Positions 1 through 49,765 of a stretch of DNA of 49,765 nucleotides are shown piece by piece. Location of the stretch: NCBI GenBank assembly GCA_004143605.1, contig AWVY01000012.1, positions 70,278 to 120,042 on the forward strand, read 5' to 3'. Made by a program: the position numbers and the translations under genes. Each line of letters begins with the position of its first letter. The stretch's first letter is position 1. The notes under the pieces are model-generated. The model saw only the letters and a program-made list of their open reading frames with translations. It did no database searches and was not told the origin of the DNA. This DNA is from Desulforamulus aquiferis. GTDB taxonomy: Bacteria > Bacillota > Desulfotomaculia > Desulfotomaculales > Desulfotomaculaceae.

Positions 1-159
1 TCGCGAAGCTGAGGATGCGAAAATGGGTGCCCGGACATGGACGTCCGGGCAAGCCTGAGGTAAACACGATGTTTAATCGAAGGCGGCCCATTTTCGCCCG
101 AAGAGAGTGATTAGCGCTGTCCACTGCGGAGAGAGGAGTCGTGAGGGATTATTAAAACC
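1..159 (+). repeat. Structured palindromic repeat, copy 1 (cut by window edge)
   Basis: This is the right-hand part of a 207-bp element whose full second copy lies inverted at 28446-28652. It ends in the 15-bp terminal repeat at 145-159 (GGGATTATTAAAACC). An outer stem pairs 17-26 with 88-97. Inside it are two hairpins: 29-36 with 43-50, and 61-66 with 70-75. The first hairpin stem differs from copy 2 on both sides with pairing kept. No coding capacity is evident; the minus-strand ORF crossing its end looks spurious. Confidence 0.85.
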
Positions 160-222
160 TGAATATAGGTAGTTTCTCGACACACTGAAGACCTGTTTAT
201 AGGCCTTATTATTTTTAAGCGG

Positions 223-251
223 TTTACATTAGGGTCTATGTGAAATACAAT
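223..251 (+). promoter_or_regulatory. Sigma-A type promoter of the yczE-like gene
   Basis: TTTACA at 223-228 and TACAAT at 246-251 are separated by 17 bases, each one base from consensus. The start codon of the downstream membrane protein lies about 35 bases beyond the -10 box. Confidence 0.6.
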
Positions 252-285
252 GGATATAAGAATCCTTCTAACTGGAGAGTCAATC

Positions 286-941
286 ATGAACAAACCTCTA
301 CAACTGATAGCTAGAGTAACCTGGCTAATGCTGGGTCTTTTTATTTTTTCCTTTTCCCTGGTCATGCTGATTGAGGCGAAGCTCGGGTTAAGCCCCTGGG
401 ATGTATTACATTTAGGTATAACCTACTACTTACCCTTTACCTTTGGTCAGGTGATTATAGGTACCGGATTGCTTTGCGTTGCCATAGCCTACCCCTTGGG
501 CATTAAGCCCAGTTCAGCAACCATTATCAATATGTTTTTTGTCGGTATATTTGTTGATTTAATAGCTGCTGCAGGTTGGGTAGTGCCCCAGGAGTCTTAC
601 CTAGGGCGGTGGGTCTATTTGGCCCTAGGAGTGTTAGGCTGTGGCTTGGTACAGGGGTATATATTTCTGCCAATATGGGCACCGGACCCAGGGATAGTTT
701 AATGATGGGGCTCCACAGGAAAACCGGCTGGCGTATTGGAATTGTTAGAACTATCCTGGAGATATTGGCAGTAACTCTGGGCTATTTACTGGGGGGACCT
801 GTTGGCGCCGGTACCATAATCTTTTCCTTAACCATCGGCTGGTCCTCGGAAGTATTCTTAAACCTTTTTAATTGGTGCAGCAGGCAAAAATGGTTTCAAA
901 TTAATCAGAGTGAAGGTTCAAAATCCTGTAAAGCACCCTAA
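286..941 (+). CDS. YczE/YitT-like integral membrane protein (frameshifted)
   Basis: Reconstructed at about 218 residues, it is a hydrophobic protein with several membrane helices. The stretch LGLSPWDVLHLG near residue 34 and GTGPRDSLMMGL near residue 133 match the repeated 'LGxxPWD/GPRD' signature of the YczE/YyaS family, whose transport function is not established. The ATG at 286 is preferred over the one at 250 because GGAGAG precedes it at good distance. The reading frame is broken near 655-665 by loss of one base; the family motif resumes in the next frame and runs to the stop at 939-941. A good sigma-A promoter lies just upstream. No operon partner is obvious. Family assignment is fairly firm; the substrate is unknown. 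Confidence 0.7.
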
Positions 942-1002
942 GGGTCACCAACCAATGGCAACCATCATAACCTATGGTAAGCACAAAAAGAGGGTGTGAA
1001 CC

Positions 1003-1783
1003 ATGGGTTTAATTGTTTTTATTCATGGTATGGGCAATAATCCAAACCGATATTATTGGAGAGAATGGGGAGACCAGCTGCTGCCCTATTTACTTAAACA
1101 AGGTATCGACCTAGGAGAAATAAACTTTGACGGAGTATATTATTATGACTTGGTTCCACAACCAGGGGATGGGTGGAAGAAAATAACCTCTTTTTTTATC
1201 GAGATACTGTTGGTGACCTGCGAAGGGAAATGTGGCATTATATTATTGAAGGTGGGGACATCAGTAGAATGCTGGGGCGTGGCCCCATAGATGGACTGGT
1301 TAATCTGGTGGCTGATAATTTCGGGGATATTTTTAGCTATCTGTTAAATGATGAAGCCTTTAATGCTGTTAACGAGAGATTATACTCCATGCTGGAAAAA
1401 TCTAAAGAGCCGGTCACCCTGGTAGCTTACAGCCTGGTACAATGGTTTCTTACTGTGCATTACAACAAAATCCTGAACTATCAAAAAGAATAAATCATTT
1501 CGTAACCCTTGGCAGTCCGATTTTTTGGTTCCGCAAATGGCTGGATAGGAGAGTTAATTTGCAGCAACGTCCCACCCAGGCCCATTGGACTAATTTGGCA
1601 GGTAAGTTGGACGTAGCCTGTCCTCATCTGGTAGATTACAATTGTTGTGGTCCCGATGAAAACCTTGAATGCGAATTGGATAAGTTCAATCCTGTTAAAG
1701 GACATACTGCTTATTTTACAGGTGCAGGGGCATTATATCTGTTAAGTGAAGCCATAGCTTCCCATTGGGTACGCAATATTTAA
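1003..1783 (+). CDS. Alpha/beta-hydrolase family protein (two frameshifts)
   Basis: The reconstruction gives about 260 residues. The N-terminus FIHGMGNNP is the oxyanion-loop HG motif of alpha/beta hydrolases. The nucleophile elbow reads AYSLGT once one G is restored near 1437, placing the catalytic serine in an A-x-S-x-G context. VTLGSP follows, and a late histidine in KGHTAYF could complete the triad. The other break is in the T-run near 1190-1197. No signal peptide is visible, so it is probably cytoplasmic. The substrate cannot be told; lipase/esterase or a signalling hydrolase are both possible. The start is preceded by a GAGGGTG ribosome site. Confidence 0.65.
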
Positions 1784-1808
1784 CATAGGAGATTACTAAG
1801 GAGAAAGA

Positions 1809-2212
1809 ATGCAAACTATCATTGTAACGGCTGCTATCATTCATAGGGAAGAGCAGATCCTCATAGCCCAACGCAATAAGGACGCAGACCATGGTTCTAA
1901 GTGGGAGTTTCCAGGTGGAAAGTTGAGATTTTCAGAGGATCCAAGGTTGGGCTTAAGCGAGAAATAAAAGAAGAATTGGACATGGATATAGAGGTAGGGG
2001 ATATATTTGAAGTGGTTTCACATAACTACGGAGACCGTCATATCCTGCTCCTTTGTTATACCTGTCATTACCTAGGACAAAGTCCTAAAACCAAGGACTG
2101 TCAAGATTTTTGCTGGTTAACACCTGAGGAGATGCTGGGTTATGAATTTACTGAAGCGGATATTCCTGTGGTGGAGAAGCTTAGGAGTACAAGGAATAAA
2201 GTAAAATGTTAA
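1809..2212 (+). CDS. MutT-like Nudix hydrolase (frameshifted)
   Basis: About 134 residues after repair. The N-terminus (TIIVTAAIIHREEQILIAQR) and WEFPGGK are typical of 8-oxo-dGTP diphosphatases. The Nudix box G-x5-E-x7-REIKEEL is complete only if one A is restored near 1951; the glutamates that bind the metal are then all present. The C-terminal FCWLTPEEM loop also matches MutT. It would hydrolyse oxidised or otherwise unwanted nucleoside triphosphates in the cytoplasm. AAGGAG precedes the ATG. It follows the hydrolase gene by 25 bases and may be cotranscribed with it. Confidence 0.8.
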
Positions 2213-2231
2213 AGGATAAGAATATCACCTG

Positions 2232-2260
2232 TTAATTTAACATACCTTCTATGATATAAT
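2232..2260 (+). promoter_or_regulatory. Possible extended -10 promoter
   Basis: TATAAT at 2255-2260 is preceded by TG with one base between (extended -10). A weak TTAATT lies 17 bases further upstream. It would drive the unrecognised gene at 2359 through the hairpin at 2285-2321. Confidence 0.45.
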
Positions 2261-2284
2261 TTAGTTCAGACCGATAGATATAAG

Positions 2285-2321
2285 CAACGTCCCCAGTTTA
2301 ATGACCGGGGATATTGTTTTT
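2285..2321 (+). terminator. Intrinsic terminator or leader hairpin
   Basis: CAA and TCCCC (2285-2294) pair with GGGGA and TTG (2307-2316) around a 2x2 internal loop, followed by TTTTT. It may simply end the mutT transcript, or act as an attenuator, because it lies between a possible promoter and the next gene. Confidence 0.5.
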
Positions 2322-2358
2322 GAGGTTTTCCTGTTTAATTTAGAAGGGGAGATAAATT

Positions 2359-2862
2359 TTGCAAAAACAGGTGGTTTTCCCGGCGTTTTTAGGAGAATCA
2401 GAAATGGCTGTGGTTGTAGTAATACCTTCAATAAAGGAAGATATGGCAGACATTTTTGACAGATTTCATTCCGGAGAAGAGGTAGACTATTGGTTCTCCT
2501 GGGATCTGGTGCTTACCGATACCGGTGAGTATCTTGTTGTCCTAGAAGTTGACTGGGCCCAGGGGGATGGACTAATCGTAGCCTTTACCACAGAAATGTG
2601 GGAGTTTTTAGTTCTCATGGTACAGAAGGAAAATTTGGTTATCATGGCTGACTGGAATGTCCTTGAAGAGGGTGCACCCACTCTAGTTAGTGAGGAAGAA
2701 TTTAAGCCCTATGCTTTGTTAATTAGGGATGTACATACTGGCCTAGATAAGTTATACGATCAGGTGAAGGAATTGGTTTCTGTAAACGACGGTATTGAGG
2801 AGCTGTCAAATTTACAGCTTTTATTAGAGGGGACCAACAATCAAAATATCACATTACATTAA
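2359..2862 (+). CDS. Unrecognised acidic protein, 167 residues
   Basis: This is an intact reading frame starting at TTG, with AGGGGAG about 9 bases upstream. The protein is acidic and soluble, with a hydrophobic patch AVVVVIP near residue 15, a WFSWDLVLTDTGEYLVVLEVDW beta-rich centre, and a helical C-terminus. There is no signal peptide, membrane helix or cysteine motif. I do not recognise a family. It ends at a strong hairpin shared with the convergent gene on the other strand, and it appears to be a single-gene unit. Confidence 0.6.
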   Translation: MQKQVVFPAFLGESEMAVVVVIPSIKEDMADIFDRFHSGEEVDYWFSWDLVLTDTGEYLVVLEVDWAQGDGLIVAFTTEMWEFLVLMVQKENLVIMADWNVLEEGAPTLVSEEEFKPYALLIRDVHTGLDKLYDQVKELVSVNDGIEELSNLQLLLEGTNNQNITLH

Positions 2863-2886
2863 GAGGGCACCATATGGGGTGCCCTC
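2863..2886. terminator. Bidirectional hairpin between convergent genes
   Basis: GAGGGCACC at 2863-2871 pairs perfectly with GGTGCCCTC at 2878-2886. It separates the plus-strand gene ending at 2862 from the minus-strand gene ending at 2885. There is no long T-run on either side. Confidence 0.55.
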
Positions 2887-3848
2887 AAATTGTTTGTGCT
2901 CTATTATTGTTAAAGCTTTTTTCAAAACAAGCTGGGTGCCCACAAATTAAAAGATTTTCATCATAAGCATAGAAGGTCTTCTGGCCTGGGTCAATGGGCT
3001 GACCGCAGATAGAGCAATGAATGGTTTCCGGGCAGGGAACAATAATTCCTGTTAGCTTGCCTCCATTCCAATCTATCTCAAAGAGGTTTAGCTGGGTCTT
3101 AAGTGGCTTAGCAGGACTGCAGCCGGGATGATAAAAATATCTTTGCTTCCGGCCCTCCTGTCTTATTTTAAGTTCTACCACCGGGCTAAAGGGTGAGATG
3201 ACCTTTTGGCAATGGCGGCAGGTTCTGGTGCGTGCATGGTGCTTTTAAGAATATACCTTGGCTTAGAGGGTTTTTTACGTACCTCCCGATCCTTCCAGTA
3301 AAGTTTTTTCCTTTCTGGGCAGGCGTTAACCCACTGCTCTATTTGGGAATAATAGCTGCGATAATCCCTTTCCTCCAGCTTTATTTCCTCTGGAAACCGG
3401 CCTCAACAACCATCCGGTGAAATTCCCCTTCGGCTGCCTCATGGGCCAGACCATCCATTTTGTGGGTTTCCCAATTATAATTATGCTCCTTAAGCCAATT
3501 ATGGTAAACATTAAAAATATTCCCGGAGCAAACCAAATATTTATCTTCAGAGGTTGCCTGAGCTTCCTTCATTAAGCCTAACATTAATTGACATACCAAT
3601 TCCTCCCAGCCCATCTTATTGGTCCAGGTTACAGGAATCCTGGCTGAATAAATCTCCCTGGTTTCCTCACAAACGAGCACAACAACTTCGCCGAAGGCGC
3701 GACATCCACCACCAGCATCTTCAACATACCAGGTTTCATTTTGTATATCACCTCCAACAAAAACAGGCTTCCGGTTGGGCAACCAAGAAGCCTGCCACAA
3801 TCTAAAAGTTTGTATATACATTTTATAGAACTTCCTTGCAAGTTGCAA
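2885..3848 (-). CDS. Unrecognised protein with C-terminal Cys-pair motifs (two frameshifts)
   Basis: The repaired protein has about 321 residues. The N-terminal half (VFVGGDIQNETWYVEDAGGG, then a YLVCSGNIFNVYHNWLKEH segment) is not a family I recognise. The C-terminal third carries CRHC, an HPGC segment, CSIC and CGHPAC, which looks like two zinc-binding ribbons. Reading frame losses lie near 3375-3385 and near 3190-3230; both pieces and the middle frame join smoothly when one base is restored at each point. It has no signal peptide. Function cannot be assigned. Confidence 0.55.
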
Positions 3849-3902
3849 GCTATAGAAACTAGGCTGTCTGGTAAAATTGGGGAAATTAATTTGTTATATT
3901 AT

Positions 3903-4692
3903 TTATAGGATTTTATCATTAAAAAACACCGGTACATTTGTTAAGTGATTTAATTTAGAGCAATAATCTAAATCAGCAGCCAAACCCAGTTGAAGAAGCT
4001 TTTGGCCATGTAGTGAATCCAAGAGACCTTGTATAGGACTTTGCCAATAATATTCTGCTAATCGAAGGGCAGCCACAGCGGCATCCTCTAATATCAGAGC
4101 GTCATTATTAAATATGGGTGTCTCTTCAAGATAAAATTTATTGTGTTCTTGAGTTTTAGCCTGCCAAGGATTTTTATTAAAAAACTTTAGTAAATCCTTT
4201 ATAACAAGGCCGGCAGCAGGGTGTCTTCAAGGGAAAACTTCCCCCTGGTACCGGCACAAACCAGTACAATGTCCTTTGAAAGATCTGCCAGAGCTTTAGC
4301 AACAGAGGAACAATTTAGCAGGCTACCAATGAACACCCGGCCATTTTCCCCAGCAGCATATCTGATAGCCTTGGTTCCATTGGTGGTGCTTATAATAACT
4401 GTTTTGTCCTTTACTACGCTGGCTGTGTATTCCAAAGGTGAATTACCCAGATGAAAACCTGTCACCTTGATAGCTCCCCGTTCCCCACCAAGTATAAAAG
4501 AACCCTCAGGCAATTGCCTTGCCAGGGCAAAGGCATCTTCCACATCGATAACAGGTATCACTTCTTTGCAGCCATTGGCAAGGGCTGTTGAAATTGTGCT
4601 GCTGGCCCTTAAGATATCAAACATGACGACCGATTTATTTGATAGGCTTCTCCAGCAATATTTCCGGCAGTGGCTATAACAGAAACTCTCAT
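3903..4692 (-). CDS. comB: ComB-like 2-phosphosulfolactate phosphatase (two frameshifts)
   Basis: After repair the protein has about 263 residues, a normal size for this family. It begins MRVSVIATAG and shows the family signatures MFDILRASSTI, TNGTKAI, LNCSSVAKAL and CAGTRGKFSLEDT. Known ComB enzymes are magnesium-dependent phosphatases that hydrolyse 2-phosphosulfolactate in coenzyme M synthesis; many bacteria have homologues whose substrate is untested. The real start is the ATG at 4690-4692, followed by a base loss near 4640. A second loss near 4205 makes a false stop, after which the C-terminus continues to the stop at 3903-3905. No other coenzyme M genes are nearby. Confidence 0.75.
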
Positions 4693-4897
4693 AATTAAGG
4701 GGCGGCCTCCAATTCATAAGACTAGATTTAACCAGATATTTTATTATACTACGAACTGGGGTGAAATAGTTCTTTGGTCAATACCTGAAGCTGCATGCTA
4801 AGTTCTTACAAAAACCTATATTTTTATGGAAGAATTAAGAATAGCAGGATTTTTAAAGGATTTAGTCGTAAAATAATAATGTTGGGAAGTGACGTTC

Positions 4898-5659
4898 TTG
4901 GATATGATGACTCCGGCAGGACTATTTTTTGCTGCTGCCTGCCTAATCGTCGGCTTTCTTTTTGAGGGAGGACATGTTAGTGCCCTGTTTGCTCCGAGTG
5001 CTTTCATTATTGTAATTGGTGGTACTATTGGAGCTACTGCCGTAGCCTTTTCCACTTCGGAAGTACTAACGGTGCCAACTCTAATTAAAAGAGCTGTAAC
5101 AAAGAAACTGCCCGATTTTTCGGAAACAACAGATCTAATTGTTAAATTGTCAGAAACAGCTAGGCGTGAGGGATTACTTTATCTAGACAATCAATTGGAT
5201 GAAATTGAAGACCCTTTTCTTCGCAAGGCCATGCAGCTTGTGGTGGATGGGACTGATCCTGAGATGGTGAGGAGCATTTTAGAAACGGAAGTATATGCAG
5301 CCTATGAGAGACATCAGGTTGGTGTACATATTTTTGAGTCCGCCGGGGGCTATGCGCCCACCATGGGTATTATAGGCACGGTCATGGGGCTGGTCCACGT
5401 ACTAGGAAGTCTCTCGGATCCCGACAGCTGGGTCCGGCCATTGCAATGGCTTTTATTGCCACCCTCTACGGTGTAGGCTCGGCCAACGTTTTTTGGCTGC
5501 CCATTGGTGCAAAGCTTAAAAATTTGAGCAAAAAAGAACTGGTTTTGCGGGAAATGATGATTGAGGGTATTCTGGCCCTACAGGCAGGGTATAATCATAA
5601 TTATTCGGGAAAGGTTAAATGCCTTCATTAAGCCGGCCCAGCATAAAGGTGATGCCTAA
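4898..5659 (+). CDS. motA: Flagellar motor stator protein MotA (two frameshifts)
   Basis: The repaired protein has about 254 residues, as expected for the proton/sodium channel subunit that pairs with MotB in the membrane. Visible features are the first helix GLFFAAACLIVGFLFEGG, the cytoplasmic loop with RREGLLYLDNQLDE, and the paired helices YAPTMGIIGTVMGLVHVL and AMAFIATLYGVGSANV. One T is missing near 5430. Two bases (probably CC of a CCC run) are missing near 5596, after which IIIRERLNAFIKPAQ completes the C-terminus. I chose TTG at 4898, with GGGAAG about 8 bases upstream; GTG at 4889 is the alternative. The stop overlaps the motB start. Confidence 0.88.
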
Positions 5660-6417
5660 TGAGGAGACGCGGGGGTTATGAAAAGGAAAATCGGGAAAGA
5701 TGGCTGATCACCTATGCAGACTTGATCACCCTTTTATTAATATTTTTTGTGGTGATGTACACCTTAAGTAAAATTGATGCTAATAAATATCATGCCATCG
5801 CGGCCTCGCTGTCAAAGAGCATGGGAGGTAGTCAGAGTATCCTAGAAACGGGCGGACCTTCCATAGTTCCGGGGATCCAAGAGGATATAGATTTTGAGCT
5901 GGACATAAATCAAGCCGAGCTAGAGAACATGGAGAGGCTTAGGCAACAAATCCAGGAATATGTTGATGAAAACGGGCTTACTGGAAAAGTAACTGTTACT
6001 ATAGAAGAAAGAGGAGTAGTGGTAAGCTTTCAGGATGTGGTATTATTTCCCCTTGGTGTTGCAGAGTTAAACCCGTCATCCCAAGAAATTGTTGACAAGA
6101 TAGGCGGTATTCTGCGTCAAACCAGCAATTACATTCGTGTAGAAGGGCATACAGACACTCTGCCCATTAGGACAGGCAGGTTTCCTTCAAACTGGGAATT
6201 GTCCCTGGCCAGATCCGCCAGTGTAGTTCATCGCTTAATAAATTTTAGCGATATTTCTCCAAATCGCTTATCAGCTACAGGTTACGGCGAATATCGACCC
6301 AGGGTGCCCAATGATACCGATGCCAACCGCCAGCAAAATCGGCGGGTTGATATAGTTGTTTTACGAACTAAGTTTCAAGAGGTGGAACCTGAGGCCATTA
6401 ATTTAGCTATTGATTAA
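5659..6417 (+). CDS. motB: Flagellar motor stator protein MotB
   Basis: Intact, 252 residues. Near the N-terminus RWLITYADLITLLLIFFVVMY is the single membrane helix containing the conserved aspartate that carries the ion. The C-terminal half is an OmpA-like peptidoglycan-binding domain (VEGHTDTLPI, NWELSLARSASVV, GYGEYRP, NRRVDIVV), which anchors the stator to the cell wall. The start codon overlaps the motA stop in TAATG, so the two are translationally coupled. Confidence 0.95.
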   Translation: MRRRGGYEKENRERWLITYADLITLLLIFFVVMYTLSKIDANKYHAIAASLSKSMGGSQSILETGGPSIVPGIQEDIDFELDINQAELENMERLRQQIQEYVDENGLTGKVTVTIEERGVVVSFQDVVLFPLGVAELNPSSQEIVDKIGGILRQTSNYIRVEGHTDTLPIRTGRFPSNWELSLARSASVVHRLINFSDISPNRLSATGYGEYRPRVPNDTDANRQQNRRVDIVVLRTKFQEVEPEAINLAID

Positions 6418-6435
6418 TAAAAAGGAGTGAATTTT

Positions 6436-6921
6436 ATGTCTACCTTGACCCAGAGTGCCCAGGAAGAACAGGTTGTTGTATTTCAATTAATGGAGCAGAT
6501 TTATGGTATAGATATTAACTCGGTTTTTGAGATAATAAGGATGGAGAGTATCACCAAAATCCCCCGAACCCCTCATTTTGTAGAAGGAGTTATCAATCTA
6601 AGGGGCAGGATTATTCCGGTTATTGATTTGACCAATCGTTTTGGATTGGGTGTAAGCGAGAGGACCCAGGCCAGCCGGATCATAATTGTTGAGGTATCTG
6701 AGCAGAAAATAGGTATGATTGTAGATTCTGTACAAGAGGTACTACGGATTCCTGTTTCGTCAATTGAGCCACCTCCGCCGGTGGTGAATGGCATTGACGC
6801 GGCCTATTTGAGGGGAATAGCAATTTTGGAAGCCAGACTGGTTATTCTTCTGGATCAGAATAGAGTGTTGATGGAAGATGAAAAGGAGCAACTTATCCAG
6901 GCAGATTTCTTAGGTAACTAG
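6436..6921 (+). CDS. cheW: Chemotaxis coupling protein CheW
   Basis: Intact, 161 residues. It has the single CheW domain with VVFQLMEQIYGIDI, the IPRTPHFVEGVINLRGRIIPVIDL core and RGIAILEARLVILLD near the end. It links chemoreceptors to the kinase CheA. The ATG at 6436 sits 8 bases after AAAGGAG; the in-frame GTG at 6427 lies inside the ribosome site region and is unlikely. It is 17 bases upstream of cheA in the same operon. Confidence 0.93.
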   Translation: MSTLTQSAQEEQVVVFQLMEQIYGIDINSVFEIIRMESITKIPRTPHFVEGVINLRGRIIPVIDLTNRFGLGVSERTQASRIIIVEVSEQKIGMIVDSVQEVLRIPVSSIEPPPPVVNGIDAAYLRGIAILEARLVILLDQNRVLMEDEKEQLIQADFLGN

Positions 6922-6938
6922 GGTAGGGGGTGAGGACG

Positions 6939-9032
6939 ATGTTTTCAGATATTGAAGTAGGCATTTTTATAGATGAATTAGAGGAAAAAATTCAGGTAAT
7001 AAATGATGGTTTGCTGATTTTGGAGCGAGAGGAAAACAATCAGGAAACTATCCAGGAAATATTTAGGGCTGCCCACACTATTAAAGGTTCCTCAGGAATC
7101 ATGGGATACCTAAATATGACATCACTAACCCATGAAATGGAAAATCTGTTTGACAAAATCCGTCAGGGGGATATTAGTGTAACTTCTTCCATGGTTAACG
7201 TGCTGTTTGAGGCTTTAGATACCTTGAAGGCACTGAAGGATGAGGTTACAGGTGATGGGCAGCCTGTAGATACCTCCGGTGTTGTTGCAAAGATCAGGGG
7301 ATTTGTAGATGGTGATGCAGAGAAAAAGGAAGCCGCCCCGGCAGTTTCTGAGAGACAAGCCACTGCTAATAGCTCTAGCCAAGAACGCCAATGGATCGAA
7401 ATCGGGGAGGTTGAAGAGATAGTCCTTCGAGAGGCAGAGTTAAGGGGCTTTCAGTCCTTCCAGGTTGCTGTGGACATAGCCCATGATTGCCAAATGAAGA
7501 ACGTTCGGGCCTTTTTGATCTTTGAAACACTGCAGCAGGCAGGAGATGTAATTAAGAGTGTTCCTGGTGCTGAGGATATTCAGGAAGGCAAATATGATAC
7601 AGGTTTCCAAGTGCTTCTGGTTACCAAGGAAGATGGTGACAGGATCAAAAACATGGTCATTACCATTTCTGAGGTTACCAATTGTGAAGTTCAACCTGTG
7701 GTATTGCCTGGAGCGGAAGTCTTTGTAGAGCAACCCAGAAGCTCGGAACCAGGTGTTAAGCTCCCTGAGATAAAAGAGATTAAGAATGGAACAGCCAATG
7801 GCAACGGGGATACCTTGGACAAAAAGGCTACTAAGACTGTAAGGGTAGATGTAAATAAGCTTGACAACCTCATGAACCTGGTAGGTGAACTGGTTATAGA
7901 CCGGACCAGGCTGAATAGATTTGCAGAAATATTTGAAGGACGTTTTGGGTCCGATGATTTAGTGGAATCCATTAATGAGATCTCTAATCACCTAGGACAG
8001 GTAACAGGAGACCTTCAGGAACAAATAATGAAGGCCAGGATGCTGCCTGTGGCCCAGCTATTCAACCGTTTCCCCCGTATGGTCAGGGATACGGCTCAGA
8101 AGCTAAACAAGGAAATTGACTTTGTTGTTGAGGGCAAGGAGACTGAACTGGATCGTAACGTTATTGAAGTAATCGGTGATCCTCTGATTCATTTGATTAG
8201 AAATGCCATTGACCATGGTATTGAGATGCCCGAGGAACGGGAAAAGGCGGGTAAACCCCGGGTGGGAACCCTGTTATTAAAGGCGTCCTACGCAGAAGTC
8301 ACATAATGATTACCATTCAAGATGATGGCAAGGGAATAGATGTAAATAAAATCAGGAACAAGGCCGTTGAGCTGGGCTTTTATGACCGGGAGTCAGTGGA
8401 GCGACTTACAGACCGTGAGGCTCTAAATCTTATTTTCAGGGCAGGTTTTTCAACGAAAAGCAATGAAGTAAGTGATCTTTCGGGCCGAGGGGTAGGGATG
8501 GATGTTGTCAATACAGCCATTGAGCAAATTAATGGAACGGTAGAAATGACCACAGCCCTGGGGGTTGGTACCTGCTTCATTATCCGCTTACCTTTGACCC
8601 TGGCCATCATCCGTGCCTGATGGTGACCCTGGGCAAACAGGTTTATGCCTTCCCCCTGACCAATGTTTCAGAAACTATCAGGATTGCCGACAATGAAGTG
8701 CGCCGTATTGGAAATAATGAGGTCATCGTAGTGAGGGATAAAATCTTACCCCTGGTAAGACTGGGGCGTCTCTTCCAGTGCCAGGATTGTGCCGAGGATA
8801 CCAAAATGTTTGTGGTAATTCTTGGTTCCGGGGATAAGAAAATAGCGGTGGTTGTTGATACACTGATGGGAGAGCAGGAAATAGTAATTAAATCCCTGGG
8901 AGATTATCTGGGCCAAGTGTCGGGACTATCCGGTGCATGTATCCTGGGAGACGGTAAAGTAGCTTGATAGTAGATGTAAGGGGATTGGTTAAAGAACTAG
9001 GCGCCGAGGAGTCAGCCTATGCTGCAAGTTAA
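6939..9032 (+). CDS. cheA: Chemotaxis histidine kinase CheA (three frameshifts)
   Basis: Reconstructed at about 698 residues. Order of domains: HPt with the phosphorylated histidine at about residue 46 (AAHTIKGSS), a CheY/CheB-binding P2 region, the dimerisation helices (VDVNKLDNLMNLVGELV), the ATPase domain (N-box LIRNAIDHGIE, then DDGKGID and DLSGRGVGMDVV), and the C-terminal CheW-like regulatory domain (VYAFPLTNVSETI). Single bases are missing near 8298 (a G), 8600 (a C) and 8964 (a T); each repair restores a conserved segment. The C-terminus LIVDVRGLVKELG overlaps the cheB start by 14 bases. Start chosen at ATG 6939 behind a GGGGGTGAGG ribosome site. Confidence 0.92.
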
Positions 9033-10098
9033 AGTTCTTGTGGTGGATGATTCCTCTTTAATGCGTCGCATCATCACCAGGCTTTTAGAGGAAGATCCAG
9101 CCTTAAAGTGGTAGGTACGGCTGCCGATGGCATAGATGCTATCCAGCAGATTAAAGTACTAAGACCAGATGTGGTTACCCTTGATGTAGAAATGCCCAAG
9201 CTTGACGGAATTGCTACCCTTCGCCGAATGATGGTGGAGTGTCCAGTTCCCGCAGTAATGCTGAGCGCCCATACCCATGAGGGTGCCAGATCCACCATGG
9301 ATGCCCTGTCCGCCGGAGCGGTAGACTTTGTGGCCAAGCCCAGTTCACCCTCGGACTTGCCGGCTATGGTGGAGGAACTGAAGGCAAAGCTAAAGGTGGC
9401 CTCTAGGGTATCCATGAGACGGGTTTTCAAGACAACCAACATCACTCCTCCCGTGACCCAGCGGAGAACTCCCCCACCCCAGGTAAAACCTGCCGCCACA
9501 CCGGCCAAAAGACAGGTGTGCAATAAAATTGATCTGGTTGTAATAGGCTGCTCAACTGGCGGTCCGGCAGCACTGCAGCAGATAATACCATTACTTCCTG
9601 CTGATTTACCGGCGGGAGTAGTGGTTGTTCAACATATACCCATTGGTTTTTCCAAATCCATGGCGGAGCATCTAGCCCGCAAAAGCAAAATAGAAGTATC
9701 CCATGCCGAAGAGGGCGATGAAATAAACCCGGCAAAGTTTTGGTTGCCCCGGCCGGCTTTGATCTGACCTTTAAAAGCAGGGGCAGAGGTTTTGCTGTAA
9801 GTCTAGGTAATTTTGGTCAGCCCCTGGCCCCTGGAGGCTTTCGGCTTCAGTTGATGTGGTTATGAAGTCTGCTGCAGAAGTGGTAGGCTGTCGCACCATG
9901 GGGGTGCTGCTTACCGGCATGGGCAGAGATGGCGCCCAGGGAATGCTGGCAATTAAAAACCAGGGTGGCCCCACCATGGCCGAGCATGAAAGCAGCTGTG
10001 TGGTCTATGGCATGCCCAAAGCCGCTGTTGATTTGGGGGCGGCGGGAAAAGTTGTCCCCTTGAAACAAATTGCACAAGAAATTCAGGCAGTTTTTTAA
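9019..10098 (+). CDS. cheB: Chemoreceptor glutamate methylesterase CheB (three frameshifts)
   Basis: About 360 residues after repair. The receiver domain has VVDDSSLMRR and the phospho-acceptor aspartate in LDVEMPKLDG. After a proline-rich linker, the methylesterase domain shows GCSTGGPAAL (catalytic serine), VVQHIP (histidine) and LLTGMGRDGAQGM (aspartate). It removes methyl groups from chemoreceptors for adaptation. Base losses fall near 9107, 9730 and 9845. No cheR or cheY is found in this window. The start overlaps the end of cheA. Confidence 0.92.
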
Positions 10099-10106
10099 AA
10101 CTGTTA

Positions 10107-10133
10107 TTAAGGTTGGCTGAAAAATGCCGACAA
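10107..10133 (+). promoter_or_regulatory. SigD (sigma-28) type promoter before flgM
   Basis: TTAA at 10107-10110 and GCCGACAA at 10126-10133 are separated by 15 bases, close to the flagellar sigma consensus TAAA-N15-GCCGATAT. It lies about 35 bases upstream of flgM. Confidence 0.65.
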
Positions 10134-10168
10134 TATATATAACAGTGAGAAAAACGAAGGTGAGATAA

Positions 10169-10465
10169 ATGAAAATAAATGGTTATACCCCCCTTAACAA
10201 TGTGTTAAAGGCCTACAACCAAAATAAAACAGACAAAACTATGGTTAAAGATAAAAAATCCGTAACCCAGGAAGACTCTGTGCAGCTTTCCGGAGAGGCC
10301 AAGTTTAAGAAGGAGATTGAGTCCACCCTTCGTGAGCTGCCCGAGGTTCGGGAAGAGCTTGTCAGCAAGATTAAAAGGGATATTAACTCAGGCGCTTATA
10401 AAATAGATAGTGACAAAATTGCAGCCGAGATCATTAAAGAGAGGCTCCTAGACGAGAAGATTTAA
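10169..10465 (+). CDS. flgM: Anti-sigma-28 factor FlgM
   Basis: Intact, 98 residues. The layout is typical: a polar, flexible N-terminal half (DSVQLSGEAK is a family hallmark), then a C-terminal helical part (VSKIKRDINSGAYKIDSDKIAAEII) that binds the sigma factor. It holds SigD inactive until the hook-basal body is built and FlgM is exported or released. AAGGTGAG precedes the ATG. It is followed after 5 bases by flgN, and a SigD-like promoter lies upstream, giving the usual feedback on late flagellar genes. Confidence 0.92.
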   Translation: MKINGYTPLNNVLKAYNQNKTDKTMVKDKKSVTQEDSVQLSGEAKFKKEIESTLRELPEVREELVSKIKRDINSGAYKIDSDKIAAEIIKERLLDEKI

Positions 10466-10470
10466 AAAGG

Positions 10471-10977
10471 ATGGTGCAAATGGAGTCTTTACTTTTGAGT
10501 TTGTATGAGATTTTAAAATTGCAAAATGAAAAGGTCATTGAGTTAAAGGAAGTTGCTCAAGAACATAATCTGGCAATGCAAAAGAATGATATTGAAACCA
10601 TCCTGACAGTTGTAAAAAGGCAAGAATCTTTGATTTTGCTATTGGCTCAGCAGGATAAGAAGCGTGAAGCTGTTCAGGAGCAGTTAGCTAAGCATTTAGG
10701 TGGTGTAGAGGGAAACCCAACCCTAAGTCAGCTGTTGGAAAAGTCTCCGGAGTCAAAAGCAAAGTCTGAACTAATACGAATGGCTGAAAAATCTAAAGAA
10801 AACCTAAAGGCCTTGAATGAACTTAACCAGTTAAATAATGTTCTGGCCCGGCGTGGCCTGATATTTTCACAGCAACTGAGAAATCTTATTCAGCCAAGGG
10901 ATGGTAATACCTATCAGGGCACAGGAGAGATCAAAACTCAAGATAAAGTAATTTCGGTAATTAATAGGACTATATAG
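10471..10977 (+). CDS. flgN: FlgN-family export chaperone
   Basis: Intact, 168 residues, almost wholly helical and rich in charged residues, with the FlgN-type heptad pattern LLSLYEILKLQNEKVIELKE at the start. FlgN keeps the hook-junction proteins FlgK and FlgL unfolded for export. Its position between flgM and flgK supports the call. ATG 10471 has AAAAAGG upstream; ATG 10480 is a weaker alternative. Confidence 0.85.
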   Translation: MVQMESLLLSLYEILKLQNEKVIELKEVAQEHNLAMQKNDIETILTVVKRQESLILLLAQQDKKREAVQEQLAKHLGGVEGNPTLSQLLEKSPESKAKSELIRMAEKSKENLKALNELNQLNNVLARRGLIFSQQLRNLIQPRDGNTYQGTGEIKTQDKVISVINRTI

Positions 10978-10995
10978 TAGCAAGGTGGTATAGAT

Positions 10996-12425
10996 ATGGC
11001 GGGAGGAACTTGGTTAGGCTTAGAAACAGCACGACGGGGGATTATGGTACACCGACAGGCGTTGGATATTACAGGTCACAACCTGGCCAATGCCAGTACC
11101 CTGGATATTCTAGACAAGAAGCAGTCATAAGGCTACTGATCCTTATACAGTTCCCGGGATAAACAGCTCCTGCACCCCGGGACAGTTTGGTACCGGTTCC
11201 ATGGTGGATTACATTCGCCGGATCAAGGATGAGTATTTGGATAACAACGTCCGTATGGCCACTGCAGACAGCGGCTACTGGGAGGATCAGATATCCATCT
11301 TCCAGCAGGCTGAAGCATGCTTTGCAGAACCTGCTACCAACGGCATCAGCAAGCAAATTGTAGAGCTTTTCAAGGGCTGGATGGATTTGAATAACTACCC
11401 CACTGACCTGGGGGTAAAGGCCACTGTGTGGAAACGGCTAGTAATCTAGCGGTTATGCTTAGCTCCGTATATAAGCAGCTTGACACTATTGAAACTGGTG
11501 TGCTGGACGTAGATGCGGGAGTAGTTAAAGGTGGCATGATGAAGGACCAGGTTGACCAAATTAACAGTATCATTACCCAAATTAATGATCTCACAAATTC
11601 CATTAAAAAAATATACGTAGTGGGCCAACAACCAAATGATTTATTAGACAAGCGTGATGCGTTACTTGAACAATTAAGTCATTATGGACCTGTTCAGGTA
11701 ACTGATGGATTTAATAACGGTAAACCTAATGGTGAACTAACTTTAGCATTCTACGGAACAGAAGTGCTAAATTCCAGCAGCGGTGTATGCTTGAATGATT
11801 TAGAGCTTGAAGTAAATGCTGGCGGAGAAATTATAGTGAATTCCACCAGCAGCGGAGAAATAGTTAATCTGAGTGAAAAACTAGATAACCAGGAATTCAG
11901 TGGTTCGTTGGTTGGCCTAGTCAACGCAAGACAGAAGCTAATTGACGAACAGGATAAATTAAATACACTGGCAGAGGCCATTAGAGATGAAATGAACACT
12001 ATTTTATCAGCCTCAGGTACTGGTTATGAAACATTCTTATATACTGGGAATCTTGAAAATGGTGATTTTAAGGTAAATCCTGATTTGTTTAAAAACCTGA
12101 TAAACTTGACGGAGCCATAGCGCATGCGGCAGCGGAAATTAGAGACAAAGACATAGCTTCATTAGGTAACAGTACCTTTAGCGAATATTATGGCTTTATT
12201 GTCACCGATGTAGGTAATGCAGCTAAAAATGCCAACTCAATGGCGGCCAACCAAAAAGCTATCAAAACTCAAATTACTGCATTGCGTGATTCGGTTTCAG
12301 GTGTCTCCACCGATGAAGAATTAACTAAAATGATGCAGTTCCAGTATGGCTGGCAGGCATCGGCCCGCATGATCACGGTTGTTGATGAAATGTTAGACGT
12401 AATCATCAATAGAATGGGGGTGTAA
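10996..12425 (+). CDS. flgK: Flagellar hook-junction protein FlgK (four frameshifts)
   Basis: About 477 residues after repair. The N-terminus (LGLETARRGIMVHRQALDIT, then GHNLANAST) is the D0/D1 flagellar rod-hook motif. The C-terminal FQYGWQASARMITVVDEMLDVIINRMG is the matching D0 helix. Single bases are missing near 11100 (a C of CCCC), 11143 (a G), 11423 and 12108. Each piece is in the frame expected after one base loss. FlgK joins hook to filament. It is the fourth gene of the flgM-N-K-L group, 18 bases after flgN. Confidence 0.9.
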
Positions 12426-12428
12426 GAA

Positions 12429-13460
12429 GTGCGTATTACTAACCAGTATTTGGCCAACTCAATGATAAAACATCTACAAGGTAATTTATCACGCTTAGCC
12501 ACCAGTCAGGAGCAGATAGCCACCACAAAACGTGTTAACCGTCCCAGTGATGATCCTAATATCTTAAGCCCCCTCCTGGCAATTAAAGGAAATTTAATAT
12601 ATAACGAGCAATATGATCGTAACTTGAATGATGGTTTGGCTTATCTAGATGTATGCGATTCGGCTCTGGGTACCATTGGAAGTGTTCTGACAAAGGCATA
12701 TGAGTATGCATCACAAACCGCAAACGACTCTTATAACCCGGATGATCGCAAATCCGTTGCTTCGCAAATTGATAAGCTGATTGACCAGATTGTAGAGCTG
12801 GGCAACTCTGCGGTGGGCTCGAAATATGTTTTTGCCGGCACGGATAATGGACATCCCCCTTTTAAGAGGGTAAAGGATGACTCGGGAGTGGAGTATATTG
12901 TTTTCATGGGTAATACAGATCAAGTAATGCGTGAAGTAGCAGCCCATACATCTTATCCTATAAGTGCAAATGCGGTTGGGTTTGGTGCCACGGCATCTGA
13001 AGGCATATTTGGTTGGGCTAATGATCCTACCCCAAAAACAATTACTATCAACGGTGTAAGTTCAGATTTCCAGGTAATCTATATGGACGACCCGTCGGTG
13101 AGCGATGATTTTTCGGGAGTTCTTAAAGAATTATTTACATTTAGGAACTCCTTAAATGACGGTGCCGATCCCGCTGCTCAGCAACAAAAAATTGAAGAAA
13201 GTATTGGTGGTTTACAAAAGGTTAGTGACAGGATACTGCAACATCGCGTTGCAGTAGGGGCACGCTTTAATCAGTTTGAAGACATGAAAAAACAAATATT
13301 AAACCAAAACTTAAATTTGGAAAGTACTATGTCTACACTTGAGGATGCTGATTTATCTAAGCTATCTATACTTTCATCCCAGCAATTACTAACCTACCAG
13401 GCATCATTGGCAATCGGCTCAAATGTACTCAGCACATCTTTACTTGATTTCCTTAGATAA
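12429..13460 (+). CDS. flgL: Flagellar hook-junction protein FlgL
   Basis: Intact, 343 residues, starting at GTG four bases after the flgK stop. MRITNQYLANSMIKHLQGN and KRVNRPSDDPN are FlgL/flagellin-type D0/D1 segments. LSILSSQQLLTYQASLAIGSNVL is the C-terminal helix. Together with FlgK it connects the hook to the filament. Confidence 0.92.
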   Translation: MRITNQYLANSMIKHLQGNLSRLATSQEQIATTKRVNRPSDDPNILSPLLAIKGNLIYNEQYDRNLNDGLAYLDVCDSALGTIGSVLTKAYEYASQTANDSYNPDDRKSVASQIDKLIDQIVELGNSAVGSKYVFAGTDNGHPPFKRVKDDSGVEYIVFMGNTDQVMREVAAHTSYPISANAVGFGATASEGIFGWANDPTPKTITINGVSSDFQVIYMDDPSVSDDFSGVLKELFTFRNSLNDGADPAAQQQKIEESIGGLQKVSDRILQHRVAVGARFNQFEDMKKQILNQNLNLESTMSTLEDADLSKLSILSSQQLLTYQASLAIGSNVLSTSLLDFLR

Positions 13461-13499
13461 GCTGACTCCCTATAAATTTAATGTAGGAAGTGAGTGACT

Positions 13500-13853
13500 A
13501 TGAAAATAGGTGCAGGTGGTTTGCAGCCCTATGTTATGCATGATGTTTTGAAAAATGTTGACCAGTCTATGAAGCCTAAGGCAGGGGTTCAAGAAACTCT
13601 AGTTCAAGCCCAAGGCCGTGACTTAAACATGCTAAAGGAAGAGTTAAACAGAGCCATAGAGTATCTCAATAAACTTGCAAATGCTATGAATTATCCTGTT
13701 TTCGTATCCCTTAAAGAACCACCTCCTAGGCTTAAGTTAGTTCTTAAGAATAAAAGGAATGGCTCAGAAAAAGAGATAAGCATAGAAGAATTTAATCTTT
13801 TGGCTGCACAATTAGAAGGATTCAAAGGGTCCAATATAGATAGTTTTGCCTAA
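13500..13853 (+). CDS. Small flagellar-locus protein, possibly FlaG-like
   Basis: Intact, about 117 residues. A central helix (LKEELNRAIEYLNKLANAMN) is followed by a short beta-rich part (VFVSLKEPPPRLKLVLKNKR) and a final helix. This is the layout of FlaG proteins, but the 'IPPEE' signature is not present, so the assignment is tentative. Position between flgL and flagellin supports a filament-related role. AGGAAGTGAG precedes the ATG at 13500. Confidence 0.5.
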   Translation: MKIGAGGLQPYVMHDVLKNVDQSMKPKAGVQETLVQAQGRDLNMLKEELNRAIEYLNKLANAMNYPVFVSLKEPPPRLKLVLKNKRNGSEKEISIEEFNLLAAQLEGFKGSNIDSFA

Positions 13854-13890
13854 GGTAATAAATGGCAATAAAAATTATTAAGATAAAGTA

Positions 13891-13919
13891 TAAAGTAGGT
13901 TGAATTCTTATCCGATAAA
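13891..13919 (+). promoter_or_regulatory. SigD-type promoter P1 of flagellin
   Basis: TAAAGT at 13891-13896 and TCCGATAA at 13911-13918. With TAAA as the -35 the spacer is 16 bases. The -10 differs from GCCGATAA by one base. Confidence 0.6.
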
Positions 13920-13936
13920 AGTATTGAGTAAGCAGA

Positions 13937-13964
13937 TAATTAACAATTCACTGGCGGCCGACAA
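13937..13964 (+). promoter_or_regulatory. SigD-type promoter P2 of flagellin
   Basis: GCCGACAA at 13957-13964 is identical to the -10 found before flgM. TAAT at 13937-13940 lies 16 bases upstream. The flagellin start is about 100 bases downstream, leaving a long leader with a strong AAGGAGG site. Confidence 0.55.
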
Positions 13965-14067
13965 TGAAGATGTTAATTATCACTAAATATATCCAGGGTG
14001 GGCTGGATTAAAAAAACCACTAAATAGGCAAGGATGCCAATTGTAAAATCAAGGAGGAAAAACAAAC

Positions 14068-14915
14068 ATGATTATCAACCACAATATGATGGCGATGAAC
14101 GCCCACCGTTCCCTTACTATCAACACAGGTGCAACCTCTAAATCCATTGAAAAACTATCTTCCGGTCTGCGCATCAACCGTGCTGGTGACGATGCTGCCG
14201 GTCTGTCCATCTCCGAAAAAATGCGCGGCCAAATCCGTGGTCTGCAACAGGCTTCCAGAAACGCTCAAGACGGTATTTCCCTCCTGCAGACCGCTGAAGG
14301 TTCAATGAACGAAACCCATGCTATTCTGCAGCGTATGAGAGAACTGGCTGTTCAGTCTGCCAACGACACCAACGTAACTATTGATAGAGATGCTCTGCAG
14401 GAAGAATTTAATGCACTTAAGAACGAAATTGACAGAATTGCTAACACCACAGAGTTTAACACTCAAAAACTAATTAGTCTGATGCTGGCACTTTAGTGTT
14501 CCATGTTGGTGCAAACCAAGACCAAATTATCAGTGTTACTTTTGCAGATATGAGAGCAACTGAAACTACTGTGAATTTAGGCTACATTGATTCTGCAGTA
14601 ACTATTGATATGAGTGTTGCTATTTCTAATCGTTCCAATGCTAATGCAATGATTACTTCGATTGACAACTCTATTACCGCTGTTTCTACCCAAAGATCCA
14701 AATTAGGTGCTATTCAGAACCGTCTGGAGCACACCATTAAGAACCTGGATGTTGCCGCTGAGAACCTGCAGGCTTCCGAATCTCGTATTCGTGACGTAGA
14801 TATGGCTAAGGAAATGATGGAGTTCACTAAGACCAACATCCTGAACCAAGCTGCTCAGGCTATGCTGGCCCAGGCCAACCAACTGCCTCAAGGCGTACTT
14901 CAATTATTAAGATAG
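14068..14915 (+). CDS. hag: Flagellin (frameshifted)
   Basis: About 282 residues after repair, a short flagellin consisting of D0/D1 with little or no D2/D3. The N-terminus [20 protein letters not shown] and the [20 protein letters not shown] motif, and the C-terminal [20 protein letters not shown] with the final [10 protein letters not shown], are unmistakable. One base is missing near 14475-14480. The conserved ends use CTG- and GCC-rich codons, unlike the AT-rich genes that follow, as expected for a highly expressed gene. AAGGAGG sits before the ATG, two SigD-like promoters lie upstream and a strong terminator follows. It is the likely target of the adjacent glycosylation genes. Confidence 0.95.
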
Positions 14916-14940
14916 TTAAACTAACTAAAAAATATTTTAG

Positions 14941-14967
14941 AGCCAGCAAACATTTTGCTGGCTTTTT
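14941..14967 (+). terminator. Intrinsic terminator of flagellin
   Basis: AGCCAGCAAA (14941-14950) pairs perfectly with TTTGCTGGCT (14954-14963) around a three-base loop, followed by a short T-run. Confidence 0.85.
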
Positions 14968-15030
14968 AAAACCAATCAGAAAATTTATTTGGTTTTAAAA
15001 AGCTAGTATAATGATATAAGGAGAATGATG

Positions 15031-15291
15031 ATGGGGAGAATTAACGTTGTTGTAGAAACAATAAGAGAGGGAAATATTAACAATGCATATGAAATGGTTA
15101 ATCTTTTAATCGATGATATTTCAAAATTATTAGATAATGAGCAAGCCCGAGGGGAGCAAATAGAGGAAGCCTTTCTTAACAAACTTAACGCATTAATAAA
15201 TGAAATTAAATTGTCTATGTTTCATCATGATGTTGTATATCTAGTAGATCTATTAAAATATGAATTGCCCCAATATATAATAATTGAGTAA
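15031..15291 (+). CDS. Small helical protein between flagellin and MAF glycosyltransferase
   Basis: Intact, 86 residues from the ATG at 15031, which lies 7 bases after AAGGAG; ATGs at 15025 and 15028 are too close to that site. The protein is acidic and wholly helical (TIREGNINNAYEMVNLLIDD; VVYLVDLLKYELPQYI). I do not recognise a named family. Only 22 bases separate it from the MAF gene, so it is probably a partner or chaperone in filament modification. That role is inferred from context only. Confidence 0.6.
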   Translation: MGRINVVVETIREGNINNAYEMVNLLIDDISKLLDNEQARGEQIEEAFLNKLNALINEIKLSMFHHDVVYLVDLLKYELPQYIIIE

Positions 15292-15313
15292 AAGACGGTA
15301 AGGAGTTTAAAGG

Positions 15314-17235
15314 ATGAAAATAATAGACAAAAATATACAGGCTCTAAAAGAAAAGAAATATGATTTCGTAGAGGATTTACTTGCAATAAAAGATGTGGAT
15401 AATAATGAAAACATTAGGGTACTTCAATCACCTATGGGACACTATGTAATGTATAAAAAAAATCCTGAAGGTCATTATCTACAAATAAATAGTATGTATG
15501 ATCCATCCGAGGAAGCGAATTATACTGTACGTAAATTGCCCAAAGATATGGTCAGGCGGATTGTCATAGTAATCGGAGTTGGTATGGGATATCACTTACG
15601 GGAAGTGGTTAAGAGGATTAATGAGAAATCAGTTGTCATTATCATAGAAAATAATATTGATATGTTGTATCATCTTCTTCATCACGAAGATCTTACAGAA
15701 GAAATTAATTCTAAAAACGTATCTTTTATAGTTGGTAATAAAGAGAAAATTAGTATAGAAGTTTGCAGGGTAGTATCTTCATTTACCTTTAATTTAAACG
15801 ATATATTAATAATAACTTTACCTATTATGGATTTAGAATATCTTAAGTTTTGCAGATTGATATCACAAAGTATAGAACTTCAGAAAACTAATAAAATATT
15901 TATGATGGGTAACGATACTGAAGATAGCTTAATCGGCATAAGGAACAATTTTTTAAATTGTGGTGAACTTTTAAAAAGTCCTGGAATTGATGAATTATTA
16001 TCTATTGCAGGGGACATATACAAAAACAAACCGGCTGTTATTGTGGCTTCCGGCCCTTCATTAAATAAGAACATTCATCTCTTGAAAGAAATTCAAGATA
16101 AAGCATTAATCATTGCCTGTGATGGTTCTCTCTCATTGTTACAGGAAAATGGTATAGAACCCCATGTAGTTTCCAGCGTTGAAAGAATATTTAAAACCTA
16201 TCAAGCATTTTATGAAAATAAAAAGATTCCTCCTAATACAGTACTTATGACTATTCCTGTAATTAGAAAAGAGATATTCCAGTGTTTTAAAGATAACAGG
16301 AAGATTGTCAGCATTAGAAAAGGGGAAGGAATAAATGAATGGATGTCAAAAGTTGTTCCGCAAAAAGGAAAAATAAATGCTGGAACATCTGTGGCCCATT
16401 TATGTTTTTCCTTTGCTCAAGCTGTCGGCGCTGATCCTATTATTTTAGTAGGTCAGGACCTAGCCTATTCGTCGGGTGGATACTCACATGCAGAAGGCGT
16501 TGAAATTCGAGAACGTATTATAAATAATAAGAATACAGTATATGTTAAAGATTATGATGGTAATAATATACCTTCTACATATGTATGGCGTAATTTCCTA
16601 GCCAGTTTGAGTTGTATATTGACAAATGCGATGCACTTTGTATTGATGCTACCGAAGGTGGGGCTTATATAAATGGGACAAAAATCATGAAGCTGCAGGA
16701 TGTTATTGAGCAGTATTGTAGCAATGACGAGAATATAATCCCGGTATATAAACTGGTTGAATCATACAACACTACTTCGGCAGAAGTAGAGAACGGCTAT
16801 GTTAACTATATTAAATTAATAGACAAAGAGATTAGTAAATTTAAAAAACTAATTAAAACTGCTAAAAAAGCACAGATTATGGCTAAGAAGGCTACTAAAA
16901 ATTTTAATAAGGATGTTTATACGGAAGAACAGCTTGATAAATTATATGACAGCATTGAATTTGTTGAAAATATGGTTAAAGATATTACCCGTGACTATGT
17001 GTTTATGCATGCTTATCAATATACATTAAGAATAGTTGCCATTAAAGTAAGTCTTTTAGGAAAAGGCATTGAGGAACTAAGTATAGATGTTTTACTTAAC
17101 AATATAAAGTTACAACAGGAACTTATTAAAGAGATAATTAACATAGGTGAACAGTTTATTGATACGTTTAATGAGGCTAGAAAAATAGTGGAGAAATCTT
17201 TAGATGATCATAGGAAAGTTTATACTCCGTATTAA
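15314..17235 (+). CDS. Motility accessory factor (MAF/DUF115) glycosyltransferase (frameshifted)
   Basis: About 640 residues after restoring one G near 16610. The central DUF115/MptE-like domain shows VIVIGVGMGYHLREV, AVIVASGPSLNKNI, ACDGSLSLLQENGI and ILVGQDLAYSSGGYSHAEG. The C-terminal 200 residues are helical. Characterised MAF proteins transfer nonulosonic acids such as pseudaminic acid onto flagellin serines or threonines in the cytoplasm. Its place between flagellin and the pse genes makes that role likely here. The gene is clearly AT-rich. Confidence 0.85.
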
Positions 17236-17282
17236 GAAGTTTGGAAAAATTCACTACCTACCAAATGCTTAATATCTATTTA

Positions 17283-17308
17283 GTCAAACACAGATCAAAT
17301 GATATAAT
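17283..17308 (+). promoter_or_regulatory. Possible extended -10 promoter for the pse operon
   Basis: TATAAT at 17303-17308 is preceded by TG plus one base. A poor -35 (AGTCAA-like) lies near 17283-17288. It would transcribe pseB and following genes. Confidence 0.4.
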
Positions 17309-17353
17309 ATCTAAGAGTAAAATATAAATATATATTAAAATATTATTGAAAAG

Positions 17354-17378
17354 TAAATAAGACAACAATGGCCGAATT
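17354..17378 (+). promoter_or_regulatory. Weak SigD-like promoter candidate
   Basis: TAAA at 17354-17357 and GCCGAATT at 17371-17378, with a short spacer of 13 bases. It would place the glycosylation genes under flagellar sigma control, but the spacing is poor. Confidence 0.25.
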
Positions 17379-17382
17379 CTAG

Positions 17383-19602
<2,220 letters not shown>

Positions 19603-19606
<4 letters not shown>

Positions 19607-20333
19607 AAACAGTTATTATTGTACAAGCCAGAATGACATCAACCAGGCTCCCAGGAAAAGTGCTGAAGACTGTCCTAGGGAAAGCACTTTTAGAGTATCA
19701 AATAGAAAGACTAAAAATGGTACAACTTGCTGAACAGATAATTATTGCCACAACAATAAACAGCACTGATCAACCAATAATTGATCTCTGTCAACGCCTC
19801 TCTGTTCCATATTATCGTGGTTCAGAAGATGATGTATTAGCAAGGTATTATGAAGCGGCAACTTTGTATGGGGCTGATGCTATTGTTCGTGTAACTTCAG
19901 ATTGTCCTCTCATTGACCCTACAGTAATTGATGAAGTTATTGATTATTATATTAGTAATGAATGTGATTATGTTTCTAACACTATGGATAGAACCTACCC
20001 CAGGGGGATGGATACTGAGGTCTTCTCTTATAAAGTATTAAAAGAAGCCTTTAAAAATGCAGTTGAGTTACCAGAAAGAGAACATGTAACACCATTTATC
20101 TATCATCGTCCAGAAAAATACAGTTTGGAAAGTGTAAAATGATGAGCGATAAAAGTCATTACAGGTGGACAGTTGACACAATAGAGGATTTTAAGCTAAT
20201 TAAAAAAATATTATCTAATCTTTACCCTATAAACCCGCAATTCAGTATGCAGGATTGTCTGAAATTATTACAAAAATATCCCGAATGGGAAAGAATAAAT
20301 AAACACATCGAACAAAAGGCGTATGGAAAATGA
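19603..20333 (+). CDS. spsF: SpsF-like cytidylyltransferase family protein (frameshifted)
   Basis: About 243 residues after restoring one A in the A-run near 20139. [19 protein letters not shown] is the nucleotide-binding N-terminus of the SpsF/CMP-sugar synthetase family. TSDCPLIDP and [10 protein letters not shown] follow, and [12 protein letters not shown] is the SpsF C-terminal motif. In this pathway it would activate the nonulosonic acid with CTP in place of PseF. SpsF proteins were first named for spore-coat polysaccharide genes, so its exact reaction here is inferred. Its start overlaps the pseC stop and its end overlaps pseG. Confidence 0.8.
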
Positions 20334-22080
20334 AAATTTTTATTCGTACCGATTCATCGTATGAAATAGGATCTGGTCATGTAATGAGATGTCTGACCTT
20401 AGCAGAGGCCTTATGGAAAAAGGATTTGATGTTAGATTTATTTGTCGTGAATTACCGGGAAATTTAAATAATTTTATTGAGAATAAAGGATTTAAAGTAT
20501 ATAGGTTACCCTACAATAAAGAACAGGGCAGTAATGTAACGAATGTTAATAACCATTCCCATTGGCTTGGAACAACTTGGCAGAATGATGTATTTGAGAC
20601 GGTAAATATCCTATCCAATGAAAAACTAGTTGTTAACTGGTTTATTATTGACCACTATTCTTTAGATCAGAATTGGGAAAAAGAGTTGCGGCCATATGTA
20701 AAAAAAATTATGGTCATAGATGATTTAGCAGATCGTCCCCATGACTGTGACTTATTACTGGATCAAAATCTTTGTAAAAATGCAAATAAATATAGGCAAT
20801 TAGTTTCTGAGAACTGTATAACATTAATTGGCCCAAGATATGCGTTACTACGTCCGGAATTTATTACAGCCAGGCAAAACCTAAGAAATCGAGATGACAA
20901 TATAAAAAGGGTCTTGGTGTTTTTAGGTGGGAGTGATCCAACAAACGAAACTAAAAAGGTGTTGGACGCAATTATACAACTTAATCAATCAAATATTCAA
21001 TTTGACATTGTTGTCGGACAATCAAATCCACATAAATATCAGATAAGAGACCTTTGCATGCTAGAACCGAATATTACCCTTCACACCCATGTAAATAATA
21101 TGGCCGAATTAATGGTTAATGCAGATTTAGCGATAGGTGCAGGTGGAAGCACAACGTGGGAGCGGAGTTGCCTAGGACTACCTAGTATTGTTTTAAGTAT
21201 TGCACAAAACCAAGAACAGTTAACAACAAGTGTAGCGGATTATGGTGCATTAACTTATTTAGGTCGTGCTGAGGAAGTTAATACAGAAATTATTGTACGT
21301 GCTGTAAAAGAACATATTCAGGGAAGTAAATCATTGACCGAAATGTCAGAAAAGGGAAAGCAACTGGTAGATGGATTTGGTGTTGAACGTGTTGTCAACG
21401 CGATAAACATATCACCATTTAAAATAACTATTTTATCAGATGCCAAAAGCTGGATAAATTTATATATTCCATTATTAGTAATAAAATATCAAGAAAAAGG
21501 ACATTCAATAAAATGGGTACATATGCCTGAAGATATCTCAGAAGGAGATTTTGCTTTTTACCTAGGATGCAGTCAACTCGTACCTATGTCAATTCTATCA
21601 AAGAACCGACATAATTTAGTTGTACACGAGAGTGATTTACCTAATGGCAAAGGGTGGTCTCCTTTAACCTGGCAGATATTAGAGGGTAAGAATGAGATAC
21701 CCATAACACTCTTTGAAGCAGGAGAAAAAGTGGATAGCGGAGTTGTGTATTTAAAGGATGTTATGAAGTTTCAGGGTTTAGAATTAGTAGATGACTTAAG
21801 AAAAATACAAGCAGAAACAACTATTAAAATGTGCTTAGAATTTGTGGATAGATACCCAGATATAATACAGTATGGTGTTAAACAACAGGGTGAATCGACA
21901 TACTATCCAAGGCGAACACCAAAAGATAGTAGGTTAGATGTAAATAAAACAATACAAGAACAGTTTAATTTATTACGTGTAGTTGATAACGAAAATTATC
22001 CAGCCTTTTTTGATATAAACGGATATAGATATATTTTGAAAATAGAACGAAGATTAGAAATTGAGGAGAAACCCAAATGA
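20330..22080 (+). CDS. pseG: PseG UDP-sugar hydrolase fused to a formyltransferase-like domain (frameshifted)
   Basis: About 583 residues after restoring one A near 20410. Residues 1 to about 350 are Pse[16 protein letters not shown] with the catalytic histidine, [12 protein letters not shown], and [18 protein letters not shown]. PseG removes UDP from the 2,4-diamino-trideoxy-altrose intermediate. From about residue 360 a second domain resembles the Fmt/ArnA formyltransferase family: [20 protein letters not shown], then KVDSGVVY, with the histidine and aspartate of the family but valine in place of the usual asparagine. The C-terminal [13 protein letters not shown] resembles Fmt-type linkers. 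Start overlaps spsF; the stop overlaps the next gene, another formyltransferase-like protein. Confidence 0.87.
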
Positions 22081-22751
22081 AATATGTTATTGCTGCAAAT
22101 CGTATATGGTATAAAAATATGCCTGTAAAATTAGCAGCACTTACTAAACAAGAATTCATATTGATAGATAAAAAAGAAGATTTAACTTTTGAGCTATTAC
22201 AAGATATAAAACCTAGATACATATTTTTTCCGCATTGGTCATTTATTATACCCAAGGAAATATATGAAAATTATGAATCAGTTATATTTCATATGACAGA
22301 TGTTCCTTTTGGTCGCGGTGGTAGTCCCTTGCAAAACTTGATTGCCAGAGGTATTTTCGATACAAAAATTTCTGCTTTAATGTGTCAGGAAGATCTTGAT
22401 GCTGGACCGGTTTACTTAAAAAGACCATTTTCTTTGTTTGGTTCAGCCGAGGAGATATATATAAGAGCTGCTAAAGAGATTGAAGAAATGATAGTTTATA
22501 TAATAGAAAATGAACCAAACCCAGTTAAACAACAAGGGGAAGTGGTATACTTTAACAGACGTAAGCAAGAAGACGGGAATATTGCTAACTTAACAGATCT
22601 GGAACAGGTTTTTAACTATATAAGAATGTTAGATGCTAAAGACTACCCTAGGGCTTTTTTAGAAAATGGGAATTTTAGGTTTGAATTTCAAAGAGCCTCC
22701 CTTAAAAATGACTATGTTATTGCAGATGTTAAAATCACAAAAAGAAGGTAA
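22077..22751 (+). CDS. Formyltransferase-like protein
   Basis: Intact, 224 residues, overlapping pseG by four bases. The core VIFHMTDVPFGRGGSPLQNL aligns with the HASLLPxxRGxxP segment of methionyl-tRNA/UDP-sugar formyltransferases. DLDAGPVYLK matches the LDTGD-type segment with its aspartate. The asparagine two residues before the histidine in classical enzymes is isoleucine here. YFNRRKQEDGNI resembles the 'YxRR' region. It probably formylates (or otherwise binds folate to modify) an amino group of the sugar intermediate. The donor and acceptor cannot be told from sequence. Confidence 0.75.
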   Translation: MKYVIAANRIWYKNMPVKLAALTKQEFILIDKKEDLTFELLQDIKPRYIFFPHWSFIIPKEIYENYESVIFHMTDVPFGRGGSPLQNLIARGIFDTKISALMCQEDLDAGPVYLKRPFSLFGSAEEIYIRAAKEIEEMIVYIIENEPNPVKQQGEVVYFNRRKQEDGNIANLTDLEQVFNYIRMLDAKDYPRAFLENGNFRFEFQRASLKNDYVIADVKITKRR

Positions 22752-22754
22752 AAT

Positions 22755-23447
22755 ATGACTAATAAAATCTTAGTTATTGCAGCACATCCAGATGATGAGG
22801 TTCTGGGTTGTGGTGGAACTATTGCCAGGCATTCAAGTATGGGCGATGAAGTTCATGTGGTTATTCTAGCGGAAGGCATAACTAGTAGAGGAGAAAAAAG
22901 ATTTCGAGAAAAATTTACGAGTCAGTTATCAGAATTAGCCCAAGCGGCACATAATGCAAATAAAATTCTTGGAGTTTCTTCTTTAACACTTAGCAATTTT
23001 CCAGATAACCGTATGGATTCCCTTGAACGCCTAGATATTATAAAGGAAGTTGAAACGCATATAGATAAGCATAAACCTCAGATTGTTTATACTCATCACT
23101 TTGGAGATGTTAATATTGATCACAGGCGAATCCATGAAGCAGTTGTAACAGCTTGCAGGCCTGCTCCAAATTGTCCTGTTCACACTATCTTGTTTTTTGA
23201 GGTTCCTTCAAGTACAGAATGGCAACTTCCGGGTTCTGGGCCGAAATTTGAGCCAAACTGGTTTAGGAACATAACAGACACTATGCAATTAAAACTAGAA
23301 GCATTAAAAGAATATCAATGTGAAATGAGACCCTGGCCACATGCACGTTCCATCGAAGCTGTGGAATATCTTGCGCGTTGGCGTGGAGCAAGTGTTGGAG
23401 TTAAAGCTGCTGAAGCTTTTGTTTTGGGAAGAAATATATTTATCTAA
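22755..23447 (+). CDS. PIG-L/LmbE family N-deacetylase
   Basis: Intact, 230 residues. AAHPDDEVLGCGGTIARH holds the zinc-binding HPDDE motif, and HHFGDVNIDHRRIHEAV holds the second histidine cluster. Family members deacetylate N-acetyl sugars. In this operon it would expose an amino group on a nonulosonic acid precursor or product, which could then be formylated. It starts 3 bases after the formyltransferase-like gene and is followed by pseI. Confidence 0.88.
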   Translation: MTNKILVIAAHPDDEVLGCGGTIARHSSMGDEVHVVILAEGITSRGEKRFREKFTSQLSELAQAAHNANKILGVSSLTLSNFPDNRMDSLERLDIIKEVETHIDKHKPQIVYTHHFGDVNIDHRRIHEAVVTACRPAPNCPVHTILFFEVPSSTEWQLPGSGPKFEPNWFRNITDTMQLKLEALKEYQCEMRPWPHARSIEAVEYLARWRGASVGVKAAEAFVLGRNIFI

Positions 23448-23462
23448 AGGGGTTCTTAATGG

Positions 23463-24514
23463 ATGAATACAATATCAATTGCAGGAAGGAAAATTGGCTC
23501 TGAGCACCCACCTTTTATCATAGCAGAAATGTCAGGCAATCATAATCAATCATTGGAGCGTGCTTTAGAAATTGTTGAAGCAGCCGCTAAGGCTGGTGCT
23601 CATGCCATAAAACTTCAGACTTATACTGCTGATACAATGACGTTGGACATAGATGGAAGGGATTTTTATATTGATGACCCTGACAGTTTATGGCACGGAA
23701 ATTCACTATATAAATTATACCAACAGGCTTATACACCATGGGAATGGCATAAACCTATTTTTGACAGATGCAGAGAACGTGGAATGATTTGTTTTAGCAC
23801 ACCATTTGACGAAACAGCTGTGGACTTTTTAGAATCACTGGATGTTCCTTGCTATAAAATAGCTTCCTTTGAAAATGCCGACATGCCTCTAATTCGTAAA
23901 GTTGCATCAACCGGCAAGCCAATGATTATGTCTACCGGTCTAGCTACCGTTGCTGAATTGGATGATTCAATCCGTGTCGCAAGGGAGGCAGGTTGTACAG
24001 ATTTGATTTTACTAAAGTGCACAAGCACATATCCTGCAACACCTGACAATAGCAATATTTCTACTATCCCGCATATGGGGGAACTTTTCAGTGCCAGATT
24101 GGTCTTTCAGATCATACATTAGGTATTGGAGTCGCTGTTGCTAGTATTGCTCTGGGTTCAACAGTGATAGAAAAGCATTTTACCTTGTCTCGAAAAGATG
24201 GGGGAGTGGATGCTGCATTTTCTATGGAGCCAGATGAATTTAGTTTGCTTGTTTCTGAGAGTACGCAAGCGTGGCAAGCACTTGGAAGAGTTACATACGG
24301 ACCGACAGAAAAAGAAAAATTATCACTAAAGTTTCGCCGCTCTTTATATGTAGCAAAGGATATGAAGGCAGGAGAAGTTTTTACAAAAGATAACATTAGA
24401 GTGGTGAGACCTGGATTCGGCTTACCACCTAAGTTCTACGATTATTTGTTAGGTAAAAAGGTTAGGAAGAATGTTAAAATGGGTACTCCATTAAGTTGGG
24501 AATTATTAGAGTAA
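23463..24514 (+). CDS. pseI: Pseudaminic acid synthase PseI (frameshifted)
   Basis: About 350 residues after restoring one T near 24087. FIIAEMSGNHNQSLERALEI and TPFDETAVDFLESLDVPCYK are characteristic of PseI rather than NeuB or LegI. The N-terminal TIM barrel has KLQTYTADTMTLD and STGLATVAEL; the C-terminal antifreeze-like SAF domain begins near FRRSLYVAKDMKAGE. It condenses the 6-deoxy-diamino-altrose with phosphoenolpyruvate. The ATG at 23463 follows AAAGGGG at about 11 bases. Confidence 0.92.
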
Positions 24515-24522
24515 TCACGAGT

Positions 24523-24645
24523 ACTAAAAACCTGCCTCTAGGTAGAATGGCTTATAGAGATGGAATGGTTGGGGCACTGATTTATTTAGACTTAGACTCC
24601 TCAAGCTATGTTACAGGCAGAATATTATTGATGATGGTGGGTTAA
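24523..24645 (+). pseudogene. C-terminal remnant of an SDR oxidoreductase
   Basis: This 41-codon open stretch without a start reads LPLGRMAYRDGMVGALIYL and then SSSYVTG, the C-terminal signature of short-chain dehydrogenases (PLGRxAxPxEMVGAxxYLxSxxSSYVTGQxxxxDGG). After SYVTG the frame slips by one base, and the 'QNIIIDDGG' continuation is seen in the next frame. Everything upstream of it is missing, because pseI ends only 8 bases earlier. It is therefore a real gene relic rather than a reading error. SDR genes occur in other flagellin glycosylation islands. Confidence 0.7.
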
Positions 24646-25710
24646 ATGTTTGATAAAAAAATTAGTCTATGTATGATAGTAAAAAATGAAGAAATAAGTT
24701 TGCCAAAATGTTTAGATAGCGTTCGGAGCTATGTAGATGAAATTGTGATTGTTGATACCGGATCAAATGATAGGACTATTGAGGCAGCTAAAGAATTTAC
24801 CTCACTGGTGTATCATTTTCCCTGGGGTAATGATTTTTCAGCAGCCAGAAATAATTCCATTTCTAAAGCCGCTAATGATTGGATACTCGTTTTGGATGCT
24901 GATGAGATAGTTACAGATTATAATCAAGATTCGATAAACCGGTTTATAACAAATGATACCTATTGTATTGGTAGATTAAAGCGGATAAATCCCTTCGAAG
25001 ATAATTTTGGGGTTAAAAAATATATTGAGAGAGTTAATAGACTTTTTAATAGAAACAATTTTTGTTATCAAGGAATAATTCATGAACAAATTGTAGCAAA
25101 AAAAGATTTTCCTTATAAAACAAAGAACGTTGAAATTGTACTGGATCATATTGGTTATACCAAAGAAGTTGTTCAAAAAACCAATAAACTCTCAAGGAAT
25201 ATTTCTTTACTTAACGCTGCAATAATAAATGATGTTGCAGATCCATATCTTCATTACCAATTAGGCAAATCTTATTATATGGCCAAGGAATATAATCTGG
25301 CTGCTGATTCCTTTGAAAGAGCAGTAAATCTCAAAATTAACTTAAAATATGAATATATCCAGGACTTACTAGAGACTTACGGTTATTCATTGATTAATTC
25401 AGGTAAATATGAGCAGGCGTTATTCCTGGAATTATATAGTTCGATTTATAAAAAGTCCCCTGATTATAATTTCTTAATGGGTCTAATATATATGAATAAT
25501 GCCATGTTCCAGCAAGCCACAGATAGCTTTAAAATGTGTATCGGAAGCGTAGAGGGTAAAATTCAGGGTATTAATTCCTATTTGCCTAACTACAATATTG
25601 GTGTAATTTACGAATGCCTTGGGTATATGGCAGAAGCTAAAAAATATTATAAGAAATGCGGAGCTTATACGCCAGCTTTACAAAGGTTGCTAAATATTAA
25701 AATTAATTAA
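24646..25710 (+). CDS. GT2 glycosyltransferase with C-terminal TPR-like repeats
   Basis: Intact, 354 residues. ISLCMIVKNEEISLPKCLDS and DEIVIVDTGSNDRT are the GT-A nucleotide-sugar fold, and VLDADE is the metal-binding DxD. The second half (HYQLGKSYYMAKEYNLAADS; NFLMGLIYMNNAMFQQATDS) consists of TPR repeats. Proteins of this type extend glycans on flagellin or cell-surface polymers. It probably adds further sugars in the flagellar glycan, based on context. The start codon follows the SDR remnant stop directly. Confidence 0.85.
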   Translation: MFDKKISLCMIVKNEEISLPKCLDSVRSYVDEIVIVDTGSNDRTIEAAKEFTSLVYHFPWGNDFSAARNNSISKAANDWILVLDADEIVTDYNQDSINRFITNDTYCIGRLKRINPFEDNFGVKKYIERVNRLFNRNNFCYQGIIHEQIVAKKDFPYKTKNVEIVLDHIGYTKEVVQKTNKLSRNISLLNAAIINDVADPYLHYQLGKSYYMAKEYNLAADSFERAVNLKINLKYEYIQDLLETYGYSLINSGKYEQALFLELYSSIYKKSPDYNFLMGLIYMNNAMFQQATDSFKMCIGSVEGKIQGINSYLPNYNIGVIYECLGYMAEAKKYYKKCGAYTPALQRLLNIKIN

Positions 25711-25754
25711 ATATATCTGCGATTTAGCTAATTTACATTAATAAATTTGTTTGT

Positions 25755-25790
25755 AAACCAGGGCAGTTTATGCTCCTGGGTTTATTTTTT
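25755..25790 (+). terminator. Intrinsic terminator of the glycosylation operon
   Basis: AAACCAGGGCA pairs with the TGCTCCTGGGTTT side with small bulges, followed by TTTATTTTTTAT. Confidence 0.65.
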
Positions 25791-25879
25791 ATACAGACTA
25801 ATTAATAATAGAGCTTAATATTTTCTATTATCGGTCGAAAATAACACTAAGAAAAAAGGGTTTTAAAGAGGTGGATAGG

Positions 25880-28392
25880 ATGGTTAATAGAATTACAGGT
25901 CTAACAGGTTTTGATGTTGAGGGAACTATTAAGAATTTAATGAAAGCTGAACAAACCAGGGTTGATATTCTAAAGCAAAACCTGCAGTTACTAGCCTGGA
26001 AACGGGATAGCTACCGGGGGATAACCAATGCTTTTCGTTCTTTTAAAGAACAATATTTTGACATATTAAAGCCAAGCACTAACTTTAGGTCTGCTTCAGC
26101 CTTTGCCATTTTTAATGTTACTACATCGGACTCCTCCAAAGTGGTAGTTAATGCGGGAGCCGGCGCGACGGCAGGAACCCGCACTTTGGACATTATATCC
26201 CTAGCTAAGAAAGCCAGTACAACAGGGGAGACTGGGGTAAGCAAAGGGACTGAAGCAGGATTGACTGCCACTAATCCGGTAGATATGGAGAAGATGAAGG
26301 AAGGCAAGCAGTTTACACTTAACCTTAATGGCGTTACTAAAACCATTACCCTTGACCAGGACTACAGCTCAAAAACACCAGCCGAATTGGTTAACGGTCT
26401 GCAGACGTTGGTTAATAGTGCCTTTGGTACCGGAAATATAACAATATCAGTAGATGCAGGTAATAAACTGACATTCAAACCTGCGTTAGCGAGCAGTACT
26501 TTGAAGATAGGGGATGCCACCAACACTTATTTGAGTACCTTGGTTTTAGCAACGGTCAAAGCAACTCTATTACCAGTGGCAGTATTACGGATTTTTCCGG
26601 GGGAAATTTTAAAGTTAAAATTGGTGACGATGACGCAGTAGAAATAAATGTTGAAGGTGCTGCCAACCTGGGTGATTTTCTTGCTAATATTAACGCTGCA
26701 CTAGCCGATAAAGGGTTGGGTTCTTCCCTCAAGGCTATTGCCGATCCTGAAAATGCAGATAAAATTAAGCTTATCTCCCTGGACACAACAAAAAAAGTCA
26801 GTGTATTAGCAGGGGAAAGCGACAATATGCTGGCTAAAATAGGAGTTAGCAGTGGCAAAGTGATAAATCCCCTGAGCGGGACAATTAATTATAGTGCCAG
26901 TGATATTGGAAAGGATTTTGTAATTAAAGTTAGTGACGGAAATACATCTAGCTCTTATATCATTGATTTTACTACTGACTTTGTGGCTGGTGATGATGCA
27001 GCCATAAAAGTGCTATTGAAGCCCAACTGGCTTCTCAGTCAGCACCGGCAGGTTTAACAGTAGAAGTTATAGACGGTAAAATTAGTTTTTCGTACCCTGA
27101 ACATGAGATTGTGCTGCAAAAGGGAGATGACGGGCTTCGTGATGAACTGGGGTTTACTGTAGGTACCAGTAGCTCCAAGCTTGACTTATCTGCCTCCCTT
27201 GAAGATGTATCAGCTAATCTAAGCAGCGGACTAGATCCATACAATTCGGAGGGGAATGTAGAATTTACAATAAACGGGGTCACTATCAAAGCTTCCAGTA
27301 GTGACAGCCTTTCTTCTGTCATCAATAAAATAAATTCCAGTGCGGCTGGAGTAACTATGCGATATGATTCCCTAACTGATAGGTTTGTAATTGAATCCAA
27401 AGAAACAGGGCTGGCCGCAAAGGTAGACATAAAAGATGTTGAAGGGAATTTTTTGAGTCATTAAAGCTTGATACCACAACAGTTAGGTATGGAGATGACG
27501 CTAAGGTAACCATAGACGGCACCTCTGTTTCCAGGTCTACAAACTTCTTTACTATTGACGGAGTGTCATATGAGTTAAAGGAAGAAACCGGCGGGACTCC
27601 TATTACAGTTAGCATTGCTGGGGATTCCGGCAAGCTCTTGGATAATATAAAAGGTTTTATCGACAAATACAACGAACTAATTGACAAGATCAACGGTGCA
27701 TTAACTGAAAAATCCTACCAGTACGCGACTAAGGGCCAGTCTGCGTACAAGCCTTTAACCGACGAAGAAAGGAGTTCAATGTCGGAAAAAGACATCGAAT
27801 TATGGGAGGAAAAGGCTAGAAGTGGTTTGCTGCGTTCAGACCCGCTTTTACAAAAGGCACTGAGTTCACTACGGGGAGTATTATATGAAAAAGTGGAAGG
27901 ATTAGATATTAGCCTTTATGATATAGGGATAACCACATCTGATAACTGGTTGGATGGGGGCAAATTGGTCATTGATGAGCAAAAGCTAATGAAAGCTATC
28001 CAGGATATGCCCGATAAGGTGGTTACCTTATTTACTCAACAATCCTCAATTAGTTATGACGATGGTGCTAACAGGGCCACCAGGATAAAACAAGAGGGGA
28101 TTGCCTGGCGCTTGTTTGACGTAATAGAGGACAATATCAGAGTAACTCGGGATAGCCAGGGTAATAAGGGAGCCTTGTTGCAAAAAGCTGGTATGGATGG
28201 AGACACCACCGATTTACAAAACTACATTACCAAGCAAATGGAAGATCAACAAAAAATGATTGACAAAATGCTTGAAAAGTTAATTGACAAAGAAAATCAG
28301 TATTATAAGATGTTTAGCGCCATGGAAACCGCCATCCAGCGAATGTCATCCAGTCTGCCTGGCTTGCACAGCAATTTGGTGGAGGGCAATAA
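25880..28392 (+). CDS. fliD: Flagellar filament cap protein FliD (four frameshifts)
   Basis: About 838 residues after repair. The N-terminus RITGLTGFDVEGTIKNLMKA with 'WKRDSYRGI' is the FliD_N domain. The C-terminal domain contains FIDKYNELIDKINGAL, and SLRGVLYEKVEGLDISLYDIG, where the IGI motif is typical. The last residues after repair are QSAWLAQQFGGGQ. Bases are missing near 26540-26560, 27020, 27455 and 28347. The apparent longer ORF past 28392 is a frameshift product. FliD caps the filament and folds flagellin. The protein is longer than common FliD (about 450-600 residues), owing to repeated Ig-like or GTTSG-type inserts in the middle. ATG 25880 is preferred, behind AAAGAGGTGG. Confidence 0.9.
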
Positions 28393-28397
28393 TGAAA

Positions 28398-28422
28398 GAG
28401 GTTGGGATATACTCCCAACCTC
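28398..28422 (+). terminator. Terminator hairpin after fliD
   Basis: GAGGTTGGGA pairs perfectly with TCCCAACCTC around a five-base loop, followed by AGATTTT. It lies 6 bases after the repaired fliD stop. Confidence 0.75.
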
Positions 28423-28445
28423 AGATTTTCGAGAAACTACCTTCG

Positions 28446-28652
28446 GGTTTTAATAATCCCTCACGACTCCTCTCTCCGCAGTGGACAGCGCTAATCGCTT
28501 GCTTCGGGCGAAAATGGCCGCCTTCGAGTAAACATCGTGTTTACCTCAGGCTTTAGCGGACGTCCGTGTCCGCTAACCCATTTTCGCATCCTCAGCTTCG
28601 CGAAGCGCTGTTTCCACTGCTCCGAATGTCGCTGTTCGGGATTATTAAAACC
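28446..28652 (-). repeat. Structured palindromic repeat, copy 2 (complete, 207 bp)
   Basis: Bounded by perfect 15-bp inverted terminal repeats (28446-28460 and 28638-28652). It is the reverse complement of the copy at 1-159. Internal pairing is extensive: ACAGCGC with GCGCTGT and GCAGTGG with CCACTGC form a 14-bp stem with a two-base bulge, and GCGAAAATGG pairs with CCATTTTCGC. Inside are hairpins 28554-28561/28568-28575 and a TAAACA/TGTTTA hairpin. No gene and no clear target-site duplication are seen. Confidence 0.9.
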
Positions 28653-28701
28653 AAGTTATATCTTTTGTCTACACTCTGAAATCCCGTAAATTATACGGGA
28701 T

Positions 28702-29383
28702 TCAGCTAAGCAATTCTTCCAGCTTATTTCTATTTAGGACAATTATCTGCTGTCGATCAATATCTATGGCACCGGCCCTCTTAAAGCTATTTAACATTCT
28801 GTTGATGGTTTCCCGGGAACTGCCTGTTAGGCTGGCAAATTCCTGGTTGGTAAGATTTAGATTGATTAGTACCCCTGTTCCCTGCTTTACCCCGTGTTCC
28901 TCAGCCATTTTTAACAGGGTGAAGGCAAGGCGGCGGGCGGTGTCGTGCAGGGCCAGGTTCATGACCTTTTCCTGGGCGGTGCGCAATCTCCTGGACATAA
29001 TCCTTAGCATACCCAGGGCCATCTCGGGTTGGTGGAAATTAACCTTTCTACATCCCTATTGCGTAGTACCCCCACAATAGAATCCTCCTGGACCTCTGCC
29101 GTAGCCGGATAGTCTCCCCCATCAAAAAGTACCACCTCAGCAAAAACTTCTCCCCCATTAACGAAGTGCAGGATATGTTCCCGTCCATCCTCCAGCCGCT
29201 TGGTTAGCTTGATAAGTCCGGTCTTTAAGATAAATAGGGCCTCTCCCGGCTCGCCTTCCATAAAGATAATGCGTCCCTTATGATAGCTTCTCTCAAGGAT
29301 CAGCTGTGAGAGTTCCTTTAGCTGATCCTCTGACAGGCTAAAAAAAGCGGGATTTTCTTTAAGAAAACTAAGTTATTGTCCAT
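28702..29383 (-). CDS. Crp/Fnr-family transcription regulator (two frameshifts)
   Basis: About 227 residues after repair. The cyclic-nucleotide-binding-like sensor domain (YHKGRIIFMEGEPGEALFIL; GEVFAEVVLFDGGDYPATAE) is followed by a winged helix with LTNQEFASLTGSSRETINRM, the DNA-recognition helix with the R-E-T-x-x-R pattern. I see no cysteine in the reconstructed protein, so it should not be an iron-sulfur FNR. The effector is unknown. Breaks lie near 29355 and 29025. It starts 10 bases after the methyltransferase gene on the same strand, and is divergent from the nrfHA-resB-ccsA genes, which it may control. Confidence 0.85.
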
Positions 29384-29393
29384 GTTATACCCC

Positions 29394-30152
29394 CTAGCGG
29401 CTTAAAGTGCAGGTGCTCCTACGAAAGGCCTGAATTACTGTGGACTGACTGTCCCAACCATGGGGTTTCCGGCTAAAATCTCCGTAGACCTGAATGTCCA
29501 CAAACCCCACTTCCCTAAGCATAGCTTCTAGCTCCTTTTTAACCAGAGGTCTTAGGGGGACTTGACCTATATCAAGGTTCTCCTGGCTTCCATTGCTGCC
29601 ATTCTTAATCAAGGCCGTTTTAAAGTCAATTAGTCCGTCTGGGCGAAACTCATACTGCCGGGTAAAGATAATGCCGGCCTTTTTATTCACTATATCGGGA
29701 AGCTGGGTAATGTTTGCCTTTAAGATCCGGTCATAGTTCACAGTTTGAATAATCAGTGTTCCACCAGGATAAAGGCGTTCTTTCATTTGGCTTAGGGCTT
29801 TGAGCAAATCCTTATCATTTAACAAATGAACCAGGGAGTTGCCAATACAGACCACCGCATCAAATTTTCCTTCCAAATCTTCAAGCCTTCTCATGTCGCC
29901 GGTAATGAAATCCACATGCAAACCTTCCTTGCGGGACTTTTCCCGGGCCAGTCTAATCATATCAGGCTCATAGTCTAGACCCACAACATTTAATCCCCAG
30001 CGGGCAAATTCCAGTGCATAGGCTCCCGTTCCGCAGGCTAAATCCAAAACCCTGCTTACGCCAAGATCTTCGAAAGCAAGTTTAAAGAAATTTAATTGTC
30101 CTTGCCCCGCAGGGAATATATGGTCGTAGTATTGGGTTAAGTCTTTGTACAT
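29394..30152 (-). CDS. Class I SAM-dependent methyltransferase
   Basis: Intact, 252 residues. VLDLACGTGAYALEFAR is motif I for S-adenosylmethionine binding, VVGLDYEPDMIRLAREK is motif II, and FDAVVCIGNSLVHLL is the motif IV region. The N-terminus LTQYYDHIFPAGQGQLNFF is typical of small-molecule methyltransferases. The substrate cannot be assigned. CTAGAGGTG precedes the ATG. The Crp-family gene follows it in a two-gene unit. Confidence 0.85.
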   Translation of the reverse strand: MYKDLTQYYDHIFPAGQGQLNFFKLAFEDLGVSRVLDLACGTGAYALEFARWGLNVVGLDYEPDMIRLAREKSRKEGLHVDFITGDMRRLEDLEGKFDAVVCIGNSLVHLLNDKDLLKALSQMKERLYPGGTLIIQTVNYDRILKANITQLPDIVNKKAGIIFTRQYEFRPDGLIDFKTALIKNGSNGSQENLDIGQVPLRPLVKKELEAMLREVGFVDIQVYGDFSRKPHGWDSQSTVIQAFRRSTCTLSR

Positions 30153-30354
30153 AGTGCACCTCTAGTTTTTTTAGTAGTTTATCCCATGGTGGCCTTGATA
30201 CCTTTGGAAAATTTTAGTCTTCTTTAGGGCTGTCCTTTTTGTAATTGTAATAGAAGCAGAAAAATATGGCAATGATGGTTAACAGATGTATAAATAATAG
30301 TTTTTTGCCACAATCTATAGCTGCAAAATAACTACGTGTATAAAGGGGGTCAAT

Positions 30355-30782
30355 ATGAAGAAAACCCTCCTAATTGTAATTGGAGTAGTGCTCCTGCTAA
30401 GTCCCCTTGCTGCAAAACTGCCACCCCTTGGCCCTCTGTTGGACGGACCCAGGTTTTGTGGATCCTGCCACATTATGAATCCCTGGGTAGATACCTGGTC
30501 CAATAGCGCACACCGAGAGGTAGCCACCTGTGGTGATTGCCACCTACCCCATGACTTAATTAGGGGTGCCTATTATAAGGCCTATGTAGGGGTTAGGGAT
30601 GGGATAGAAACCACTCTAGGAATTTGGCCCGAGCTATCAGGATTAGTTCCCACGGAGGGGTAGTAACCCAGGAAAACTGCTATCGATGTCATGGGCAGAT
30701 AATGGGGGCAACCAACGAGGGGCCCCGGGGAACAACCCGTAAATGTTGGGACTGCCATCGCAACACACCACACTCATTATAA
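30355..30782 (+). CDS. nrfH: NrfH-type tetraheme cytochrome c, NrfA membrane anchor (frameshifted)
   Basis: About 142 residues after repair. An uncleaved N-terminal helix (TLLIVIGVVLLLSPLAA) anchors it in the membrane. Four heme sites are visible: CGSCH and CGDCH before the break, CYRCH and CWDCH after it. The break is near 30635, and the second pair is only seen in the next frame, so the apparent 102-residue diheme protein is an artefact. NapC/NirT-family NrfH takes electrons from menaquinol and passes them to NrfA. AAAGGGGG precedes the ATG. Confidence 0.9.
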
Positions 30783-30808
30783 ACAGTTAACAGAAAGGGG
30801 CGATTATT

Positions 30809-32087
30809 ATGAAGTCCAAGGGATTAATTTTGGCCCTGGCTGCCCTGGCAGCGGTAGTGGTACTGGGTGCCATGTTTATGTCTTTTCAAAGGAATAATCA
30901 GGTTAGGGAAGAAAGGGCTAACCTGGCACCCCTAACAGACAATGATACTAATCCGGCGGTCTGGGCCAATCATTACCCCCGAACCTATGATAGTTTCCTC
31001 CGGGGTAAGGAATGGGGGATCTCCACCAAGTACGGGGGGAATGACCCCTTGATAAAGCCAAGCAGCAGCCGGAAATAAAAACTCTCTTTGCGGGCTACGG
31101 CTTTGGTGAAGAATACTTTGAGGAGAGAGGTCACTTTTATGCCCTGGAGGATAATGAGAAAATCGCACCGGCAAGAAGAAAGGCCGGGGCAGTATGCCTT
31201 TATTGTAAATCTTCGGAAGTGCCTGGGCTGCTGGCAAAGTACGGGGATCAATTTGGTGACCTTACCTATGACGAGGGCCGCAGTCAGGTTACCCATTCCA
31301 TCGGCTGTACAGACTGCCACAACCCAGAGACCATGGCCTTGCGTATAACTAGGCCGGCATTGGAGGATGCCCTGACCCGTCGCGGGCAGGATTGGAAGCT
31401 TGCTTCCAGACAAGAAATGAGGTCCCTGGTATGTGCCCAGTGCCACGTAGAATACTACTTTACCTCTGATCCAAGGAAGGTAACCTTCCCCTGGGATAAA
31501 GGGTTCACTGCTGAACAAATGGAGGAATATTACGGTTCCTATGAACAGCCGGTTCACGTGGACTGGGAGCACCCCCAATCTGGAACCAAGCTTTTAAAGG
31601 CTCAGCACCCAGAGTATGAATTTTCCCAAGGGGGTACCCATAATGCTGCAGGAGTGTCCTGTGCCGACTGCCACATGCCCTATATGCGGGAAGGAAACAC
31701 CAAGGTAACCTCCCACTGGTGGGTAAGTCCAACCAGAACCATACAGCAAAGCTGCACCCAATGTCATCGTGAAAGTGAGCAGTGGCTCCTGGACCGGGTG
31801 CACTACATCCAGGATCGCCAGTTTGAGGCCTTAAGAAGGGCAGGAAATCTTAATGTCCAGGTGATACAGGAGATAGAGAAATCCTCCCAGGAGTCGACGG
31901 TGGACGCAGCACTGCTGGAAGAGGCCAGGGCCTTGCACAGGTCTTCCCAGTGGAGATGGGATTATATGTCTGCCGAGAACAGTATGGGTTTCCATAATTC
32001 ACAGGAGGGACTAAGAACCCTCAATCAGGCTATAGATTTAGCCCACAGGGCAATCGATACCGCCCGCAGGCACGGGGGCTTCAATAA
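30809..32087 (+). CDS. nrfA: Cytochrome c nitrite reductase, pentaheme subunit NrfA (two frameshifts)
   Basis: About 426 residues after repair. An N-terminal helix serves as signal or anchor. The active-site heme motif is CLYCK, the lysine-ligated CxxCK that marks NrfA. It is followed by CTDCH, CAQCH, CADCH and CTQCH, plus VSPTRTIQQSC and QWRWDYMSAENSMGFHN with conserved distal histidines. It reduces nitrite to ammonia with six electrons outside the membrane. Bases are missing near 31049 and just before the end; after the second repair the stop TAA at 32085-32087 overlaps the resB start ATG. Confidence 0.93.
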
Positions 32088-33285
32088 TGCTAAGAATAAA
32101 ACAAAGAGCTTCGGGACTATGGAGGTTGCTAACCTCCATGTCCCTGGGTATTACACTGCTGCTGCTGGCCATTGTTTTTGCCATTGCAGGCACCTACAAC
32201 CCACAGGTATTTGCTTCACCCTGGTTTTTGTTATTAAGCGGGTTGCTAACCCTAAATATTGTTTGCACTACTGGTGTGAGAATCCGTCGATTAATAGGTA
32301 GAGATACCACTGTTCCCAGGGTTTTTAATAATCAAAAGGATCATAGATTAATAAGCCTGGGACAGTGCTCTCCTGAAAGGGTAACCAGTGAGGCTGTGGG
32401 AGAGCTCAAAAGGCTGGGCTTTGCAGTAAACCTGAAGGAATTTGAACAGGGAAGGTTAATAACCGGGAAAAAAAGGGCCTGGGTAAAATTTGCTTCACCC
32501 TTGCTTCACCTGGCCGTGGTCTTGCTGGTTATCGGCAGTGTGATTGGAAGTATGTGGGGCTTAAAGGGCTATTACCCGATTGAGGTACCGGGTCGAGCTG
32601 ACTTAACTAAAGATGGGTTTCCCTTTGATCTTAGGGTAAATGAATTTAATATTGAGTATTATGAGGACGGGACCCCGAGGCAATATACTTCCTCCCTGGC
32701 TATTATAAAGGGTGAAGGAGTTGAGGATACCAGGGATATAGCTGTCAATAGGCCCCTCAAGCAGCAGGGGGTTAAGGTATATCAATCCACCTATGGGTAT
32801 AATTTAGAGGGTTCTATTAAAAGGGGAGATGAGACAGCTCCCTTTAAGGTTGAAGAGGGAGACTTGATTTTCCTGGGCGGTCCGGCTCACCTGGCCATGG
32901 AGGTGCAATGGCCAAGATACCTGGTTTATAGTCAGGGGATTCCCTTTTCCATGGGTATAGCTGAATTAAATGAGCCCCTTAATATACTTAACATGGAAGT
33001 GACCTTTAAAGAAAGAATCCCTTTTACAGGACTTGAAGTTAAGTCTGATCCGGACTGCCTTTGATTTGGCTAAGCTTTATTATAGGGCTGCTAGGGCTAA
33101 CGCTGAGGCTCTACGTGAAGCCTCAAACCATTTGGCTGCTGCAAGGCCAAAGGGAGGGCAATATTGAGCTAAGACTGGCTTCAGGTCAAAGGGTCAAGGA
33201 GCAGCAGAATGCTGAGTATATCGCCCAAAGGTTGGCGGTATTTTTCGAGAGGAGTGTTCATTTAAAGGATGATGCTGGTGATTGA
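32087..33285 (+). CDS. resB: Cytochrome c biogenesis protein ResB (frameshifted)
   Basis: About 399 residues after repair near 33055. Membrane helices lie near the N-terminus (SMSLGITLLLLAIVFAIAGT, SPWFLLLSGLLTLNIVCT), in SPLLHLAVVLLVIGSVIGS, and at the C-terminus (LSFIIGLLGLTLRLYV); a large extracytoplasmic domain lies between. ResB and CcsA together export heme and attach it to apocytochromes in system II. The gene sits directly after nrfA, whose five hemes need this machinery. Confidence 0.88.
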
Positions 33286-34108
33286 GAGATATTTGTTTGA
33301 AGCCACCTTTTGGATTTACGCCCTGGGGGCGATGCTATTTTTGCTTTATACCGTAACAGAGAAGAAAAGATTGGTTTCTGTGGCCATTTTCTTAGCTGGT
33401 GCAGGACTAGTTATTCATACATCGGGGTTAGTTCTGAGGCAGTTAATATAGGGCGGATGCCCTTTGCCAATATGTATGAGTTTACTATTTTCTTTACCTG
33501 GGGATTGGTGCTGCTGTATTTATTCTCCCATAGGAAGCAGCCTATTCCTCTGCTGGGAACAGTGGTAATGCCGGTGGCTGTTGCCTTGATGGCCGGTGCA
33601 GGAATGATGAATGGCGCAGCCAGGCCCCTTATGCCCGCCCTGCAGAGTCACTGGATGCAAGCCCATGTGGCCACTGCAGTACTGGCCTATGGAGCCTTTG
33701 GGGTGTCCTTCGGGGTAGGGGTTTTGTATCTGATTAGGGAAAGTCAATCTGTGTCGGTTGCCACCAGTGCATCTGCCACGGGTCAGGGACAGCCGGTATT
33801 GCCCGCCTTGGAAACCCTTGATACCATGCTTTATCGCACCATCGCCTCGGATTTTTATTTTTGACCCTAGTGCTAATAACTGGTGCAGTCTGGGCTGAGC
33901 AGGTTTGGGGTGCCTGGTGGAGTTGGGACCCCAAAGAAACCTGGGCCTTAATTACCTGGATGGTTTATGCGGTATTTTTACACGGCAGATTTACCAGGGG
34001 CTGGCAGGAAGAAGGACGGCTTGGCTAGCTGTAGTGGGATTTGCGGCAGTTATGTTCACTCTGTTTGGCGTGACCTGGTTGATGCCCGGACTGCATAGCT
34101 ACAATTAG
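33269..34108 (+). CDS. ccsA: Cytochrome c biogenesis heme-handling protein CcsA/ResC (three frameshifts)
   Basis: About 280 residues after repair, with several membrane helices. The tryptophan-rich heme-binding motif [19 protein letters not shown] is complete in one of the three frames, and conserved histidines occur in [21 protein letters not shown] and LHGRF. Breaks lie near 33430, 33855 and 34022. The start overlaps resB by 17 bases. It completes a system II maturation pair behind nrfHA. Confidence 0.9.
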
Positions 34109-34130
34109 ATTAATTATGTAATTCTTAGGT

Positions 34131-34157
34131 GTCCTGTTGAAAACAGGGCCCTTTTTT
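34131..34157 (+). terminator. Intrinsic terminator of nrfHA-resB-ccsA
   Basis: GTCCTGTT pairs with AACAGGGC (one G-U pair), followed by six T. The upstream TGTAATTCTTAG stretch is repeated in front of the ileS terminator. Confidence 0.75.
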
Positions 34158-34281
34158 AGTTTTGGACTATTGTCTAGCAACAGGATCAGATAGTATTTTC
34201 CCTAAGTCCATTGCACCTTTGTCTTCCCTCCTTCATAAAATGTTTTATAAATCTTTGTCTGAAAGGAAGGAGACTGATTTA

Positions 34282-35518
34282 ATGGCACAATATACCATTA
34301 GGACGGGGGATACCCTTTTCCTGGTTGCCGAGCGTTTTAATACCACAGTTGAAGAAATCCTAAGACTGAATCCCAATGTTACTAATCCTAATATTATATT
34401 TGTGGGACAGGTAATAACTGTACCTGACAGACCCGGCACAACACCAAGCCCCCCTGCAACAACACCGACACCCACAACAAGGCCACCGGTGACACCTGCA
34501 CCAAACCCGTCACCAAATCAACCAGCACTGACCCAGTATAGCTCCATCATTGCAGGCTTGGCGCGAAACCAGCCTATACAGCAAGGCTAATAGGGGGATT
34601 GCTGTATATATTAATTTTGGAACAGAGGTATTTAACCAGGGAACGCCAATAAGAATAAGACTGCTTAAGGTCAATGTTACCAATGCTACAATAGTATTAC
34701 GCTACCCTACAGGTCAGAGATTTGAGTTAGTAGTGAGGAGAAGGCCGGGAAATACTGAAATATGGAGATATTCCAGGGAAAGATTCTTTACCCAGGCAGA
34801 GGCACTGTCACCATTAGGCCAAACCAATACGCCATCTATGAATATACCTGGAATCAGCGTAATGTCCAAGGGGTGCAAGTAACCCCCGGTGAGTTTGTTT
34901 TAGATGCCTTTAATGTGGCCAGGGTTATGCTAACCAATCTGTTAGCATTAATTTTGAAATTAGGCGGGGTGTTACACCTACACCGACTCCAACTCCCAGG
35001 CCTACGGTTCCGCCAGGGCCAGTTGCCTGTACAGGGGAAAACCTATTGAGGAATTCAAACTTTGACAGCTGGGTCAATATCACAAGTCCACGAAATTGGG
35101 TTGCAACTAATGTGGAGAGAACCACCCAGTCTTTCAATCCTCCCTATGCGGTACTAATGGGCAGAAATGCCACCCAAAGCTCTACCCTTTCCCAGGAATT
35201 CCCTGTTACGCCTAATAGTAATAACAGGGTAAGCTTCCGGTTAGCTGAAAACCTGGCGGATGCAATTGCAGGCAACTTTAGCTTTGCATCCAGGTCATCT
35301 TCCGCAACCGGGCCGGAGACGTCGTTGGGGTATCGCCTGAAGGACCCTACTCACCTGCGGTCATCGAAGATGAGCAATATGAACTCTTTACCTTCACCAC
35401 CGGCAGAATCCCTTCCACAGCGGTTACCGGAGAACTGGTCTTTACCTTTACCCCAAGACCCACCAACACCAGCCGAGTCCGCCTGGACAGCGCCGAATTC
35501 CGCTGCTTAACCCTTTAA
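34282..35518 (+). CDS. LysM - BsuPI-like - C-terminal beta-domain protein (five frameshifts)
   Basis: About 413 residues after repair. Residues 1-50 are one LysM domain (YTIRTGDTLFLVAERFNTTV, LNPNVTNPNIIFVGQVITVP) with no signal peptide. A Pro/Thr linker follows. The next domain resembles the BsuPI proteinase-inhibitor fold (RLLKVNVTNATIVLRYPTGQ; GNTEIWRYSQGKILYPG). A second Pro-Thr linker leads to a beta-rich end beginning ENLLRNSNFDSW that looks like a carbohydrate-binding module. Single bases are missing near 34560, 34590, 34772, 34925 and 35285. An N-terminal LysM without signal peptide is typical of spore-coat proteins such as SafA, so a spore or wall role is possible. Confidence 0.75.
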
Positions 35519-35522
35519 AAAA

Positions 35523-35552
35523 CAATCCCCGGAGCCAAAACTCCGGGGATTG
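35523..35552 (-). terminator. Strong terminator of the fmdB-like gene
   Basis: A perfect 12-bp stem (35523-35534 with 35541-35552) is followed on the minus strand by six T. It may also stop transcription from the convergent LysM gene. Confidence 0.85.
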
Positions 35553-35558
35553 CTAATG

Positions 35559-35783
35559 CTAGTGCTTACAGGCGCTGCAGTTGCTGGAGGTGCAGCCGCT
35601 GCAGCTGTCTCCGCGGCTGCCCCGGAGGCTGCCTGGGTTGTTGAGGGTGAAGCCGGACATCACCCTGGTAGGTCCGGGACTTTGGCAAGAGGGGCAGACT
35701 AGGTTGCTGCCATTTTCACCCATTTGGCAAAGCTTCTGGAATCTATGGTCACATTTGGCGCAGCGGAATTCGTAAATAGGCAT
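35559..35783 (-). CDS. FmdB-family zinc-ribbon protein
   Basis: Intact, 74 residues. MPIYEFRCAKCDHRFQKLCQ and CPSCQSPG form the CxxC...CxxC zinc ribbon of the FmdB putative regulatory family. The tail is Gly/Ser/Cys-rich (SCSGCTSSNCSACKH), with three more cysteine pairs, common in Desulfotomaculum-like members. Function is not established. Confidence 0.88.
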   Translation of the reverse strand: MPIYEFRCAKCDHRFQKLCQMGENGSNLVCPSCQSPGPTRVMSGFTLNNPGSLRGSRGDSCSGCTSSNCSACKH

Positions 35784-36013
35784 ATTAACACCCCCTGAAG
35801 ATATTTTTTATAGTTAAATCTTTGATACTGCCTATTCTAATATACAAAATGTCGAATTAAATTGGAAGGTATGATATAGTATGACCAAATATAAGTTATA
35901 GCTAGAATAAGGGCTTGTCAAGGTATTTTCTATTTATCTGGGAGAAAGAAATTAGAGGTTTTCCATCTGTTTGCAAGAAATAATTAGTAACGATAACGGC
36001 GGGGGGTTATGCT

Positions 36014-37590
36014 ATGTATATTCAGTTTCTAGGTGCTGCCCAGACGGTTACCGGCTCATGTTTCCTGGTGGATACAGGGATGACCAGAATGCTGGTAGAC
36101 TGCGGGCTATTTCAAGGTTCTAAGGAAATTAAGGAAAGAAACTACCAGAACTTTCCCTTTAATCCCGGGAGTATAGATTTTGTCCTACTAACTCATGCCC
36201 ATATTGATCATAGTGGTCTTTTGCCAAAGCTTGTGAAACATGGCTTCAAGGGGCGTGTCATCGCCACCTCAGCCACAGTTGATCTATGTAATATCCTGCT
36301 TCCAGACTGTGGACATATACAAGAGATGGAAGTTGAGCGGAAAAACCGCAAGTATCGCAGGCAGGGCAGAAAGCTTATTGAGCCAATCTATACAGCAGAT
36401 GATGGTGCCTATGCCCTCAAGTTTTTTGAGCGGGCCAATTATGACGAGATAATTCCCATTAGTCCTGATGTTAAAATTCGCTTTAGGGATGCAGGCACAT
36501 CTTAGGGTCGTCAAATATTGTTATGTGGGTAAATGAGGGAGGTAAGGAAACTAAGCTTAACTTCTCAGGAGATATAGGAAATACCAACCAGCCCTTTATT
36601 AGAGATCCTCACCAATTTAGTGAGGCAGACTATGTAATTATGGAATCTACCTACGGCAACCGCATGCATGAGCATTCCGACGATAAGCTTGAGATGCTTA
36701 AGAAAGCAATATGTGATGCCTACAACCGGGGCGGAAAGCTATTAATCCCTGCCTTTGCTGCGGGACGAACCCAGGATATTCTTTATTGTATCAATAAACT
36801 TACTGTGCCAATGAAATTCCACACTTGCCCATATATATTGATAGTCCCATGGCTATTGCCGCCACAGAGATATTTAAGAAACACTATAATATCTGTGATA
36901 TAGAAACAAAGGATTATATTGATAAGGGATGTAACCCCTTGGAAATGAAAAATTTACGTGTATCCCAGACCATGGAGGAGTCCCAGCGGCTGAACTATCT
37001 AACCGGCAGTTCAGTGATTATATCCGCCAGCGGTATGTGTGATGCCGGACGGATTAAGCATCATCTAAGACATAACTTGTGGAGAGATGATTGTATTGTA
37101 CTCTTTGTGGGTTACCAGGCTGAAGGCACCCTGGTAGAAGAATAGTTTCTGGTGAAAAGACCGTGAAGATTTTTGGCGAAGAGGTTGTTGTCAATGCGGA
37201 AATTCGCTATATTGATGGTTTTTCAGCCCATGCTGACCAAGCAGCTTTGCTGGACTGGGTCAAGAGCTTTAATCAGAGGCTTAAGAAGGTCTTTGTGGTT
37301 CATGGTGAAGCAAGGGCTTCGGCAAATTTGTCCCGGATTATTAATGAAGAAGGTATAAAGGCATATGTTCCGGGGATGTTTGAAAAGGTTGAGCTTACGC
37401 CTACCTCAGAACAGGCCCCTGAGGTTGTGGTTAACACCTGGAATAGTATCAGCAATAGAATGGATCGTATTGTTAAGGGGGGTTGGTGCCCACAGGGTAT
37501 TCGGCTTTAATGCGCCAGCTTGCAGAACTTGAGGCTCAATTAAACGAAATTGAAATAGATCAAGATAAACAAGAAAGCGCTCACGGATAA
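36014..37590 (+). CDS. MBL-fold beta-CASP metallo-hydrolase (four frameshifts)
   Basis: About 526 residues after repair. The metallo-beta-lactamase motif [15 protein letters not shown], the beta-CASP segments [23 protein letters not shown] and DGFSAHADQ, and the final VHGE histidine are all present, in four successive frames. Breaks lie near 36503, 36815, 37143 and 37490. Proteins of this CPSF-like group process RNA; bacterial versions are often annotated as RNA-specificity exonucleases. After the last repair a short helical tail ([14 protein letters not shown]) ends at 37588-37590. A weak ribosome site precedes the ATG. Confidence 0.88.
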
Positions 37591-37603
37591 CCCGGGCCAT
37601 AAA

Positions 37604-38430
37604 ATGTCGCATATTTCTTTTCAAAACAAAGGCTCCTTTAAATATATGGAGTTTAATTCCCTGGTTGAGGATGGAAATATCATACATGGCTTTACCACCC
37701 GTCAGGTGGGGTTAGTCAGACACCCTATGAAAGTCTTAACCTGGCCTTGCATGTGGGTGATCGTTCAGAAGACGTTGCTGCTAATAGGGCCATAGCCTGC
37801 CGGGGATTGGGCATCAATTGGAAGCATTTGGTGGCGGGGGTTCAAGTCCATGGCTGTCATGTGCAAAGGGTGGAAGGGGATGACAGGGGCAGGGGTGCCC
37901 AAGATTACAGCACGGCCTTTTCAGATACAGATGCCCTGATAACAAATATACCGGGGGTTCCCCTGTCAAGTTATTATGCAGATTGTGTTCCCATCCTCCT
38001 TTATGATCCTGTTACCCTATCAGTGGGGCTGGCCCACGCAGGCTGGCGCGGGACGGTACAAGGAATAGCCGGTCTAACGGTGGGAAAAATGGTGGAAGCC
38101 TACGGTAGCAACCCTGGTGATATTCTAGCGGGGATAGGTCCATCCATTGGCCCATGCTGTTATCAGGTGGATCTGCCTGTACAGCGGGCTTTAGCTGAAA
38201 AATTTAGTTTCTGGGCTGACCTCTTAGAACCGATGGTACCTGAAAGATGGAAGCTTAATCTGTGGGAAACCAACCGCAGGGCTTTAATAGAGGTAGGTCT
38301 AAATTCAAATAATATTACCACTGCTAATCTCTGTACAGCTTGCAATAGGGACCTTTTTTTCTCGTACCGGGCCGAACAGGGAAATACAGGCAGAATGGCA
38401 TCCTTTATCATGATCAAAGATAGACTGTAA
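37604..38430 (+). CDS. pgeF: PgeF/YfiH-family multicopper polyphenol-oxidase-like protein (frameshifted)
   Basis: About 275 residues after restoring a G near 37706 (then TRQGGVSQTPYESLNLA). The metal-site residues are seen in QVHGCHV, SSYYADCVPILLYDP and LAHAGWRGTVQG, followed by GPSIGPCCYQV. The family was called laccase-like; characterised members act as purine nucleoside phosphorylase/adenosine deaminase or remove wrongly incorporated residues in peptidoglycan. In many Gram-positives it is found beside the yggS-sepF cluster (ylmD); here the pho genes lie between. Confidence 0.88.
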
Positions 38431-38448
38431 CGAGGGAGTTGTTAATAA

Positions 38449-39146
38449 ATGCCCAAGGTCCTGGTTGTTGATGATGAGCAGCCTATTTTGGAATTAGTAA
38501 AGTACAACCTGGAGAGGGAGGGGTATGAGGTTCTGGTGGCCAGCGATGGAAATGCCGGAATTACTCTGGCAAGAACAGAAAATCCTGACTTAATTGTGCT
38601 GGATGTAATGCTGCCAGGCCAGGATGGTCTTTCTGTCTGCCGTACCCTGCATCAGGATAAAGAAACCCGGTCCATACCAATTATTATGTTAAGCGCCGGG
38701 GGGAGGAACTGGATAAGGTTCTTGGTTTGGAAATGGGTGCTGACGACTATATTACCAAACCCTTCAGCCCCAGGGAGTTAATAGCCAGGATCAAAGCCAG
38801 ACTGAGGCGGAATCCCAGTGATAGTAATGTCATGGACCAATCCGGACGTATAAATATAGGTAAATTAATTATTGATCAGGAACGCTTTCTAGTATCCTAT
38901 AACGGTCAAAAGCAGGATCTTACACCTAAGGAGTTTGAGCTATTAAGGTATCTGGCCAAACATCCGGGCAAGGTCTTTACCAGGGACTTCTTGCTGGAGC
39001 AAATTTGGGGCTATGATTTTACCGGAGATTCCCGGACAGTAGATGTCCACATAAGACATATCAGACAAAAGCTAGAACAAATTCCTAACTCACCTCAGTT
39101 TATAGAAACAGTTAGGGGTGTGGGCTACCGATTTAAGGAGGTTTAA
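38449..39146 (+). CDS. phoP: OmpR-type response regulator PhoP/PhoB (frameshifted)
   Basis: About 232 residues after repair near 38695-38702. The receiver domain has VVDDEQPILELV and the phospho-aspartate in LIVLDVMLPGQDG, then GADDYITKPFSPREL with the conserved lysine. The DNA-binding winged helix contains LTPKEFELLRYLAKHPGKVF and SRTVDVHIRHIRQKL. It is one base away from the kinase gene. Neighbouring pstB-phoU identify it as the phosphate regulator. Confidence 0.9.
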
Positions 39147-39147
39147 C

Positions 39148-40500
39148 TTGCTGAAGGGTATACGACAGCGTACCATTGGCAACTATGGGCTGCTGCTGGC
39201 CATATTTGTCGGCTTTTTTCTGCTGCATTATCAAGGCTATGTTAGTCTTTGGGTGGTACTGATAGGTAGTTCCTTGGCTACGGGAATTGCCGCTTGGCTC
39301 ACAGCCCAGAGACTTATAGCCCCGGTGGAGCAGATAACCCAAATAGCACAAGATATGCCGGTGGAATCCTGGACAATGAGATACGTGTGGAGGGCGAGGG
39401 GGAACTGGACGACCTGGCCTGGAGTATAAACTTCATGGCCCGGGAACTTAAGGAAAACCTGGCTAATATCACCGAGGAGCGAAACAGGGCCAGAGCAATA
39501 TTAAATAGTATGGCTGACGGTGTAATAGCCCTTGATAAGTATGGCAGGGTAATACTATTAAACCCTGTGGTGGAGAGTATTTTTAAGGTCAAAGAGAAGG
39601 AATGCATAGGCAATATTCTGATTAAGGTTATCAGAAATTACGAACTGGAACAGTTATTTAATCGTGCCCTGTACAGTCTCCAGCCGACCTTGGTAAATGA
39701 TCTGCAGGTCCTTACTCCCGAGCCTAGGCTGTTACGTATTCATATAACCCCGTTAAAGGGAGCCAATGGCAGGAAAATGGGGGTTGTATGCCTCATGCGA
39801 GATGTTACGGAGCAAAAAAGGCTGGAACAGATTAGGACTGAGTTTGTGGCCAATGTATCCCACGAGCTGCGAACCCCCTTAACGTCCATTAACGGCTTTT
39901 TAGAGACCCTTTTAGATGGTGCCATTGATAATCCTAAGGTGGCCCGTAATTTTTTAGAGATAATGAATGGAGAAAGTAAACGACTGTCCAGGCTTATTGA
40001 TGATTTGTTGAAACTATCCAGCCTGGAGGATAAGAAATCCAGCCTAAATAAACAGCCGGTTAATTTAAAGGAATTAATTTGCGAAACTGTTAAAATGCTT
40101 TCTGCTAGGGCCCAGGAAAAGGGGATAGCATTGACAATGGTCATACCGGATGACCTGCCGGAGGTACCGGGAGAAAGGGGCTTTTTAGAACAGGTACTTA
40201 TAAACCTATTGGATAACGCCGTTAAATACACCCTCTCAGGAGGAACAATTGAGATAGGGGCCTTGGTAAACGGAAAGGAAATTAAGGTGTACGTTGCAGA
40301 TACAGGGATTGGTATTCCAGAGGAAAGCTTGCCCAGGGTTTTTGAAAGGTTTTACAGTAGATAAGGCCAGAAGCCGTGATATGGGAGGAACAGGACTGGG
40401 ACTGGCCATTTCCAAGCACATTGTTGAGGCCCATGGAGGTAAAATTGAAGTGGAGAGTGACCAGGAGGGCAGTACCTTTAGCTTTATTCTACCCCGATAA
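39148..40500 (+). CDS. phoR: Phosphate sensor histidine kinase PhoR (two frameshifts)
   Basis: About 451 residues. Two close membrane helices at the N-terminus ([32 protein letters not shown]) leave almost no external sensor domain. A HAMP-like region and a PAS domain ([20 protein letters not shown]) follow, then HisKA with the phosphorylated histidine ([19 protein letters not shown]) and the ATPase ([30 protein letters not shown]). One G is missing near 39357. Two bases are missing near 40357, where FYTVDKARS is restored. Start is TTG 39148 behind AAGGAGG. Confidence 0.9.
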
Positions 40501-40520
40501 TTAGCAAAATCATGACCTCT

Positions 40521-40537
40521 TTAACTTTATTTTAACA
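40521..40537 (+). promoter_or_regulatory. Candidate Pho box upstream of pstB
   Basis: TTAACT (40521-40526) and TTAACA (40532-40537) are two direct 6-bp repeats with an 11-bp period, the pattern bound by PhoP in Bacillus. A TATAAC box lies at 40553-40558. Confidence 0.45.
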
Positions 40538-40632
40538 TTCCTGCAATAACCGTATAACATGAGCTTGTTACACTTAATAAGCTGGGAAGTGAATTAATAC
40601 TTCTCATCCCTTACATTAGGAGGTAACATACC

Positions 40633-41386
40633 GTGTCTAACAAAATTACGGTTAGGGATCTGAACCTATTTTATCGAGATTTACAAGCCTTAATTAACAT
40701 AAATCTAGATATAACGGAAAAGATGGTTTCAGCGTTAATTGGCCCCTCGGGTTGTGGTAAATCTACGTTTCTACGCACCTAAATCGGATGAATGATTTAA
40801 TTGAGGGGGTTAGGGTAGAAGGACAGATTTTAATGGACGGGGAGGACATCTATAAATCTGATGTAGATGTAGTTGCCTTAAGAAAGAAAGTGGGCATGGT
40901 TTTTCAAAGGCCAAATCCCTTTCCCATGACTGTCTATGAAAATATAGCCTATGGCCCAAGAATTCACGGTCAAAGGGATCGCCGCAAGCTGGAAGAAATT
41001 GTTGAAAGCAGTTTAAGGGCAGCTGCCTATGGGATGAAGTAAAGGATCGGCTTCACAAAAATGCCCTTGGTCTCTCTGGAGGGCAGCAGCAGCGTCTTTG
41101 TATTGCCCGACTTTTGGCCGTAGAACCGGCGGTGGTTTTGATGGATGAGCCAACCTCGGCCTTGGATCCCATCTCTACCCTTAAAGTTGAGGAACTGATT
41201 AGAGAGTTAAAAAATAAATATACCATAGTAATAGTAACCCATAATATGCAGCAGGCAGCTAGGGTTTCTGATACCACAGCTTTCTTTTTAAATGGTGAAC
41301 TGGTTGAGTATGGTGACACTGAGTTGATTTTTACAGGGCCCAAGGATAAGAGAACAGAAGATTACATTACTGGACGCTTTGGTTAG
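40633..41386 (+). CDS. pstB: Phosphate ABC transporter ATPase PstB (two frameshifts)
   Basis: About 251 residues after repair near 40778 and 41037. Walker [15 protein letters not shown]-loop [19 protein letters not shown] (diagnostic of PstB), signature [13 protein letters not shown] and Walker [14 protein letters not shown], then [13 protein letters not shown]. It powers phosphate uptake. Start is GTG 40633 after AGGAGG. The membrane and binding subunits pstSCA are not next to it. Confidence 0.93.
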
Positions 41387-41425
41387 ATAGTACCTGTAAT
41401 ATAATGAACTAAAGGGGGGTTAAGA

Positions 41426-42082
41426 GTGTCTACCCGCCAATCCTTTGATAAGGCTCTAATAGAATTACAGCAGGACGTTTTGCGTATGGCCAGTATAGTG
41501 GAGAAATCCATTTATAATGCAGTTAAATCCCTGGCTACCCAGGATCCCATTTTGGCTGGTGAAGTTATCGAGGGGGACGATATAGTCGATGAACAGCGCC
41601 ACCAGATTGAGGACAAAATTCTAAAGATAATCGCTACCCAGCAGCCCATGGCTAAGGACTTAAGGATACTTATTACAGGCATTAAAATTATCATGAGCCT
41701 GGAGCGGATGGCAGACCATTCGGTGGATATTGCCAGAGTCACAATGTGTCTGGTAGATCAAAGACTTATTAAGCCCCTGGTGGGTATTACTGCCATGGCA
41801 AAGTTAGCCCAGCAAATGGTCAAGGATGGTTTGGATGCCTATGTACACAGTGACCCGGAAAAAGCCAGGGAGATGTGTGAGGCCGATGATGAGGTAGATC
41901 ATATATATCACCAAACCTTTAAACATTTGGTTAATCATATGAAAATGGATTCTGAGACAATTGGTCAGGCTACCTACCTATTATTTGTGGCCAGGTTCCT
42001 GGAGAGGATCGCCGATCATGCCACCAATATTGGTGAAGCGGTGATATTTCAGGCCACCGGAGAGTGGCAGGAATTAAATTAA
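41426..42082 (+). CDS. phoU: Phosphate signalling protein PhoU
   Basis: Intact, 218 residues, starting at GTG after AAAGGGGGG. It has two three-helix PhoU repeats with the metal-binding signatures EGDDIVDEQRHQIE and EADDEVDHIYHQTF, and LERMADHSVDIARV / LERIADHATNIGEAV. It links the Pst transporter to PhoR to repress the Pho response when phosphate is plentiful. It is 39 bases after pstB. Confidence 0.95.
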   Translation: MSTRQSFDKALIELQQDVLRMASIVEKSIYNAVKSLATQDPILAGEVIEGDDIVDEQRHQIEDKILKIIATQQPMAKDLRILITGIKIIMSLERMADHSVDIARVTMCLVDQRLIKPLVGITAMAKLAQQMVKDGLDAYVHSDPEKAREMCEADDEVDHIYHQTFKHLVNHMKMDSETIGQATYLLFVARFLERIADHATNIGEAVIFQATGEWQELN

Positions 42083-42096
42083 TGGCAAGAAATTGA

Positions 42097-42123
42097 AAAA
42101 ACGCCTAATGGGCGTTTTTTTTT
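42097..42123 (+). terminator. Intrinsic terminator after phoU
   Basis: AAACGCC (42099-42105) pairs with GGCGTTT (42111-42117) and is followed by a run of T. Confidence 0.85.
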
Positions 42124-42187
42124 ACAAAGGAATTAGCGCCTTGATTGTCGAAACCCTTTAATTGGATATGATTAAAAGGTGAAGGTG

Positions 42188-43136
42188 ATGGGTAAAAAAA
42201 TCCGTAGGTTAAAAATTGGCAGATTACTGCTTGCCCTGCTGGTCTTAATCCTTTTGACAGCTTTTCTAATATGGGCGACAGTTAATGGACTTAGGGGTAT
42301 AGTTATAAAATATACGGCAGATGTTCAATCCTTTCGACCTACCACTATTTCAGAACAGGTTGCCATTAAAGGTGTATTAATAAAAAGGGAACATCTTATT
42401 ACGGCACCTTACAATGGGTCGGTGAGTTTTGCAATTTCTGATGGTCAAAGGGTAAAGGCCGGCTCAGTTTTCGCGGTCCTTACGGTTAATTCACTGGAGA
42501 CCTCTTCGGGAACAATTAAACACAATCTTATAGTTCCTGCAAGTGGAGTGCTCTCTACTCATACCGATGGACTGGAAACCGTACTAGTTCCCGAAGCATT
42601 GGATACCATTGCAATACCTGCCTTGGATCAAATACCAGAGGACGGGCAAGAGTCCTTCGGACAGGTTGAGAAAGCGCCCAATAGCAAAAATTATTGATAA
42701 TCTTTCCCCCATTTATATACATACAGTTTTACCCGAAGAAGAGGTAAAGAAGCTTGAAGAAAAGAAGGACTCTACCATAGGTATGGAATGGCAGGGCCAA
42801 AATATTGATCTTTTGTTACACAAGGTTAATACAGGCAGCCAGCCAGGTGTGATCTTTGTAGTTAAGAAATATCCTGACAACCTCATTCATAGACGTCAGG
42901 TAGACATTAGGCTAACAACTGAGAGACTTGATGGATTGTTGATTAATGAGAAGGCTGTGGTATTCCAAGGGGAGCAGGCCGGAATATTTATCGTATGGAA
43001 GGGCATTGTCCGGTGGGTTCCGGTGGAGATTGCCGGACGACTAAAAGATCAGGTTTCTGTCAAAGGTACAGATATAGAACCGGGCATAAGGTATGTGGGT
43101 AATCCTTACCTTGTCCGGGATGGAGACAGGCTTTAA
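42188..43136 (+). CDS. HlyD-like membrane-anchored protein (frameshifted)
   Basis: About 316 residues after repair. One N-terminal membrane helix (LLLALLVLILLTAFLIWATV) is followed by a biotinyl-lipoyl-like/barrel-sandwich region (ITAPYNGSVSFAISDGQRVK) and a beta-rich C-terminus, the pattern of periplasmic-adaptor or HlyD proteins. The break near 42668-42676 shifts the frame by +1, best explained by two lost bases (one G and one C), which restores GAPIAKIIDNLSP. Such genes often precede yggS in Clostridia. A transport role is not shown. ATG 42188 follows GAAGGTG. Confidence 0.65.
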
Positions 43137-43151
43137 GGACGGTGGAAAACC

Positions 43152-43832
43152 GTGGGTATAGCGGAAAATGTAATAGAGATACGGAGGGAGATGGCTCAAA
43201 CCTCCCTAAGGTGCAAAAGGAATCCCGAAATGGTTACCTTGATTGGGGTAACAAAAAATATGACTGCTGATAAGGCAAGTCAAGCCGTTAGGGCAGGAAT
43301 TTTGGATCTGGGTGAAAATAGGGTCCAAGAGCTACAAAACAAACACCCTTTGATTCAGGGAGTCCGTTGGCATTTTATTGGCCATTTACAGTCTAATAAG
43401 GTAAAATATATTATTGATAAAGTTCACCTAATCCACTCCCTGGACCGATGGAGCCTGGCCCTTGAGATTGACCGAAGGGCAAGGGAAATAAATAGGGCTG
43501 TACCTGTATTGATTCAAGTTAATGTTGCTAATGAGGCCACCAAATTTGGCCTGGAAGTACAGGAAACCTATGATTTTGTTACAGAGGTGTCAGGGCTAAA
43601 GGGTATTTCTGTGCAGGGACTGATGACAATTGCCCCCTTTGTTGAAGACCCGGAGGAAGTAAGACCAGTTTTCAAGCAGCTCAAGGATTTATCTGGCCAC
43701 TTAAAAAATATCCCGGGTGTTCAAATGGAACAACTTTCAATGGGAATGACCAACGACTATCATGTAGCCATAGAAGAAGGTTCCACTATGGTAAGAATTG
43801 GGACAGCCATATTTGGCTATCGGGATTATTAA
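43152..43832 (+). CDS. yggS: YggS-family PLP homeostasis protein (YlmE)
   Basis: Intact, 226 residues, starting at GTG. The fold is alanine-racemase-like with GVTKN holding the PLP lysine, LGENRVQELQNK, WHFIGHLQSNKVKYI and LSMGMTNDYHVAIEEGSTMVRIG. It binds pyridoxal phosphate and keeps its pool balanced. It is the first gene of the conserved yggS-sepF-yggT-ylmH-divIVA division cluster. Confidence 0.95.
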   Translation: MGIAENVIEIRREMAQTSLRCKRNPEMVTLIGVTKNMTADKASQAVRAGILDLGENRVQELQNKHPLIQGVRWHFIGHLQSNKVKYIIDKVHLIHSLDRWSLALEIDRRAREINRAVPVLIQVNVANEATKFGLEVQETYDFVTEVSGLKGISVQGLMTIAPFVEDPEEVRPVFKQLKDLSGHLKNIPGVQMEQLSMGMTNDYHVAIEEGSTMVRIGTAIFGYRDY

Positions 43833-43843
43833 GGAGGTATTGT

Positions 43844-44280
43844 ATGGGTACTAAGATGATGGATAAATTCTTAGGCATAATTGGTTTTGACGATACCGAA
43901 GAACAGCAGGAGAAAGCAACTGCTGTGGAACAGGCCGAATCCAGCATAGTAAACGTAAAGGGGCCCAGGTAGTTAGTTTACATTCGGGACGACAACTGAG
44001 AGTTGTGGTATGTGACCCAGCCTCCTTTGAAGAAGCCCAGGGTATTGCCGACAACTTAAAAAACCGCAGAGCGGTCATTATTAATTTGGAAAAGGCCGAA
44101 CAGGGTCAGGCCCGCAGAATTGTTGACTTTATCAGCGGAACTACCTTTGCCCTTGGTGGTAATATGCAGAAGGTAGGACAGGGAATTTTCCTTTTTGTGC
44201 CCAGCAGTATTGACATAGCTAATGAAAGTGGGAGAGAAGCTAAGGAAAAGAGTATTTTTCCCTGGGTTAAATCAGAATAG
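43844..44280 (+). CDS. sepF: Cell division protein SepF (frameshifted)
   Basis: About 145 residues after a repair near 43945-43950. The N-terminal amphipathic helix (MMDKFLGIIGF) targets the membrane. The C-terminal SepF domain shows DPASFEEAQGIADNLKNRRA, VIINLEKAEQGQARRIVDFI and SGTTFALGGNMQKVGQGIFL. It bundles FtsZ filaments at the septum. AAGGAGG precedes the ATG, 11 bases after yggS. Confidence 0.93.
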
Positions 44281-44307
44281 TTAAATAACAAAATGATGGG
44301 GTGAATC

Positions 44308-44562
44308 ATGTATACTATTGTTTCGTTTATTAACGTAGCCTTTTGGGTATATCAAATCATGTTGTTTGGAAGAATAATTCTTTCCTGGTTCAGGCATAAT
44401 CCATACAATCCAATTATTAGATTCCTTTATGAAACAACCGACCCATATCTTAACATCTTCAGAAGGATTATTCCGCCCATCGGTGCGATAGACATTTCTC
44501 CCTTAGCGGCCTTTTGGGTTTTAGATATTATTCGTCGTTTAATTATAGGTATGATGTTGTAG
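44308..44562 (+). CDS. yggT: YggT/YlmG family membrane protein
   Basis: Intact, 84 residues with two membrane helices flanking the family signature RIILSWFRHNPYNPIIRFLY and PYLNIFRRIIPPIGAIDISP. Its biochemical role is not well known, but it is always near the division genes. Confidence 0.93.
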   Translation: MYTIVSFINVAFWVYQIMLFGRIILSWFRHNPYNPIIRFLYETTDPYLNIFRRIIPPIGAIDISPLAAFWVLDIIRRLIIGMML

Positions 44563-44570
44563 TGAATAAA

Positions 44571-45362
44571 ATGAAGCTAAAACGAGATTTATTAATAGGG
44601 CATATCAGAGAACGAGAAGAACGGGCTTTGCTGGCTAAAGTATTGGACCGGGTTGAGATTGTCCTGACAAATCATCGCCCTATGCTTACGAATTTTCATG
44701 ACCCGTATCATACGGGTCTTATCATTTCAGTACTGGAACGAATAACGGATATTGAGTTTGCCACAGAGGGTGGATTCCCCATTGCCGAAAGGGTTCGCAC
44801 CGTAATATTTCCTGATTATATGACCTTAGAGGAAGTGGATTTCGAAATGTCCCTGTTATCCATTACAGGGAATTTTAAAATGAACAAGGTCAGCCATCGA
44901 GATTTCCTGGGAGCTATACTGAGCTTGGGCATCAAAAGGGAAATGATCGGTGATTTGTTAGTAACAGGGGAAGGTTGCCAGGTGCTAGTCGCCAATGACG
45001 TGGCGTCCTATTTAAGGGCTAACTTAACCAAAGTACAACGGGTTGGCGTGGAAGTATCCCAACTGGAAATGGATAAGCTGGTTTTACCGGAAAAGGCTGT
45101 TAAGGAGATTAGATCTACCGTTGCTTCCCTTCGTTTGGATGCAATTGCTGCCTCGGGCTTTAGCACCTCCCGGAGTCGAATAGCTAGGGAAATCCAAGCC
45201 GAAAAATTAAGCTTAAATTGGCAGACCTGCTCAAATGTTTCCGCCGGTATCAGGGAAGGAGACATGATTTCCATGAGGGGGCGGGGGCGTGTCGAGGTAG
45301 CTGAGGTTAAAGGAAATACCCGCAGCGGTCGAATAAGTATATTGTTAAGAAGATATTTATAG
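44571..45362 (+). CDS. ylmH: YlmH-family S4-domain RNA-binding protein
   Basis: Intact, about 263 residues from the ATG at 44571; a GTG at 44562 overlapping the yggT stop is also possible. The N-terminal part includes FHDPYHTGLIISVLE and FPDYMTLEEVDFEM. The C-terminal S4 domain is ASGFSTSRSRIAREIQAEKL with VSAGIREGDMISMRGRGRV. Homologues act on stalled ribosomes or in division. Confidence 0.93.
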   Translation: MKLKRDLLIGHIREREERALLAKVLDRVEIVLTNHRPMLTNFHDPYHTGLIISVLERITDIEFATEGGFPIAERVRTVIFPDYMTLEEVDFEMSLLSITGNFKMNKVSHRDFLGAILSLGIKREMIGDLLVTGEGCQVLVANDVASYLRANLTKVQRVGVEVSQLEMDKLVLPEKAVKEIRSTVASLRLDAIAASGFSTSRSRIAREIQAEKLSLNWQTCSNVSAGIREGDMISMRGRGRVEVAEVKGNTRSGRISILLRRYL

Positions 45363-45449
45363 CTGTTAGTCTTATAAGGATCATAGAAGAATGCCTTTTA
45401 GTCTGTACTAAAATAAACATGGCTATAACAAGAACTAGGAGGTGCCAGG

Positions 45450-45997
45450 ATGTCCATTTTAACCCCTGGAGAAATTCAAACCAAGGAATTTACTAAGTCT
45501 ATCAGAGGTTATGATGCTAAGCAGGTAGAAAACTGGGTGCAGAAGGTCAAGGAAAACTACGAACGGCTATTTGTAGAAAACCATGAATTAAAAGAACGTT
45601 TGGCCCAGGCTGAAGACAGTATAGTTCACTACCGTGATTTAGAGGATGCTTTGCAACGGACTCTGGTTATGGCCCAAAAAAGTTCTGAGGATATGAGGAA
45701 CAATGCCGAAAGGGAATCTAAGATTATGCTGGAGCAGGCTGAAGTGGCTGCTCGGACCATTAAACAAAGGCCGAAGAAGAGGCTGAACAGGTATTAAAAG
45801 AGGCCTCCGGCAAGGCGGAGGAAATGTTAAAGCTGGCGGATGAAAGGGTAGGGGCCATACTTGAGGAATATAGCAGGCTGGAAAAACAGTCCAACATCTT
45901 CAGGGTTAAATTTAAAGCCTTTCTGGAAGCTCAACTACAAATGGTTGATGGTAACTTGCAGTTGATGAGGAAAACACCGCCTAATGGATGGTGTTAG
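45450..45997 (+). CDS. divIVA: DivIVA cell-pole/septum protein (frameshifted)
   Basis: About 182 residues after restoring one A near 45769. The N-terminal membrane-binding crossover domain is LTPGEIQTKEFTKSIRGYDA. The rest is coiled coil (VENWVQKVKENYERLFVENH; VLKEASGKAEEMLKLADE). The stop at 45995-45997 directly abuts the yggU start. AGGAGG precedes the ATG. It recruits division and polar proteins to curved membrane. Confidence 0.92.
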
Positions 45998-46369
45998 ATG
46001 ATAGATATTAAGCAAGACGATCTGGGTGTTGTGATTAAGGTCCGGGTTCAGCCCCGGTCCTCAAAAAATTGCCTGGCCGGGGAATTTGAAGGGGCTATCA
46101 AGGTCAGGCTAACGGCTCCCCCTGTTGATGGTGCGGCCAATGCGGCCTGCTGTAAGTTTTTTGCCGAGCTATTTGGCATTGCTAAATCTAATGTAGAAGT
46201 TCTTTCAGGACATACGAGCAGGAATAAATTGCTTAGAATAAATGGCATATCAGCAAAAGGGGCTAGGGAGGTTCTCGCTAATATGTTGACCCGCCCCGTA
46301 TATTTGGATATAATAGTACTGTTTATTGTATATTGTTTAAAAACCAGAGAACGGGATAGTAGACTTTAG
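45998..46369 (+). CDS. yggU: YggU/DUF167 family protein
   Basis: 123 residues as read. VRVQPRSSKNCLAGEFEGAI, KVRLTAPPVDGAANAACCKFF and VEVLSGHTSRNKLLRINGI are the UPF0235 signatures. Family members usually stop about 95-100 residues in; the last 25 residues (from TRPVYLDIIV) look like read-through of the ileS promoter, so the true end may be near 46290 and lost through a base error. Function unknown. Confidence 0.8.
   Translation: MIDIKQDDLGVVIKVRVQPRSSKNCLAGEFEGAIKVRLTAPPVDGAANAACCKFFAELFGIAKSNVEVLSGHTSRNKLLRINGISAKGAREVLANMLTRPVYLDIIVLFIVYCLKTRERDSRL
46286..46314 (+). promoter_or_regulatory. Sigma-A promoter of the ileS T-box leader
   Basis: TTGACC (46286-46291) and TATAAT (46309-46314) have exactly 17 bases between them, close to consensus. 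It lies inside the 3' end of the yggU reading frame. Confidence 0.85.
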
Positions 46370-46566
46370 GGTTTCTGTTCAGAGAGTCCGGTATAGGTGC
46401 GAACCGGATCAGAACCAAGTTTAAGATCACCCGGGAGGTGCCTGCTGAAATCTTAAGTAAGCTAGGCCGGTTAACCGCCGTTATAGGTATTCGAGTGTTC
46501 AGGGCAAGCTCTGTTCATTAGGGTGGTACCACGGGTAATAACTCGTCCCTTGCGGACGGGTTTTTG
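46320..46566 (+). ncRNA. T-box leader of ileS
   Basis: The conserved T-box AGGGTGGTACCACG is at 46520-46533, forming the antiterminator. The TGGT there can pair with the tRNA-Ile 3' end ACCA. A GAGAG-type start of stem I is at 46382-46386. The Ile specifier codon is probably ATC at 46426-46428 within AAGATCACC. The terminator CTCGTCC/GGACGGG (46542-46560) is followed by a T-run. Uncharged tRNA-Ile would allow read-through into ileS. Confidence 0.92.
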
Positions 46567-46613
46567 TTTTTCTATTTTATAAAAAGACTACATTCAGTCA
46601 GGAGGATTTTTCA

Positions 46614-49400
46614 GTGGATTACAGCAAAACCTTAAATTTGCCCCAAACGGAATTTCCCATGCGGGGGAACTTACCCCAGAGGGAACCGGATATGTTAAAA
46701 TATTGGGCCGAAATTGACCTTTATAAGAAGGTCCAGGAGAAAAATAAAGGTAAGAATAAATATATTCTCCATGATGGCCCGCCCTATGCCAACGGTCATA
46801 TTCACCTGGGTCACACCTTAAATAAGGTTTTAAAGGATATGGTGGTTAAGTACCGCTCCATGAGTGGTTATGACGCACCCTATATTCCCGGTTGGGACAC
46901 CCATGGTTTACCCATTGAGCAGCAGGCCATTAAGGCCATGGGGATTAATCGACATCAGGTAAGCCCGGTAGAATTTAGAAACAAATGTAAGGATTATGCC
47001 CTGGAATATGCCAAAATTCAAAGTGAAGAATTCCAAAGGCTAGGGGTACGGGGGATTGGGATCGCCCTTACTATACACTGCTGCCCCAATATGAGGCCAC
47101 TCAAATTCGAGTATTTGGCGAGATGGCTAAAAAGGGCTATATCTATAAAGGTTTGAAGCCGGTTTACTGGTGTGCCAGCTGTGAAACAGCTTTGGCTGAA
47201 GCAGAAGTAGAATATGCCGATAAGACATCCCCTTCAATCTATGTTAAGTTTGCTGTTAAAGATGGTAAAGGGGTTCTGCCCCAGGATGCTTCGGTGGTAA
47301 TTTGGACCACCACACCCTGGACTCTGCCAGCCAACGTTGCCATCAGTGTACACCCTGAATTTGAATATGTCTTAGCAGTGGTTGCAGAACAGAAAATTGT
47401 TGTGGCCAAGGAATTATTAGAGGCCTTCAAGCAGGTTGTGGGTGTGGAAGAGGCTCAGGTATTAGAAACATTTAAAGGTGAGCAGCTGGAAAATGTGGTC
47501 TGCCAGCACCCCTTTATGGAAAGGGAATCCCTTGTTATTTTAGGTGATCACGTGACTTTGGAAGCAGGTACCGGTTGTGTTCATACCGCCCCTGGCCATG
47601 GTGAAGAGGATTTTGCCGTGGGTAAGAAATATAATTTGCCTGTCATTTCTCCCCTTGATGATAGAGGTAAGTTTACCTCTGAGGGAGGGAAATTCCAGGG
47701 ACAATTTATCCTTGATGCCAATAAAACAATCCTCGAGGAACTCAAGGAACGGGAAGTTTTAATGGGTCATAATAATATTAAGCACCAGTATCCCCACTGC
47801 TGGCGTTGTAAACAGCCCATCTTTTTCCGTGCCACCGAGCAGTGGTTTGCCTCGGTGGAGGGTTTTAGACAGGAAGCCCTTGACGCCATTCGTAACGTAA
47901 AGTGGGTTCCCTCCTGGGGCGAGGACCGTATCTATAATATGGTTGAGGGACGGGGTGACTGGTGTGTATCACGTCAGCGCACCTGGGGCGTGCCTATTCC
48001 AATTTTTTATTGTAATGACTGTGGTAAAGAAATTATTACCGAAGAAACCATTGCCCATATCCAAAAGCTGTTTAAGGAGCATGGATCTGATATTTGGTTT
48101 GCCAAGGAGGCCAATGAACTTGTACCCCCTGGTTTAAGCTGCAATCACTGCGGCAAGGGCAGCAGCTACCGCAAGGAAACAGATATCATGGATGTCTGGT
48201 TTGATTCAGGTTCAAGTCACCTTTCTGTTTTAGACCAGCCTGAGCTTTGGCCTGAATTGCAGCGGCCTGCTGATTTATATCTTGAGGGTAGTGACCAGCA
48301 CAGGGGTTGGTTTAACTCTTCCCTGTCTACCTCAGTGGCTGTTACCGGAAAGCCACCCTATAAGACTGTGTTGACCCACGGCTTTGTGGTGGATGAGAAG
48401 GGTCGTAAAATGTCCAAATCCCTGGGCAATGTGGTGGATCCCCTTAAGGTAATTAATCAAATGGGTGCGGATATTTTGAGGCTTTGGGTTTCCTCTGCAG
48501 ATTACCGGGGCGATTTATCTGTTTCACAAAATATTCTTAAACAGATGACCGAGTCATATCGTAAAATCAGAAACACCGCCCGCTTCTTGCTGGGTAACAT
48601 CAATGATTTTGATCCGGCTAAGGATAAGGTTGACTATAGGGAGCTTTCGGAATTAGACCGGGTGGCCCTGATGGAGCTACACAAGTTAATCAAGAAGGTA
48701 CTGGCAGCCTATGGGAACTATGAGTTCCATGTGGTTTACCATGCAGTGCACAATTTCTGTGTTCTTGATTTAAGCGCCTTCTACCTGGATATCATTAAGG
48801 ATCGCCTCTACACTGCACCCCCGGCATCTCTGGAGCGCCGGGCAGCCCAGACGGTGCTTTATGAAACTCTAGATGCCTGATGCGTTTACTGGTGCCGGTA
48901 TTGGCCTTTACAACCGAGGAAATTTATAAGCATATGCCGGTGGTTGGGGAGAGGCTTCCCAGTGTTCAGCTGTTAGATATGCCCGAGGTTAATGTAGAAT
49001 ATATTGATCCAGAGTTGGAGAAGAAGTGGGATAAGGTTTACGACATCCGTAAGGAAGTTTGAAGGCCCTGGAAGTGGCCCGTCAAAATAAGGTTATCGGT
49101 AATGCCTTAGAGGCTAAGGTGGATCTTTATGCTGGCGGTGAAGTCGAAGAATTCCTTAAAGAAATGTCCTCTGAGCTGGCCACTATCTTCATTGTATCTG
49201 GAGTTGAGCTGCACCCCATGTCGGAAGCTGCTGCAGGTGCCAGTAAGTCGGAGGAAATGGAATTGGCTGTCAAGGTTTCTCCGGCAGGCGGGGAAAAATG
49301 TGAGCGGTGTTGGATGTATCATTCTGAGGTTGGAGCGGATAGTGATCATGGGAGCCTATGTCCGAGGTGTGCGGATGTGGTGAGGAAGCATCACTGTTAG
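46614..49400 (+). CDS. ileS: Isoleucine-tRNA ligase (three frameshifts)
   Basis: About 929 residues after repair. The N-terminus has [13 protein letters not shown] and [18 protein letters not shown] with the HIGH-type motif HLGH. The editing domain and [11 protein letters not shown] (KMSKS) follow. The C-terminal zinc ribbon [12 protein letters not shown]...CPRC is complete. Bases are missing near 47050 (a G), 48876 (a C) and 49051 (a T). As an essential enzyme under T-box control it cannot be a pseudogene unless another copy exists. Start GTG 46614 with AGGAGG. Confidence 0.95.
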
Positions 49401-49456
49401 GCTGGTATTGTACTGTTTTTTGAATCTGTTGTTTGTTAATAATGTGTAATTCTTAG

Positions 49457-49485
49457 AGGTCCTGTAGAGTTTGTCTGCAGGACCT
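49457..49485 (+). terminator. Hairpin terminator after ileS
   Basis: AGGTCCTG (49457-49464) pairs with CAGGACCT (49478-49485). There is no long T-run. The preceding TGTAATTCTTAG matches the region before the ccsA terminator. Confidence 0.6.
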
Positions 49486-49487
49486 TG

Positions 49488-49551
49488 ATGTGTTTGTAGA
49501 AGTCCACGGCAGACGGCATTTCCAACGCTGTGCTCCCGCAAGTTTCCTTGT
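49488..49551 (+). repeat. 64-bp direct repeat, copy A
   Basis: Identical to 49701-49764 except one base (T here, C there). Contains GTAGAAGTCCACGGCAGACG and ends in CAAGTTTCCTTGT. The 149 bases between the copies have no recognisable gene. The whole 49401-49765 stretch is non-coding. Confidence 0.85.
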
Positions 49552-49700
49552 AGTATTATATGATGAATGTACTCAACGCACAGGGAGACAGGAGAAGCAT
49601 TTGGTACGCCCTCATAATGCATTCCTATGTGGAACTTCGGGCTAGGGAACGCAGCCCGTGCTCCGCTCCGCTTTTGGAAAAGCCATCTGCCTTTGGGGTT

Positions 49701-49764
49701 ATGTGTTTGTAGAAGTCCACGGCAGACGGCATTTCCAACGCTGCGCTCCCGCAAGTTTCCTTGT
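49701..49764 (+). repeat. 64-bp direct repeat, copy B
   Basis: Second copy of the 49488-49551 repeat, in the same orientation and 213 bases downstream. It reaches the window edge, so further copies may follow. Confidence 0.85.
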
Positions 49765-49765
49765 T

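Follow-up and report, generated by a model that had tools for sequence, protein, structure and literature searches.

The CMP-pseudaminic acid pathway of Campylobacter and Helicobacter comprises PseB, PseC, PseH, PseG, PseI and PseF. N-formyl nonulosonic acids have already been seen chemically. According to the consulted parts of the sources, the polysaccharide of Pseudoalteromonas distincta KMM 638 contains the natural sugar Pse5Ac7Fo, and in Halorubrum sp. PV6, from which 5-N-formyl-legionaminic acid is known, a predicted formyltransferase gene (HrrPV6_1050) lies between LegG and LegI (PMC6137143). The consulted part of a study of Geobacillus flagellin glycosylation islands describes Pse genes without a recognised PseH, and Type III islands that also carry a formyltransferase gene, fmt2 (PMC5109656).

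The locus described here shares PseB, PseC, PseG, PseI and a cytidylyltransferase with the Campylobacter/Helicobacter pathway and occurs together with Maf and flagellin genes. It differs in that the PseH place appears to be taken by a formyltransferase-fold domain fused to PseG (FT1), and in that a second, separate formyltransferase-like gene (FT2) and a PIG-L deacetylase gene are inserted between PseG and PseI.

Results

Gene content of the locus

The analysed stretch, referred to as the window, comprises 49,765 nucleotides of the Desulforamulus aquiferis contig AWVY01000012.1. It contains a genuine pseudaminic acid gene set, flanked by Maf and flagellin on one side and by FliD on the other, with the following features.

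15314..17235, + strand: Maf-type glycosyltransferase for flagellin, split over two frames (15314-16672, 16612-17235)
17449..18450, + strand: PseB, UDP-GlcNAc 4,6-dehydratase (inverting); TIGR03589, 566 bits, cut-off 408
18438..19606, + strand: PseC aminotransferase; TIGR03588, two pieces, break near 19220
19603..20333, + strand: PseF-like cytidylyltransferase; PF02348 (CTP_transf_3), 112 bits, break near 20130
20330..21417, + strand: PseG, UDP-sugar hydrolase, portion of the fused protein; TIGR03590, 276 bits, cut-off 154, break near 20410
21418..22080, + strand: FT1, on the PseG C-terminus; PF00551, 28.2 bits, PDB matches to ArnA/Fmt, 12-row alignment A2
22077..22751, + strand: FT2; PF21553, 85.6 bits, 1zgh at E 1e-68, alignment A1
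22755..23447, + strand: PIG-L (LmbE-like) deacetylase; PF02585, 104 bits, cut-off 28, alignment A3
23463..24514, + strand: PseI pseudaminic acid synthase; TIGR03586, two pieces, break near 24095

PseB, PseC, PseG and PseI, all of which an earlier note on this DNA had named, each match the model of their own family, PseB and PseG above the NCBIfam cut-off. For PseC (18438-19229 and 19289-19606; 401 and 110 bits) and PseI (23463-24122 and 24164-24514; 316 and 144 bits), the larger piece scores just under the cut-off (423.5 and 340, respectively). The PseF-like gene is a CTP_transf_3 protein under its NCBIfam cut-off (27.7 vs 205.7 bits), and its pieces are 75% and 67% identical to the congener gene at the same place. 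The first Maf piece matches PF01973 (132 bits) and Maf_flag10_N (29 bits); the second has no Pfam match and shows slight similarity to the Maf region of the congener (33% over 78 aa). The note had FT2 and PIG-L follow the fusion with overlaps of a few bases. This is correct for FT2, which provides the only overlap here (ATGA, 22077-22080), but not for PIG-L, which starts 3 bases past the FT2 stop.

A candidate formyltransferase in the PseH position

No match of at least 25 bits to a PseH profile built for this analysis was found in the window. Among 80 PseG loci collected with the PseG-FT1 query, the gene after PseG was PseH in 47 and FT1 in 12, and a PseH-like GNAT was fused to PseG in a further 10; one locus labelled FT1 (L012, 32 bits) carries a different formyltransferase and was left out, which lowered the FT1 count in this slot from 13 to 12. 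PseH matches of at least 25 bits were present in 3 of 13 FT1 loci versus 58 of 67 loci without FT1 (Fisher p 1e-5, a descriptive value since the loci share ancestry, with two from Psychrobacter immobilis and two from one Thermosyntropha MAG). At three FT1 loci, a weak GNAT lies some kb away (L043, 26 bits; L062, 40; L082, 49). None of the 13 genomes with FT1 loci had a TIGR03585 match over the cut-off, a strict test, since the PseH-like genes of L018 and L073 fall below it too (55 and 54 bits); several of the genomes are drafts. Weaker GNAT matches (E 1e-5, 27-44 bits) occurred in 9 of 13 FT1 genomes and in 12 of 14 control genomes.

We also surveyed two drawn sets of 398 genomes each (796 altogether), from the Pseudomonadota and from the window's own phylum, taken to be Bacillota. 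At E 1e-30, FT1 was detected in 6 of the Pseudomonadota genomes, each time directly 3' of PseG, and the locus stretches examined in these six contained no PseH-profile match of at least 25 bits. The survey profiles include the window and one further locus (L051, genome G446, Polynucleobacter sp. AM-26B4), which has FT1, FT2 and PIG-L; 5 of the 6 FT1 genomes and 11 of the 13 FT2 genomes discussed below were new to the profile. Among 60 relatives of the window, the FT1 search hit two: the window itself and G436, where the match was weak (58.5 bits) and to a different type. A plasmid search with FT1 returned 30 records, many of them ArnA. A chance weak Pfam match as the explanation of FT1 was rejected, because FT1 belongs to families of 12 and 19 rows that show invariant motifs and are set apart by a 100/100 branch; the 19 rows leave out L131 (92 bits) and L122 (58 bits) as weaker types.

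The orthologous locus of the congener G203 (identities to the window: flagellin N 86%, PseB 87%, PIG-L 78%, PseI 77%) has separate PseG and PseH genes where the window has PseG-FT1. At a Thermosyntropha locus (L006), a formyltransferase with an N-x-H motif occupies the PseH place, which independently supports formylation at that step. Judged by gene order, FT1 thus appears to take the position of PseH in the locus.

The earlier note had seen no PseH, which is true of the window but not of the genome: contig C41 carries a PseH over the NCBIfam cut-off (116 vs 93.1 bits), inside a Pse locus of its own. A PseH homologue elsewhere that acetylates the sugar was what the note had set against its own reading; the genome search has found the homologue, and N4 acetylation in trans is therefore possible. 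The proposal that N4 is formylated instead of acetylated is accordingly favoured by the place of FT1 and weakened by the C41 gene. A foreign origin of C41 is not supported, as an 8-kb piece of it matches all 8 congeners, the best piece in each being 65-71% identical; a strain mixture may be its source.

The FT2/PIG-L pair

At E 1e-20, FT2 was detected in 13 of the 796 surveyed genomes (5/398 in the own phylum, 8/398 in Pseudomonadota). In all 13, a PIG-L gene in the same orientation was found no more than 1.1 kb away, and FT2 had a PseI-family synthase as a neighbour, which makes a housekeeping methionyl-tRNA formyltransferase unlikely. The N4 acyltransferase in these genomes was FT1 in four and PseH-like in eight (two of these assignments are weak: L173, 25 bits; L176, 39), and none was seen on the 6-kb contig of the remaining one. 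A strict tie of the pair to FT1 was therefore rejected. Within the FT1 tree, FT2 and PIG-L accompany 4/6 rows of the window's clade versus 0/12 of the other clade, some of the contigs being 3-8 kb long.

PIG-L without FT2 was found in 2 of 75 loci. Plasmid searches retrieved 3 records for FT2, of which one was informative, a Pse locus in Synechococcus sp. NIES-970, and 250 records for PIG-L, a family common outside Pse loci (two contexts inspected, one Priestia plasmid record being an example); in Mariluticola, PIG-L occurs with a lone FT1-like gene. PIG-L matches the diacetylchitobiose deacetylase 8bgn (E 4e-13). Its HxDDE and DH motifs are invariant, and H11, D13, D14 and H123, zinc-site motif positions that presumably include the metal ligands, are kept in 8/8 rows of alignment A3. 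Taken by gene context, FT2/PIG-L looks like a recurring unit separate from FT1.

Since the pair is found next to PseH-like genes as well, its simplest target would be the spare N2, in line with the earlier note, which had suggested that deacetylation could free the other amino group for FT2. Whether FT2/PIG-L is a general deacetylate-and-reformylate module at C5, which together with FT1 gives Pse5Fo7Fo, so that both N-acyls are chosen independently by PseH/FT1 swap and by FT2/PIG-L gain or loss, we consider evenly balanced.

Proposed pathway

On balance, we lean to the reading that the locus makes CMP-Pse5Fo7Fo, with N-formyl on both amino groups, which is passed to flagellin by the neighbouring Maf. 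PseB and PseC would produce UDP-4-amino-4,6-dideoxy-L-AltNAc. FT1, covalently joined to the enzyme that acts next, would formylate N4 (the future C7) in place of PseH, and PseG would take off UDP. PIG-L would then remove the N2-acetyl inherited from GlcNAc, and FT2 would formylate the freed N2 (the future C5). Finally, PseI would join pyruvate to the sugar, and CMP would be attached by the PseF-like enzyme. From the gene identities, the gene order, the placement of FT1 where PseH would be and the pairing of FT2 with PIG-L, all read from sequence, we infer the formyl chemistry and its donor, the nitrogen served by each enzyme, the timing of deacetylation (before or after UDP removal), the identity of the product and its transfer by Maf.

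An alternative product is the mono-formyl sugar Pse5Ac7Fo. FT1 would still formylate N4, and FT2 and PIG-L would jointly serve a different substrate, or edit or exchange the acyl group of N4, leaving the N2-acetyl in place. This sugar has the advantage of being known from P. distincta, and our literature search, in the parts of the sources that it covered, found no 5-formyl pseudaminic acid. However, eight of the 13 FT2 genomes combine the pair with a PseH-like gene and lack FT1, where undoing a fresh N4-acetyl would be wasteful, and the 5-N-formyl-legionaminic acid of Halorubrum sp. PV6 is a nonulosonate that does carry formyl at C5, as the consulted part of that paper describes (PMC6137143). 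We consider the mono-formyl product unlikely, though it is the strongest of the alternatives.

Fold and catalytic residues

FT1 matches ArnA and Fmt chains and VioF in the PDB, the best match being 1zgh (E 4e-11), a close relative of FT2 that was deposited as a methionyl-tRNA formyltransferase. Formyltransferases of the GART/Fmt type use a catalytic triad of Asn-x-His and a downstream Asp. The Asn is absent in both proteins, with V, I or L in 19/19 FT1 rows and I, V or C in 16/16 FT2 rows read. HoxX, which aligns with FT2, has Ile at this position as well.

The missing Asn suggests the alternative that FT1 and FT2 have kept the formyltransferase fold, but move some other group or draw on another donor. 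The substitution in every row read and the parallel with HoxX are consistent with this. The His and the downstream Asp are nevertheless kept throughout (12/12 A2 rows for FT1, 6/6 A1 rows for FT2), and the enzyme with N-x-H in the same PseH place at L006 argues for formyl transfer at this step. A change of group or donor is therefore an improbable explanation in our view, and we retain double formylation as the preferred reading.

The PseG-FT1 fusion and frame breaks

The fusion of PseG to a formyltransferase-like domain, which the note had pointed out, is seen in the sequence. One open reading frame (20389-22080) carries both the TIGR03590 match and a Formyl_trans_N match (28.2 bits, cut-off 26.1) at residues 387-460; the full PseG starts at 20330 in another frame, which encodes the N-terminal 27 PseG residues. 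Compared with 76 PseG relatives, the PseG match stops at residue 335 in the median and at 344 at the latest (L006), and compared with 18 FT1 relatives, the FT1 match starts at residues 342-346 in 11 cases and 359-372 in 7, which places the domain boundary near residues 335-346. The junction frame contains no stop, and no ATG, GTG or TTG from a Met about 26 residues before FT1 up to FT1 itself. FT1 is fused at this locus alone, in a single assembly, and unfused at the other 18 of the 19 FT1 loci. On this evidence, an indel is unlikely to have created the fusion artificially.

PseC, PseF, PseG and PseI each show one frame change relative to the congener genes, at the breaks listed above. Flagellin and FliD are likewise in pieces, and the NeuB-like gene on C41 is split over two frames. 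FT1, FT2 and PIG-L are each an open frame; in G203, FT2 itself is broken. Breaks in four pathway genes could mean that the locus is decaying, but the assembly looks rich in indels, which are the likelier cause, and breaks that also affect flagellin and the C41 gene form the pattern expected of sequencing indels. That indels joined two genes, or that the breaks are real and the second Pse locus makes the sugar, is the least probable explanation, since it accommodates the broken genes, the unfused relatives and the G203 FT2, but not the uninterrupted junction or the three open frames, and FT1 would be in the PseH place even if unfused.

Discussion

The sugar on the flagellar surface bears on flagellin assembly, on recognition and on the adsorption of phages. 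FT1-for-PseH and FT2/PIG-L, as two distinct transferable modules, would make the pseudaminic N-acyl pattern readable from the genome, and would supply small enzymes testable in vitro. Our searches found no solved sugar structure from an organism with FT1/FT2/PIG-L genes and, in the consulted parts of the literature library, no paper that assigns enzymes to pseudaminic acid formylation.

The closest relatives of the predicted enzymes are sugar N-formyltransferases. FT1 matches the ArnA N-terminal domain and VioF, FT1 and FT2 both match 1zgh, and the His and Asp are shared; in contrast to ArnA and VioF, the catalytic Asn is missing here and the predicted substrate is a pseudaminic acid precursor.

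The Geobacillus islands also combine Pse genes with a formyltransferase. The consulted text of that study mentions neither a fusion nor a bifunctional protein, unlike the PseG-FT1 described here, and draws no link between fmt2 and the missing PseH (PMC5109656). Halorubrum sp. PV6 shares the N-formyl at nonulosonate C5, but is archaeal and belongs to the legionaminic series. The HrrPV6_1050 RT-PCR product (953 bp) is longer than FT2, and deacetylase, PIG-L and LmbE go unmentioned in the consulted part of the text (PMC6137143).

PseG fused to a PseH-like GNAT, found at the loci counted above and also at L173, is common, so that a PseG-acyltransferase fusion as such is not strange, and what is rare is the formyl version; the acyltransferase sits on the PseG C-terminus in both, with a formyltransferase fold here and a GNAT there. 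The P. distincta polysaccharide, known by structure from the consulted part of the source, carries the 7-N-formyl group expected of FT1 acting alone, whereas its 5-N is acetylated.

Gene content of the locus and its counterpart in a congener

The draft genome (69 contigs, 3.57 Mb, completeness 72%, contamination 3.9%) contains the window on its contig C12. Between two flagellar flanks, the gene order is PseB, PseC, PseF-like, PseG-FT1, FT2, PIG-L, PseI and glycosyltransferase, FT1 being a formyltransferase-fold domain on the C-terminus of PseG, FT2 a second formyltransferase-like gene and PIG-L an LmbE-like deacetylase gene. The gene set described in the earlier note stands.

12429-17235, flagellin and Maf, one flank of the Pse genes
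25871-28453, FliD, the other flank of the Pse genes

The Pfam score of FT1 was 28.2 bits, barely above the cut-off of 26.1, and its PDB matches were ArnA and Fmt chains. FT2 has a close relative in 1zgh (PDB match, E 1e-68), a solved protein deposited as a methionyl-tRNA formyltransferase, and the window PIG-L matched diacetylchitobiose deacetylases. Between PseI and FliD (24646-25710) is a GT2 glycosyltransferase that carries TPR repeats and resembles SunS at a score under the cut-off; no counterpart of it was matched in the compared stretch of the congener G203.

PseG was present in two of nine genomes of the genus, that of the window and G203. The G203 locus has the same order (flagellin, Maf, PseB, PseC, PseF, PseG, PseH, FT2, PIG-L, PseI, FliD). 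Identities to the window were 86% and 65% for the N- and C-terminal parts of flagellin, 28% for Maf, 87% for PseB, 77% and 66% for pieces of PseC, 75% for a piece of PseF, 58% for PseG, 59% for FT2, 78% for PIG-L, 77% and 65% for pieces of PseI, and 58% for a piece of FliD. PseG is followed by PseH in G203 (TIGR03585, 134 bits), and PseG-FT1 is found at that place in the window.

FT1 stands in the place of PseH

In 80 PseG loci, with genes labelled by profiles made in this analysis, the place directly 3' of PseG was most often taken by PseH (47 loci). FT1 took it in 12, a different formyltransferase (L012) and PseI in one each, and no label applied in nine; in the remaining 10, PseG itself carried a fused PseH-like GNAT. 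FT1 reached at least 100 bits in 13 loci. PseH of at least 55 bits occurred in none of these 13 versus 50 of the 67 loci without FT1; at 25 bits or more the counts were 3/13 versus 58/67 (Fisher p 1.1e-5, a value to be read knowing that the loci were retrieved using the fusion as query and are related by ancestry). A survey of 398 Pseudomonadota genomes, which depends less on the fusion query, identified FT1 in six, directly 3' of PseG in all six, and no PseH match in the stretches around it. TIGR03585 was above cut-off in 0/13 genomes with FT1 loci, and weaker GNAT matches (27-44 bits) were present in nine; the test is strict, as the PseH-like genes of loci L018 and L073 also score below cut-off. 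FT1 stands in the PseH place.

A third type is represented by formyltransferases with N-x-H: one in the PseH place of Thermosyntropha (L006, among the nine unlabelled; 2291-2800 of the piece scanned), the other 3' of PseG beside a PseH-like gene (L012, 1693-2319).

Other fusions were also seen. PseG is fused to a PseH-like GNAT in L011, L018, L028, L036, L048, L050, L053, L064, L071, L076 and L173, from several phyla, and a PseH-like domain is fused to PseI in L127. PseF open reading frames of 682-686 aa in L036, L050, L051, L052, L061 and L062 hold the cytidylyltransferase domain inside a much longer protein.

FT2 and PIG-L form a module

With the FT2 profile (threshold E 1e-20), FT2 was found in 5/398 genomes of the window's own phylum and 8/398 Pseudomonadota genomes. 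All 13 carried a same-strand PIG-L, adjoining FT2 in ten (open frames touching or at most 4 bases apart) and about 1 kb off in three, and all had a PseI-family synthase. Among the 80 PseG loci, FT2 was present in five, each with PIG-L, which occurred in 2/75 others (p 9e-7). FT2 and PIG-L behave as a module. Exceptions to the pairing are L050 and L072, with PIG-L and no FT2. A further exception is a Pse locus on a Mariluticola halotolerans plasmid (L131, 6014-12540): it combines PIG-L with an FT1-like gene only, which is divergent and annotated as "hypothetical", and no gene of the locus was labelled PseH.

The N4 acyltransferase of the 13 FT2 loci was FT1 in four and PseH-like in eight (25-214 bits, lowest L173 at 25 and L176 at 39), with none seen on the 5,970-base contig L126. 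The Synechococcus sp. NIES-970 plasmid has the order PseB, PseC, PseF, PseG, PseH-like (61 bits), FT2, PIG-L, PseI, with hypothetical genes interspersed at some places. PseH-like genes, found alongside the pair, would already supply the acyl group at N4; the N2-acetyl group inherited from UDP-GlcNAc, later at C5 of the nonulosonate, would therefore be the simplest substrate for PIG-L and then FT2.

In a 37-row tree, a 100/100 branch parts FT1 from FT2. The window FT1 falls within a six-row clade (support 97/94), in which FT2 and PIG-L accompany four rows (the window, Polynucleobacter sp. AM-26B4, L161 and L163). L072 has only PIG-L, and the 3.4-kb contig L079 lacks both genes; both are present in L062, near the window FT1. 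FT2 or PIG-L was found in 0/12 rows of the other FT1 clade, three of these on 3-8 kb contigs. The same three-part set turns up in the window's phylum, in Pseudomonadota and in a cyanobacterium, and this recurrence favours a single pathway that would put formyl on both nitrogens. Of the products considered, di-N-formyl pseudaminic acid has the best support, and we consider it somewhat more probable than all other readings together. A mono-formyl product appears unlikely.

Catalytic residues

Every row of the two alignments (12/12 for FT1, 6/6 for FT2) keeps the His and, downstream of it, the Asp. In FT1 the position two residues before His, which we take to be that of Asn in the classical formyltransferase triad, holds V/I/L (19/19 rows); in FT2 it holds I/V/C in all 16 rows read (three others, one a fragment, were unread by the pattern). 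HoxX has Ile there as well. The HxDDE and DH motifs of PIG-L are kept in 8/8 rows. By sequence match FT1 and FT2 belong to the formyltransferase fold, but with Asn replaced they lack the classical triad. Formyl transfer is the likeliest predicted activity; the replaced Asn in both proteins would also suit another acyl group or donor, which we regard as less likely still than a single formyl group.

Frame breaks and the PseG-FT1 fusion

Compared with the G203 genes, PseB and PIG-L of the window are intact and PseC, PseF, PseG and PseI change frame once each. Flagellin, Maf and FliD are likewise split (12429-28453), and contig C41 of the same genome has a NeuB-like gene spread over two frames. 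As the breaks also strike flagellin, FliD and the NeuB-like gene, we take them to be those expected of an indel-rich assembly; gene decay is possible. FT2 of G203, a one-contig genome, is itself split into two overlapping frames (L125, 10105-10793). That the locus as a whole reflects artefact or decay, as the frame changes and the fragmented flagellin and FliD might suggest, is the least likely reading, PseG-FT1 being in a single frame without a stop.

Alignments of 76 PseG relatives end at median residue 335 of the fusion (latest 344), and those of 18 FT1 relatives start at residues 342-346 in 11 and 359-372 in seven. No ATG, GTG or TTG occurs in the roughly 25 codons preceding FT1 in the fusion frame. 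The fusion, a single observation, survives scrutiny.

A second Pse locus with PseH

The earlier note asked for a genome search for PseH elsewhere; on contig C41, TIGR03585 scored 116 bits against a cut-off of 93.1, so the genome is not free of PseH.

L088 (G000 C41:36000-55000), 8258-15915, second Pse-type locus, includes PseH

The locus comprises a PseB relative, which at 291 bits falls short of the 408-bit cut-off, as well as an SDR, PseC, PseG, the fragmented NeuB-like gene, a cytidylyltransferase, PseH and PseI; nearby genes are presumably split ethanolamine-use genes. An 8-kb piece of C41 matched all eight congeners, which makes it very likely that C41 is a contig of this genus; N4 acetylation in trans by its PseH is therefore possible. 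By our assignment, the C41 dehydratase pair resembles the Pen/Pal pair described for Bacillus thuringiensis and Geobacillus in PMC5109656.

Comparison with known systems

The earlier proposal that N-formyl pseudaminic acid decorates flagellin is strengthened for the locus itself and weakened by the PseH in the genome and the non-classical triad. The literature searched, which included few subscription-journal papers, held no assignment of an FT1, FT2 or PIG-L protein to pseudaminic acid and no report of the 5,7-di-N-formyl sugar. Geobacillus islands are described that contain Pse genes without a recognised PseH, some with a formyltransferase gene (PMC5109656). Formylated nonulosonates are on record: Pse5Ac7Fo in Pseudoalteromonas distincta KMM 638, and, for Halorubrum sp. 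PV6, 5-N-formyl-legionaminic acid, the Leg cluster of this organism including a predicted formyltransferase (PMC6137143).
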